DNA of 64,000 nt from Prorocentrum cordatum (taxonomy: Eukaryota; Sar; Dinophyceae; Prorocentrales; Prorocentraceae): contig CAUYUJ010015759.1 of NCBI GenBank assembly GCA_963575745.1, forward strand, positions 1 to 64,000. The letters are read 5' to 3'. The notes under the pieces are model-generated. The model did not search any database. It saw only the letters and a list, made by a program, of their open reading frames with translations, and was not told the origin of the DNA. Shown here in pieces: positions 1-64,000 of the stretch. Numbering within the stretch: the stretch's first letter is position 1; each line of letters begins with the position of its first letter. A program made the translations under genes and the position numbers.

Positions 1-760
1 TGTGCCAGAATGGGGGGTGGAACCGCATGAGGGCGCAGCCACTGGGGCCTTCGGTGGAGCTCCCTATGGGGCCACGAAACGTGTGAGGGGTGTGCCAGAA
101 TGGGAGGTGGAACCGCATGCGGGCGCAGCCACTGGGGCCTTCGGTGGAGCTCCCTATGGGGCCACGAAACGTGTGAGGGGTGTGCCAGAATGGGGGTGGA
201 ACCGCATGCGGGCGCAGCCACTGGGGCATTCGGTGGAGCTCCCTATGGGGCCACGAAACGTGTGAGGGGTGTGCCAGAATGGGGGGTGGAACCGCATGCG
301 GGCGCAGCCACTGGGGCCTTCGGTGGAGCTCCCTATGGGGCCACGAAACGTGTGAAGGGGTGTGCCAGAACGGGGGGTGGAACCGCATGCGGGCGCAGCC
401 AGTGGGAGGCACCCCGGTGGGGAGCTCCCTATGGCGGCCACGAAGAGCCTGGGGGATTATTTTTACTGTGTGCCAAGAACGAAGGGGTTGGAACCGCTGC
501 GGGCGAGCCACTGGGGCTTTCGGTGGAGCTACAGTGGGGCCACGTAAGCGTGTGAGGGTTAGTGCCAAAAATGGGGGGGGAACGCATACGTTGGGCGCAG
601 CCTTGGGGCCTTCGGTGGGGCTCCCTAATGGGGCCACGAAGCGTGGTGAGGGGTGTGGCCCAGTTTGGGGTGGTGGGACGCATGCGAGCGCAGCCATTGG
701 GGCCTTCGGTGGAGCTCCCTATGGGGCCACGAAGCGTGTGAGGGGTGTGACAGAATGGGT
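1..760. repeat. 90-bp tandem repeat array, degenerate to the right
   Basis: Units start near 1, 91, 181, 270 and 361 with TGTGCCAGAATGGGG and contain GGAGCTCCCTATGGGGCCAC. The first five are close copies. At least three more, with indels, run to about 755, and the left edge is outside the window. The period is 90 bp, so frames stay open across units and give 30-residue peptide repeats on either strand. That openness follows from the period and is not evidence of a gene. Confidence 0.9.
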
Positions 761-838
761 GTGGGAGGGGGGGGAGGGGGGAGGAAGGGGAGGAGGAGGA
801 AAGAGGAGGAAGGAGGAAGGAGGAAGGAACGCTGGGAC
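761..838. repeat. Purine-rich GGA tract
   Basis: A run of G-rich GGGGAGG followed by GGAGGAAGGAGG repeats directly after the 90-bp array. It is low-complexity sequence with no coding interpretation. Confidence 0.8.
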
Positions 839-978
839 CGTCTAAAACGAGGACCCAACAACACAGGTTGGTTGGGAAAAGCATTGCACAACACACTCTG
901 CTTCCAAATTCGGAGCATGCGCAGCGAACCCGACGCGGTCTCCCCCCACTATCCTTGTCAAAAAACGATACAGCGTAC

Positions 979-1076
979 ACTTGGCGGCGGCGGCGGCTGC
1001 GGCTGCGGCTGCGGCGGCGGCGGGGGCGCGGGCGGCGGCGGCGGCGGGCGGCGGCGGCGGCGGAGACGGATTCGCC
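979..1076. repeat. GGC/GCG trinucleotide repeat
   Basis: An almost pure run of GGC/GCG triplets. It produces poly-Ala, poly-Gly and poly-Arg reading frames on both strands, which I treat as artefacts of the triplet. Confidence 0.9.
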
Positions 1077-1339
1077 CCCAGGAGCTGCCCACCCAAAGAC
1101 GACTGCTGCATATGCTGCGGCTCGGGCCATGCTCGGGTGCTACGTATGTCTTGGGAGGGCGTGTGGGGGTGAGCGAGACGGCTTGCGGGCGGGCGTCTTG
1201 ACCAATCCCCCAAATTACTCCTTCCCCATGGACCTGGAGGGGGGGGGGTCGCGAGTCGTCAGGGCGTCCAAGACGGCCTCGGCGAGGAAACCAAAATCAC
1301 CGATTGTACTACGAGTTTTGGCTCCATGTTGGCCTCCTT

Positions 1340-1795
1340 GGGGGGGGCCCTAATTGACGCGCCCCTCTTGTTTGATCGATCTCCTCCAAGATGGCCCCAA
1401 GAAGCGCCCAGGAGGTCCCAAGAGGTCCCAAGATGGCCCCAAGAGGCCACTGAAAAAAACCCACGAGGCCCCCAAGGTACCGCCAAGAGGCCCCAAGCAG
1501 AACCCCCCAGAGGCACAAAATGTTCCAAGACGCCTCGGCGAGAATGCCAAATCATTGATTTTACAAAAAAGGTTTTAGCCACATGTTGTCCTCTTGGGGG
1601 GGGGCACCGATTAAGATTACTCGAAGAGCGCCTGGGAGCCCCAAATGACCTCCAAGATGGCTCAAGATATCCCAAAATGTCTCATAATGGTTTCCTCTGT
1701 GCGCTGCCCCCTTTCCTGATCGAGGCAATTCCTCTGGGCATCGTTTCTGGATGGGCTGGTGGGGATTCGCGAAGCGTCAGCAATATTTACACTAG
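1340..1795 (+). repeat. Composite dispersed repeat, copy 1 (CCAAGAGG core with conserved ends)
   Basis: A left block containing GATCGATCTCCTCCAAGATG is followed by degenerate CCCAAGAGGCCCC units. A right block near 1748 reads TTTCTGG, then GGGCTGGTGGGGAT, then CGCGAAGCGTC. The same left block, core and right block recur in the same order at 55660-56000, so this is a dispersed repeat and not just a simple array. Confidence 0.7.
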
Positions 1796-2906
1796 CGCGT
1801 CACGAAGCAGCAAACACCAGGGTGGATAAACACACGCAGCGTCGTGACGATGATTCTGGGACACCCCTGGACAGGCAAAGGCGGCGCGAAACACCAGCCA
1901 CCGGGCGAGCGAACACAGAAACACCACTGAGACCAGCACGCTCACATGAGAGCAAAGGCGGCAACGGGAGCGCGCAAACTTTCGCAACACCACGGGCACC
2001 TCAGCTTGCACCAGCACTTCAACTACAACATGCTGCCAGCTGCACGAAGCCGCGCGAGCGCGAAGAGAACTGCCAGCGGTATTGCAAAGCGAGGCAGCGA
2101 CCCCTGGCATCGACCGCGAAGCGAGCGCGGCCAGCACCCTGTGGGACCTGGCGTCTCGCTTTCCCTCCCCGTCTCCGTCACTCCTGTTGCCGGAGCGACC
2201 ACCACTGCCGACCACCTTCAATCAGCCAGCGAGTGTCGGCCGGAGCGTCCAGCGGAACGCCAACCAGACGACGGGATTCGACTGCACGCATGCGTTGCTG
2301 TCGATTGCAAGGGGTGGGCCCAAACCTGGCGCGGTCAGATGCGAGCGAAATCACGCGATGCGGGTGCCAACGCGAAGTCAAGCTCATTCCACAAGAAAAA
2401 TCACCGGACACCCTTTGGGCCAGCACCAAATGTCACTCCGGCAAAGGGTCACTCTTACGCGTAGTCGAGGGATGGGCGATGTCAAAACTGCCAGGTCCAG
2501 AGCGGTGCGGGAGGTGGGCTACCCCTCTTCCCATCTCGTGCGCAGCAGGGAGTGGATAACTCCCTGCGCCTGCAAGCAGGAACACGAAGGACTGAGAGTG
2601 CTGACAGCTCGCCGCGGGCGGGCGGCTGGAGTGGCCTGAGGAGGCTCCGCCTGGCCTGCCGTCCTCCACGATACGTTCCACAAAAGATGTCCGACGTCAC
2701 TGCCTGCTGCAACGCCCGCATGTGCCACCTGGGTTTGCCGAATGTGTTACGGAGATCTGCAGACGATCCATTTTTCCCGACTTAGGCTCTGCCTAGAAGG
2801 GTTCTTATTATCTTTGCTTAAAGGGGCCGGGCAGTGCAACTCGCCCCGGGCGGCTCCCCCGACATCCGCCCCGCGGTTCCCCCAGTTGCGCCCCCTGGGT
2901 TCACCC
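1796..2906. other. No supportable gene
   Basis: Moderately GC-rich mixed sequence. An open frame of 266 codons on the plus strand (1759-2559) has no recognisable motif, and overlapping frames on both strands are equally open, so I do not call it. The last 90 bases are C-rich, with repeated CCCCxGG words, and lead into the pentanucleotide array. Confidence 0.5.
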
Positions 2907-3360
2907 AGCTTCGCTTAGCTAAATGTAGCTTAGCTTAGCTTAGCTTATCTTAGCTTAGCTTAGCTTTTCACATCTTAGCTTAGCTTAGCTTAGTTTTGTC
3001 AAGCCTAGCTTAGCTTAGCTTAGCTTACATCATCTTAGCTTAGCTTAGCTTAGCTTAGCTTGGCATAGGCTTAGCTTAGCGCAGCATAGCGCAGCGCAGC
3101 ATTAGCACAGCACAGCATAGCATAGCCAAGCATAGCATAGCATAGCATAGCTCAGCATAGCATGGAATAGCGCAACATAGCATAGCATAGCATAGCATAG
3201 CATAGCATTGCTTAGCATTGCTTAGCATTGCTTACCGCAGCACAGCATAGCATAGCATAGCGCAGCACGACATAGCATAGCATAGCCTAGCCTAGCCTAG
3301 CCCAGCATAGCATTGCGCATAGCATAGCATAGCATAGCATAGCATAGCGCAGCACAGCAT
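2907..3360. repeat. Pentanucleotide array: (TTAGC)n changing to (ATAGC)n
   Basis: The first part (about 2907-3075) is mainly TTAGC with occasional interruptions. The second part (about 3075-3360) is mainly ATAGC with CAGCG and TTGCT variants. The switch between two related 5-mers suggests stepwise expansion from one ancestral unit. Confidence 0.92.
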
Positions 3361-3450
3361 CCACTATTGCCTGCTTGCTTTTGCTGCTGTCTCGGCGACT
3401 TGCTGCCTGCTTCTGCTGCTGCTTCACTTACGGCGTGGCGTCGGCGGCTC

Positions 3451-4176
<726 letters not shown>

Positions 4177-4199
4177 TACTGCTACTGCTACAACTACGA

Positions 4200-5660
4200 C
4201 GATGAGGAGGAGGAGGACGGCGTTTACCGCTCCTACTAATGTTGCTTTCCTAGAGGCTCCAACTCCTAGGTAGGGTCGCACTGGGATCATCTGTTCCACC
4301 CGCGCGGAGTGCTGCGACAGATCAGCAAGCTCGGACCAGCCAACACATCTGGTTTGCCGTTTAGTCCACCCGCGCAGGGTGAGTGTTGCGAGGGAATGGC
4401 AAGATCAAATCAACCAGCGGCAAACAAACCACACACGATGCACGACTGACACTCGAAAGCGGCTGGAGTAAACGGGATGAGAGGAAGGAACTCGCCCGCT
4501 GCCGCTGCTGCTAACCTCGCTCACGACAGCTGTCTGCTGCGAGCACCTCTCATGAACTGTGCACCTTGGACGCGGTGGCAGCACAACGCTGCCATACGGG
4601 GCCCACGCTGCTTGCAAAAAACAGTTCGGTGATGCAGACGTCACTGCGCGAGGCGCGCAGAAGTGAGGCGTTTTCTGGCGTGCACCCGAGGCCCGTGCGC
4701 TGAACGCACCGATCACGCGCGGCGGACGCACTGGGCGCGTGACTTCGGGGAGGATCCAGCCGGGGCGCACGCAGAGGCGCGGGCGGAGGGGCTCTCAGGA
4801 CGAAGGCGCGATGAGAGGGCGCTGCAGCGAGGGCGGGAGCGCTGCCTCGAAGAGCCACTCTTGCGCCGCCCCCCCCCCGTCCTCCCTCCGCGCTGCCCAG
4901 TCCCGCCACGCCTCCCTGCCCCGCTCGGCCCTCCAGAGCCCCGTCCTCCACTCGGCATGGGGGTCGGGGATGCCTAAACCAGCGTTTCGTCTGAGAGTTC
5001 CCGCGATCCTGCCGAGAGCTGCCACATGCAACGCTCCCTGGCTGCTTCCCGTTGGGGTTCGCAAGTGCTATGCCTGCTACATCGCGGTGACAGTGAGGCT
5101 CTGAAAGGAAGAGAGTCGGGGGTGTCAAAACCAGCGAACCGCTCGAGGCAGACCGACAATCGATATACGAACGGGCAACTGCAACGCCCCTCGGTGGCTC
5201 CCCCCTGAGGTCCTCAGACGCCACGCTTGTCACGTCGCTAAGATCTGTGTGAGTGAGTCTGGGTATGAGCGTCCGAGAGTCCGTTTGTCTGGGTGCGAGT
5301 GCTATCTGAGTGCGAGTGAGTCTGAGCATGAGCGATCTGATGTGATGAAACAAGAAAGGACGCGGACCAGGAGGACGTGAGGCGGAGGCGTCACACGAAT
5401 TGACTGATGGCAAGAACCCCTATACTTCGAACGTGGGGAATCTGAATGGACTGCCCCAGCGCAAACTCAGAGGCCCCGCGGACTTCTCGGATCGGCGCTG
5501 TACCCCTCTGGCCCAGAGCAGGTGCAATAATCCCGCGCGGACCTCCGAGACATGCATGCCTGTGCCGACCTGTCCCCTTGGACCTCCCCCCCCCACCCCT
5601 CTCTTCCTCCCTCCGCGGGCGAGGTGGCGTGCGAGGGGCGAAGAGTGAGAGGCGCAGGGT
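4200..5660. other. No supportable gene
   Basis: GC-rich mixed sequence. The longest frame is 287 codons on the minus strand (4550-5413), with no motif and open competing frames. Around 5240-5340 there is a degenerate GTGAGTCTGGG/GAGCG repeat. I see no promoter, RNA gene or splice structure that I would defend. Confidence 0.45.
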
Positions 5661-5890
5661 GGCGGGTGTGGTGAGCGGGGGGCAAGACGGGGGAGGGGAG
5701 GGCAGGCGAGGGGAGGGGAGGTGAGGCGATGAAAGGGAGGGGAGTGCAGGGGGGGAGGGGGGGGGGGAGGGAGGGAGGGGAGGGAGGGAAGGCATGGGCG
5801 AGGGGGGGGAGGGGGGGAGGGAGGAGGAAGGGGAGGGGAGGGAGGGAGGGAGGGAAGGTGGGGGGGGGAGGGAGGGAGGGAGGGAGGCAT
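5661..5890. repeat. G-rich purine tract (GGGA/GGGGA)n
   Basis: About 230 bases almost wholly G and A on the plus strand, built from GGGAGGG words. It gives Gly/Arg/Glu or Pro/Ser frames on either strand. The strand asymmetry could allow triplex or G-quadruplex structure, which is inference only. Confidence 0.9.
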
Positions 5891-6096
5891 GGGCGAGCAG
5901 TGCCCACGCCCGCCGCGGAGAGGGCACCTCCGCACCTCACGCGCCGCTGCGCCAGCGCCCGCCGCGCGCTCTCCGACGCCCCGGGGCGCGCGCCCGCGCC
6001 GCGCGCGCCCGCGCCAGCGGCGGCGGCTGCCACGCCGCTGCGGCGGCTGCCGCGCCGCTGCGGCTTCGGCGGCTGCCGAGCGCCCTGGGCCTGGCG

Positions 6097-6233
6097 TGAA
6101 GTCGGGCATGTCCCTCTGCGGGAGGGAGAACGCCAAAAATGCTATAGACATACACAGTTCGGGGACGATGCTGGGCTATTCTGTAACCATTTTTGGGCAT
6201 CTTTGGAGCTTTTTAGGGACACGCCCGACCTGA
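6097..6233. mobile_element. MITE, 137 bp, 8-bp target duplication (family with 39778-39928)
   Basis: The left end TGAAGTCGGGCATGTCCC and the complement of the right end, TCAGGTCGGGCGTGTCCC, form a terminal inverted repeat. The flanks are GCCTGGCG (6089-6096) and ACCTGGCG (6234-6241), a target duplication matching at 7 of 8 positions. The ends match the element at 39778-39928. An 8-bp duplication is typical of hAT and KDZ-type transposases. No coding capacity, so it is non-autonomous. Confidence 0.85.
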
Positions 6234-6241
6234 ACCTGGCG

Positions 6242-7140
6242 GGAGCCCCGAGGCGCGGCCGGGGCTGTCGGCGCGGCGGCGAGGGGCGCGGGGAGAGGGG
6301 GCCGAGGAGGGGCACGGAATGGGCATGGGAGGGGGACGAACGACAGCGTCATGCTGCAGAATTATGTTGTACTGGCCGTCCTCGAATCCGCGGGCCTGAG
6401 GCCACGACCGAAACGCTCCAGGAATTCACGACGCTTCTGGGGACCAGGGGGGAGGGGCAGGGAGGAGCGAGAGAGGGACGAGGGGCGGGCGGTCCGAGGA
6501 GGCGGGCGAGGAGCGGAAGAGCAAGGGCGAGGAGACGAGCGGAAGGGGCAGGGCTGAGGAACCACCCTCACAAGCACCAGTGCAAGCGAAGCTCATCAGG
6601 AGGCGCATCCGGGGAGGGAATCGAGCACGGCAGGACTTTCCAGTAGGCGTACACACGGATGTCTAGTAAACGCCAGTTGTGGAGGGGTCGGGGTGGCTTG
6701 TCCTCCCCTGATGGAGTTGGCGGCGCGCACAAGGGGGGACCACGAGAGGTGGGGCCTTTTTAGGGGGCGGGAGAGCTTTTCAGAAGGTAAGAGCCTTTTA
6801 AGAAACCTGCTGTAAAAACCTCCAGGCCCTTCTGAGAAGGAGCACGTCCTCTCAGAAGCCCCCTGCCTTCTGAGAAGGCCCCCCCCTCGAGCCACCCCTA
6901 CGTGCGAGCATCCAAAGAAGGGCTTACTCAAGGGGCGGGGGGCGATCCGCCACCGTGCCGCTGGGCACGGATGGGGCGTGTCCTCAAGTCCTTCCACTAC
7001 CCCTCCGAGCCTCAGTCGTCACTCCTGGGGAGTTAGTTCTTCATGGCCCAGACTCCAAATTCTCAAATCTCCTTGGGCTTCCCGCGGTTCCCCTGGGGCT
7101 TGCTGCGTCTTGTCGCGTGGCTTTCTCGGGCCCCATAGGG
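6242..7140. other. No supportable gene; contains CTTCTGAGAAGG palindromes
   Basis: Purine-rich to about 6560. Between 6765 and 6880 the 12-mer CTTCTGAGAAGG occurs twice exactly and in partial forms, each a perfect palindrome. The remainder resembles degraded CCAAGAGG-type repeat. No frame has recognisable protein similarity. Confidence 0.45.
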
Positions 7141-8870
7141 CCCTAAGACGGGCTAGAAGGGCTCCCAGAGGCCGCCAAGACGGTCCAAGAGGGTCCCAAG
7201 TCGCCAAAGGATCGCTCTAAGACGCTCAAGATGGCCCCCAGACGGTCCAAGAGGCCTCCAAGACTCCCCAAAGGCCTCTAAGAGGCCTCCCAAGAGGGCC
7301 CCAATATGCCAAAATCATTGATTGCCTGAGGTTTGAAGGACTGTGGCGTTCTGGCCTTTTCGGCTTCCCGACGCTCCCAGACGACCCTGGAGGCACCCAA
7401 GACCGTTCCAAAACGGCCCAAGAGGCTTCCAAGAGGGTACCGAAACGAACCAAGAGGATCCCACGACAGTCCAAGACGCGCCCACGGCACAAGAGGGCCA
7501 CACGACGGCCCCAAAAGGAACCCTAAAGAGGGAACGCGAACCGAAAATCCATGCCTTCCCTCCCAGGAGGCCCCGAGGAGGCCCCAAGAGGCGCCCAGGA
7601 GGCCGCAAGAGGCTCCCAGACGGCTCCCAAGAGGCGTCCAAACTGCCTCCAAGAGGCCCCCGAGAAGCCTCCCACGAGATCCCAACGAACATCCAATAGA
7701 ATTCTTCCCCACAGGCCAGGCACGGTGGCGGGATGGACCAAAGGCCATTAGATCCGTCGCCACCTGTGGTCTTGCCAGGGGGATGCTTGGCGTACTGAAC
7801 CTTACTTGTTTGGTTTTGGCTCTTCCCCCCAAAAACTCTCGGGGCTTCGGCGCGTCCCGCCAGCAACCCGGAAGACCTGAGATGGCCCTACATGGCATCC
7901 AAAACGGCCAAGATGGCCTCCACGTTCCCCAAAGATGGTCCAAGATGGCCCCCAAGACGGTCCAAGCGAGTCCGAGATGCCTCCAAATTCGCCTCAGAAG
8001 CCACCAAGACAGCCCAAGATGGCCCAAGACGGCCAGAGAAGTCCCCAAGAGGCCTCCCAAACTGGTCACAAAGCCTCCAAGAGGTCTCCAGGAGGGCCCG
8101 AAGAGGCAAAATTCAAGGATGTGCCATTGGTTTTGAAGCATGTTGAAATGTTGTGTCTTCTCGGCCTTCCGACGGCCCGGGACAGCCCAAGAGCCATCAA
8201 AAATCGCCCCAAGATCGCCCACGAGGCCCTCAACATGGCCCGCGGAACGGCACAAGAGGCCCCCAAGTCGGCCCCCAAAGGGCCCCGAGACGGCCCAAGA
8301 GGCCTCCAAGGACGCCCAAGACGGCCGCCAAAACAGCCCTGGAACACACCGAGAGGGCCCCTAGTCAGCCCAGACAGGCCCCCATGACGGCTCCCGACGC
8401 CGTCAGGCAGGCCCAAAATGGTTCCGAGATGGCCCAAGGGGCCCCCAAGAGGTCTCCAAGACGGCCCAAGAAGCCTTCAAAAGGGCCTCCAGGAAGGCTC
8501 GAAGAGGCCAACACCAATGAATTCCCTTTGGGTTGTTGAAGGGTTTTGGCATTTGCTTATTGTCGGCCTTCCGACGGCCCGCGGATCGCTCAAGATCGCT
8601 CAAGAGGCCTCCAACATGACCCGCGGAACGGCCCAAGAGGCCCCCAAGTCGGCCCCCAAAGGGCCCCAAGACGGCCCATGAGGCGTCCAAAACGCCCAAG
8701 ACGGTTTCCCAAACAACCCTGGAGCACCCCAAGAGAGCCACAAGTCGGCCCAGACAGGTCTCCAAGACGGCTCCCGATCCAAGCCAGGAGGCCACCAAAA
8801 CGGACCAATGCCCAAAACGACCCAAGAGGCCCCCAAGAGGTTGCCAAGACGGCCCAAGAGGCCTCCAGAA
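7141..8870 (+). repeat. Long degenerate CCAAGAGG-type array
   Basis: About 1.7 kb dominated by CCCAAGAGGCC, CCAAGATGGCC and CCAAGACGGCC words in the same orientation, at irregular 9-12-bp spacing. Two longer blocks containing TTTTGGCATTTGC and GGCCTTCCGACGGCC recur about 400 bp apart (8150s and 8550s) and again at 23480-23510, so the array also has a higher-order unit. The copia element is inserted at its right end. Arg/Pro-rich open frames here are repeat artefacts. Confidence 0.85.
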
Positions 8871-8871
8871 G

Positions 8872-9390
8872 TGCAATTCACAGCCCAGAGCCTGCCTATC
8901 TAGATCCTACTTACCACAGATGGCCCCTAGAGGCCGAGCGTAACATATGTATAGGATCAGACTCCACAGGAGCCTCTTTTATGTATCCCTGCGTATCCCG
9001 GCGAATCGGGCCCCCTTTAGCCTCCAGGTTGCAGCCAGCCTTGCTTAGTAGATCCTCCGAGATCCTCCGAGATCGCCATTATAATATCCAAGAACAGGTT
9101 CATCCGAAACCGCTCTGGCTCAAGCCTTTGCAGCGTCACAGCGACGCTGGACTGACTGGTGTGCGTCTGGGAGACGCAGAGCAGAGAACTGCCCGCCAAT
9201 ACAGATCCTGTTCATCACCATCGTGCGACCAGAGTCGCACAGACACTGCCCCAGATTCCCCAATATCAACGACCTCACACACATCATCGAGAGAGACGAG
9301 AGATTAGTATCCTGGTTTGATATCTTGTGAGAAGGGAGATCAGTATTCTGGATTGTATCAGGGCAGTGGCCATTCAGCGGGACCATTGCA
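8872..9390 (+). repeat. 5' long terminal repeat
   Basis: 519 bp, from TGCAATTCACAGCCC to GGGACCATTGCA. It matches 22893-23409 throughout. It has a local tandem GATCCTCCGA near 9052-9070. A TATATAA-like word is not obvious. ATAATATCC at 9081 and TATGTATAGGATC at 8946 are the AT-richest spots. The transcription start and poly(A) site cannot be placed. Confidence 0.95.
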
Positions 9391-9408
9391 TGGTAGCGGA
9401 GCAACCGC
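9391..9408 (+). other. Primer binding site (probable initiator-Met tRNA)
   Basis: TGGTAGCGGAGCAACCGC starts at the first base after the 5' LTR. Its complement ends GCTCCGCTACCA, which has the form of a tRNA 3' end with ACCA. Copia elements usually prime from initiator methionine tRNA, and the sequence is close to known TGGTATCAGAGC-type sites. The tRNA identity is inference. Confidence 0.75.
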
Positions 9409-9445
9409 TCCACGGACATATGTTCGCGGACATATTCCACGCACT

Positions 9446-11509
9446 ATGGCGAAGAATAACGGAGACGATATCGTACCGAAGTGGAATGGAGATCTCACCA
9501 CGGTGGATGACTACGAAAGAGATGTGAAGGCCTACATACGAGGGACCCGTCGAGACGAACGCTCTGTGTGCGGCCCACGATTATGGAGACGACTTGAAGG
9601 ACGAGCGAGGCAAGCAGCCAAAGATGTCGATTGGGACCGCATCGAGAAGGACGATGGAGCTACCGAGCTGCTTACACACGTGAGAGCGAAGCTCGGAGCT
9701 CAACGCATCCAGGATGCAGGAAAGTATTTAGCCAGATGGATATTTGATCTACGACGGGACACTGGAGAACCGATGCCAAGCTACACCAGCAGAGACGATG
9801 AGGCCTATCATGACGTGGTCAAGGGGTTCGACACCGAATATTTCAAGAAGCAGCGCACAGCCCGACTCTCGGAGAGAGCCAAGAAGTGGAATAAAATCTA
9901 CGGAGAGCTCAACTGATTCCTGTATAAGATCGAGCAGGAGGGCCCTGAGGACGCTGCGGAGAAGGCCAAGGAGCTGAACCACTCGCTCTGGGACTTCGTC
10001 AAGACGGGTCTTGAGATCCCAGAGCATCCCGACTTCGGGACGGATTTCGATCAGGCGATCCCCCTAGACCAGCTGCGCGGATGGCTACTGCTACAGCGAT
10101 CGAGACTGACACCGACGGAGCGGGCAGCGGTCATCAGCGCAGTCAAGGGTAACTTCGACTACGACAGCATCGGAGAACAGCTACGCGTTTCCTGGCCAGA
10201 TGATGGGCTGACCAATCGGGACAAGAAACAAGGCAAGGACTTCCGTCACCGAGAACGGGGACGAATACATGCCGGCTGGGAAACGAACAGCGAGGAGGAC
10301 GACGACTACAGCTACTACGAAGAGCACGAGTCCGATGCGACCTACGACGGCCAGGGCGACGAGGAGGATGAGGAAGACCCCGAGGAGCCGCTCTACAGTG
10401 CCCAGGAGATCGAGGAAGCCGAGACCGCTTTCGCCGCCCAGCAGAGGAGCTTCGAGGAGGCCCGAGATTTATTGAGACGAGTGAAGACCGCCAGGAAATT
10501 CTACCCCGTGGATGAGAACAAGAAACGAGAATACCGAAGTGGACATCGCAAACCGCCAGGGCCCCGGGCTGGATCTAGAGGCTCAGGGTCATCCAAGGGA
10601 CGAGGCCGCGGGAGCGGACAGCGACGTGACGGACCACCCCGACGAGAAGGTGATCGCTCCCAAGGTCGGCCTCCCAGTCCCAGGAAAGGACCATGCCTGA
10701 AATGCGGCGGCAACCGCGAGACCAAGGATCATCGAGATCGAGAACGCGCATCCTCTACTGGCAGCAGGGGCGACCGAGAGCGACACACAAAGGGGTTCGG
10801 AGCTTTCGTCTTCTTCGGCACCGAGCAGGATGCCGAGATGGAAGCTAACCTCATCACGAACGAGATGTCCAGGCTGCGGTTGGAAGCATCCATTGCCAAT
10901 AAGCCAGTGATCAAGAATCGGCCGAAGACCGCCAATCAGAAGAAGCAGCTGGACAAGAATTCCTACATGCCGATCGAGAGGGCCATCGAGTTGCGAGAAC
11001 GAGTCCAGCACGAGAAGCTACCGATCTGGTCTACCCTGGAGAAGGCCGAGGACTGGATTCTCATGAGTGTCAAGCAGAGCTCCTCCAAGGGCTTCGGCAT
11101 TCTCGACATCGGCGCGACCTCCAGCATCATGGGCATAGAGGCCGCCGAGAACCTACGCGACATTATCTACGAGCAGATGGGCAAGAACATCAGGATGGAC
11201 GCTAGTCAGAAGAGTACGTTTATATTTGGCGACGGCAATGCCAGGACCTGCACCGGCAAGGCGACCTTTCCCCTCATGATCGCCGGTGTGGACGGCGAGC
11301 TAGAGATCAACATCCTCGACGCAGAAGCCCCGCTCCTGATCGGAGTGGACGTGCAGAGCCGCCTCGGGGCTGTGATTGACTGCGAGGCACACGCTGTTTA
11401 CTTCAAGAAGCTCGGGCGCCGAGCTGAGCTGCTAGTCCTTCCGAGCGGCCGCCTTGCACTGCCACTTATACGTCAAGCCGATGTTGGCTTCGTGGCATCC
11501 CTCGAGTAG
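9446..11509 (+). pseudogene. gag-pro: copia gag-protease ORF with one in-frame stop
   Basis: A single frame runs from ATG 9446 to TAG 11507, broken only by TGA at 9914 (codon 157), which probably replaced a sense codon. The N-terminal part is gag-like and rich in charged residues. An acidic stretch (about 10290-10400) precedes a basic Arg/Gly/Pro segment. A degenerate zinc knuckle, CLKCGGN then DHRDRE (Cys at codons 417 and 420, last Cys missing), follows. The protease active site reads LDIGAT near codon 554, where retropepsins usually have D-T/S-G, and the later APLLIGVDV matches the flap-distal part of the fold. Starts upstream of 9446 fall in the LTR and are unlikely. Confidence 0.85.
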
Positions 11510-13000
11510 GGGTGCGCGCCCTCGACACCCGAGACTGCTACGGTGCCGGAGGGAAAACCTGAAAATAAGCAGCCAATCCAAAGCGAGATATCTAGACCGT
11601 CTGCAGCTGTACCCCACAAGGTCCCCGACAAGGTCCCAGACAATGGAGCCCCACAAGCCTCAGGTGCATCATCATTAAAAGGACCACGGGTACATCATCA
11701 TTACCTACGACCACGGGTACATCATCATTACCTACGACCACGGGGGCACCATCATTACCTACGACTGCGGGGACATCATCCTTACAAACGTCATGGACAT
11801 CATCAGAATCGTCCCCTACAGCACCAACTATGACATTATCAGGAACACCTACAGAGACTCTCCCAGAGATCCCCAAGTTCCCAGAGCTTCAGACCCCAAC
11901 GCTCCCGCCTTCCAGAGCCATTTATGGCGCAACAGATCCGAGCCCAGAGCTCAGATTCCAGCAACCAGCATTTCTTCCATATTCGCATGAGCCTCAACCG
12001 AGAGGCGAAATGCCGCAAAGCCGAGAGCCAGCAGGTGAAGCTGGAGAACGAGGAGATGGTCGGATCATGGGAAGCGGTGCCGCCACTGGATGCAGGCGCT
12101 CCGACTCGCCCTCCGACGTCAACGAGACCTACGCAGCCGATGCCGCCATCGGCTCGTCTGATCCAGCATCAGGACACGAGGGGCAACATATTCTACACGG
12201 TCGAGGGCTCGGAGCTGGACAAGAGCCTGAAGCGCCTGACGGACACCTTCCTACTGGAGCACCTGCCGACCTGGGAGATGTGGTCCAGCAAGCTCCTGAA
12301 GCAATGGACGATGTGCCGCCGCTGGGGGCGGGTCATCATCAAGGTCTTCCTCAAGACGATCGACCGGGTGACCTGGAAACTGGACAGCATCGGCCTCCCT
12401 GTGCAGCCTGCCCGAGAAGTACCCGACCTGGCTGGCGGAGCTCGGGCATCGTGCGAAGATCGAGCCACAGCGCCCCAGGACGGAGACGAAGCAGAGGTCA
12501 GCCGCATCCGCGGCCGCTCGAGAGCAGAACCAGGAGCTGCGGGCCAACATCGAGACCGCAAAGTCAGATTTCTCGACCAAGTATGCGAAGGTGGATGCGT
12601 TTGCAGCGCTCAGCTCGGAACAGATCTACGAGAAGCTCAACATGGTGACGGTGGTCAATCACCTGAAGCCCCTGTGCAAGGCCTGGGGACTGACGCAGTC
12701 CGGCAAGAAGGAGGAGGTGATCGACAGGCTCATCACGCGCATCATCGAGCAGCGCGGAACGGCGGCAGCGACGATCAGGGTCAAGAAGGAGCCGGAGACC
12801 AAGAAGGTGGAGACGGGGCCTATCGTTGTGGGCCCGGCGATCCCAGCGCACTACACGCAGATGTGCCAGCACCCAGACTGTCAGCAGCAGCGGGGCATCG
12901 CGAAGAACGAGCCGATCGTGAAGGTGAGGCCCTTCGGGTGGTGCCACCAGGCGTGCGGGAGCAGGGCGAGGACCTGAGTGACATTCAGGCCGAGAAGCTA
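11510..13000 (+). pseudogene. copia polyprotein linker with SAP motif (three frames)
   Basis: Coding continues past the protease stop but changes frame. A Ser/Thr/Pro-rich linker is in frame 1 to about 12040. Frame 2 follows to about 12390 (motif EHLPTWEMW). Frame 3 then runs to TGA at 12975. Frame 3 holds a predicted helical stretch and then LKPLCKAWGLTQSGKKEEVI (about 12663-12722), a good match to the SAP DNA-binding motif. SAP motifs bind AT-rich chromatin DNA, so a role in targeting or packaging is plausible but inferred. The frame changes are indels, either mutation or assembly error. Confidence 0.7.
11683..11790 (+). repeat. 27-bp tandem repeat coding a 9-residue repeat
   Basis: About four units of TACCTACGACCACGGGTACA plus TCATCAT lie in the linker. 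In frame 1 they read TSSLPTTTG repeated, with the last units diverged. The period is a multiple of three, so the linker can vary in length without a frameshift, as expected for an unstructured spacer. Confidence 0.8.
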
Positions 13001-13054
13001 CGCTCGGGAAGCGACGAGAGCCGCCCACTGAGAGGCCATTAGCGTCAGGCCATT

Positions 13055-13720
13055 CGTGCAGCTACCCACTCGACGAGGTCGGCCATCTTCGGAGCTATGT
13101 GCGCGCTCACGACCTTCGGCAGATTGACGATGGTCGAGGCGTGTACCCACGAGGACTCCAACCTTGGCCAGGTCTGCGACGAGAAGGGCTACCACTACGA
13201 GAGACTCGGCCTGTTCAACGACTGCGACCTCAGCAAGCCGCAGGGCTACCACAAGGCGAAGTTCCTGCTGGACGAGAGGCGCCCCGAGCTCCTCGTCAGC
13301 ACACCTACCTGCGGGCCGTGGTCGATTATGCAGAATATCAACCAGCGCGACGACAAGCAGAAGGAATCTGCGCAAGAAGCGACTCAAGAGCCAGCGGATC
13401 TTCGAGAACAACAAGAGGCTCATCGAGCATCAGGTGCTTCACCTGAATGGCTCGGCCCTCGCCGAGCAGCCACAACAGTCGTTCGTGGCAGAAGACCTGC
13501 TGGAAGGACCTGCACAATATTCTCCCCTACGAGGTGATCGTAGACGGCTGCTCCTGCGGACTCGAAGCCCCGGGCACAGGCGAGCTCATGAAGAAGCGCT
13601 GGAAGTTCCTGACGAACGACAAGGGGATCTGGGTGGCCCTCCAGCCGCTACAATGTCGTGGAGGACACTATCATGAGGAGATCGAGAGCAGTCTGAGGAC
13701 CGAGGCCTCGGGCTCCTATC
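13055..13720 (+). pseudogene. copia-borne methyltransferase-like segment
   Basis: Frame 2 (13097-13370) reads a conserved-looking block ending LLVSTPTCGPWSIMQN, with the Cys at 13310. Frame 3 covers about 13370-13440 and frame 1 continues through VDGCSCGL and later CRGGHYHEE (about 13670). A P-x-C motif followed by W-S resembles motif IV of cytosine-5 methyltransferases. Dinoflagellate copia elements carrying such methyltransferases have been described. Here only that motif is clear, the motif I glycine loop is not convincing, and two frame changes split it. The methylase reading is a hypothesis. Confidence 0.5.
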
Positions 13721-15725
13721 CCAAGATGCTGTGCCGCCGGATCCTCCGAGCTCTGACCAAGAGCCAGAATCAGAATTACTTCGAAGAAGAGGTCGTGAAT
13801 TTCTGTATGGCCGCTACCCAGCAGCCACCTACTGAGCCGACTCCAGAGGAGGACGAGGCATCAATTCCACCACTAGATGGCAAGGAGTCACACGACCTCA
13901 CCAGCGACACAGTCAAGAAGGACGAGAGCTACATCAGGCTGGTTCACACCAACCTGGGACATTTACCTCGAGCACATCTTCTACGCTACCTAGACCGAGG
14001 TGCGAGACCTGAGGTGCTACGATTGGCCAGAACCTTCAAGTGCGACATCTGTGATGCTCACCGACCACCGACGAAGCGGCCACCAGCTTCCTCAGCAGAG
14101 CAGCCTCAGAATGGTCACGAAGTTTTGTTCGACGCCTTCTCTTGGATCCGCCGCAGCACGAACACCAACGTGATGGCGCTAGCGATCCTCGACGCTGGCT
14201 CGGACATACTCTACGTGCGGCTTATCGACGAGAAAGCGATCCCAGGGACCTGCCGACAAGTTCGTGCGGGCGACCTTCGACACATCTTTGCTACGAAGTG
14301 GTTCCCTTGGATGGGACGGCCGAAGGTCATGCGCTATGATCCAGCTGGGAGCGCCATCTCCGATGAGTTCCGCGAGTGGATCGAGAGCCAGGGAGTCTAC
14401 TGCCTCCCATGCGCTGCCGACGCCCACTGGCAGATCGGCAAGATCGAACGAGCCATCGAAGCCTTCAAGGAGGCCCTTGACGCCTTCGACGAGATGATCT
14501 CAGCTGAAGTTCCCACGAGCGAGATGTTCGGACTACAGACAGCAGCCAGGAACGACGTGATCAGGATCGACGGTTTCAGTCCGCTGCAGCGCTATGCGGG
14601 ACGGACACCCACTGGCACCACGGTCAACCTCTTCGACGAGCCGACCAACCTGCCGCTCGTCAGCGCCGAGCTGCAGGATGGCACCTTCAGCAGGTACGCT
14701 CAAGTACGACGGATGGCACGGCTAGCTCACATCCAGACAGAGAACTCCGACCGAGTCAAGCGTGCGGAGGCCGCAATATTCAGATCGTTCAAGAAGTACG
14801 AGACGGGCGACCTGGTATTCGTCTACAGGCGGCTCCCACCAGGAGCCTGGCGCAAGCGAGGACAACCCCGATCCATGCCAGGACGAGGCCGCTGGTACGG
14901 ACCTGGACGAGTACTCTGCCATGAGCCTGCCAACTCAGGACATCGACCTGGTCTGCCCGGGACGGTGGTCAACATCGCGCTAGCTGGACGACTCTACCGA
15001 GTTGCTCCCGAACAACTTCGGCCCGCCACGCCTTCCGAGGAGGCGATGGCGTCGCTACGCTCGCGCCGCGAGCAGCCTGGAACATGGACCTTCGGCGACG
15101 TCCAGAAGCAGCTCGACACGAACGAGGTGATCGACCTGTCGAACGAGTCCCCACCCACTGGTGAGGACCTGGCCGCTGACAACGGAGAGTCGGTCAGCAC
15201 CCGCACCTTCGAGAATAACGCAAGCGGACCCTGGGCCATCCCTGAAGACGAGGACCTACCTGTTCCACGAGGAGATCCTCGGAGCTTGGACCCAGGCGGT
15301 GGCGGAGGCGGTGGAGCCCCATCAGCCCCACCAGGCTTCGAGGAACGACCGCTCCCAGGCCCGCGACCGCCAAGGCGACTACGGAGGAAGTGCAATCCCT
15401 GGGATAAGGCTACCGAGGCCCAGGGACCTCTCATCCAGCCAGCACCACCAGAAAGTCCACCAGGTATTCCACAGACTGAAGACCACGAAGCTGGGCAGCC
15501 AGCCGAAGCCGAACCGACTGCAGAAGATGAAATCATCATGGAGGCTCCTCCAGATGACGATCAAGAACCTCCCGCGACTCAGCAACCTCTGGCCGTGGAC
15601 ACGGACGATGAGTTGGACGAGACGACGGCGCCAAACGACAATGACAAGCTTCGGCTACGATCGCCAGGATCAACGGGGCCCCCGATCAAGAAGCAGCGGA
15701 TCAACATGGCGACCCAGGAGGACTA
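13720..15725 (+). pseudogene. int: copia integrase with long C-terminal tail
   Basis: One open frame from about 13447 to 15789. The zinc-binding domain has His at 13945 and 13960 and CDIC Cys at 14041 and 14050. The catalytic core has Asp 14131 (LFDAFSW), Asp 14338 (RYDPAGS) and Glu 14446 (GKIERAIEAFKE). Exactly 35 residues separate the second Asp from the Glu, the canonical D,D35E spacing. Downstream come a GDLVFVYRR segment typical of the copia integrase C-terminus and a long Pro/Glu-rich tail. The frame is lost near 15725, where frame 2 takes over, so the polyprotein is broken although the integrase core looks intact. Confidence 0.92.
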
Positions 15726-16696
15726 TTTCCCACTACCTGCAGGAGGGTACCTTCTACGGGGACTACGCCTACAGCGTCCAGCCGTATGACGTGGTCAAGG
15801 AGGACGACGAGCTCATCGTGCTGGACATCCCTGTCAACAACGAGCACACGATCATGGCTTACATGGACGACCCCAACAACTTCTTGGCATCGCAGGCCCG
15901 GAAGGGCCGAGTCGAAGTCTCATTCAAGAAGGCGACCCCAGAGGTGAAGAAACTGCTACTCGAGGCACAGCAGCAGGAGTGCACCTCCGTCCTCAGCACG
16001 AAGGCCGTCAGGATCCTCAGACGACAGGGGATCGACCCAGCGCGTCTGTTGCGCTGCCGTTTCGTGCTGACCTGGAAGAAGGATGACAAGGGCAACGCGC
16101 TCAGGGGCAAGGCCAGATTGGTCGTGCTCGGTTTCAGCGACCCCGACCTGCTTCATTTACGGACGGAGTCTCCAGCTGCATCGCGACGGGCACGTCAACT
16201 TCTACTGGCCATGGCAGCGAAACACAAGTGGAAGCTGGAGAAGGCCGATGCCGTTACTGCCTTCCTCCAGGGAGAAACGGACGAGGAGAAACGGAAGATC
16301 TACGCGGACCTCCCGAAGGACGTACGTCAGGCCTTCGGCATGAAAGACGACGAGGTCCTGCAGTTTCTCAAGCCGATGTACGGCTTCGTACCTGCTCCTC
16401 GCAAGTGGTGGCTACACTTCAAAGAAACGCTCAAGATGCTGCAACTGGAAGCGATACAGTGCGAGCCATGCGTCTGGGCCATCCGAGACAGCACTACGCT
16501 GGTCGGCATGGTCATCCTACACGTTGACGGCATGATGATTGCCGGCGATCATACTCACGCGGGCTTTCTCAAGAAGCGACATGGAAATCCAACAAGCATT
16601 CGAGTGGACCCCCTGGGAAAGCCGATCATTCGTGCAGTGCGGTATCATCATCCGTCAGAACGAGGATCTCACTTGCAGTCTCGCACAAGGCAGCTA
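15725..16696 (+). pseudogene. rt: copia reverse transcriptase, 5' part
   Basis: Frame 2 encodes the reverse transcriptase fingers and palm: RCRFVLTWK, KADAVTAFLQGE (first catalytic Asp), then LKPMYGFVPAPRKWW. The second catalytic motif reads LHVDGMMIAG (Asp 16526, Gly 16529) where copia enzymes have VDD, so a metal-binding Asp is lost. Near 16575 coding moves to frame 3 (FEWTPWESRSF). The gene is cut at 16696 by the nested element and resumes in the same frame at 21798. Confidence 0.92.
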
Positions 16697-16724
16697 ACCC
16701 GAAAAAAGGATTTAAGAACCCCCC
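16697..16724 (+). repeat. Nested element, left terminal inverted repeat
   Basis: 28 bp beginning ACCCGAAAA and ending TTTAAGAACCCCCC. It pairs with 21771-21797 on the other strand with one mismatch and one 1-base gap. The outer boundary is fixed by the TA duplication at 16695-16696. Confidence 0.9.
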
Positions 16725-16788
16725 GGGGTTATTATTATCACCCGGTTTTTATTCAATATTCTCAGGGGGCATAATCGCCGAACGATAT

Positions 16789-17498
16789 TCTTAGCACCCG
16801 CACAAAAAAATGCGGCGGAGTTCCCTATGGGGCCAAGAAAGAAACTCGCAATGAATGTGAAGAGTGCAAGCGAAGATCTCTCTGGTTTCCATTGAGGAGT
16901 AAGGATATGAGAAATACCTAGCAAAGCTACGAAAAAAGGTAAGGAAAAGCGGAGAAAAAAAAAACTAGGTGAGGAACCGTTGAGGAAAAGCGTAAGTAAA
17001 GTTAAAGAAAACTAAAGAAATGCTTAGAACACCTAAGGGAAAGCTCGTGAAACCATACAGACAACTGAGACATCCGAAGGAAAATCTAACGAAAATCTGA
17101 AGAACAACCGAGGACAAGCTGAAGAAAAAACTGAGGCAAATCTAAAGAAAGGGGGGGAAGAGCTAAACGCTGTGGAAAAACTACGGAACAGCTAAAGAAC
17201 ACTGAGACAACCTGGAGACAAGTCGAGGACAAGCTGAGGAGAAGCCCAGGAAAGCTGAGGAACAGCTGAGGAAAATCTATTGACAAAACTGAAGAAAAGC
17301 TGAGTAGAAGCCTAGGAAAGCGGAGGAACACCTCAGAAACATAGAGAAAACTACGGAACAGGTGAAGAACACGACGGAACAGGTGATGAAACAATTAACG
17401 AAAATGTAAGAAAAGCTAAAAACAGCAACATAAACATTGAACAGACATGACAACCTCAAGTAAACTAAGGAAAAGCTCAGATTTTTTCCTTTATATAT

Positions 17499-17592
<94 letters not shown>

Positions 17593-18040
17593 ACATAAGG
17601 AAAAGCTGAGAAAACTCTAGATACAGCTGCGGGGGAAAAAAAAACGGAGGACATCTGATTTCCCTGTTCAAGTTGATGGGTTCTGGAGGGGCTGGTGGGG
17701 ATCACGCGAAGCGTCAGAATTTGCGAAGATGCCCTGTTTGCGTGTCCTGGCCTTGCGTTCCTTGCGAAACAATAATTAGACCCCCCCCCCCCTTTTGTTG
17801 CATCGCCCGCCCGAGCGCGGTGGCGGAACCGCGCGGCAACGCCGCTGAATCTGAGATAACTTAATCGGACTGGCAACGGGCAAGAGGCAAGCTGATTCTT
17901 TTTTCCGCGATGCCCGGCCTCGGCGCCTGAACGTTCGGGCGTTCTCTGGGTCTCAAGTGAGACAATCTGGCGGTCTCGCTGACGACGCGAGCACTGAGAA
18001 CCAGATCTCTGAAAAGGAAGGCGGGATCGCTGATAACGCG
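16789..18040 (-). repeat. Nested element internal module, copy 1
   Basis: Starts TTAGCACCCGC, then an A-run and ATGCGG. About 650 bp of purine-rich GCTGAGGAAAAGC-type words follow, then a TA microsatellite, then about 300 bp including GAGCGCGGTGGCGGA and TCAAGTGAGACAATCTGGC. The same order without the TA run recurs at 19011-19850. On the minus strand it lies just downstream of the 167-codon ORF, so it could serve as that gene's 3' region. Confidence 0.75.
17492..17586. repeat. TA dinucleotide microsatellite
   Basis: About 95 bases of (TA)n with two GT interruptions near the left end. It sits in copy 1 of the internal module and is absent from copy 2, so it arose after the duplication. Repeating Tyr-Ile peptide frames here are artefacts. 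Confidence 0.95.
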
Positions 18041-18124
18041 AACACTGAAAGCCTAAACTCTGCAACGGACGGCGAGGTGCGGCCTGGGCAAAGTGCAGAG
18101 ATATGACAGGGCGCTTGAGAGACG

Positions 18125-18628
18125 CTAGCCTGGCTTGACCCAGAGGAGGCCTCTGAAAGGCGCCCTGCCTGAAGGCCCGAGGCGGCTCAGCACGTCAACC
18201 TTAGCGGCAGGCTTTCCCCGCTGAGCGGTGCGCTGACTCTTGGGCGGCTCATCGTAGCTGCCGCTGTGGGAGTCCTGACTCGTCGTCGCGCTGCTGCTGC
18301 CTGAGCGCTGCTGCCTGCTCACCTCTGAGGCGGGCCTCTTCCTGGGTGTTCCCTGAGCTGCAGGGCGCTTCCTCAACAACAAGCGCCTCCCTCCAAGCTG
18401 CCCGGTCGGCTTCGTGGACGCCGCCTCCTTAGCGGCCTTGGCCTGGGCCTTGCGCCAAGCAGCGGCCTCTCTCTTAGCCTCTGCTTTGAGCCTCTTCCGC
18501 TCTCTGAGCGACAAGGCGTCCTCTCCCTGAGGAATCGAGTGCATCTTCGCGCGCTCCCCCTCCTCTGAACTCCATCCTGCTGTATCTGGCGCCTGAGCAT
18601 CCCAGTCGATCGCTCCTTTGAACTCCAT
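18125..18628 (-). CDS. Small basic protein of unknown function, in nested element
   Basis: 167 codons. The first in-frame ATG after the spliced-leader relic gives a start MEFKGAIDWDAQ at 18628. After an acidic N-terminus comes a Lys/Arg/Ala-rich helical stretch (about residues 40-75), then two RKRPA words near residues 85-100, then a Ser-rich and a basic tail. KRPA-type repeats look like nuclear-localisation or DNA-binding tails. There is no catalytic motif and no family is recognised. The 5' leader of about 80 nt begins with the spliced-leader relic at 18710-18729 and the 3' side runs into the internal module. It is more likely an accessory or gag-like protein than a transposase, but that is open. 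Confidence 0.55.
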   Translation of the reverse strand: MEFKGAIDWDAQAPDTAGWSSEEGERAKMHSIPQGEDALSLRERKRLKAEAKREAAAWRKAQAKAAKEAASTKPTGQLGGRRLLLRKRPAAQGTPRKRPASEVSRQQRSGSSSATTSQDSHSGSYDEPPKSQRTAQRGKPAAKVDVLSRLGPSGRAPFRGLLWVKPG

Positions 18629-18709
18629 CCAGCTGAATGCTCTGCGCGAGAAGGTGAGCTGTTGCTGTCGGCGGCTGAAAGTCGAAGCCTGAAGCTTGAG
18701 CCTGAAAAC

Positions 18710-18729
18710 TGAGCCACAATGGCTACGGA
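18710..18729 (-). other. Relict dinoflagellate spliced-leader sequence
   Basis: On the minus strand this reads TCCGTAGCCATTGTGGCTCA. The conserved dinoflagellate spliced leader, trans-spliced onto mRNA 5' ends, has the same 20 bases with T in place of the G, then AG. One mismatch in 20 is far beyond chance in 64 kb. It lies 81 nt upstream of the ORF at 18628. A genomic spliced leader at the head of an ORF normally means that a processed mRNA was copied back into DNA. Confidence 0.85.
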
Positions 18730-19010
18730 GAAGCTCAGAACTCTCTGCTGCACTGATCTGAACTGGAATGACTTCGAGGACCTCGTGAACTCGGCTGTAA
18801 TCTGAAAAATAAGCTTGTAAGAAATTGTACGACTGAGGAAAGGCTTAGATTCCTGAAACGGAATTGGCCTTTTCTGTCACCTCAGGGGCCGTCTTGGATG
18901 TGTTCTCCTCCTCCTCCCCCTCCTCCGCCCCTCTCCCCCTCCTCTTTTTCTCATTGCGATTTCTATAGCAAACCCCTTTGATATCCCCGCCGCCCCGCAC
19001 CGCGGCGTTA

Positions 19011-19850
19011 CCTTAGCACCCGCCATTCCAAAAAAAATGAGGGGATCTGCAGGGAAACCTCAAGGTGAAGCAAAGCTGGAGAACTGAAAGAAACCGATGG
19101 AGAACTGAAAGAAACCGAAACACATCTGCTGTTAGAGAAAAAGGTAAACAAATCGGAAGTTCAGAAACCCACGGAAAAACTGCGGACAACTTAAGAAAAT
19201 CGAAGGACATCTGAGAAAGCCCGACAATTGAAAACAAGCTCATAAAAAAAAACTCACGTAAATCTGAGGATCCGCTGAGGAAAGCTTGAGACAAGGTAAG
19301 GAAAATCGGGGGACAAGCTGAAGCAAACCTGCGGACATGCGAAGATAAGCTCAAGAAAAGCTAAGGAAAAGCTGCGGAACCCTGAGGATACGCAAACAAA
19401 AAGCTGAGGAAAGCAACGGAAAGCTAAGGGCAACTAAATAGAAACAGCAAAGGAAAGCTGAGCAAAAGCTGTGGAACAACAAAAGAAAAACTGCGGGCAA
19501 ACTAAGCTGATTTACTATGACGTCCTAAGTGTGCGTCGTGTTCCTTCGCTCCTTGCGAAGCAATAATTGAAGTTGAAGCTCCCCTTGTTGCGTCCAAGCC
19601 ACGGGGGGGGCACCCCGGCCCCTCCCCGCGATCGCCCACCCGAGCGCGGTGGCGGAGTCGCGCGGCAGCGCCATGGAATGTGAGACAATTGAAACGGATT
19701 GTCAGAAAGAGAGAAGCAACCTGAATCGTTTCTTCGCGACGCCTGCCCTCGGCGCCTGAACGCCCTGGCGGTCTCGGAGTCTCAAGTGAGACAATCTGGC
19801 AGTCTCGCTGAGGACGCGAGCACTGAAAGCCGGAATTCCCAAAAGGAGGC
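19011..19850 (-). repeat. Nested element internal module, copy 2
   Basis: Begins CCTTAGCACCCGCC, then an A-run and ATGAGG, followed by purine-rich AAGCTGAGG words and then about 300 bp matching 17740-18030 (shared GAGCGCGGTGGCGGA, TCAAGTGAGACAATCTGGC and CGCGAGCACTGA words). On the minus strand it lies directly downstream of the Ulp1-like ORF, the same place that copy 1 holds relative to the first ORF. Confidence 0.75.
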
Positions 19851-19918
19851 CTAACGCAGGCTGGCAAGCTCACTACGCCTTATTCACCTGCACATGCCCC
19901 TGAGCACGCTCATCGTGC

Positions 19919-21490
19919 TCATCCTCCACCACGACGGCGGTTTCCCATGCCTCGCGCAATGCCTAGGGCGTGCTCATGGCTGCGCGCGACGCAGCCTGAG
20001 CGGTACTCGCACTTAGCACATACCTGCGCTGTCTGGATCATCTCCACGTGGCTGACGTACGCCTGACACTCGTCCTTGTTCAGGCTCGTGAACTGGATCT
20101 GGTCGAACGCCGCCTGAAAAACTGGCAACGGCAAGCTCCTCAACCATTTCTCGAAGCCTTTCTGTCCCTTCTCCTTAGGGTCCGACGCTGCCAGCTGCTC
20201 CTGGGCTTCCTTCTGAGCCATCGCCTCAGCAGCCGCGGCCTTGGCCTTGGCGTGAGCCTCCGCCTCAGCAGCGGTCTGGGCCTGAGCTTCCGCCTCAGCA
20301 GCAGCCTTGGGTTGAGCCTCCGTCTCAGAAGCGCCCTTTGCCTGGGCGTTCGCCTCGGCGGCGGCCTTGGCCTGTGCCTCCGCCTGAGCAGCTGCCTTGA
20401 CCTGCGCCTCGGCCTTGTTCTCGGCCTGGGCCTCAGCCTCCGCCTCAGCAGCTGCCTTGACCTGCGCCTCCTGCGCCTCGGCCCCAGCAGCGGTTTTCTC
20501 TTGAGCCTCCGCCTCAGCAGCGGCCTTGCCCTGGGCCTCCGTCTCCGCTGCGGGCTTGCCCTCAGGCGGAGCCTCAGGCGCCTCCTTGGCCACCTCCTTC
20601 TGAGCGCCTCCCTGACTGGCAGGTTTGGCAAATTTACCCGAACTCTCATGGGTCTGATTTTCCATGATCTTCCTGACGGCGTCCATGACCTCCTGCCTCA
20701 ATTTCTGGTTCTCTTCCGCCCTGAGCCTCCTCCTCACCTCCTTCGGGTCGTCGGGGATGGCATCGGGAAGCGTCTTGCACCATATACTGACGAGCGCCGC
20801 CTCCTCAGCTCTGTTCCTGAGCTCGTGGGCCTCTTTCTCATCTGTCTGCGCCGTCGTAGTCTTCGCCTGAAGGAGTGTCTGGGCAGCCGTGCGCTTCGCG
20901 TCCTCAAGCTGAGCGTCTGAAGGCCAGGTGTCCCTCGCTTTTTCATGTTGCTTGACCGCGCTGACACATTTACTGATCATGGCATTCTTCCTGATTTTAG
21001 GCGTGGTGATCGGAGCGCCGCCCTCACCTGACAGCCTCCTCACCTCCAGCTCAAGGTAATGCATGACCCAGTATCCGCAATCCGTTCCAGCCTGCCTGAA
21101 TACCTGATGCCTCGTGAGCGCACTGACGAGTGAGGTGTTGCTCAGGTTCGGAAAGATCGCCTGAAGGAGAAGCATCGCTCTCTCCCGACACACCTCATTG
21201 ACCTTGTCCAAGGTCTCGTAGTACCTGATCCGAGGCTCCTCCAGCCTGACGCCGTTCTCCATCGCCTCGATGACCAGGAGGGTCCAATGGCCTGGCTCGT
21301 GCGTCTCCTCGCCCTGAGGACACTGAACTGGAAAGAAGACCTTCTCGTACCGGCTGATGGATCTCCTGAAGGCCTCGGCCTGAAGTCTGGACCCCTCATC
21401 GTCCTCTTCGTGAAGAAGCCTCTGGAAATACACGTACAAGCTGTCTGGCGACCAGGTGAGGAAGCTCGCCTGACAGAACGTGTTCTCCAC
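19919..21490 (-). CDS. Ulp1-like (C48) cysteine peptidase, transposon-borne
   Basis: 523 codons from the first ATG, but the frame stays open upstream through SAPIEFKKTSALVDGQ, up to a CA-rich stretch ending CACACAG on the minus strand. An unseen 5' exon is therefore likely. The peptidase domain spans about residues 1-160: HWTLLVIE (His68), YYETL (Glu92 where C48 enzymes have Asp), RQAGTDCGYW (Gln133, Cys138). C48 enzymes cleave SUMO-type conjugates, and Ulp1 domains occur in several DNA transposons. Residues about 325-445 are Ala/Glu/Lys/Gln repeats, probably coiled coil. The C-terminus has a Cys cluster, CAKCEYRSGC. Activity with Glu in the triad is uncertain. Confidence 0.8.
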   Translation of the reverse strand: MENTFCQASFLTWSPDSLYVYFQRLLHEEDDEGSRLQAEAFRRSISRYEKVFFPVQCPQGEETHEPGHWTLLVIEAMENGVRLEEPRIRYYETLDKVNEVCRERAMLLLQAIFPNLSNTSLVSALTRHQVFRQAGTDCGYWVMHYLELEVRRLSGEGGAPITTPKIRKNAMISKCVSAVKQHEKARDTWPSDAQLEDAKRTAAQTLLQAKTTTAQTDEKEAHELRNRAEEAALVSIWCKTLPDAIPDDPKEVRRRLRAEENQKLRQEVMDAVRKIMENQTHESSGKFAKPASQGGAQKEVAKEAPEAPPEGKPAAETEAQGKAAAEAEAQEKTAAGAEAQEAQVKAAAEAEAEAQAENKAEAQVKAAAQAEAQAKAAAEANAQAKGASETEAQPKAAAEAEAQAQTAAEAEAHAKAKAAAAEAMAQKEAQEQLAASDPKEKGQKGFEKWLRSLPLPVFQAAFDQIQFTSLNKDECQAYVSHVEMIQTAQVCAKCEYRSGCVARSHEHALGIARGMGNRRRGGG

Positions 21491-21572
21491 CAGAACTGAC
21501 CACAGCTGGATGGTCTGACCATCGACGAGGGCTGAAGTCTTCTTGAATTCTATGGGAGCAGACGATTCCGGG

Positions 21573-21603
21573 CTGTGTGTGTGTGCGTGCGCGTGTGTGC
21601 GTG

Positions 21604-21643
<40 letters not shown>

Positions 21644-21645
21644 CT
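21573..21645. repeat. GT dinucleotide microsatellite
   Basis: (GT)n with GC interruptions near the right end of the nested element. On the minus strand it is a CA-rich run ending in AG directly before the open Ulp1 frame, so it could be the 3' end of an intron. That role is inference. Confidence 0.85.
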
Positions 21646-21649
21646 GACC

Positions 21650-21797
21650 GTGAGAAACGATTAAGAACCCCCCCCCCTGCGAGACCCGCGGGGCCCGTAG
21701 GATCCGCCCCCCCTCCCGGTGCCAGGATAACGCTGCCAGGGTGCGCAGGGTTATCGTTTCGCAGGAGGGGGGGGGGTTCTTAAATCCCTTTTCGGGT
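21650..21797. repeat. Subterminal foldback including the right TIR
   Basis: GATTAAGAACCCCCCCCCTG (from about 21658) pairs with the right terminal region CAGGAGGGGGGG and TTCTTAAATC (to about 21786). The right end therefore contains a second, inward copy of the terminal sequence and can fold on itself. The right TIR proper is 21771-21797. Confidence 0.7.
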
Positions 21798-22805
21798 TAC
21801 AGCCTGAACGTGGAGCCCATCATGATACGACGTGGACGGAAACCTACAGACGGAGTCTCGGACAAAGAGAGATCACACTTACGAGGGCGACTTGGCACAG
21901 TCAACTGGCGAGCTCAACAGTCCGCCCCGTGGCTAAGTGCTGAAGTCTCTCTACTTCAAGCAGAGATACCTACGGCTACGGCCTCGACCATCCAGAAGAT
22001 CAACAAGCTCATCCGCACCATGAACGATACTGCCGACGTGGTCATGCTCATCCCCGCCATTGAGCATATCGCTGTGGTTGGCTGGGGCGACGCAGCCTGG
22101 GTTGCCCGTATCACCGGCGAGTCCCAGGGTGGCGAGATGATCGTGTTGGCCCCACTGTCTTTCCTGAGCGGCTCGACTGAGACGGTGGCGCCTATTTCAT
22201 GGAGATCGTGCAAACTACCGCGAGTCGCCAGAAGCAGTACGAGTGCGGAGGTTCAGATGATGACGGAGACCCTAGACGAGATCAGCTACGTGCGTCTGTT
22301 CATCTATGAGTTGGAGTGCGGCCAAGTGGACGACACGAACAAGTACCACGTGACAAACGCCATCTCATCCTGCCCTGGCGTGCTAGTCACAGACGGCAAG
22401 TCGGGCTACGACGCTATCGAGAAGAGTGAGTCGGCTGGTCTTGGACTGCGCGACAAACGTACGAGCATCGAGTGTCTAGGCATTCGACAGCCGAAGGAGC
22501 AGACAGCCCTCTAGATACGTTGGGTTCACAGCGACGCTCTGCTCGTCGACGGTCTCACCAAGGATCGTGCCGCCAAGGTCTTGCTCGAGTTCTTCAGGAC
22601 AGGCCAGCGCTGGAGGCTCGTGGACGACCCTCTACACCGCAGTGTCAGAAAACGCAAGACCGAGGGCATGGACAAGCTCGACCACGGCAAGCCGCTGTGC
22701 CCCGACGATGACGATGCTATGCTGGAGGCCCTCATCTACTACGCCCGCGACAACCCCGACGAGCAGGACAGCCCTGCGGGAGATGCAGCCCTGTGGGCAC
22801 AGTGA
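21798..22805 (+). pseudogene. copia reverse transcriptase 3' end and RNase H, one stop
   Basis: Frame 3 continues the reverse transcriptase from the insertion site. The RNase H signature is VGWGDAAW (first Asp), RSSTSAEVQ (Glu), then VLVTDGKSGYDA (second Asp). TAG at 22512 interrupts just before RWVHSDALLVDGLTK, the conserved copia RNase H end. The frame then runs to TGA at 22803 with an acidic tail. The stop is a single-base lesion in an otherwise well-preserved domain. Confidence 0.9.
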
Positions 22806-22892
22806 GGAAGCTCACGCGCTCTGTGCTTTCTGTGAATTCAGCCGCCAGCGGCAGGCCTCGATGCCGTAACATCGATCTTTAGCTTTTGGGCA

Positions 22893-23409
22893 TGCAATTC
22901 ACAGCCCAGAGCCTGCCTATCTAGAGCCTAGTTACCACAGATGGCCCCTAGAGGCCGAGCGTGACATATGTATAGGATCAGACTCCACAGGACCCTCTTT
23001 TATGTATCCCTGCGTATCCCGGCGAATCGGGCCCCGTTTAGCCTCCAGGTTGCAGCCAGCCTTGCTTAGTAGATCCTCCGAGATCCTCCGAGATCCCCAT
23101 TAAAATATCCCAGAACAGGTTCATCCGAAACCGTTCTGGCTCAAGCCTTTGCAGCGTCACAGCGACGCTGGACTTACTGGTGTGCGTCTGGGAGACGCAG
23201 AGCAGAGAACTGCCCGCCAATACAGATCCTGTTCATCACCATCGTGCGACCAGAGTCGCACAGACACTGCCCCAGATTCCCCAATATCAACGACCTCACA
23301 CACATCATCGAGAGACGAGAGATTAGTATCCTGGTTTGATATCTTTTGAGAAGGGAGATCAGTATTCTGGATTGTATCAGGGCAGTGGTCCATCAGCGGG
23401 ACCATTGCA
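22893..23409 (+). repeat. 3' long terminal repeat
   Basis: 517 bp, TG to CA, matching the 5' LTR. Differences include a 2-bp deletion in the GAGAGACGAG stretch near 23310 and about 14 substitutions by hand alignment. The upstream CTTTTGGGCA is not a good polypurine tract, so second-strand priming is not explained. Confidence 0.95.
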
Positions 23410-23745
23410 AAGAGGGCCCCCAGGAAGGCCCAAAGAGGCCAACACCAATGGATTCCCATGGGTGTTTGAAGGATTGTGGCATTTGCTTCTTTTCGGCATT
23501 CCGACGGCCCGAGGCAGCTCAAGAGCCCCCAAAGATCGTCCTATGATCGCCCAACAAGCCCCCACGATGGCCCCATAACGGCCCAGAGCTCCAAGACGGC
23601 CCAAGAGGCCTCCAAGACGCCCAAAATGGCATCCAAGACAGCCCTGGAGCACCCCAAGACGGCCCCGAGTCGGCCCAGACAGGTCCCCAAGACGACTTCC
23701 GACGGCGTCAGACGGGCCAGGGATGCCGCAAGACGGCCAAAGGGG
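23410..23745 (+). repeat. CCAAGAGG-type array, right flank of the copia element
   Basis: It resumes the same repeat and orientation as 7141-8870, including CATTTGCTTCTTTTCGGCAT and CCGACGGCC blocks matching those near 8550. This shows that the retrotransposon split one array. Confidence 0.85.
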
Positions 23746-23756
23746 TTCCCGAAAAA

Positions 23757-23890
23757 AAAACCGAAGGCTCCTGCTCCTGCTCCTGCTCCTCCTCCTTTTC
23801 CTCCTGCTGCTGGTGCTGGTGCTGGTGCTGGTGGTGGTGGTGGTGGTGCTGCTGCTGCTGCTGCTCCTCCTCCTCCTCCTGGTTCCTTGT
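23757..23890. repeat. Compound microsatellite (CTCCTG / GCTGGT / GCTGCT)
   Basis: Successive blocks of CTGCTC, TCCTCC, GCTGGTG, GGTGGT, GCTGCT and CCTCCT triplets. Low complexity only. Confidence 0.9.
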
Positions 23891-24056
23891 TCCTGGCGGC
23901 ATTGGTGTCTTCGGACGCTGCCCCTCCCCCTAGGGAGGCCCGGTCGAGCCCCCCTGGGGGAGTAGACGAAAACGCAAAATTCGGGGCTGTGGCCCCGCAT
24001 GACAGGAGGGAGGGGAGAAGGAGAGAACAAAACATAACATCATCATCACCATGACC

Positions 24057-24992
24057 TCAAGAGGCAGGGGAAGGAGGGGAGATCATGGGCGGCGTCGCGG
24101 CGTGGGCAGCGCGTGGCGCGTGGGGGGCCCCGTAGGGGAACGCGTTGAACGGTCCTCCTCCCTTTTGGGTACCGTAGCCTCGCGGTGCCGGTGCCCATGG
24201 GCGCCCTAAGGCCCCCTTCCGCAAATGCGTCCTCGCATGTCTGACAAAAGCGGGAGGCATGGGGCGGGGTTTCGCGCGGCTAAAGTGGGTGGCGGCGTAG
24301 GAGGTGGCGAAGTGGTTCGGCGCGAAGATATGGGCGGCGGCGCCAAGGTGGCGACGGCGCGAGCCGCGATGTCTTGAAGGCAAGGGGTGGTAGAAGGCTG
24401 GTGGCAAACCGGCGTGAGGTTGAAAAGGGCGGAGACTTTTCCGCGGGTCCCCCGTGGGGTGCCGTTTGCAATGATGGAGGCACCGAGGGACTCCCTCTGC
24501 ACATAAGAAAAAACCCACAAGCGTCCCAAAACCTGACGGCGGAATCCCTCGCCAGCAGGCTGGCGCAAGGTTCCCAGCACGTCGGCCTCAAGGGTATTCC
24601 CACGAACGCGTGGGAAATTTAGGCCCTGCGGCAGCGCCGGCCGCGCTCGTCAAGTAGATGGCAGAAAGGCCTCGTCTCCTGCACATCGGAAGCCCCCCTG
24701 AGCGCGAGGGAGATTCGGGCCTCCCCCGCCGAGGCAGGAGTAGGGTACCCAAATCACTGGAATGATGGCTGCTTGGGGGGGTTGTACCGTGCGCGGGGGT
24801 GGTTTTTGCCACCCGTGGCGGTGGTACGGGCGCGTTGTAGTGTATGCCCTATGTTGTTGCTCTTGCTGCACGCAGCTCTTGGCTGCGGCTGCTGGTGCGG
24901 GATATGTTGCAAGGGCAGGTAGAATACAGTCGGTGGGTCTGGTTTCGGCTGTAGATTATTCCAGTGCTGTGGTTCGTCCTTAGGTGACGAGC
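24057..24992 (-). CDS. Unknown minus-strand coding-like segment (possible 3' end)
   Basis: Two frames show non-repetitive composition. One ends at a stop at 24057 and is rich in Pro, Ala and aromatic residues (FNAFPYGAPH). Another, 24754-24992, carries MAELINNLSSSPKDEP then proline-rich sequence. They may be exons of the gene continuing at 24993-28406. No family is recognised and joins are not determined. Confidence 0.25.
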
Positions 24993-25864
24993 TCAAATTG
25001 TTGATGAGCTCGGCCATCTTGACCATTGCCTCGATTGTGATCTCCCTTTCAAATTTTGTGATAAAGGAATGGCGTCGGCGTGGATGTGGGGCTGCGTCGT
25101 GCGGCTACCTTGATACCAATGAAGGTCTCTCTCTCTCTCTCTCTTTGGCTGCATCACTTCTGCTGGGTCAGGGATGTCGTCGTGGCCGTGGTGCTTCGGG
25201 TAGTTCAGCATCTTGGCCAGGTAGTGGTTGGCGTAGTCAGCAAAATCCCTGTCTCGCTGGGCCACGCGGAAAGGGCGTGCCTCCCGCAGCTCGTCAAACT
25301 TGCAGTAGCTGTTGAAAGCTGTTTCCACGTGCGCCATGACCTGGTCGCGCTCGATGCGGAGGTCAGGGACCGTTGCTGTCCCTGCTGGTCTCCGCCGCGC
25401 CCGGCCAAGTCGAGTACCTGGTCGAAATGGTAAGCGATCGCCGCGTGGGCGTGTATCCTGGACTTCGCGCTCTCGCGGTCGTGTGCGTCACTGCTGGCTA
25501 TGACGGCCACGCGCTCGATGATGGCGTGGATGCGTTCCTTGGTGCTCGCTCCTATTGTCATGCCTGGCGGCGGTGGGACTGGGGGCCGGCTTGCGAGCTG
25601 AATGGCCGCGTTCCGGTTCCGCTGGATATCGTCGTTGGCCTTTGGGGTCATTGCGCCCGGGTTCGGCGTTGTTTGGTTCATTGCTGTCCCGAAGTGGCTT
25701 GGATGGCGCCTCCTGCCCTGGCTGTGGGGTGCTCTCGCGGCCGCGCGCGTCGCCTGCTGCGGTCGGTTGCACGGTGGGCGCGGTTGGGAGGTCGCTGCGT
25801 GCGTCGGTGTCGCTGGCGTCGTTTTGTGTTGCCTTCCGCCGGTGCTTAACGGTCTTGGGGACAA
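24993..25864 (-). CDS. Unknown minus-strand coding-like segment
   Basis: From 25864 one frame reads a Pro/Thr-rich stretch, then STKERIHAIIERVAVIASSD and IHAHAAIAYHFDQVLDL. Near 25345 sense moves to another frame beginning IERDQVMAHVETAFNSYCKF and continuing FADYANHYLAKMLNYP. Both halves look like real, helix-rich protein. The change of frame is either a short intron or an indel. The product is unknown. Confidence 0.4.
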
Positions 25865-26376
25865 GCGCGCACGCTGTTCCTAATGTCTGTTCCCACCTTG
25901 CTGGAGAACGCCGTGCCCTCCGTGATCGGGGCGGCCAGAAGATCGGGTAGTAGCCGAGTCACCGTCGCAATTTGCTGTCTGCTCCGCGAGGCTGCATGCG
26001 CGCCGTCAACCGCGGCGGAGTGCAGCTGTGCTGCGTGGATATAGGCGGAGTGCAGTTGTGCTGCGTGGATATCTGCGATGGACATGAATATCCCCTGCTG
26101 GGTGCCGAGGTTGTCGTCTTGGCTGGCGAGTATGAGCTGCGCGCGGCGGCCGCTGTCGGTGTCGGAGAGCTTCAGGACTGTCACGTCTTTGTCGCCCACG
26201 TCGTCAACTGCTGCCTTGAGTCGGTCTACGCTGGCCCAGAAATCGTTCTCGCCGCGGTACTTCGCAATGGCGGAGTCGAGGGCGGCGAGGTCGACTGCGA
26301 AATTAGGAGCCTGTGGTGACAGCGACACTAGCATCGGGGGCGTCGGAGGCGGTGGTGGCTGCGTCCTGCTGGGCAT
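25846..26376 (-). CDS. Unknown minus-strand coding-like segment
   Basis: 176 codons. A proline-rich start is followed by a well-balanced stretch including FWASVDRLKAAVDDVGDKDV and RAQLILASQDDNLGTQQGIF. A duplicated IHAAQLHSA (DNA repeat of about 30 bp near 26030-26070) comes next, then a tail ending in an Arg-rich stop. Composition is unlike the surrounding repeats, which is the main reason for calling it coding. Family unknown. Confidence 0.45.
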   Translation of the reverse strand: MPSRTQPPPPPTPPMLVSLSPQAPNFAVDLAALDSAIAKYRGENDFWASVDRLKAAVDDVGDKDVTVLKLSDTDSGRRAQLILASQDDNLGTQQGIFMSIADIHAAQLHSAYIHAAQLHSAAVDGAHAASRSRQQIATVTRLLPDLLAAPITEGTAFSSKVGTDIRNSVRACPQDR

Positions 26377-26536
26377 GGCCGTTGGCGGGTACTGGATGAC
26401 GTTGTGGCTCGCGTCTTAGAAACATTCAACATTGTCGGCTGATCGAACTCTTCCAGCCCGGTTGCAGGAGCACCTTGCCTGGGTCTGTCCACATGGCATC
26501 TCTGGTATCCAGGTTGAAGTAGTACACCTGGTGAGT

Positions 26537-27060
26537 CTAAACGAAGTCGGTGCCTTCGTCTTGCAAGCGACCCATGGCTCTGGCAAGGGTAGTCGATGGC
26601 TGGGTGCTGATGGTAGTCATCCGGAGAATCCAGAGCGACGGGGGTTCAGCAAGCGCATGTGCGTTCCAAGTCGGGTAGTCTGGTGGGAAGAATGGCGGTG
26701 GCGGGTTGCTCGGTGGTGGGCTGGGCCTGGCTGGGCGCCAGGTGGGCCGCGCGGGCCGCAATTGCCCCGTTAGTCGTGTGGGCGCGCACGTGGCCGGGGC
26801 AGAAGTCGGTGCCAGTGGATGCCAGCTGGTGCATCTGGGTGGTGAGCGCGACAGGGTCGCAGTCGCTGTGCGGTGCGTTGACTCCCTCGGCCACTTTGGA
26901 GTCGGTGTGTGCCGTAGCTGGTATGTGGTCGTAAGTTTCTGTTTGGAAGTATATCAATGCGTGTGCCCAGATGAGCGCCGTCACTGCTGCGGTCGTCAAT
27001 GCAGGCTTGTCTATGTCGGCTGTCGTAGAGTCCGTGACGCTGGCTGACATGGTGCCCAGG
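26537..27060 (-). CDS. Unknown minus-strand coding-like segment
   Basis: The frame from 27050 begins MSASVTDSTTADIDKPALTT, preceded in frame by DDDGFDDLGT. It continues through a Thr/Ala/His-rich stretch to 26646. An overlapping frame, 26761-26537, has PDYPTWNAHALAEPPSLWIL. The two may be joined by splicing. It lies in line with the minus-strand segments on either side. Confidence 0.35.
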
Positions 27061-27162
27061 TCATCAAAACCATCGTCGTCTTAAATGGTAACTGGCGCAT
27101 CCCAAGCGTCCCTGGTGGAGTCTGTCTGGTGGGCGCCGTCGGTCTCCAAGTGGATCCGCTCG

Positions 27163-27775
27163 ATCACTCCGTGGGCGCTGGGCGGGGCAGGTCCCGCCGT
27201 CGCGGTGGCTGCTGGATTGAAACGATCTGGCTCGCGTTAGTCGGGGGAGTCGGTGGTGGGGTGGGGCGGGGGGGTGCGCCTGAGGGCGTCGGCGATCGGC
27301 TCGGTCGCTGTGCACCTGGCAGATTTTTTCTCACAGGGCGCTTCGCAATGTGGTCTCCCGATGGTTGGCCCTCTCGCACAGAGCAGGATTGCTCGTCGGT
27401 TGACGTCTGTCGCTCGTGGGCATTGTTGTTGACCGCCCTGGTGGCAGGCCCTTCAGCGTTTCGATGCACAGTGTTGCCCCTGCCGCTCCAGGGGCCTTCT
27501 TCAGCGTCTGTAGGGCAAGGGTCGTGGGTGCTGAGGTTTGATGTAGGTACCCCACATCCTGTTTCAACTCTCGGTCGCTTGGCCCCAACTGAGTACTTTC
27601 CCTGAGCCGTGCTGGCGTCGCGGTGCACTGTGGTGCTGTTGACAATGGCAGTGGCGTTGGCCGTCGCGCGTTCACTGCGTCGCCCGTCGTTCAGCCGCCC
27701 TGAATGCGGGCGCGCTCAGCTCTGCGCGCCGTCGGGACAGCGCCGGGGCAGGCCACCGGCGTTGGTCAAGGCGTC
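27163..27775. repeat. 0.6-kb direct duplication, copy A
   Basis: Runs from about GGGCGGGGCAGGTCC to GTTGGTCAAGGCGTCT and matches 33471-34041 across its whole length with many substitutions. Copy A has about 50 bp near 27385-27435 that copy B lacks. It contains minus-strand sense such as SIQQPPR in both copies. Both copies have the same orientation. Confidence 0.85.
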
Positions 27776-28406
27776 TTGGCCTGCCCATCTGAAGTGCACC
27801 CCCCGAATGTTGGCGGAGGTCGCGAGCGCCCCGCTGCGGCGAGTCTTCCCGGCCTGGGTGCGCAGTTGGTCGTGGCGCGCCAGTCCCGATGTGCGGCGTC
27901 GCCCCGATGCGGTCCAGCGCCGCCTTGTGGCCGTCAGAAGGAGCGCTGGGGGCCCCGGCAGCTTCGTCTCCGTCGCCCGCCGTAGCCCTGTCGGCGGGGG
28001 CGTCGGCCTCAGGGGCCGCGACGACGATGGCGCGGGGCTCGTTGGAGTCGATGGCGGTCCTCTTGGCCCCTCGCGCGCTGGGGCTCAGATTTGTCGGCGC
28101 TGGGTGCTTCCGCGACGGTGGCGTCGATGGTCCTCTCCCAGGCGTGCCAGTGAAGCTTCTGAATGGGTTCACCACTTGTGGCGCCCTTTGCCCCGTCGGG
28201 GCGATGCCATCACCCTCTTTCTGCGTGGGCGACGGCGCGTCGATGTTGATGGTCGCAGGGGCATGGATGAACGGTGGGTGCGGTTGGCCTGTAGGCTTCG
28301 TGGGCCCTGGTGTCCAAGCTGGCGGCGTTGGCCATCCATCCTCGTCGCTCTGCGGAGGTTCTTCTGGCGTGGGCGTCCCTCTCTGCGTCCCTGACGGCGT
28401 GGACAT
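27672..28406 (-). CDS. Unknown proline-rich protein, N-terminal segment
   Basis: 244 codons from ATG 28406 (MSTPSGTQRGTPTPEEPP). The protein is Pro/Thr/Ala-rich and disordered-looking, with AIVVAAPEADAPADRA in the middle and an Arg-rich end. The last third lies in the duplicated block, so the stop at 27672 may not be the true end. No domain recognised. The next minus-strand segments may be later exons. Confidence 0.4.
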   Translation of the reverse strand: MSTPSGTQRGTPTPEEPPQSDEDGWPTPPAWTPGPTKPTGQPHPPFIHAPATINIDAPSPTQKEGDGIAPTGQRAPQVVNPFRSFTGTPGRGPSTPPSRKHPAPTNLSPSARGAKRTAIDSNEPRAIVVAAPEADAPADRATAGDGDEAAGAPSAPSDGHKAALDRIGATPHIGTGAPRPTAHPGREDSPQRGARDLRQHSGGALQMGRPRRLDQRRWPAPALSRRRAELSAPAFRAAERRATQ

Positions 28407-28549
28407 GCGGCGCTGTCCCTGAGCAGGTTCAACTGGTTGCGATGCGAGAGTGCAGCGCGGGCTTCGGCGTCTCGGAGCATCTCGTCGGACTCGAGTCTGA
28501 GTCTCGTGTTTCTATATTCGCCGCCCCCTCGCGGGCCTCTAGGCGCGCG

Positions 28550-29160
28550 AGACCCCCCCCCATAATCCCCCCCCCCCCCGCCCCCCCCCCCCAGGGGCTC
28601 CACGCCGGCGATTTGACCCCCCCCCTGGGCCGAGCCCGACCCCGGGCCGAACGCGCCAAGGGGGGGCGGAGGGCTCCAAAACTGGCCAAGAAGGCACCAA
28701 AACGCTCCCCAGACGGCCCCAGGGGGCCACGATTCGCCGAAATATCGCTCCTGGACGCTCACGACTGCCCCCAGGCGGCCTCCGACGCTGCCAGGGCGCC
28801 CCAAAAGGCACCCAAGATGCGCCCCAAGAATCACGTCGCAGGCAGGCACGCCCATTCGGTTTTCACAACGCCCCAGGCGGGCAAAAAGGGCCCCGAAGAA
28901 GGGCCGAAGAGGGTCCCACAACAGCCCACGAAGCCCCCCATGACAGCCCAAGAGGGCCTCCAGACGGCTCCAAGACGGAGTACAGAGGGCACCTTTTCGA
29001 GCCTTCGGCCCCAAGGCGCTCCCAGCCTGCCCCAGGGACGCACCGAGAGGCCCTGAGGGGGCCCCCAAGAGAACCTCAAAAGCATCCAAGAAGCCCCCAG
29101 GAAGCACCCCAGCCAAAACTTGGCCCGAGATGCCTCGAGGTGGCCGGACATGGCCTGCGG
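28550..29160 (+). repeat. Poly-C tract and CCAAGAGG-type array
   Basis: 28553-28630 is almost pure C runs. From 28670 to about 29160 there are CCCCAAGAAGG, CCCCAGACGGCCCC and CCAAGAGGGCC words in the same orientation as the other arrays. A long minus-strand frame (28169-29254) is a shadow of this repeat. Confidence 0.75.
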
Positions 29161-30609
29161 ACAAGCCAAGGTGCTGCCAAAAGGCCACAACACAGCACCA
29201 CGAAGTATGATAACAACAGCGAAGCAACAATGACGATGTCGAGCGCCGTGTCACGATTCGGACAAGCCCCGCGACGTGCAGTCCTGGAGGCGCAATACTT
29301 TATATAGGTGTCGGCGGATGCGGCCTCAGCCTATATAATCTCCCCATGGATGTCCAAGTGGGAGAGAGCGTGATCCACCGCCGCTTTACTGTGGAAAACT
29401 GCCAGCCTTTTCCTCTGGAGCCCGGGGGTAGCCCCCCCCCCCCCTCCCCCCTCCGAAAATCCCACCCCCCTGCTGGACGCCCCCCCCGCGTGTGGGTCAC
29501 TTTGCAACCAGAAGCGCACTTTACAACCAGATGGGTCACTTTACAACCAGCTTATAAAATCCAAGAAGGGCACTTTGCAACCAGGAAGGGCACTTTACAA
29601 CCAGGCAAGTAAAAAGACATATTGAATGCACGCGTGCCTTTCCCTGAAATCTCCGTGGGCAAGCGCAAGGGTGGCTTTGGGCTCATTGAGGCATGTTGGT
29701 TGTAAAGTTGCCCATCGCGCACGAAGAAGCACTGCGCACGAGTTGGCGATGCGGCGACCTGGCGCGCTATGGCATGTTGCGCGCTGGTGGGCGGGTTCGA
29801 GTTTTGACCTGCTCTCTAAGCGCTGTCGGTCACTTCTGCCATTGCTTGCTCTGCCTTTTTTTTCTGACGGGCGAAGGCTAGTCGCGCAGGACATGCGAAT
29901 AAACCATGATCCCGTCCAAGACTGGAGCTGCATGGCAGTGGAAAGCTGTAGTGGGAGATGTGGTGGAAGCGGGGGCTACAATGGGAACTGCATGGCGTTG
30001 GGAAGCTGCGGTGGCAACTGTGGTGGTCGCCAGGCAACGGTGGGAACTGTGGTGGTAGCTGGGCTGCAATGGGATTTGCGGTAGTAGCGGGGGGTCAGTC
30101 GGAATTGTGGAGGTAGCGGGGCTGCAGCGGTAAGTGTGGTGGTAGCAGGCACAGAGGTGGCGGTGATGCGCTGTCACGGTGGCTCAAGCTGCTGCGCTGG
30201 CACGGTGGCTGAGGCTGCTGCCCGAGCACGATACCTGCGTTGCTGCGCTGGCACCGTGGCTGACGCTGGAAGAAACGATCTTCGAAATAGTTGCATTTAT
30301 TCGGGACGTTGAACCTCGATCTTCCAAGACGAGGAGCAGCAGGGGGCCAACTGGAGCGGGCGCACTTAGCCCCTTGCAGAACACCGTGGGGCTTCAGGGG
30401 CCAACGTGGCCCAAGAGACCCGCGGTGCCAATGGCCTAGTTCCCTGGAGCGCTGGGCCCTTGTGGAGGCCACTGGGCTCGCTTCCTGTGAGTGATCCCTA
30501 AAATGGGCAGCGCGTCGCCCTGAGCCTTCCTACGTATGCTGTCGCCTTATTCCCGTGCGAGCACGGGGCCCTTGTTGAGGCCGCTTGGCCCCTGCTAGCA
30601 AGCCCTGTC

Positions 30610-30895
30610 TTAGTCTGCTGGGCTCAGAGCGCCAGAGCGTCCAGGCGCTCGGGCTCAGAGGCATCGCTGGGGCCCTCAGAGCGTCCAGGCGCTCGGGCTC
30701 AGAGGCATCGCTGGGGCCTGCGCAGAGCGTCCAGGTCCTCGGGCTCAGAGGCATCGCTGGGGCCTGCGCAGAGCGTCCAGGTCCTCGGGCTCAGAGGCAT
30801 CGCTGGGCGCTCCTGCGTGCTGGGGCCGTTCAGGCGCTCGGGTTCAGAGGCATCGCTGGGGCCTGCGCAGAGAGTTCAGGCGCTCGGGCCCCAGA
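30610..30895. repeat. About 58-bp tandem repeat (five to six units)
   Basis: Units contain AGAGCGTCCAGG, CTCGGGCTCAGAGGCATCGC and TGGGGCC, with small length differences between copies. It lies inside the foldback-like element. Confidence 0.9.
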
Positions 30896-31050
30896 GCGCC
30901 CACGTGCTCTGGATCATTTTTCAGAGCGTCCGCGCGCCCTGGAGCACTTTTGAGAGCGCCCACTTGCTCTGGAGCATTTTTCAGAGCGCCCAATTGCTCT
31001 GGGGCATTTTTCAGAGCGCCCACTTGCTCTGGAGCGCTTTGCGGAACGCC
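30895..31050. repeat. 30-bp tandem repeat (five units)
   Basis: Units such as GAGCGCCCACTTGCTCTGGA plus GCATTTTTCA repeat at exactly 30 bp in the right half. They directly follow the 58-bp repeat and directly precede the right arm of the foldback-like element. Confidence 0.9.
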
Positions 31051-31269
31051 CAAACACGCACGGCCACTCTGAGCTGGTTGTAAAGTGGTCCGTTCTGGTT
31101 GTAAAGTGGCCCGTTCTGGTTGTAAAGTGGTCCGTTCTGGTTGTAAAGTGGGCCGTTCTGGTTGCAAAGTGGACGTTCTCGATGAGCAAACATATTTTCC
31201 AATCCTATGTTGGTTGTAAAGTAACCCATCTGGTTGTAAAGTGGTTGTTCTGGTTGTAAAGAGACCGAA

Positions 31270-31455
31270 TACCCCCCCCCCCCCCCTTCCCCGGCACCCC
31301 CCCCCCCCCTCGCCCCCCCCCCCCCCCCCATCCCTCCGAAAACAAAGGGGTCACTGCCAGTTCGAACCCCCCCCCTCGAAAACCGGGGGGGGGGGCGCTG
31401 CCGGTTCGACCCCCCCCCCCCCCCGAAAACCGGAGGGAGGTCACTACCGGTTCGA
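31270..31455. repeat. GGTTCGAACC-bearing repeats, left set (inverted to right set)
   Basis: About three units alternating a C-run or G-run with GAAAACCGG and GTCACTGCCRGTTCGAAYCC-type sequence. The same units in the opposite orientation lie at 32105-32345, either side of the C-rich minisatellite. Confidence 0.8.
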
Positions 31456-32104
31456 ATCCCTCCCCACCTCCCCCAACTCACCGCCAGCAAACGACTCCCG
31501 GTCCCCACCACCGTCCGCATCACATCCCCCACTGTTGTTCCCAGCACCACTGTCCTCACCACCGCTGTCCCCACTGGTTCCACCACCGCCCCTACTGTCC
31601 CCGCCAGTGGCCCCACCACTGTCGCACTGTCCCCACTGCCCCCGCCACTGTTCCCACCTCGGTTCCACTCTCCCCACTGTCTCCACGGCCCCAACCACTG
31701 CCCGACTATCCCCACTGTCCCCACTGTCCCACTGACTCCTCCGCTGTCCCACTGAGCTGTCCCACTCTTCCCACCGCTGTCCCCACTGTCCACGCCGCTG
31801 TCCCCGCTGTACCTCTGTCCCATTGTCCCACCGCTGTCCTCGCCACCGCCTTCACCGCTGTCCCCACCACCATTGCGCCCCACTGTCCCGCTGTTTTCAC
31901 CTCATTCCCACTGTCCCCACACCGCTGCCCCCACCACCACCGTCCCCACCACTGTCCACTGCCCCCACTGTTCCCGCCATTGCCCCCACCACTGTCCCCT
32001 CCACTACCGCGCCCACCACTGCCCCCTGTCCCACTGTCCCCACCTCTGTCCCGCTGTCCCCTCACCACTGCCCCCACCACCACCGCCCCCACCACTGTCC
32101 GCAA
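31456..32104. repeat. C-rich minisatellite (CCCCACCACTGTCC-type)
   Basis: About 650 bp of irregular CCCCACTGTCCCC, CCACCACCG and CCGCTGTCC words with almost no G-clusters on this strand. The G-rich complement gives Gly/Gly/Asp/Ser/Thr frames that I reject as proteins. Confidence 0.85.
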
Positions 32105-32345
32105 CCCCATTCGGTTTTCGAGGGGGGGGGTTCGAACCGGCAGTGACCCCCCCCCCCGGTTCGGGTTTTCAAGGGGGGGGGTCGAACCGGCAGTGACCTC
32201 CCCCCCCCCCCCCCCCCCCCCCCACCTTTTCATGATGAGCTGTGGGGGGGGAGGGGTTCGAACCGGCAGCGACCCCCCCCCCGGGGTTTTCCGGAGGAGG
32301 GAGGGGGTTCGAACCGGTAGTGGCACCCCCCGGTTTTCCGCCAGC
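32105..32345. repeat. GGTTCGAACC-bearing repeats, right set
   Basis: Four units with GGGTTCGAACCGGCAGTGAC followed by a C-run and GGTTTTC, orientation opposite to 31270-31455. A C-homopolymer of about 30 bases at 32191-32223 is likely to be mis-sized in the assembly. Confidence 0.85.
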
Positions 32346-33100
32346 AGCGGTAAAACACGCTCTTTCCCAAGTGGCGGCACGGTTGGAAATGCAGCGGTAG
32401 CCGCAGTTGCGAAGTCCTCGTCGCCCGAGCCGATAAGCATACTGAGGGCGTCGTTGATGACGTCGACCATCTCGATGCTGTTGAGGCGCTGCTGGGCGTG
32501 ACAGCCGCCTGTCGGGCGCGCTGGAACTCCTCTGTAGCTGATTCGGCCCCCCTCTCGTGGGTCTCCATGATGGCTCCGCGCTGTATCTCCCCGTGGCGGT
32601 GCGCATGTATCTCGCGCTGGAAAGCCTCGCGTTGTTCTGCGGGCCCATCGAGGCTCGCTGCAGCGCGAGCTGGGCGCGCCCTGCAGTTTTCAAAGCTTTG
32701 TAGTCCCCGTGCGGCTCGTACTTCCGCGCGTCGGCGGTGGCCCTTTGGAGGCGCCCCTTGCTGGCTTTTCCTTCGGTCGTCGGCTTCTTCTCCTGCGTCG
32801 CCCCGTTTGCGTTTTTTTTTTGCGGCGCGGGATTTTGCTGTCGGTCTGGCCATGGACCCCGCCATCGGACGCGCTGGCTTCGACGTCGGCGCGGTCTCAG
32901 CTGCGAGGGCCATGTTGCACTGCCTCTGTTTCTCCCGCGATGCCCCCTGCGCCCCGAAGACCCCCGCCGCCCTGGCGTCGGCCAGCGCGCGGCTGTGTTT
33001 GGTGAGCCTCTCCTGCGTCGCTTGTCCCGTAGTTGACGGGCATCTGTCGCGCGCAACTGGCGCCCCATCTGTTGCCGACCTCTTCATAATTTCCAGCCCC
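32340..33100 (-). CDS. Unknown basic, helix-rich coding-like region
   Basis: The frame from 33087 begins MKRSATDGAPVARDRC. It has a strongly basic middle (AKKKRKRGD) and then an alternating charged helix including REAFQREIHAHRHGEIQRG. After about 32470 sense is in another frame: IEMVDVINDALSMLIGSGDE then FPTVPPLGKERVLPLLAENR. Composition suggests a gag-like or chromatin-like protein. It ends in the GGTTCGAACC repeats. Splicing or indels separate the frames. Confidence 0.4.
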
Positions 33101-33475
33101 CCCTCCGCCCTTGCGATCTTCCCCGCGTAGGCGGTCTGCGCGCGCCCGCGTCGCGATGCGCCGCCGTCTTTCCCCTGTCGCCTGCTCGGAACGTCGCGTC
33201 ACCTTTTTTTTTGAGCTCGTCGTCGCGGTGTTTCTCGGCCGTCGTCGCCCTGCGGCGTCGACGTTGCCCGCGTCTGCGCGCAGCTTCTTTCGCTGCTCGG
33301 GGGGGAGGGGGGGGGGCCCTCGGAGGTCGCGGGTCTCGTCGCGGGCGTCAGCCTTGCTTTCTCCCAATGTCGCTGGCCACGCAGTGGTTATATTCGCTCG
33401 AGATCCTGATCGCGCTGCCTGCGCCACTTCCGTCTGCAATTTCATCTTCCCTCGTTTGTTTCCCCGCTCGGTCAC
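33090..33475 (-). CDS. Unknown coding-like segment upstream of 33087
   Basis: The frame from 33475 reads RGNKRGKMKLQTEVAQAARS, then ANITTAWPATLGESKADARD, then a Lys/Arg-rich stretch and ARQMPVNYGTSD. It lies next to the duplicated block copy B and is in line with the following basic region, so both probably belong to one gene or retroelement ORF. Family unknown. Confidence 0.4.
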
Positions 33476-34041
33476 TCCGTTGGGCGGGGCTTGGTCCGCT
33501 GCCGCGGTGGCTGCTGGATTGAAACGCTCTGGTTCGCGTTCGTCGGGGGGGGCGGTGGCGGGGCGGGGCGGAGGGGCGCGCCTGCGGGCGTCGGCGCTAG
33601 GCTCGGTCGCTGCGCATGTGGACCTGGCCGTTTTTTTTTCTCACCGGGCGCTTCGCAATGTGGTCTCCCGATGGTGAGCCCTCTTGCACAGTGACCGCCC
33701 CGGTGGCAGGCCCTTCGGCGTTGCGAGGCGATGTGTTGCCCCCGCCGCTTAGGGGCCTTCTTCTGCGCCTGTAGGGCGAAGGTCGTGGGTGCTGAGGTTT
33801 GATGTGAGCATGCCACATCCTGTTTCAACTCTTGGTCGCTCGGCCGCAACTGAGTCCTTTCCCTGAGCCGTGCTGGCGTCGCGGTGCACCGTGGCGCTGT
33901 TGAAATGGCAATAGCGTTGGCCGTCGCGCGTTCACTGCGTCGCCCGTCGTTCAGCCGTCCTGAACGCGGGCGCGCTCGGCTTTGCGCGCCGTCGGGGCAG
34001 CGCCGCGGCAGGCCCCCGTCGTTGGTCAAGGCGTCTTTGAG
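33471..34041. repeat. 0.6-kb direct duplication, copy B
   Basis: Matches 27163-27775 in the same orientation. Shared words include GGTGGCTGCTGGATTGAAAC, GGCGCTTCGCAATGTGGTCT and GTTGGTCAAGGCGTCT. It lacks about 50 bp present in copy A. Sequence on either side is unrelated between the two copies, so the edges are sharp. Confidence 0.85.
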
Positions 34042-34780
34042 GAGCGCGAGGGGGGCGGAAAACCACGAAGAAACAGGGCGAAGAGCACGGGGAGATTGGA
34101 GCAGGACGAGGAAAATGCTAACTAGGAAGGAAGAGGGCGACGAAAGAGCAGGACGAAGAGGGAGGAGAAGGATATGCGGGAAGGCGAGGCCGCGGGGCCG
34201 GCCCCGGCGGCCGCGCCCGGGCGCGGCGGCCCTCGGTCGCCGCCGCGCGCGCGGTCTCAAACACGACCGCAAGAGGCCCGCAGCAACCCAGCGTGGCCCG
34301 CGCCCGCCCTCGCGCGCGACGGGGGGCGCCCAAAAACTGCGAATGGGGGGGGGCTCTCAATCAGAAACTTCGCCCGGGCGCGCTGGGGTGTCATCCGAGA
34401 ACTTCTCTTTGGGGGGGCTTGGTTGCACCCGGGAATTTTCGCGCGGAGGCCGCGGCAGCGCCGTGCAAACACAAAGTCCAAAAACGAATCCAACAACTAA
34501 TCGCAAAACCCCGAGCACTACATGTTGTTTTGAGCAATCAAACCAATGGATGCGTTTGGGGAATTGGTTTTCTGGCGACGTTCCCGGGTGGTCCGCGGGC
34601 GCGGGCCCGCGCGCGCCTCCGCCGACGGACCCCGCGGATTCCCGCCAGCGCCCTGCGGCGACCGCGCAGATCCAGAGGGCACCGCCAGAACCATTGCCAG
34701 GCTGCCCAACAGTCGCCGGCAGCGTGTCGGGCCACAGCGGCCCGACCCAGACTGCCCCTGCCTGCCGGGGCTGTCTGGGG
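34042..34780. other. No supportable gene
   Basis: GC-rich sequence with open frames on both strands and no recognisable motif. An AT-richer patch near 34490-34570 breaks the composition. Confidence 0.4.
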
Positions 34781-35115
34781 TTCTTAAGATGTCCTGGGGC
34801 CTCCTGGGGCTTCCTAGCTCCTAGCTGGAGACTCCTGAGCCCCCTCGGGTTTTCTGGAGCCTCCTGGGCCCGCTGCCTCCTGCGGTTTCCTGGTGATTCC
34901 TGGGGATTCCCAGGGTTTCTCGCGGCCTCCTGGCACTTCCTGCGGCCTCCTGTCACTTCCCGAGGCCTCCTGCGACCTTTTGCGGCTTCGTTGGCCTTCT
35001 GGAGATTCTTCTTCGGGGTCATCTGCGGTTGCCCGGGGCCTCCTGGTGTCTCGCGGTGCCCCCGGGCACATCCTAGCGTTTCCCGGGGCCTCTCGAAGCC
35101 TCCTGGCGATCCTGG
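34781..35115. repeat. CCTCCTGG/CTTCCTGG minisatellite
   Basis: Irregular repeats of GGGGCCTCCTGG, GGTTTCCTGG and GGCACTTCCTGCGGCCTCC, about 10-15 bp each, ending in a C-run at 35120. Distinct from the CCAAGAGG arrays. Confidence 0.8.
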
Positions 35116-35139
35116 CGCGCCCCCCCCCCCCCCCGCGAG

Positions 35140-36870
35140 CGCCCGCCCGTCTCTCCTTTTTTTTGTTCTCTCGACGCGGGTTCGGCGCCAAAGCAACATT
35201 GGAACAAGACGAGCCAGGGTGCCGAGCGAGCACGGGGCAATGCGCGAGCCGACAAGGGGATAATCGAACCCGCGCTTGCAACCGTGGTTCGGGAAAAAGT
35301 GGCAGCGACGCGGAGCGAACGCCGCGGCGGCCCAGACGGCCAACGCCAGCCGCGCGCGCGCACGCCGAGGAAGAATGATATTACGGATGCGCGACGCGGA
35401 AACCAGGGGAGGCGAGCGTCGCCGCGGAATTCTCGCCTGCGTTTACCTATCCACACCAGACGCGAAGGGCGGAGCGAGGACTGCAGCGGGGAAGGCGAAA
35501 GGACGCAGCCGAACGCAACAAAAAAAACGAGGAGGCGGAGCCTCGCGGCCCGGGGGGGGGGGACAAGTAGAGGTGAGGAGGGTGAATCGACGAGGGGGCG
35601 GGGAACTGAGCGGCCGCCAGGGAGATGCGAGGCAGGGAAGGAACGCTGGGAAAATGCGGATCGAAAAGAGAAAGGGGGAACCCACTCTGCACAACTCAAA
35701 CAAATCTGCGGGCCTCGTCCGACCCCGCCCTCGCTTCCATAACATGAGAATTGGTTTCGGCGGGCCTCCAGCGGGTCGGCCCCGAAATTCCTTTCGCCGC
35801 GGCACTCTGCCCGGAGCAGTGCTGGGAACTAGGTCGAGCCTCGCCACTCGCGCGAGATGCGCGCCGCGATCCGCCCCTGCCGCGCAACACGCAAAAATCA
35901 GAAGATAACGTCTCCAAGAAGTTCCAGCGCGATAGCGCAATGCTGGGGGCGCCCGACTTCGACGCGACACGTCTGGCGCTTAGAACCATTGAATTGATAA
36001 CGCGAGGCTGGCACGACATGTGGGCTTGGTACATTGAACCAGATTCTTCCACAAGCCTTCAAACAACAAAGCATTAGCAATATGATTCGCTGCTTTGGTC
36101 AGAGGTGACCAACTGTCCCCCGAAGGGTTTTCACGTCGGCCGGGGGAACGCATGGTCCGATAGCTTGACAGAGCTCTCGCCACAACTCTCGGCCGCATGC
36201 GTGGTTTCAAAAGGCAGGGGGCGGCGGTGATTCGCCGCAAGCATATTCGATAAGTGTGGTGGTGGGGGAAACGTGCACCAATCGTGCCCTTTTTGGTCAC
36301 CGAGGTGCCCCCATGATCCTTTTAGGGCGCAGCAGTGAAGGGGCCCCAGGACACACAAATAAATACACACAAATAAAAAGGATTCCCGATATTTTCCCAT
36401 ATTTTCAGGGTTTCTGTCTCCCCCCACACTTCCCATATTTTCCCATATTTTCCTGGGAATGGACGATTAATTGTGTTTGTGTGTGTTTTTTTCTCCTCCT
36501 GAAACAGGCGCGCCCTTCTACGCCCCCCCAATGTATCGCACTCCTATCTTTCGACGCCCGAAGACGAGGGGGGGAACGGAAGGGGCCGGCCGAAAGGGCA
36601 ATGGCCGGAAAAGGGGGGGGGGGGGGGGGCGATGTCAGGGCGAGGGCGCGCCCGAGGCGAGGGCGGAACTCAGCTCGATCAGGAGCTGGAATTGTGATGA
36701 CTTGAGGAACATTGTGGATTCCTTCAGCTTCACCTCCTCCACCTCATCCCTCCCACCTCCTTCCTTCCTTCCTCTTTGCTGCCTTCCTCTGTCCGTCATT
36801 TTTGATCATCCCTTCTTAATGCTATCTTCCACCTGATTACTTTTCTCATTTTCCCCGCGTTCTGTTCTCG
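35140..36870. other. No supportable gene; poly-G/C runs and GGA tracts
   Basis: Mixed GC-rich DNA up to about 36000, then lower-GC sequence with repeated CCCATATTTTC words near 36380-36450. A G-run of 17-18 bases at 36613 is a likely assembly weak point. Several 100-200-codon frames exist on both strands, but none has a motif I would defend. Confidence 0.4.
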
Positions 36871-36877
36871 CTCGTTC

Positions 36878-37115
36878 CTCCTCCCCCTCCTCCTCCTCCT
36901 CCTCCTCCTCCTCCTCCTCCTCCTCCTCCTCTTTCGCTCCCTATTTCCTTTCATCCTTCGTTTTTTTGTTTCGCCTCCCTCCTTCCCTCCTTCCATCCTT
37001 CCTTCAGGCCTTCCTCCCTTTCCTCCACCCCCCTCCTTTTCCTCCACTCTCCTCCTCCTCCTCCTCCTCCTCCTCCTCCTCCTCCTCCTCCTCCTCCTCC
37101 TCCTCCTCCTCCTCC
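36878..37115. repeat. TCC trinucleotide arrays (two blocks)
   Basis: Pure (TCC)n at about 36884-36930 and 37048-37112, separated by CTTCC-rich sequence. Poly-Glu/Arg/Ser frames here are artefacts. Confidence 0.92.
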
Positions 37116-38755
37116 CAAACTGCCCTTTTCCTCCTCTCTCGCGCCCTCCTGCTCCTCCTGCCGCTCCCTTCTCGTCGCTTCTTCCTTCCTGGGTCGGCCT
37201 CCGGCGGTCGGCGCGCGGCAGCCCGCCGCCCGGGCCCGTGGCCGCGGCCGGCAGCCGCTGCCGCGCGCGCGCCGCCACCCAGCCTGCGGAGCTGCCCGCC
37301 GCTGGCCGCTTCCGCTCTGCCGCTCAGCCCGAGGAGCTGCTGGAGGAACACCGCGAGCTGCCGCTGCCGCCGGCGCCCTTCCGCTTGGCCTGCGGGTGGG
37401 GGGATGGCAGGGGGCGGGCAGGGGGGCTCCGGCGGGGCGCCGCGGGAGGGGCCGACCGGGCGCGAATTGCGGCGAAGTGCGGGGGCGGAGGGGGCGGGCG
37501 GGGGAAGGGGGGGCGGGAGGAGCAGGCGGCGAGGGCGGAGAGGCAGGGCAAGGCGGGGCGCCGGGGAGGGCAGCGATCAGCCCAAGCGGCCGACGTGGCA
37601 ATGCCTCCGCAACGTGGTTCCCCAGGAGGCCTGGGCCCCTTCCCTGGGACCGGTGCTTCGTCCTGGGCCGTTTGGACAGCCCAAAGGCCCGGGAGTCTGG
37701 AGATCACTGCGAACATCCCGTCGCAGCTTGTTCGGTACGGTTTTTCGGTCACGGCACGAGCATATGTCGGGGAGGGGCGGGGGCGCAGAGGATGCGGAGG
37801 GGGCCAGGAGGAGAGGGCGGTGAGAGCCAGGGCGGCGGGGGGCGACAGGGCGGGAGAGCGCAGGAGAAGGCGGAGGAGGGCGGTGCCAGTGCCAGTGCCG
37901 GTGCCCGTGGCGGTGCCAGAGAGCGAGAATCGCGGTACTGTGAGAGATCGGGAGGAGGAAAGGAAACATAATTACCTGCTCAGCCCTGCCCTACTTGTTC
38001 CGTACCATTCCCGGAGTGCTCACGCTTGATCTGCTGGGGTGGCCCCCCTGCCTTGTGGCCACAGTGCCCACATCAAATTCACGTCAAGGTGCAGGGTGAA
38101 GAGGGTGCAGGGGTCGTGTACGGAGGGTGATCAAGATGGTACAACGGGAGGTAGCGCAAGAGGGCTGTCCACGAAGTCGCGAGGGCCGGACGCCAGACGC
38201 GCTCGGATGCCCGAAAGCCGTCCTTCAATGCGGGGTGCAGCAGAACATCATGCCGGAACTTCTTGCCAGTCATATCAGGCTCCCCAACTGCACCACCGAA
38301 GTACGACATGCAAACCACAAGGCTCAAGTAGGCGACCCTGCGCCGGCTGATTTTAATGGGCCCCCAGACGAATGCTGTCCCCAGGGAGTACTGGCGGGGG
38401 CCGGAAGCAAAAAGCTCCCTGGGACATGGGAGGCCCTTCCCGGCGGTCACCTCTTCTTTCCCCTCCCCTTTTCCCCTCCTCTCCCTCTCTTCCGACCCTT
38501 CCCTTACCACATCGATCTGGAGGAGGAAATTCCTGAGCCTTGAAGCAGCCCAAAGGGATGCACTGGCTGTAAGCGCGTATGTCCACCCTCCCCTTTCAGC
38601 AGGCGCCTGCGGGACGCGCTCCCAAGGCGACAGGGGGAGAACGCACCAGCACCAAAACACTTCTGACCCCAGAGCAGGAGGGACACGAAGGCAGACCGGG
38701 GAGAGGGGAGAACTCCAGTGGAGACGCTGATGTTACGACGAGAGCGTCCGCTGGT
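37116..38755. other. No supportable gene; GC-rich
   Basis: A stretch near 37320-37390 on the plus strand reads AQPEELLEEHRELPLPPAPF and could be a short exon, but its borders cannot be placed. The tandem GTGCCAGTGCC at about 37880-37915 is a small repeat. Otherwise nothing recognised. Confidence 0.35.
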
Positions 38756-38759
38756 GTCC

Positions 38760-38897
38760 GCGGCGGCGCCATGGCACTGCGCGCAAGGCCCCAGGAGCCA
38801 CTGCGTGCCATGCAGTCCCAACGGACGGCGGCGCCTTCTTGGCCTGCTGCTGCTTTTTCTTTTTTCTCAACTCGTCCTCTCTCTCCTTCTCCTGAGG
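38760..38897 (-). CDS. Exon-like Lys/Glu/Gln-rich segment
   Basis: On the minus strand a pyrimidine-rich run ending CCCCTCAG is followed by an open frame reading EKEREDELRKKKKQQQAKKA and then an Ala/Pro-rich stretch. The acceptor-like AG and the charged composition match the other segments at 44.2, 46.6, 48.2 and 49.6 kb. The 3' border is not determined. Confidence 0.35.
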
Positions 38898-38964
38898 GGG
38901 AATGGCCATTTCCTACGCCCTGCTAAAAGCTGCGCGGGCCGAACAAAAATCCGCCAGTACTCGC

Positions 38965-39080
38965 GCAAGGGGGTTTAACCATTTCCTCTTCTACCCCTCT
39001 TCACCTCTGAGGAGGGGCGTCCCGCTGCGCCATGTTCAACAACTTCCCCTCCCCCGCTCGACAGGCCGCCACCCAGGAAC
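38965..39080 (+). repeat. Dispersed repeat family, partial copy
   Basis: Contains GGGTTTAACCATTTCCTCTT, CTACCCCTC and TGTTCAACAAC, then CGACAGGCCGCCACCCAGGA. The first half matches 55460-55510 and the second half matches 50978-51020, so the three sites are truncated copies of one longer unit. Confidence 0.6.
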
Positions 39081-39294
39081 CGTGCACCCCCACACCACCA
39101 TCCTTGCCAAAGAACAAGACAACATTGTCGCGGCTGAATATTGATCAAGAGCGGGCCCCCCCGGATCACTCGACATTGGCTGTGTGATCATATTTGTCCG
39201 CTTCGCCCTGGTCCAGTTATCACAACAAAAAACATAGCGTGGTCGGGAACAGTGGTGCTGATTTCGGGCTGTGCCCCTGCATCCTTACTCAGTA

Positions 39295-39490
39295 AGCCTT
39301 AGCTGCTGACGGTGCAGCCCTGCACCCCCTTATCGGCAACGGTGCAGGTCTCCACCCTTGCACGCGCACACCCTTAGCCGCAACGGTGCAACCCTGCGCT
39401 CTTACAACCTTGCACTTTCAGCCGCTAACGGCGCAACCCGGCGCACATGCTCCCTTGCACCGTAGCCGCCAACGCTGCAGCCCTGCAGAT
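39295..39490. repeat. Degenerate tandem repeat (GCAACGGTGCAACCCTGC)
   Basis: Four to five units of about 40-48 bp with CCGCAACGGTGCAACCCTGC and CCTTGCAC words. Confidence 0.8.
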
Positions 39491-39777
39491 TTACACTCGA
39501 GGGTTTCGGGCGGGCCGGCTCTCTGTGCATCTGGTAGTTGCCACCGAACAGCGCTGTCAGAAACTGCGCCCGCGCATCCCAGAAACACTGCGCGTAGGCG
39601 GCACGAGGTTTTGGCATCCCCTGCTTGCCCGTGCGATCTCAGGGGAGTGGCAGGGGGCGTTTGTTCAGCGGGCCGAAGTAGCCGCAGATGTAGGGGGGGC
39701 GAAGCTCTGCTATTCTGCTTCGTCTGCTTCCATGCCGCTCAGTTGAAGGCAAAGGGAGATGCATCCGACTGGTAGAC

Positions 39778-39928
39778 TTAAGTCGGGCGTGTCCCCCATA
39801 CAGGAGGATTTTGGGCGAAAAATAAAAATACAACAAATCCTCAAACATACTCCAACATAGTCAAAACATCTGATTATTGTTAGATTATTTTTGAATATTC
39901 CCCCTGTAGAGGGACACGCCCGACGTAA
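39778..39928. mobile_element. MITE, 151 bp, exact 8-bp target duplication
   Basis: The left end is TTAAGTCGGGCGTGTCCC and the complement of the right end is TTACGTCGGGCGTGTCCC. The inverted repeat runs on to ACAGG on both arms. TGGTAGAC flanks both ends exactly (39770-39777 and 39929-39936). The AT-rich interior has no ORF. Ends and 8-bp duplication match 6097-6233, so the two form one family. The duplication length points to a hAT- or KDZ-type transposase acting in trans. Confidence 0.93.
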
Positions 39929-40089
39929 TGGTAGACGCTCGGCTCGGCGCTCAGGAATATCATGGCGCCGGCCCAAGCCTGCCGCTCCTTCGCCAACCTG
40001 GGCCATAGCACTGCCCGCGCAAAGTAACGCCGCCGGATGCAACGCTAAACGCAGTGGGAGCACCTGAGAATCTCCCGCCGCGCCAAGCC

Positions 40090-42290
40090 GTTGAAGGTCA
40101 GGTGGCCGACAGCGATCTCCAGCTCAATGCCAATGACCGTGCGGCTGCGCAGCAACGCCCGCAAGGCGTCGCGGACCCTCCAAAATCAGGCCGGGCCGCG
40201 CGTGCCCTTCGTGGCCGCTGAGCTGCACGCCCAATGCCTCGCCGCCCTCGCCGGCAAGGGCCGTCTCGTGGGCCTCGGTCGGGGCCAGCGGCGGCGAAAG
40301 ACGCAGTGGCCGACAGCAGGTCGTCAGTCGCGATGACTGTCGTGGCGCTCGGCACCCCGATGTCGCCATGGAGCGTGCGCTGACCCGCGGACCGCTGGCC
40401 GCCCAGGATGAGCGGCGGCCCGCGGTCGGTCATCTGTACTGCCTCCTGCAGCTCAGGGACTGTCATCATGCGGCGCGCGTTGGCGGCCCGGGCGAAGTAG
40501 CAGACCGCGCCCGACCCGTCGGCAGCGCCCTGGCCAGCGGATAGACCAGGGTGTCGGGCGACAGGGTCACGTCGCCCAGATGGCCCAGGCCGAGCTCGCT
40601 GGCCGTCAGCGGCGGGCACCCGACGAGTTCCTGGACCCCAAGCTCGTCGTCGAGGAACAGCCGACAGAAGCAGTCCTTGAGGCCGTTCACCCCGAGCAAA
40701 GTGTCGAGGCCAGCGAAGGCGCCGCCCACTTCGGATGTGTCTGGCGCCTGTCTCTCGACGCGACTGAGGCCGTCCCCGCTGGCGAAGCCAACGCGCTGGG
40801 CGGGCTATTGAAGACGCGAGTGGCCGAGGATCAACTCCTGGCGATCACTCTTATCCTCTTGGCGAAGGCAATGCCCTGGCATCGGCGGAAGAGCCAATGC
40901 CGCGCCGAAACCCTCAGCAGCCGGCGCACCAGGCCGAGGTGCGCCCGCCGCTCGTGCTTCATAGTTGGGGTCACACTGGGTCGAGCTGGACCGAAGCGTG
41001 CCTTCGTTTCGTCCGCTTCCTGGGGCAAACGCAGCGCGTGGCCCTCGAAATCCTCCAACTGGATCCGCGCCGCCTCCCTGGCAAGAATCGGAGAAGTATC
41101 GGCGATCCTGCCGGAGCGTCCGGGATAGACAGCCTGGCGTGGGAGAAAGGGGTCAAGGTCGCATAGGCCAGATGGATGAATCAGCCTCGGCCCCGCAACA
41201 ATCGCCAACGAGCTTGCCGCTAATTGTCCGCGCTGTCTGGGCCGCCCCAGTTTGCCGACTGTCATAGGGCCCGTCGCTGCGTGTCCTGCTACAGCTCGGC
41301 CGCGCGACAGCGCGTAGCCCAGCTGGGCGCCGCCGCAAACGGGCGCCGCTCAGCGCCGCGCAACCAATCCAGACTCGCCAAACCCGTTTTCGCCAAGCGC
41401 AGCACCCGCGAGCGATCGCGCCGCCCCAAGCCAGCCGCGACGTCGGAGCTCAGCTCGCGCAGCAAGGGGACAGGATGATCGAATTACACCTGCCCGCCGC
41501 GCGTGGCCTATGCTTCCAAGCCAGGGGGCGCCCTCGCCCCTGGCCCCGTGCCCATCATTTCAACGGGGCGGCGGCCGCCGCGTCGCCAGGCTTGGCCTTC
41601 CCACTGGCCTCCCGACCGCGCTCGCCGCCGCCGCCTCTGCCGCGGGCGCCCTCTTCGGCATCTGAGCGAAACAGGCCGCCAATCTCGAGCGCGCCACTGA
41701 CGTGGTCAACGCCACCGCCGCCACCGCGGCTGGCCGCGCGAGGCCCGCGGCTGCGGCCAAGGGCACCAAGACGGTCAGCCTCGTCTCGCGCCGCCTTGTT
41801 GGCGAAGTTCCGAAGCTCGGGCGGCGCCACATCGAACGGATCGCTCATCCCGGCCAGAAATCTGCCAGCCTCCAACCGCGGGCTGACCAAATTTGGCGCG
41901 ATAGGCCTCGCTGATCTGCATCACCCGCGGTGCGGCCGCCTCGAGGCACGCCCGGCCCCCGAGGTGCATGGGGTCGAATGTGCCGGCCACCCGGAAGATC
42001 GTCACCCGGGTGTCCAGCCCGTGCCGGGTGCGATCGTGCTGGCCGATGCCGCACTCCCTGCAGCCACGTCGCAGGAGTAGGGGCCCCCGCCATGCTGGGT
42101 GAACTGCTGCGCACCTCGCGCCCGCCGCGGGCCTCGTGCTCTCGGCCGCTGCCCGGCGCCACTCCATGCAGCGGGCGCCCTGCTCCCTCCGCTCCACCGC
42201 GATCGCAGTGCGAGCGCCCTCGTCCAGGGCGTCGCAGTGCCACTGACCGCGTCCAGGGTCGCGGACTACGGCTGAGGGGCAACGATCGGG
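40090..42290 (-). CDS. Unidentified multi-segment coding-like region
   Basis: Segments with protein-like, non-repetitive sense on the minus strand are, in transcription order: IFRVAGTFDPMHLGGRACLE (about 42000), RFLAGMSDPFDVAPPELRNF (about 41850), AREAARIQLEDFEGHALRLP (about 41060), GVNGLKDCFCRLFLDDELGV (about 40670), ELQEAVQMTDRGPPLILGGQ (about 40430). They lie in different frames with GC-rich gaps between, as expected for a spliced gene. No family is recognised, and exon borders and the start are not determined. Confidence 0.35.
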
Positions 42291-42470
42291 GGGGATAGGG
42301 ACAGGGGGGGGAAACATCGACCTGGAATCGGCGATACATCGCCGGTAGATCGACGATAGGCCCCCGATAGTGAATCCGCATCTTCCTGGGCAGGGGGCTA
42401 TCGGACCCCTATCGTCGATCAGTGGGCGATTGGGGGTCGATGCATCCCCCCCCTACGCCTATCCCCTCCT
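42284..42470. mobile_element. Foldback/MITE-like element, about 190 bp
   Basis: The left arm contains GGGATAGGGACAGG, AACATCGACC and GATCGACGATAGGCCCCCGA. The right arm, read on the other strand, gives matching GGGATAGGCGTAGG, ATGCATCGACC and GATCGACGATAGGGGTCCGA. Almost the whole element pairs with itself around a loop near 42370-42400. A target duplication is not clear. Confidence 0.6.
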
Positions 42471-42471
42471 A

Positions 42472-42640
42472 TCTGACTACCTACCAGACCACCCGTTCCA
42501 ACCCGAAGACCCGAATTTCGGGTTGGGGGGGTACGGACTTCTTATGTGTTTTTTTCCATGTATGTTCCCCGACCCCCCCCCTGGAAATGGAAGGCAAATC
42601 GGGGCCTTGGGTTGGGGTGGTTTGGTGGGCGGCGACTATC
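42472..42640. repeat. Dispersed short element, copy 1 (second copy 49929-50115)
   Basis: Shares CTACCAGA, CAACCCGAAGACCCGA, TTTCGGG, a G-run, CCATGTATG/TTTTTTC, TTCCCCGACCCCCCCC and TGGAAATGGA words in order with 49929-50115. The two ends are partly complementary (CACCCCAA against TTGGGGTGG), so it may be a MITE. Confidence 0.7.
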
Positions 42641-42896
42641 GCTGCCCCCGAACAGCGCGGCCCGCAGGTCGGCGCAACCGCCGACGAGATCTCCACCGTT
42701 CCGCGCGGATCCCGCGGCGGGGGAACGCGCGGCAGCATGCGGCCAGCGTCGTCCAGCATCTGGGCGCGGCGCTCCTCGACCTGACCGCGGGGCGCCCGCT
42801 CGCGGAGGGGGCGCCCCTCGGTCCGCGCGGCGTCCACCTCGGGACCTGCCTCGTGGTCGGCGGGGCCGGCAGCGACCTCATCGCCAAGCTGGTAGC

Positions 42897-42996
42897 NNNN
42901 NNNNNNNNNNNNNNNNNNNNNNNNNNNNNNNNNNNNNNNNNNNNNNNNNNNNNNNNNNNNNNNNNNNNNNNNNNNNNNNNNNNNNNNNNNNNNNNN
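42897..42996. other. Assembly gap (100 N)
   Basis: Exactly 100 N bases, the usual placeholder for a gap of unknown size. It is followed immediately by a TCC microsatellite, which is probably why assembly failed. Linkage across it rests on scaffolding only. Confidence 0.99.
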
Positions 42997-43135
42997 CTCC
43001 TCTTCCTTCCTCCTCCCTGCTCCCTCCTCCCTCCTCCCTCCTCCCTCCTCCTCCTCCTCCTCCTCCTCCTCCTCCCCCTCCTCCTCCTCCTCCTCCTCCT
43101 ACTCCTCCTCCTCCTCCTCCTCCTCCTCCCCTTCG
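42997..43135. repeat. TCC/CTCC microsatellite
   Basis: (TCC)n and CTCCC words directly after the gap. Low complexity. Confidence 0.92.
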
Positions 43136-43164
43136 CCCGCGCGAGGCGTCAGAGGGCAGCGTTT

Positions 43165-44080
43165 GGCCCAAGATGGCTCTAGGATGGCCCCAGATGGCAC
43201 CAGCAGGGTAGCTCAGAAATCCAAACACGTTCCCTAAAGAGCACACGATCGCCCCCAATACTGCTACAACTTGTTCAGGTGCCTCACAGGTATACGCCAG
43301 AGAGGCCAATATCCTTCAAACGCCAAGTGCTGTTCAAACTGGCTGCCTTCTCGCATTTTCGCTTGCAGTGGACCTCTGAGGCCTCGTCATCGCTCCAAGA
43401 TCGCCCAAGCGAGCCCCAAGAGGGTCCCATCAAGAACCTAGGACGGACCCGACAACGCCCAGTGACGCAGCAACCACGCCACAGGAGCGTTCCAATGGGC
43501 CTCCAAGGGGCGATCTTTCGGCCTCTGACGGGGTAAGGCTCACTGAAAAACCCTGAAGTTGTTGAAAGATGTTGTTCGGGAGCATCCTTTGGAGGGCTTG
43601 GGCCAAGATGGCCCTGTACGCCCCAAGAGGGCTTCCAAATGGCGCAAGGTTGTCAGTTGGTTCAAGGCGGCATCCAGCATGCCTCAGGGGGGCCCCAAGG
43701 CGGCCTCGGTACTGCTGCGAGTGGCCCTGGAGCTCTTCGAGGGCGCCCCCCGTTCAAGATCCCACGGTGCGTTTGGCTTCTCGTCATTTCGCTTCCGATG
43801 GGCTGCTGGTGACTCAAGCCAGTTCGAAGATCGCCCAAGAGAGCAGAAGGGCCCAAGAAGGCCTGGGATCCCCCCATGTTGCTCGATGTCCCCCAAGATG
43901 GCCCACACGGCTGCCTCGAGGGGCCCCGCACGGTTCCAACACTGCCTCGAGGAACCCTGGGCGGCCCAAGAGCGCCTCAACGCGGCCCAAGGAGGGCCCC
44001 GAGACGGCTCATGAGGCCTCTAAGAAGGCCCAAGGGTACCCGAAAGAGCCTCCAGACAGCTCGAGACGGCCTGAGCAAGA
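43165..44080 (+). repeat. Degraded CCAAGAGG-type array
   Basis: CCCAAGATGGCCC, CCCAAGAGGGC and CCAAGAAGGCC words in the same orientation as elsewhere, more diverged than at 7.1-8.9 kb. CTTCTCGCATTTTCGCTT (43350) and CTTCTCGTCATTTCGCTT (43778) mark a higher-order unit of about 430 bp. Confidence 0.75.
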
Positions 44081-44189
44081 GCCTCTCCTGCAACCAGCTT
44101 GACGCGTTGGGAACTTGTTGGAGTCACTTTGTAATGACATCTGAACCCCTGTGTTCCCCTTGTCGTCCCAGCACCGATTGGGGGAACCA

Positions 44190-44345
44190 CGCGAGTTTCT
44201 GTATCGACGATTCGGCGCGGGGAGCGCCCCAGCGATCCTTCTGCTTAGCAGCCTTCTTCTGCTTCTCCTCTTCGGCCTTCCAGCGGGTGCGGCAGTGGGG
44301 CGTGCCAGACGAAAATAATGAATTGTATGAGATGTCGGCCACGGC
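44190..44345 (-). CDS. Exon-like Lys/Glu/Gln-rich segment
   Basis: On the minus strand the frame reads CRTRWKAEEEKQKKAAKQKD and then RWGAPRAES. Composition matches the other Lys/Glu-rich segments on this strand. Borders are not determined. It could be a separate gene or part of the same one. Confidence 0.3.
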
Positions 44346-45011
44346 GAATCCAGAACCCAAGCAGGTCAACAACGCTTAAGAAGAACGCTGGATAATAGCT
44401 AGACTGGGCACGTTGGCCTCGGACCTGGTTCGGCTCTGACCTCGATGTCCGAAACTCTGGACACGGTCAAACCCTCCGGACATGCCGCACGCCTTCTCGG
44501 GGCTCTATTTCCCGGGCTCTGGCCACGCCAAGCCACACGGAGCAGATGCCTTCCGGGCGCAACTCTCGATCCCGGATGCGACCACAGGGTTACGGAAAAA
44601 TCGGCGGTGGCGATTCAAAACATAGCTATTCTGGAATCTTTCGAATCGTTGCCTGGACAGTGGGGTGGCGGGATTCCGATCACTTGCTCGCACTGTGGGC
44701 CCTGGACGCGCGGTCCCGGGTCGGTGCGGCCTGCCTGGACGGGCGGTGTGGCCAGACCGTCCCGGCAGGCCAGGCGAGACCCGAGAAGGCGGCGCAGAAG
44801 CGAGTGCTGCCGCGGCGCTCGCGCGCCAGCGACGCTGACGGCGCCGAGGAGCCCCGCGCGCCCCGCTGGGGCTCGGCGCGTGGGCCGCGGCCCCGCGCCG
44901 CTGGAGGCGCACCGCGTGGCCAGAGTGGAGCATCAGGGCGCCGCCGGCCCCACTCGCGGCGGCGCGCCCGAGAGGGGCCCGCGGATCTCCGTCCTGCCCA
45001 CTTGGGTAGGG

Positions 45012-45346
45012 GCCTCCTAGATGGGGTCGGAGTAGGAGGAAGAAGAAAAGGAGGACGAGGAGGAGGACGAGGAGGAGGAGGAGGAGGAGGACGAGGAGGA
45101 GGGGGTCGGAGGCTCGCGCCGCATCGGCGATGCATCGTCGATGCATCGCATCGGCGCATCGTCGATGCATCGGCGATGCATCGGCGATGCCTCGGCGATG
45201 CACCAGCGATGCATCGTCGACGTCGTCGATGCATCGGCGACGTCGGGCGTGAAGCAAATCGGGCTCCACATCGAGCTGCATCGGCGATGCGTCGGCGATG
45301 CGGCGCGATACTCCGACCCCACCTACTCCGACCCCATCTAGGAGGC
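45012..45346. mobile_element. MITE-like element, 335 bp, perfect 25-bp TIRs
   Basis: GCCTCCTAGATGGGGTCGG then AGTAGG at 45012-45036 is exactly complementary to 45322-45346. Inside are a GGA microsatellite and about ten copies of GCATCGGCGATGC/GCATCGTCGATGC, each nearly palindromic. No ORF of interest. No clear target duplication. Related, decayed sequence lies at 55296-55440 and 56020-56090. Confidence 0.75.
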
Positions 45347-46560
45347 TGAGATTAGGGCCATCCCCGCCCGTCCCATGCTTCTGGGCTCCGACCCGTCCGT
45401 CGCCCCAGCCCCTGGCCACCTCTCCCAAGACCCTGAGCTCCTCTCCTGCTTCCCCCTAGCCTCTGCTCTCTGCTGCGCAGCTCGAGAGGCACAAGTTGCA
45501 GCTGCTCGTGTGAGCCTGGACTTCACGCGGGGCCTCATCTGAGGCAACGGCTTCGGCTCCGAGAACACAACGATGACATGAACTTCCCCCTAGCCTCCAG
45601 GCCCCCGCTTCCAGGGCTTCCCTGCTGTGCCTTCCAAAGTCCAGGCCCTCCACTGACGGCCAGGGCCCTCCCAGGTCTGCCCCGAGCACCCAGGGCCTTC
45701 CGGGCGACTCCCGTGCCCCCTCCAGCTCTGCTCCCCGCCCTCCCCGCCTGCCCGAGCACTTCGGGCCGCTCCGGCCACACCAAGGCCCCCACCCACCCCC
45801 CCAACCCGCCCCACAAAACCCCTAACCCTACACCTCGGTCGGGGTGATCGTTGTCGCGTCGCCCTCTGGATGTTTGCAGGGGGAGCTGCGTCAGTTTTTG
45901 GTGCAAGGGACGTGTCGCGCTCCCGGCGAAGCGCTCCTCAGCCAAATGTCTGCGACGGCTTGCATGCATCGGGGATGGCGGGACCAATGTTTGCCTTCAG
46001 TGAGCCCCCGCAGGGCTTGGCCCCAGGCCTCCGCATGCCTTCCGAGCACTCGTGGAGCCCCTTGCGGCTCTGCCCCGAGCAGCCCCAGGACCTCCCATGC
46101 CCTCCGGGCACCCGCAGGCCTCACGAGCTCTGCCTCTCGCCCTTCGGGCCTCCCTGAGGCCTTCCGGCCAAGCCCACCAACTTTGTCGGTCGTCGTCGTG
46201 CCGCCCCCTCGCCTGTCGTCAGCCATTCTCGTGCGGCACCCTCGTGCGCAGATGCCGGCCGGCTTCCACCCTCCACCGCCTCCACGGCCGCAAAGACCCC
46301 TGGAGGCCCCTGCAAGCTCCTTGCAACTGAGGGCCCTGCGGATGCCCCTGCAGAACCCGCACTCGCCACAGCCCTGGAGGCCCAAGAAGACCCCCCCCCG
46401 AAGCGACGGGAGGCTCCCTGGAAATTACGGGAGACGCTTGCAGGCCGCTGGAGGCACACGCCACCCATTCACTGGTGTCACGCCACGAGGCGTCCTCGAG
46501 GAGGAGGGAACGAGACGACGGGCCCTCGCATCGGCAGCGGCCGTGAGACGAAGAGAGGCA
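45347..46560. other. No supportable gene; CT-rich minisatellite
   Basis: From about 45590 to 46170 the plus strand has irregular CAGGGCCTTCC/CTGCCCCGAGCA words of about 30 bp. The long plus-strand frame (45844-46800) spans repeat and non-repeat sequence and has no motif. Confidence 0.4.
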
Positions 46561-46564
46561 ACGA

Positions 46565-46861
46565 TCAGGAAGAGGAGACGGCTGGTGTGGCGGCGTGGGC
46601 CTCTCTCTCCTTCTCCGCGGCAGCTTTCTTATCCTTCTTCTCGGCCTTGGCCTTTTCCTTTTCCTTCGCCTCGGTTGCTCTTGCCCTTGCCTTCTGTTTG
46701 TCCTTATCCTTGTCCTTCTCTTTGTCCTTGTCCTTCTCCGTTGCCTTGTCCTGTTCCTTTTCCTTCTCCTTCCCACTGTTCTTGCTATGTTTGTCCTTGA
46801 CCTTCTCCGTGCCGTTATCCTTTTCTTTCTCCTCGGCCTTCACCTTCTTCTCTCCCTCCTG
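46565..46861 (-). CDS. Exon encoding a Lys/Glu/Asp repeat protein
   Basis: On the minus strand GTGCCCTGTGCAG (acceptor-like) is followed by an open frame of about 98 codons made of KEKDKEKDKDKDK-type repeats and Ala/Arg/Glu/Lys, ending SSS-stop at 46565. The sequence is low complexity but strongly asymmetric in favour of charged codons and has a clear acceptor, so I favour a real, disordered or single-helix tail. Transcription and upstream exons need RNA evidence. Confidence 0.45.
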   Translation of the reverse strand, partial: QEGEKKVKAEEKEKDNGTEKVKDKHSKNSGKEKEKEQDKATEKDKDKEKDKDKDKQKARARATEAKEKEKAKAEKKDKKAAAEKEREAHAATPAVSSS

Positions 46862-46899
46862 CACAGGGCACTGGCAGGCTAAGAGTCCAGGATAAAAGC

Positions 46900-48190
46900 A
46901 GGGAGTCCATAATCAGAGCTCAAAGAGTCTAGTAATTCGTGTGGAACGCCTTAAACCATCACCGCTGCTGTGATTGAAGTCAGGTTTGCAGAGATTGCGG
47001 CGCGTTTCCATTAAGAGAACGAGCGCGTGCGTGCAGTGTAAAGAAGCTTTGTTGCATAGGGTCTTGCCACTGAGCTAGGATTGAAGGTGGCGATCCAGTG
47101 CAAAGTGGACACGCACAAGCTTCGACATGGGCAAGACTTTCAGCATGAATCGATGCCAACGTCTGAGAAATGACTGGGGAATCGGCAAACTGTCCTGCCG
47201 CCAGGGTGAAACGACGACGCCAGCACGGAAGGGGGGGGGGGGGCGGAGTGAAGGAGGAAGAAACATAATAATGACCTGGAATAGCTCGCCGATCAACCTG
47301 GAATAGGCGAACCCAAACGCGTAGGTAAGGACAGGGGACACTGACACACGTGAATACGCATATAGCCCTTGTAGCGCAAATGACAAACCACATAAATCCA
47401 ACAAGAGCGGCAATAGGATACGGAAAGAGTGGAGCCAGGAGGAGGAGGCAGGGGAAGATAAGTGGGAGAGCTGCAAACTCCCGCCGAACACTTTGAGACA
47501 GGAGAGCACTTGACGACCTCGAATCGTCCAGCCGGTGCTCGTCAAGAAAGTGGCACCACGATTCGGTTTGGGCAAGACGAAGAGGAGCAAGAAGAGGAGG
47601 GGGGGATGGCAAACCAAGGTCCCGGAATGTGGCTCATGAGTGCTGCCCCAAGCTGTCTCAGCAGCTTGGCCGACATTCGGGCCGCAGGTTCGCTGCCCAC
47701 TGGCACAACAGGGGAGAGGAGAGGAGACAATGGGCAATTGATAATGGAGCATGCTCTCTCGCTACCCGCGAAGGGGGACGGACCCCCCCCGGGCGCCAGA
47801 GGGCACAATGGCCGCGCCACACGCGCCCCCTGGGATCCCTCCTCCCCCCAAGCGCAGGGAAGGCCGGGGAGGAGGAGACGGGCAGGAGGAAGAGCTAAAG
47901 AGAAGGAAGACAGGGCGAGGGCGGGCGCGGTGCCTCCTGAAGCACCGTAATCAGAAAAGCACTTGATTTGGGCAGATGTTTGCCCCTGGGGGGGGGGTCA
48001 GGGCCTAAAATGGAAGCATATTTCGGGCTCTACCCCACAAGGGGCCCTAAACAATCGTCTCGTGGCCCTCAATTTTGTTGTCCGGCATTCGCAGAGAAAC
48101 AGACAGTACAGTATCCTGGGTTTGAGAGCTGATGATCGCAATTTCAATTGTCGAACGACGATGATAGCATCGCTGACCACCTTTCCACAG
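46900..48190. other. No supportable gene; probable intron/intergenic
   Basis: Moderate GC, including a G-run at 47228 and GGA-rich patches near 47580 and 47860. It lies between two Lys/Glu-rich exon-like segments on the minus strand and may be intronic. Frames of up to 225 codons on the minus strand have no motif. Confidence 0.35.
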
Positions 48191-48199
48191 AGAGCAGCG

Positions 48200-48460
48200 G
48201 CCAGTGCATTCTCAATAACGGCAGCGGGACGCAATGTACAAGCAAGGGCGCTAGGCAGCTGTTGAGGAGGATCCTTGTTCGCCTTTTTACCGCCTTTGGC
48301 ATCACCATTTACGGGCTTACCTTTCTTTCCCTTCGCGGCGTCCTTCTCCTTGCTACCAGACTTACTCTTTGTTTTATCCACCTGACTCGATTTGTCCTTC
48401 GCTTTGACACTCTCCTTCGGCGCCTGCTGAGCCTTGTCCGCCTTCCGACGGAGACCCAAC
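48200..48460 (-). CDS. Exon-like Lys-rich segment
   Basis: The minus-strand frame reads ADKAQQAPKESVKAKDKSSQ, then KGKKGKPVNGDAKGGKKANK, and ends with a less charged part, AVIENALAAALCGKVVSDAI. A GTAAGC donor-like word occurs in the middle (about 48320). A Lys-rich disordered region followed by a folded-looking part is unlike the microsatellites around it. Confidence 0.4.
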
Positions 48461-48584
48461 ACCAACAACTACCATCCCTCTCTTACGCGCCCGCGCATGT
48501 GCATGAAAACATGTATGCAACTGCGACACGTGCATGCGCCTCCGTGCACGCACCGCTCCCCGTCACCATCGACATCCTGAATAT

Positions 48585-48731
48585 TCGCCCACACCCTTCT
48601 TCTCCGCTCTCAACATGCTTCTCGTCCTTCTCCGCCAACCCTCCCAATGCAGAGGCTCCTTGGACGGCCGAGGAGGGCCCCGAGAAGCACGCGGAAGCCG
48701 TCGACACTCTCTCGAGTCCCTCCAAGTAAGC
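48585..48731 (-). CDS. Exon-like segment with acceptor site
   Basis: TTGGACGTTCCAG on the minus strand is followed by a frame reading AYLEGLERVSTASACFSGPS, then SALGGLAEKDEKHVESGEEG. The acceptor is at 48732. Composition is ordinary protein. The downstream border is unclear. It probably belongs with the neighbouring minus-strand segments. Confidence 0.4.
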
Positions 48732-48784
48732 CTGGAACGTCCAAGAGAGATGCCATACGATTTTCGTTTTGTGGCGTGGCGTTC

Positions 48785-48970
48785 TCTTTCTCTCTTTCTC
48801 ACTATTTCTCTCTCTGTCTTTATGACTGTGCATCTCGATGATATGTTTACATATATGTGTATATATATATATATGTGTGTGTATCCCTCTCTCCCTCTCT
48901 TTTGCATGTTCGGCCTATCTCTCTCTCTCTCTCTATCGATCACTCTCTCTGTCTCTCTCGTTCTCGCCCT

Positions 48971-49009
<39 letters not shown>

Positions 49010-49010
49010 C
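48785..49010. repeat. CT and TA/GT microsatellites
   Basis: TCTCTCTT runs, an ATATATGTGTGT block at 48850-48885 and (CT)n to 49010, ending in a C-run. Confidence 0.9.
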
Positions 49011-49558
49011 CCCCTGTTTCCCGACACAACGTCATACCCTCGCTCTTTATGCCTCCTACTTCCTGTAATTATCTCGCAGCTCCCATCTCCGTGAATTTCT
49101 CCCACGATGGCTACTTATCGTTGTGCCTCCGTCTTCCCCACCCACCCCACATACCATGCACGCCACTTAGTCGACACATAGAATCTCTCCCTCTCTCTCT
49201 TGCTCTCTTCCCTGTCTGTCGCCGTGCCCGCTGTAGTTCTGGCCTTGCCTGTGGCCTCAGGATCTGTCTGCCCCCGCGCGCGCCTTCGCCTTCTCGGCGT
49301 CGGCGTGGCTGCCGTCGCGTTTCCTCGCAGATGGGCAGTCGAGGGTTGGCGCAGCACTGCACACTTGAATACAACGTTGTGCATCAGGTGCGATGCGAAC
49401 CATCCAAATCCACCCGACAGTATACCCGAGATCGCCTGTTACCCATAGTTACCCATACTACATCGCCAATATCATATAGACCGAGCTGACACGACAAAAC
49501 TAGACACAAAACATATGCGATAACCGACCAACACAAGTGGAACACATATCACAGCAAC

Positions 49559-49761
49559 CGTCAGAGCAGCATGGTCGCCGAGAGAGGTGCAACACGGTGG
49601 GGCTATGCTCCTTTTCTTGCCTTTCTCTACATGTTCTTCCTGTTCACTTGCCTCATCTCCTTCATCTGAGTCGCGGGCTGTCTTCTCCTTTTCAGCAGCC
49701 TTCTTCTCTTTTTTTCTCGCGTGGGTATTCTCCTTCGCACTATCCTGCTCAAGCGCGCCAG
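49559..49761 (-). CDS. Exon-like Lys/Glu-rich segment with splice borders
   Basis: On the minus strand GAGATTTGTAG precedes an open frame: LEQDSAKENTHARKKEKKAA, then EKEKTARDSDEGDEASEQEE, then KRSIAPPCCTSLGDHAALT. It ends at a possible GTTGCTG donor near 49558. Strong charge bias and an acceptor-like end support an exon. Function unknown. Confidence 0.45.
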
Positions 49762-49928
49762 CTACAAATCTCAAATGCCTTGTGCACACTCAGTCGCTGC
49801 AGCACTGGCGAAGCGCACTTCTTCCCCGAACCAGCATTCACGATCGGCCACCTCGCCCCGACCCTGCTGTTATGCCCTGAGCTGTCTGCGCCACGCCCAC
49901 ATTGAGTTTCTGGCACCCGACCCTGCCA

Positions 49929-50115
49929 AAGGACCTGACCACCTACCAGAACACCCCAAGTCAACCCGAAGACCCGACTTCGACCCGAATTTCGGGGTGG
50001 GGGGGGAAAGGGGTCCATGTATTTTTTCATTGTTCCCCGACCCCCCCCCTCTGGAAATGGAGGGCGAATTCAGGCCTTCGGGTTGGGTTGGGGTGGCTTG
50101 GTGTGTGGTGAGGAC
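49929..50115. repeat. Dispersed short element, copy 2 (first copy 42472-42640)
   Basis: CTACCAGAACACCCCAAGTC, then CAACCCGAAGACCCGA, TTTCGGGG, a G-run, TTCCCCGACCCCCCCC, GGAAATGGAGGG and TTGGGTTGGGGTGG. It matches 42472-42640 in order. The ends are partly complementary, which suggests a MITE. Confidence 0.7.
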
Positions 50116-50234
50116 CTTCGTCAGCTCATGTCATCGCTGCGCGCTGCGCACAATCGCGCTCATCCTCGCGCTCTCGCGCCGTCAACCTGAGCAAGCCCAG
50201 CCCTCCATCCGCGGACCAAAGCCTGCGGTGCGCC

Positions 50235-50406
50235 TCCGCCGCCGCCGCCGTCTGCGGCTGCCGCTGCCCCGCCGCCGCCGCAGTGGACGTGGTCGTCGCC
50301 GCCGCCGTCGGGGTCGGCGTCGGCGTCGGCGTCGCGTCGCCGTCGCCGTCGCCGTCGCCGTCGCGTCGCCGTCGCCGTCGCGTCGCCATCGCCGGCGGCG
50401 GCAGCG

Positions 50407-50439
<33 letters not shown>

Positions 50440-50475
50440 GCGTCGTCTGCGTCGGCGTCGGCATCGGTGTCGACC
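50235..50475. repeat. CGTCGG/CGTCGC hexanucleotide array
   Basis: CCGCCG, then GTCGGCGTCGGC, then CGTCGCCGTCGC units with small shifts. Arg/Arg-, Ala/Asp- or Val/Gly-type frames on either strand are artefacts. Confidence 0.92.
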
Positions 50476-50857
50476 TGGAGCACCCGTGGGGACCTGTGGA
50501 GGACCTGGAACGGTTTCTCTTCGTCTCCAGGCAGCCAGGGGCGGTCGACTCCGCTGGCCCCCCTGGCAGAGAGATGCAAGGCACGGGGCGGTCAGCCACG
50601 GCCTGACTGGCCTGTCGTCACTGCCACAAGTCCAGCTCCCGCCTCGCCCTCCCTCCGACCCTTCCGCCATTACTCCTCGTGACCGTCCCGATCCCTCTCT
50701 CACGAGATCTATGCACCCATACCCTCGCAGCAGTTGCCTGGGGCATGACGACGCGGGTCCGAAACGCAGGAACAAGGGAGAAAATACTCGGGCCGATCGC
50801 CATCACAGAGTAATACGCAACATGATTTCGATCCAGAACGCATCTCTCCCCAGGCGA

Positions 50858-51030
50858 CTTAATCCCACCAGCCCTCTGGGCGTACTTAGGTGGCTTGTAG
50901 GTCGTTTCGTAGTATTTTTCTTATTTCAACACTGTCGTCCCCTTCGGGGGTGCTTTATGACTACCCCTGTTCAACAAACACCCACCCCCATTCGACGGGC
51001 CGCCGTCCAGGAGCAACGCGCCCCCACCGA
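50858..51030 (+). repeat. Dispersed repeat family, longest partial copy
   Basis: Begins ATCCC then ACCAGCCCTCTGGGCGT (as at 55436), continues through CCCCTTCGGGGG and TGTTCAACAAAC, and ends GACGGGCCGCCGTCCAGGA (as at 39058). It therefore links the copies at 38965 and 55432. Confidence 0.65.
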
Positions 51031-51735
51031 TCATCTCTGCGGAAAACCATACAAACTGCACGCAGAGACAAAATACAAACTGACCAGTACAAGTTAACCC
51101 ATGGACGGCTGCAGATGGCCGCAGAGATTGGCATGGATGCTCCCAAGAGGCCAAAATTCTTTGATGACCTACGGTGTGTCGATGAGTGGTGTCAATCGCG
51201 CAGCTTGCGGCGCCCAGGAAGAGGATGGGGGTAATGACCCGAAGATCAACAGGAGTACGCTCCGCTGGACCCCCTGGCGCTGGCGCAAGTGTCGGCACTT
51301 GCGCAGCGTGCGCCGCCCATGGAGGGAGGTGCTGGCACTGATCTGAGCAGGGCCGCCCTCCGCTGGACCTCCCGCGCGCTCCCTGCGGGGCCGACAGCTG
51401 CGCGGCTGGCGGCAGTGTCCTAGCGCCCAGGGGGGTGAAGCGAGAGGTAGAGGACAGGCAGGAGACCAGCAGGAGGAGAAGGAGGCAGGAGGACGGAGGC
51501 GGCAGGAAGGGTGAGGGGATGAGGCGGGAGGAGAGGAGAAGAGCAGCAAAGACAACATGCTCTCCAACACGGATACATGACCCGACGAGGGCCGCGGACA
51601 GCACCACCGTTGGGGGAACCCTGCAGCGGAACGCACATAAACGAAGCTGGCGGGCCAAGAAACTACGTGATCAGGTGATGCATGAGGGTGGCACCCATTC
51701 TGAAATGTGGCATCGGGTGGGAAGGGACAGGAGAA
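51031..51735. other. No supportable gene
   Basis: Mixed sequence with a GGAGGC-rich patch (51460-51540). GCTGGACC and GCGCAG words recur near 51270-51380. No motif found. Confidence 0.35.
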
Positions 51736-51737
51736 GA

Positions 51738-51840
51738 GCGCCCGATTCGCCGCGAGGCCTTCTTGGGAGACTGCTTCGCTTGTTTCTCGGCCTTGCCTTT
51801 CTTCGCTTTCCTGGCAGCGCAGCAGCAGCAAGAAGGGCTG
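51738..51840 (-). CDS. Exon-like Lys-rich segment
   Basis: The minus-strand frame reads a Cys-rich start (CSPSCCCCAA), then RKAKKGKAEKQAKQSPKKAS. It resembles the other Lys-rich segments on this strand. Borders are not determined. Confidence 0.3.
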
Positions 51841-51934
51841 CACTCAGGGATAGGAGCCACAGCATGACATCTATGCCAGGGCAATTTCCTTTTCCCCCAT
51901 CTCCCATCCACACCTTCCCTCCCCTCCGAATTGC

Positions 51935-52720
51935 CCGCATGCTCATAATCAGCACCACTATCAGCATCAGCATCGTCATCCTCATGTTCGTCATCAACAC
52001 ACGTATATTCGTAATCGTCATCGTCATCGTCGCGCCATCATCAGTTGCATTCAGCAGCAAGATCATCATGACCATTACCAACAGCATCAGTATCATCACC
52101 ATCAACATCACAACCACTGCCATATGACATCAGCATCACATTCACCAAACAAACACCATCATCAACATCAGCATCATCATCACGGTCATCCTCCTCATCA
52201 TCATCATCATCATCATCATCATCACCGTCATCATCCTCACCAGCATAATCACCAACATCATCAGCATCATCAACATCAGCATCAGTATCACCATCAACGT
52301 CAAAATAATCCTAAGTATCATATTGCTGTTAACCACCATCATCATCATTATCTCCACCATCACCATCATCATCACAACCATCATCATCATCAACAGCATC
52401 ATCGTGAGCGTCGTCGCTATCGTCATCGCCATCGTCGCCATCCTCGGCATGCCATCATCGGCGTCATTATCATCATCACCACCGCCACCACCACCATCAC
52501 CATCGCCACTATCATCAACATCATCGTCATCGCCATCGTCACCACCAGCACCATCAACCTTATCCTCGTCGCCATCACCATGATCATCATGAACAGCATC
52601 ATCATCATTAGCATCATCATCACCATCGTGATCAACAGCATCTTCACCATCATCGTCATCGTCATCGTCATCGTCAGATTCATCGACGTCATCGTCTTCA
52701 TCCCACAGAATTCCCAAACT
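51935..52720. repeat. CAT/ATC trinucleotide-rich region, first block
   Basis: About 0.8 kb of CATCATCAT, CACCAT and ATCATC with scattered interruptions. His-, Ile-, Ser- or Met/Asp-rich frames on both strands are artefacts of the triplet. Confidence 0.93.
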
Positions 52721-53365
52721 CGTCCCCCCCACTTGGATTGCCAATGTTTGCGCGCCGCCTGGCTGTCCGTTTGTCCGTCCGTTCGTCTGTCTGCCTGTCT
52801 TCCTGGCTCTCTGAGCTGCGGCGCTTTGAGCTCAGGGACGCGTCGGCCACCGCCGCCCTCGCCCTCGTCGGTGGCCCCGACGACGTTGGGGGAGAGGGTG
52901 CCGAAACGCGCCCGGAGTCCAGCAAGGCATGAGGGTGCAAACCCGATTTGTCTGACTGATGCTCTGGGGGGGCCCGTGCTCAGGGGAGGCTGCAGCACCA
53001 CTCAACGATGTGCTGTTTAAACCGAGCCTGCAGGGTGAGCCCGTTTCCAAATCCGTGCTTCGGTGCGGATCCTCCGCGCGCCTCGTCTCCGCCGTCGTCG
53101 TCGTTGTGGTCGTCGGCGTCGTCTGGTGCGTTGGGTACTTCTAGGGTACTTGTACCATTCGGCGTTACGGGCGTCACTGGACCCGCCGCCACCCTGGTGA
53201 CGTGACGTTCGGCGCCAGCGGGAAATGTTAGCGACGTAACAGTCGACTGGGATGTCTAGCACTCTTAACTGTTCCAGACCCCGCGGGCGCACAACATTAC
53301 GTCACCAGGCCACCGCGCCGCGCCCTCCCCTGGTGACGCACGTTACGCGAAAAGACAAAGAAAAT
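52721..53365. other. No supportable gene between CAT blocks
   Basis: Contains (GTCC/GTCT)n near 52770-52800 and CGTCGTCGT near 53090. Two short ACGTCAC/GTGACGT words near 53195 and 53300-53350 recur. No motif. Confidence 0.35.
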
Positions 53366-53870
53366 TAGCCGCCACCATTCTCATCATCATTATCATCATC
53401 ATTCTCATCATCCTCATTATCATCCAACTTCGCCTCCTCATCCTCATTAATCCTCATCCTCATCCTAACCCTCACCTTCCGCATCGTCGGTGTCCGAATG
53501 ATCATCATCACCATCATTATCATCATCAGCAGCATCATCATCATCATCATCATCACCATCATCATATTCATATTCATATTCATCATCATCGTCATCATTG
53601 TCATCAACATAATCATCATCACCATCATCATCAGCGTCCTCCTCTTCCTCATCGTCATCCTCAGTATCACCACCATCAACATCACAAGCATCATCATAAT
53701 CATAGCCATCATCATCAACATCAGCAACAGCATCAGCATCCACATCCGCATCCGCATCCACATCATGATCATCATCAGCAGCATCGGCATCATCATCACA
53801 ATCACCATCACCATCAACCATCACCATCATCATCATCAGCAGCAGCAGCATCATCACCATCATCACCACC
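53366..53870. repeat. CAT/ATC trinucleotide-rich region, second block
   Basis: The same type of ATCATC and CATCAGCAT sequence as 51935-52720, with CATATTCATATTCAT near 53568-53585. Confidence 0.93.
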
Positions 53871-55295
53871 ACCACCCTCTCGCTCTCCCCCTGGCCGCCG
53901 CAACTGGAGGAACCGCGGCCACCCCCGAAGCCCAAACCGAGAGGGCGAGGGCGGGCAGCCCCAGGGTGGCCCTCGCCTCCCCGCCTCCCCCCCCCCCTCG
54001 CCGCCCCTGCGGGGTCGACCTGCCCTCCTGTGCCGGTGGGGGGCGCGTGGGCTCCCTGTGGCTCCTCCCCATAGCTAGTCGCTAAGGACTGGTGGGGGGC
54101 GCGTGGGCTCCCCTCCTCCCTCTCCTTCCTCCCCACCGCTGAGCCGCCTGCCCGCCCACCCGCCCCCATGCCCACCCGTCCCCTCCTGCTCCTCGCCCCC
54201 CTCTCCAGATCCTCCCCTTACGCACCCTCTATCCGCCCTTCATTGACCCCTCCTACCGCTCTCTACCTTTTCCTCGCACGCGCCCCATCCTGCAGTGCCC
54301 CACCCCCCCTGCCTCCCCCCCATCGCCTCTCCCTTCCTCGAGTCGAAGCTGGGATAACGAGGCACTCGGATGAAGATAATCGGGAATCTCAAAGAACTGG
54401 CTGGTCTGGAGGAGGTATCGGGCGCCACGGCCAGTTCCGGAGCGCTCGAGAAAGCTCTCATGGAAATGGAGCAATTATCCTCCTTCTAGGCCTGCCTCTT
54501 TCCTTCCCATCTGCCCTCTGATCCCAGAGGAGGGCCAGTTTTAGACACCGGCGGCCCTCCCAAACAAAGGAGGAGGAGGAGGAGGAGGAGGCGGCGGAGG
54601 AGGAGCAGCAGGATGAAGGAGCATGAGGAGGGATGAGGCCCGGCCCTCCTCTGACCACCACCGCCCCGCCCCACCCCACCCCCCTTGCCATGAGCAAGCG
54701 GCTCGAGGAGGAGAATGGCCCTGGACCCCAGGGGCTCTCTGGGGCCAGCTCCTCGTCCCGGGACGCTTCTTGACGGCCCCGGGGCCTGGGAGGGGGGCCC
54801 CGACAGCCCGAAGACGGTGAAAAGACTTTCGGGGCCCGCTTCCTCCATGACTCCTTTTTCCTCCTTCATGGTCGGGCTGCATCGGCACGGAGGCGCCATC
54901 GCATCAGATCGGATGCGCCAGGATGCACAGCAACACCACGCAGGCATCGGGCCGCACGGGACAGGCGGAATGCCGGAATCCGATCGGATGGGGCCAGCCA
55001 GAATCGATATCGGACCCGATCGATCAGACCGAAGGATGGACCCTGGGTGGCTTTCGCACCACCATTATGGCTTCAGGCGGCCGTTGGGGACGATTTCGGC
55101 ATCCCCAGAAAACTTTCGAGGCGCAGCTGATTGAAATCACCACAGGTCCAAAACACATCCGAAAACTACCGAAGACCTCCGAAGACAGTCGCAGCCCCAA
55201 ACATCCGGAACGTCGGCAAATAAATCAACCCTCGGATCGAAATGTTCCCTGCGTAGCGACTAGCGAACTCCCGCCCGAGGAGATGGAAGCCTCTT
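53871..55295. other. No supportable gene
   Basis: C-rich to about 54340, then mixed. GGAGGAGGA repeat at 54568-54610. CGATCGGA/GATCGGATG words between 54905 and 55030 are mildly repetitive, and similar CGAATCG words recur at 56500-56700. No protein motif. Confidence 0.35.
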
Positions 55296-55440
55296 GAACG
55301 GGGTCCGAGTAGATGGGGCTGGAGGATCGCACCGCATCGTCGATGCATCACCGATGCATCGGCAACGCGTCATTTTCGCCGTCGGCGATGCACCGGCGCC
55401 GTCGGCGATGCACCGGCGCCGCCGGCGCGGAGAAAATCCC
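55296..55440. repeat. Decayed relative of the 45.0-kb MITE-like element
   Basis: GGGGTCCGAGTAGATGGGG, then GCATCGTCGATGCATC and two GTCGGCGATGCACCGGCGCC repeats. This follows the order of the 45012-45346 element, but the right arm is not evident here. Confidence 0.5.
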
Positions 55441-55545
55441 ACCAGCCCTCTGGGCGTCGGTGGTTTAGAGCGTTTCCTCTTCCACCCCTCCGTCTTCCCC
55501 TTCGGGGAGGGGTTTACCCCTCCCCCTACCCCCTCCCCACTGACC
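55432..55545 (+). repeat. Dispersed repeat family, partial copy
   Basis: CCACCAGCCCTCTGGGCGT, then GGTTTAGAGCGTTTCCTCTT, CCACCCCTCC and CCCCTTCGGGGAGGGG. It matches the left part of 50858-51030 and the left part of 38965-39080. Confidence 0.65.
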
Positions 55546-55599
55546 TGGACAGGGGGTTCCGCAGCGCGTTGGAGCGCCCAAGATCGACCCCTGGGAGGG

Positions 55600-56010
55600 C
55601 TAAAATTCGACACCCCTCACGAGGATCGTGGCTCCTGAGGGGGGGGCTGTGATTGGGGAACCCCCCTTCGTTGATCGATCTCCTCCAAGATGGCTCCGAG
55701 GCCCCCCAAGAGGCCCCCAGGAGGCCCCCAAGAGTCCCCCAAGAGGCCCCAAGAGACCCCCCAGAGGCACCCAAGAAGCGCCCAGGAGGCCCCAAGAAGC
55801 GCCCAGGAGGCCCCCAAAGGCCCCAAGATGGCCCCAAGAGGCCCCAAGAGGCCCCCAGGAGGCCCCAAAGAGGATCCCGAACGGCCCACAGAGGCCCCCC
55901 CGAGGCACCCAAGACGCCGAAAAGCCCCTCAGGACGACCCTCTACTCGCCTGGGCGTCGTTTCTGGACGGGCTGGTGGGGATACGCGAAGCGTCTAGAAT
56001 TGGGAAGCAC
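55600..56010 (+). repeat. Composite dispersed repeat, copy 2 (CCAAGAGG core with conserved ends)
   Basis: GATCGATCTCCTCCAAGATG at 55674, then about 230 bp of CCCCCAAGAGG/GCCCAGGAGGCCCC units, then CGTTTCTGGACGGGCTGGTG, GGGATACGCGAAGCGTC. Same order and orientation as 1340-1795. This core is the least diverged CCAAGAGG array in the window. Confidence 0.8.
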
Positions 56011-56095
56011 TTTGAGCCACACCGCCGATGCATCGTCCATTCGGCGCGATCCTCCGACCCCGCCTACGTACCTCGGACCCTGCTCGGGAGACTCC

Positions 56096-56180
56096 TCCTC
56101 CTCCCCCTCCCCCTCCCCCTCCTCCCCCCCTCCCCCTCCTCCTCCTCCTCCTCCTCCTCCTCCTCCTCCTCCTCCTTGTC
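56096..56180. repeat. TCC microsatellite
   Basis: CTCCTCC and CCCCTCC runs. Low complexity. Poly-Pro/Leu/Arg frames are artefacts. Confidence 0.9.
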
Positions 56181-56826
56181 ATCCCTCCTCCCTGGACATT
56201 AGAGGCGGCTGGGGTGTCTGAGCTGGATGCGCCCTCAAAAGATCTGTCAAGATGGCGGCAGGGCATTTCCGTTCAAAAGGGCCCCCGGACCCCTCGCGGT
56301 GTCCATCTGGTGCAGTCTTTCAACCTGGAACCGTTCTTGACGGCCCCGGGGCCCGTCGGCGGCCCCCTGAGACCGCAAACGGCAACAGACCGATCGAGCT
56401 TAGAACTCCGACTTTCGCCCCCCCCTCCCTGCTGGCTGGAACCAGTGCTGGGCCACACCTCAGACCACTGGCCGTCTCCAACCCAGGAGAGCCCAGAATC
56501 GAATCGATGAGTCGAATCGGCGATCGAAATTTCGGATCGGCGGAAATCGGCAGCAAAGTCGGGAGGAGTCGAATCGGCGGAAATCGGCAGAACAATCATG
56601 CCTCATTGAGAAATCGGAGTCCAAATCGGCATCCAGAGTCGAAACGAGTCGACATCGGAGCCCATCGACATCGAAGCGAATCGACATCGAAGCGAATCGA
56701 AACGAGCCCTGCCAACCTGGAGGAGAGCGGAAGCGCATGGGGGCCTCCCGCTCGAGGACGAGCGCCGGCTCCCGCTGCTCGTGCTGCGGGGCCGGTGGGC
56801 TTGAGCAGGGACCGACCGTCCCGCCA

Positions 56827-57012
56827 TTCCTATAGGCCTACCACGAAATGTTCTCAGCACCCGAATATGTTCTAAGAGCAAAAGTACTGTTCTCAGACCA
56901 TAATAAAACCCGATGTGTTGGAACACGACAGTCTCAGCCAGAAAGGCTCTAAGAACATGTCGTGCAAACAACGGAGCGGTTCTCAGAACATTCTTTGGTA
57001 GGCCCATAGGCG
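56827..57012. mobile_element. MITE-like element with about 32-bp imperfect TIRs
   Basis: The left arm CCTATAGGCCTACCA, then GAAATGTTCTCAG pairs with the right arm, which read on the other strand is CCTATGGGCCTACCA, then AGAATGTTCTGAG. The interior is AT-richer and has extra GTTCTxAGA words and an inner hairpin (CACGAC/GTCGTG). The target duplication is not certain because the outermost bases are themselves palindromic. Confidence 0.7.
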
Positions 57013-57154
57013 AGCTAGGACGCTTCGCCACTGTTTGGTGGGCGCGGCGGAGAGGCGCGCCGGGCGTGCAAGCCGCCCTCGGCCAGCCTCCGCGAGGGGC
57101 GGCGCCGGGGCCTCTGGCTCGGCTGGGCCCAGGCTCAGCGCAGCCGCGTTCGTC

Positions 57155-57329
57155 GGGCGGGTGGCAGTGGGGGGTGGCCCACGTGGGGGGTGAAGAGAAA
57201 GACCCAAAAGGGGCGCTTCAGGGCCCCTTTTGGGCGCCCACTGGCTCCCAAAGGGGCCCTAAAGGGTCCCTTTAGGGCCCTCTTCTTCACCCCCGTGTGG
57301 GTCACCCCCCATTACCACCCGCCCGAGCT
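57155..57329. mobile_element. Foldback MITE-like element with about 50-bp TIRs
   Basis: CGGGCGGGTGGCAGTGGGGG, then TGGCCCACGTGGGGGGTGAA pairs with the right arm, which read on the other strand is CGGGCGGGTGGTAATGGGGG, then TGACCCACACGGGGGTGAA. The centre is built of GGGCCCTAAAGGG/CCCTTTAGGGCCC words that also self-pair. A clean target duplication was not found. Confidence 0.75.
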
Positions 57330-57904
57330 CGTCTCACAGGTCGGTCCGGCTCGAGAGGTGCGGCAGAAAGGATGGAGGGTGAGGGTTGTGTTGCTCCCAT
57401 CGTACTTGAATACCGCATGCCAGAAATAATCTATCGCCTCCCAGGGCCCGGCACGTGAAGACCCTCTAGTTTCGGTATTTTCTTGATGCTCGAAATTCTT
57501 TCTGGTGAGCAAGGCTAAAGTAGGTTGGATCATTATATGTTTGATGTTTGTTTTTTGGGGGGCAGGCTGCTAGCCCGCAGTGTGGCCCGAGCTCCGGCAT
57601 TACCATCACCTGTACGTCCAGCGGCGGGAGCGTAGGGCTGTGAACCAGCAGACGCAGGCAGTCGGGGGCGGAACAGGCGGGAGCGGCATCGCCCAAGTGC
57701 GAATCAACAGAAAGCGGAAGGACAATCTACGTAAGAGTGAACTCAACGCTTCTGCAGCAGCAAAGTGGACAAGAATAACAAAACTGAGACAGTGCACTAG
57801 GGCAAGAGTTGCAGCTCACAAGCAGCAAACAGCCTGTGCACACGCAACCCATCGACTTGCTGAGGATCCCACGTAGTGGGGCTGCCCAAATGCAGCGAAT
57901 GATT

Positions 57905-58015
57905 CCACCACATCCTCCTCCTCCACCTCCGCCTCTACCACCACCACCACCACCACCACCACCACCACCACCACCACCTTCTCCTCCTCCTCTTCCTCCA
58001 CCTCCTCCACAGATC
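57905..58015. repeat. CCA/CCT trinucleotide array
   Basis: (CCT)n, then (CCA)n, then (CCT)n. Poly-Pro and Gly/Val frames are artefacts. Confidence 0.92.
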
Positions 58016-58609
58016 AGGGGGTCGACATCTGGCGCGGCGCCAGCGGCTTGCTGAGTCGGGGCTGTCATTGCCTGGGTTTGGCCCGCCGTGGCAGTCCACC
58101 GGTCCCTCGAGTCACGCCACGCGAAAACCTCTCGCGGCGAGGAAACCTGGCGGGCATAGAGCAGTGCACACCTGGCACGGTGATCAAGCGGTCAAAGAAA
58201 CAAGAGTGAGGAGGAGGATGAGGAGGAGCCCATGGAGGTGGAGGAGGAGACGGAAGACGGGGCAACCGACGGCACTGGTTTGGCGATTTTTGGTACCTGT
58301 TGATGCCACCCCTAACATCTGGTTCGTTCCTTGCTTGCTCGTTTCCTGGTGGGTGCATGCCGTGGTTCCCGCTCTGCGGGCTCATAACAAATCGCACGCG
58401 GCATCCCCGCCGACTTCTGTGTTGGCGGCGTACACAGGGAGCGTGGATAGACTACGCCTGTTCTCGCGAAATTGCATCCACCTGAAGACGCGAGAGAGCA
58501 AGGATCATAACAATCATGAATCAAAACGTGTGCGTAGATCAGCATCGTAAACTAATCCAGAGTGAGAATCAGAGACCAGCGTAGCGTGGACCTACAAAGT
58601 GGAAGAGTA

Positions 58610-59888
58610 CAGCGGACATGGTGCACTTAGCCATGGAGTACGTGGTCGGAGGTGGTGTTCGCGACAGTCTGCCGCAAATTCCGGCAATTCTTCACCGACA
58701 TCGCGCATGCGCTGTTGCTCGAGGTAAAATGCCTCACCATCCTGGTACATTTGCGGCTTGGCGAAGGTCTACACAGGCTCCCGGTGGAATCTCCCAATGG
58801 CGCTTGGCATCGAGGGTGACATCTGCATCCCTGCGGCTCTGTGTCGACAAATTGGCATTGCAATCAAAAGTGTCTCCAACAACGCGACCACGATCAAGCA
58901 GGCATGGCCCATCATCGATGAAGTCGCCATCTCGCTGAATGCAGAGGCTGTCCCCGGTACACATCACAGGCTCGTCCTGTAAAGAAACAGACTCCTCTGG
59001 TGTCAATGCGAACGACAAGAATGACACCTCGCAGGCACCCCGCTTGATCGTCTACCCACATTCCAAGAGGGGCGAGCACCTCATTAAACTCAGCAAGCCA
59101 CTTCTTAAGGCCTCGCTGGTAGGGCGTCCGATTCCTAAGTCCAGTGATGAGGAAGATCGGCCACATCACCAAAAGCGTAACCCACAGTGTCGCAACAATA
59201 GTAAGGCACCAGAGCGCAAAGCTGCACCCTGTCCACAGCCACATGCTTGGATGACGCCACGCCTCCGTATTGACCTCCTCCAACTTCTGGAGCCACTCCT
59301 GCAGCGCCGATTCGTCCACACCTCTGCAGGCCAATTCATTAGGCATAGCCTGACCATCAAACCTGGGGGGCATGGCCGGGAGATTGCGCCAGTCATCCAC
59401 CCTAGATGACCTGGAATACACCAAGCGCTGCCCCGGCTTCGGCATGATCAAGCGCGCGTCATGGGCGCCACCCGCGCACTGCTTCTTGATGTTCACATTG
59501 AAGGCGACAAGCATGCTGGGGACATAGATAAAGAGGATGTACATGGGGGAGAACAACAAGAAACACACTACGATGTAGTCCTCCCACGGCAGGATCTTCC
59601 CGAGGTGCTGGCCCCGCGGTCCGAAATGTCGGACGGTGAGGGTGATTGTGATCATCGCATCGCACGTTGCGCTGAGCTGCACTCGCGACAAAACTCGTGG
59701 CTTGGCCCATGCTGGGGACAGATGCAAGGGGATCACCATGAAGACCATACCTCCGAATTGGGATACGCTGAACAGCAACGTTCCAATCTGCAGATAAGCA
59801 AGGGCTGCGTTGCATTAGACAGCTGCCAGAAGGACCCGTCTGCATTTATGATGGCTTCGCAAAACCTCACTCTCGACGTTTCGTGGAT

Positions 59889-59925
<37 letters not shown>

Positions 59926-61060
59926 CTGACACCACAGACCGCGAGCGGCAGGAGGTTGCCATAGCGCAGCGCCTGAGCTTTCGTCAAGGACCCCTGCATC
60001 GGGATGAGCACTCTGGCTATGATGATGGCTCCCGGCACGCACGCCAGCACAAAGCCTGTGCAGAAACCCAACGCGGCGCTAGGCTCGACACCCCAGAGCA
60101 CGAGGCTGCTCACAGATCCGATCGCTCCCAAAAATAAAGCCAACGCAAAACCAAGGGCGATCTTGAATTCCGACTTCCCCATCTCTCAACGCGGCGGAGT
60201 CGACACAAGTAAATCCACCAGCTTCGTTGATCTCTACCCGGATGCGCTGCAAGTCATCCTCGTTCGAGCATCTTGCCGTCTCTGAGGTGCAAGCACCGCG
60301 CGCGATCAACGTCTTCGCAATGTCAACAAGTATGCCAACCTGGACGACTGCGAACAAAAAACATAGACGCACCAAAGCCTGTTTTACATGTCCGCCTGCC
60401 GTGTCGGCACGACGACATCCCCCTAACTGACGGCCCCAAGACCTGCAGAGACTTCGCGACGGCGGCTGCCAAGGCGAAAAGAAGGCCCACAACTTGGAGA
60501 GACGACGCGTTTTCCGGGCACGGCTCTGCCACATACGTCCCGCAGATTTCAGCGTCAGCTGCGGCCGCATACTTACACATTCTTGCTGGATCTGCAGTGT
60601 GATCCACGAAGTGATCTGCGTAGTGGCCATTATGTTTGATGCCGTCGATGCTGAGAAGTATTCCATGGCACTGCCCATCCAGCTTGGGAAGTCGGGAGAA
60701 TCAAAGCGGATAGGCGAGCATGAGCAACAAAGGAATCACGAAACATGCAGTGGGGAGCCACTGTAAGACGTCAACATGCCGGGAAAGTGGGCCAGACTGC
60801 TGATCGACGCGCTTCACATTGGAGAGAACACGACCGAATGGTGTCTCGGAGGGGAATGTCCCGATTTGTTCTTGAATACTGGGGCCAGCCCGGTCCTTAC
60901 ACTGATTAATGGAAAATGCGCAAATGAAGAGCACGTCACCGACATGAGTGGAGCCGATCACCTGTGCCAGAAACTCCTCTGCATTCTCGGACCAGCAATG
61001 GGAGACGGTCTTGTTAACCTCCGGGGGCTCTTCGCGATTTATCAAAGGCGCGAGGCGCAT
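58610..61060 (-). CDS. Spliced multi-pass membrane protein gene, unknown family
   Basis: Exon-like segments in transcription order: FLAQVIGSTHVGDVLFICAF and a hydrophobic CFVIPLLLMLAYP (61060-60705); MGSAMEYFSASTASNIMATT, ending at GTAAGT (60678-60577); VVGLLFALAAAVAKSL (about 60480); LFAVVQVGILVDIAKTLIA (about 60350); MGKSEFKIALGFALALFLG and FVLACVPGAIIIARVLIP (60182-59940). After an intron ending TTATCTGCAG (59788) comes a long exon with MVFMVIPLHL, FLLFSPMYILFIYVPSMLVA and LWVTLLVMWPIFLI (59787-58960). Segments near 58950-58620 (IQRDGDFIDDGPCLLDRG, YLEQQRMRDVGEELPEF) may be the C-terminus. About seven to eight hydrophobic spans suggest an integral membrane protein. Exact joins are unresolved. 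Confidence 0.6.
59788..59939 (-). other. Candidate intron of the membrane protein gene
   Basis: Read on the minus strand it starts GTCTGTGG, has a long (CT)n run (59895-59925) near its 5' side and ends CTTATCTGCAG. Removing it joins NLLPLA to IGTLLFSVSQ in phase and fuses two hydrophobic stretches into one plausible membrane span. The donor choice is mine. GTGTCAG a few bases later is an alternative that breaks the frame. Confidence 0.5.
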
Positions 61061-61099
61061 GCAAGCAGCTCCTCACACTGCTCCCTGCTCATGCCCCAA

Positions 61100-61976
61100 T
61101 GCTCACCGACTCGGTCGGCCTCTTTGCCATCCGTCTGCGGCTTACCGTGAACTCCCTTCGGTGCCACCGCCGAGCTCTTTAAATCGCTGGGAATAATGCG
61201 GGTCGTCCTCCTCCACCCAAACCACATCAAGCCAGGACAAGCAACCGTGGTCAGCGCTGAGGGGGGATGCCGAGACGCCCAATTCTGGAATGATGGACCA
61301 CAGCTTGCTAGCTGGTCTCGCCCGGCTTCGTGAAGGCATGCGGCGCGCCCTGCATCGTGGATACGTGGACGCCGCGGCCGCGCTTTCCCGCGCGCCCCGA
61401 CTTGGACGCGAAGCCCAGGGCCCAACTACAGCTGCACCTGCAAGCCCCTCGGCCGTTCCCCAAGCAGGCTCCTCGATGCACTGGGGCCTCGCCGCTTCTT
61501 GGGACACCGCCCCAGCAGCCATGCCTTGATGTGGTGCGACAGGATGCGGCGCGTGGCCTACCAGATGGGCCTCAACAGATGCAGCAGAAGATGGATGACC
61601 TTCTCCCAGTTTCATGTCTTCCGTGGGGCAGGACCCTGCCCACATCTACCAGGTCGAGGACGTGCCAGCCCACTGTGGACGAGGTGCCCCGCCTCAATTC
61701 GCATGGAAGCCCATTGGGGGGCCGACCTTGCGTGGCAAGCCGGCTGCTGGCTCGGAGCCCAGGCACTTACGCAACTTGCCAACGGCAATGCATGACCTGG
61801 TGGCCTCCCTCGGGCGACAACAGCAGGACCCACGACGATGGGGCCGAATCACTCGTGCCCTGCGACCTGGACATCGGCAGGACATTCGCACGCATGATGA
61901 TGTACATTAATATGAATGGGCGTGGCCAGTCATACATTTCGCTGCATATCTAGATCGCCAGTGCTGCATCATTGTC
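61100..61976. other. Region between membrane gene and LINE; possible LINE 5' remnant
   Basis: GC-rich, several short plus-strand frames. A stretch near 61190-61260 (IMRVVLLHPNHIKPGQATVV) and another near 61760-61850 (NLPTAMHDLVASLGRQQQDP) look protein-like and are in line with the LINE, so they may be decayed upstream LINE sequence. No motif to prove it. Confidence 0.3.
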
Positions 61977-63436
61977 TTGAAGGGCTATGCCACTGCAGTG
62001 GAGGGGCACGCCCAACGTCTGGAACAGAGGGCAGCAGCGGCCAAGCGTGCACAACGCTTTCACACGTGGACCCAGGAGGCGCTGGTCTTTGGAGCTGCCC
62101 CCATCTTTGGCACGACGAAGCTGAAGTGCTGGGCGCACAATGAGGTCGGCGCCTTCGGCATTCGCGCATCCCTCCCTCAGGCGGTAGCCGACGTCCAGAG
62201 GGACTTCTGGAGCCGCATCTGGCAGACCGACAGGGTCTCTGCTGCGGTCACCAAGGCCCAACTGTTCGAACACCATGGTCAGCTCGATCCCCATCTTCCG
62301 AGGCCCCACGCAAACCAGCGCTTTCGGCCAAAGTTCTGGTTTCGGGCCGCGGGGGGGCGGGCGGCCGACCCTGGCGCAACGTGCCGCTGAGAATGCAACG
62401 TGGACCACCTCGCGGGCGGCACCGACGACCTGTCCACTGTCATCAGCTCCATGCCTACTGATTCGCTCCCTGTCCCTGCTGCGGCCGAAGTGCGCAGGGC
62501 TGCGAAGTCGTTCCGATGGAGGACAGGGCTTGCAGCAGATGCCCTGCCCCCTCGGGCGTGCCCCCTCGTGACCGACGAGGCCCTGGCCGCGATGGTCTAC
62601 CTGCTTTGGGCGGCGGAGAGCTGGGGCCGATGGCCCACTGCCATCATGCTGATCCACGCGATGCTGCTCGCCAAGCCGACCGGAGGTTCCAGGCCCATCG
62701 CGCTGCCCCCCTCGGTCTACAGGGTTTACGCCAATATCAGGATCGCACGCGTCAGGAGACGGGGCGCGGCGAACACCGGGCCCTATTTCGCCTTTGGCGC
62801 AGGGCGATCCACCGCGGACGTTGGCGCGCGCACCATGGTCTACGCGGGGGCCGCCGACTCGGGCGACGGCGACGCCATCGTCGCGGCCATAGTGGACATC
62901 AACAAGTGCTTCGACAGGGTCGTCTGGCACGAGATCATAGATGCCGCAAGGCGCACTGGCCTCCCGCTCGCCATCCTGCGCGCCGTCTTGACGATGTACG
63001 CCGCGCCCGGGCGGATCCGACGGGGCACCGCCTACTCCTGCGCGGTCACGGCTATGCAAGGGATCTTGCCAGGCTGTTCGGTGGCGATGCCCCTCGGGTC
63101 CTGATGAGGCCGCTCGGCGTCTACGGCGCTTCTGTCGTCGCCATCCCGCGCGCCCTGGACATCTGGGCCGATGACGCACTGCAGATCATGATGAAGCGCC
63201 ACCTGATTGAGGACGTCGCGGTCTCGGCCACGTCGCGCCTCGCGGTGGCCCCCAAGGCCGCGCAGCTGCCCATCGCCAAGGACAAGGCCAAGATCCTCGG
63301 CTCGACCGAAGCCCCCGCCAGGTTGGCCCAGCACGGCTTCCAAGCGGTCAACGAACTGAGTATCTTGGGCTTGGAGTGCCGCGCATGGCGAAGCTTGCTC
63401 GCAGGATTGCGCGTCCGCGCCTTGCCCCTGGTATGA
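61977..63436 (+). pseudogene. LINE-type (non-LTR) reverse transcriptase, degenerate
   Basis: Frame 3 from 61977 has a TGA at 62388, resumes, and reads FRWRTGLAADALPPRACPLV, then TGGSRPIALPPSVYRVYANI, then VDINKCFDRVVW (first catalytic Asp at 62895), then GILPGCSVAM. TGA at 63102 ends it. Frame 2 carries on with IWADDALQIMMKRHL, the A-D-D catalytic box (63167-63175), and a thumb-like stretch ending LSILGLECRAWRS. Order and spacing are those of non-LTR reverse transcriptases. The endonuclease part upstream is not convincing. One stop and one frameshift make it a pseudogene or mis-assembled. Confidence 0.82.
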
Positions 63437-64000
63437 CATATGGATTGCGCGTCGCGGGCGCGCCGCCGACCGCGGCCAACGCCCGGGCTCGCCTCATTCG
63501 CACCGGGTGGTGTAGGATGACGACGGCTTCGTCAGCCTGGCTGGCCTTCTCGCTGGGGGGCGCGTCCATCTTCGCGTGGGCCCAGCTCGTCTTCGACCAG
63601 CAGATCCCGCAGGAGATGCTCCATCAGGCATGTTGAGTACAATCGACGACATTGGCATCCGCATCGACTCCGCGGGCTTCAACTGCTGAGCCTGTTGGCG
63701 CTGCTTTCTTCAACGTCCGCAGGTTGGGATGGAGAGCGCACTCAGCAGAGCACGAGGAGACGGGCAATGATATCATCTACATCCTCAGAATTTAGCTCCA
63801 GCATGTGTTCGATCCATGGCATGGCGCAGTTACAGATCAGTCCATTGGGAGGAGCGGGCCAATCGCAGTATCATGCTTCCGAACATCCCTCCCCGCCGCG
63901 TGATCCACGTGGTTATTGGATTGAACCGTTGGCGGCATTGATGCACGCGCAGCCAGAGGCCTCCACCTGGAACCTTGCTCCCAAAGCACGTGGCGCACTA
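63437..64000. other. No supportable gene; probable LINE 3' remnant
   Basis: A plus-strand frame continues to 63636 with a hydrophobic stretch (AWLAFSLGGASIFAWAQLVF) that fits a decayed LINE C-terminus. From 63640 to the end I see no gene or repeat. Confidence 0.3.

Follow-up and report, generated by a model that had tools for sequence, protein, structure and literature searches.

A probably non-autonomous, internally deleted copy of a TA-inserting TIR transposon family with a resident C48 (Ulp1-like) peptidase gene in Prorocentrum cordatum

Transposons of the Mutator type make long target duplications, of 8-10 bp. Ulp1 domains have been described in Mutator and in Ginger1 elements, and in the excerpts of both reports their role there is given as unknown (PMC2836005, PMC13317346). 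Pogo elements, as outlined in PMC7386202, mostly make TA duplications, mostly have terminal inverted repeats (TIRs) of 40 bp or less and show DD29-56D spacings, with DD35D in some of them. In dinoflagellates, transposition is held to contribute to gene duplication, according to the excerpt of PMC10666404. No TA-inserting or pogo-type element with a Ulp1 gene was found in the titles and abstract openings of the open-licence papers that our searches listed. The element described here occupies positions 16697-21797 of a 64,000-nucleotide stretch of P. cordatum DNA (hereafter the window), and it is probably an internally deleted, non-autonomous and helpless member of a multi-copy, TA-inserting TIR transposon family.

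The left TIR (28 bp, 16697..16724, plus strand) and the right TIR (27 bp, 21771..21797, minus strand) align over 28 columns, with only a single gap and a single mismatch, and the score of this alignment (21.5) lies above the maximum of 12 reached in 2000 shuffles. Two matches to the TIR pattern are present within the 64-kb window, a number seen in 0 of 100 shuffles. Just outside the TIRs there is a TA on the left (16695..16696) and on the right (21798..21799), and the insertion splits a copia element on the plus strand (8872..23409) whose LTRs (8872-9390 and 22893-23409) are 97.1% identical. Rejoining the copia flanks with one TA gives 165 codons in frame, whereas the frame is lost with zero or two. 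Were the element to be spliced as an intron, as introners are, a GC...AG pair near its edges would break the copia frame (as judged by eye), and exact excision with one TA restores it. These results uphold the matched 27/28-bp inverted ends and the TA duplication of the sequence-only reading. Its claim of an unbroken copia frame across the site stands for the 165 codons and fails for the main RVT_2 ORF of copia (15131-16774), which is in a different frame at the insertion site; this suggests a copia frameshift near 16.55 kb that seems to predate the insertion.

The window's own genome (4.13 Gb, 21,875 contigs) was searched with the TIR pattern, allowing up to 2 mismatches, and gave 24 matches versus 2 with the reversed control. 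Besides the window's own pair, these include six plus/minus pairs from 3211 to 19087 bp long, located in C17924 (3211 bp), C17135 (4718 bp), C7803 (5172 bp), C13464 (5217 bp), C20577 (12374 bp) and C13376 (19087 bp). Each of them is bordered by TA at either end, and their flanks differ from each other. Further copies with these ends, for which the earlier reading proposed a genome search, do exist. Some of the unpaired matches also start with TAACCCG and others look like chance; viral contigs gave 0 TIR matches. Chance inverted repeats or an assembly artefact as the source of the element are refuted by the TA found at seven TIR pairs, and we give this explanation practically no weight. C48-family coding sequence lies inside five of the six further pairs, with the whole domain in C20577 and C13376, and the 3.2-kb copy (L012) gave no C48 match. 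The C48 loci L028-L047, within their approximately 4 kb, showed no matching TIR except the window's. Furthermore, over their longest common stretches (4008, 3179, 2546 and 5408 bp) the 12.4- and 19.1-kb copies show 98-99.6% identity, and the spread therefore seems recent.

The C48 gene of the window copy is a remnant on the minus strand (19884..21574) with a catalytic domain, a coiled coil, Ala-rich repeats and a Cys-rich C-terminus, its 5' end being deleted. The C48-like catalytic domain, of approximate limits (20939..21574, minus strand), carries the motifs GHW, YYET and RQAGTDCG. In the alignment, Gln and Cys are present in all seven rows, and GHW (5/5) and YYET (6/6) in every row that covers them. 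We take the His, acid, Gln and Cys of these motifs to be the catalytic residues, the acid being Glu where Ulp1 has Asp. Near the C-terminus of the remnant there is a frameshift, residues 290-315 of the related protein P0006 matching 19964-19887 in another frame. Against Pfam Peptidase_C48 the window ORF scored 15.7 bits (E 0.013), below the cut-off of 20.7; among the relatives scanned, P0002 alone exceeds it (22.9 bits), with L015 at 15.2, P0001 at 17.5 and P0003 at 14.8. The first 88 residues of P0002 are 100% identical to L041 and L042 of the window's genome, and two of six protein relatives carry the name P. cordatum. Foldseek/VIA results are headed by NEDP1, SENPs and XopD, at low model confidence. 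A model of P0002 has a pLDDT of 52.2. Searching the PDB by sequence returned no C48 chain.

In its own genome the C48 ORF has 65 matches, many of them in open frames of 400-1179 aa; once joined, the matches make 51 loci. The complete gene is retained in the 12.4- and 19.1-kb copies, and in C13376 it forms the end of an open frame of 1179 aa. Searches with the C48 pattern left none confirmed among 39 and 122 matches in viral contigs, nor among 32 in genome contigs. dN/dS was calculated for 14 pairs with our own Nei-Gojobori script. Seven pairs, which comprise the distant groups as well as the window copy versus C13376 and C20577, gave 0.24-0.37. The ratio was 0.44 and 0.49 in two further pairs, 0.71 for the window copy versus its nearest relative and 0.75 for two very close pairs, and it was undefined for two nearly identical pairs. 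This pattern fits selection on the C48 gene family together with decay of the window copy. The C48-like gene belongs to the family, as had been proposed for the element, since it recurs in other copies with the same ends; as judged from sequence comparison, the C48 (Ulp1/SENP-like) peptidase is a resident gene of the transposon family.

How the window copy became short can be read from the long copies. Positions 3557-4879 of the element match L013 at 9477-8194, and positions 4881-5080 match L013 at 1743-1544. Since these two adjacent segments lie apart in L013, about 6.5 kb is absent from the window copy compared with the 12.4-kb copy. The internal deletion junction, at 21573..21577, has the C48 exon on one side and, on the other, the (TG)n tract belonging to the right subterminal part. 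The deletion cut the C48 gene, whose N-terminal segment is present in 19 of the 20 fetched C48 loci and missing only in the window's. The (CA)nAG edge at this place was considered as an intron acceptor and ruled out, the AG being the deletion junction. On either side the subterminal parts are conserved: the left one (16697..17095, plus strand) is 72-73% identical over approximately 0.35-0.4 kb to L011, L014 and L015, and the right one (21577..21776), common to long copies, is 91-92% identical to L011 and L013. The right end also forms a foldback (21655..21797), in which the inner TIR occurs again, facing inward, at 21661-21678; the DNA fold of this end has a z of -4.34, with equal stability in 0 of 200 shuffles. 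The foldback as a mark of fused neighbours was ruled out, as it lies within the part common to long copies.

These data also bear on the possibility that the element is of the Pack-TYPE, with a captured host C48 gene. The anatomy of the window copy taken alone (a truncated gene, no transposase and a foldback end) would suit such an origin, for which Pack-Mariner is a precedent. Nevertheless, the complete C48 gene is present in the long copies, whose ends are the same, and the truncation is that of an internal deletion and not the edge of a capture. Host-gene capture is refuted for the window copy by these long copies, which are the reason for preferring the resident-gene reading, and a Pack-TYPE origin is left very improbable. 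An ancestor of the transposon family may have captured C48 in ancient times.

A gene for a small basic protein of 239 aa (18125..18844, minus strand) is common to the family. Over positions 1213-2285 the element shares 78.5-78.6% identity with L011, L014 and L015, and the same protein is encoded at 2898-3452 of L015; the gene is retained in the window copy and recurs in long copies, and its assignment to the family is thereby confirmed. The suggestion that it might be the transposase gained no backing, as it had no match among 1086 candidates and no convincing Pfam or protein match. A repeat 3' of this gene (17802..18018, minus strand) is 80% identical to one 3' of the C48 gene (19631..19847, minus strand).

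Regarding the transposase itself, 66 stop-to-stop ORFs of at least 45 aa overlap the element, and 63 of them were scanned against Pfam; the other three (16528-16794, 16539-16697 and 21731-21943) all extend into copia. No transposase was found among these 63 of 66 ORFs, in agreement with the first reading, and only C48, RVT_2 (copia) and weak matches appeared (among them I-TevI_ZnF, E 0.24; DUF3561, 0.1; Adeno_VII, 0.11; DUF6418, 0.056; Transferase, 0.058). NCBIfam and PHROGs gave no convincing match for three ORFs, and Rfam gave none. In Pfam, ten ORFs of the long copies gave C48 (E 0.019), Cwf_Cwc_15 (E 0.0003), NOA36 (E 0.0067) and weaker matches; those to Cwf_Cwc_15 and NOA36 are below their cut-offs and lie over a charged stretch. 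No Pfam DDE domain appeared at E up to 10 in exon 1 or in the 1179-aa C48 ORF of the long copies, exon 1 being the upstream ORF described below. PDB searches yielded no transposase, one of them being dominated by matches to a glycine-rich stretch.

A candidate is nevertheless present in the longer copies. The earlier idea of an undetected exon supplying the transposase was close, with the difference that the candidate lies in DNA lost from the window copy. It is an ORF of 454 aa in the 19.1-kb copy (L016 1453-2814, minus strand), absent from the 12.4-kb copy, and its core, the exon-1 protein, has 92 matches in its own genome. For the linkage count, 49 of these 92 were merged into 38 loci, the 43 dropped matches being nearly all weaker. 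A C48 locus lies within 20 kb at 22 of the 38, and in all 23 pairs the C48 gene is on the same strand, 2.6-8.3 kb downstream. The first Asp (D51 of L054) is invariant in six of six aligned exon-1 relatives, within the motif FMSDQVPMWLK, or VDATALWLK in distant relatives.

The second part of the candidate would be found at the start of the C48 ORF. In L048, a single ORF runs from the exon-1 region on to QQPSGF...RDLFTGA, and this tail is matched by the start of the C48 ORF, YQQPAGF...RDMFAGA (E between 1e-6 and 4e-5 by tblastn at four loci, L052, L053, L015 and L013). After this block comes GKMTAAVQVTDTD, which MAFFT pairs with DVTSFLREPDAH of L049; the third Asp is aligned and the second is about three columns off. 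By our own count, 35 residues separate the second and third Asp, in the element and L049 alike. A search with the D2/D3 region of L049 gave no significant match in the elements (best E 0.25, L014). By eye, no simple donor/acceptor pair keeping the frame was seen for the splice join, and the D2 exon of the 12.4-kb copy contains a stop. Judged by their motifs, L049 and L054 resemble DDE_1/pogo proteins. The continuity of the L048 ORF and the sharing of one ORF by the D2/D3 block and C48 suggest that the exon-1 and C48 parts could form one protein. Transposase activity, superfamily, splicing and the role of the peptidase are what we infer here. Pogo/Tc1-mariner is used for an enzyme that would work alike and not as a statement of membership, since the TA, the TIR length and the D...D35D spacing point there without a profile match.

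Taking all of this together, we consider it likely that the window copy is an internally deleted, non-autonomous member of a family with a resident C48 gene and a divergent pogo/Tc1-mariner-like transposase tied to the Ulp1-type peptidase. Long members encode the C48 peptidase, the basic protein and, upstream of C48 and in the same orientation, a protein whose first Asp is DDE-like; the putative second and third Asp (D35D) stand at the start of the long open frame in which C48 comes last. Either as one spliced gene or as two adjacent genes, these parts would give such a transposase coupled to a peptidase of the Ulp1 type. The former would make its cuts at the TIRs and insert the element at TA, the peptidase could strip SUMO/NEDD8-like tags from the transposase or from host factors, and short copies would be mobilised in trans. 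It is unlikely, though worth weighing, that the family, its deletion history and the resident C48 are as described while the exon-1/exon-2 protein is not a transposase and another enzyme moves all copies in trans. The DDE fold being without Pfam or PDB support speaks for it; however, the linkage, the family-wide invariant Asp, the D35D spacing and the type of TA and TIR suit a pogo/mariner-like enzyme. A bolder form of the preferred transposase-peptidase model, which we hold tentatively and at less than even chances, would see a separate dinoflagellate lineage of TA-inserting elements of up to 19 kb, with the D...D35D transposase and a SENP8-like C48 peptidase in one protein and de-tagging built into transposition or into escape from silencing.

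The tie of Ulp1 to a TA-inserting element would be one more such link, and in another kind of transposon; it suggests that transposons have a common need of Ulp1-type peptidases. This question becomes testable with the near-identical long copies within one genome of 4.1 Gb. Moreover, a possible driver can now be named for the non-autonomous TIR elements of dinoflagellates.

Compared with known systems, the family shares with the pogo superfamily of the IS630-Tc1-mariner group, as excerpted from PMC7386202, the TA duplication, TIRs of up to 40 bp and a putative D...D spacing of 35 (DD35D in Passer and Fot). It differs in having no Pfam DDE_1 match, in its extra C48 peptidase and basic protein, and in size, the long copies measuring 12-19 kb versus the 1.2-5.2 kb given there for pogo. 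Ginger1, in the part of PMC2836005 at hand, would be alike in that its transposase comes with a Ulp1 domain at the C-terminus; its CCGG/CCGT duplications, TGTNR ends and Gypsy-integrase-like enzyme stand against the TA and ACCCG ends of this family. The Kaonashi/KIU elements likewise have a conserved Ulp1 domain on a DNA transposon (PMC13317346, in excerpt), whereas they are of the Mutator type with other ends, and only TA is found at the seven pairs here. Dinoflagellate introners, from partial accounts, are also non-autonomous TIR elements of dinoflagellates, although they are short intronic units and this family is kilobase-sized and gene-bearing. Finally, the C48 protein resembles SENP8/NEDP1 and other C48 peptidases in the order of the active site and in the best fold matches, obtained at low model confidence, and differs in the Glu that stands where Ulp1 has Asp and in its long N- and C-terminal parts.

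Distant relatives of the exon-1 protein, the transposase candidate lying upstream of the Ulp1/SENP-like C48 peptidase gene in long copies of the element family, were found as long ORFs at three loci fetched from the P. cordatum genome (L048, L049 and L054, on contigs C5224, C6558 and C13927, respectively), and DDE_1-like motifs are clearer in two of the three (L049 and L054). Dozens of weak matches of this kind are present in the genome and perhaps represent a large separate transposase family. Concerning C48, equal-scoring genomic matches were located in two sets, one on C3795 and C5302, which are identical across 311 codons, and one on C521, C15182 and C16889; these same-score loci could be either recent copies or duplicated contigs.

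Within the window, a motif of about 40 bp, for which Rfam returned no family, occurs three times (1745-1780, 17681-17721 and about 55961-56001), once inside the TIR element (16697-21797). The sequences directly outside the LTRs of the copia host (8079-8871 and 23408-23718) show a mutual similarity of 76-84%. Furthermore, a direct repeat with 85-90% identity and a spacing of about 6.3 kb (27176-27777 and 33478-34037) possibly corresponds to LTRs, and at positions 1-766 a unit of about 90-100 bp is repeated in tandem.

Moreover, an AT-rich foldback of 151 bp (39778-39928; fold z -5.79) has the ends TTAAGTCGGGCG and TTACGTCGGGCG and is bordered on either flank by the 8-bp TGGTAGAC. It is probably a MITE from a superfamily other than that of the TIR element.
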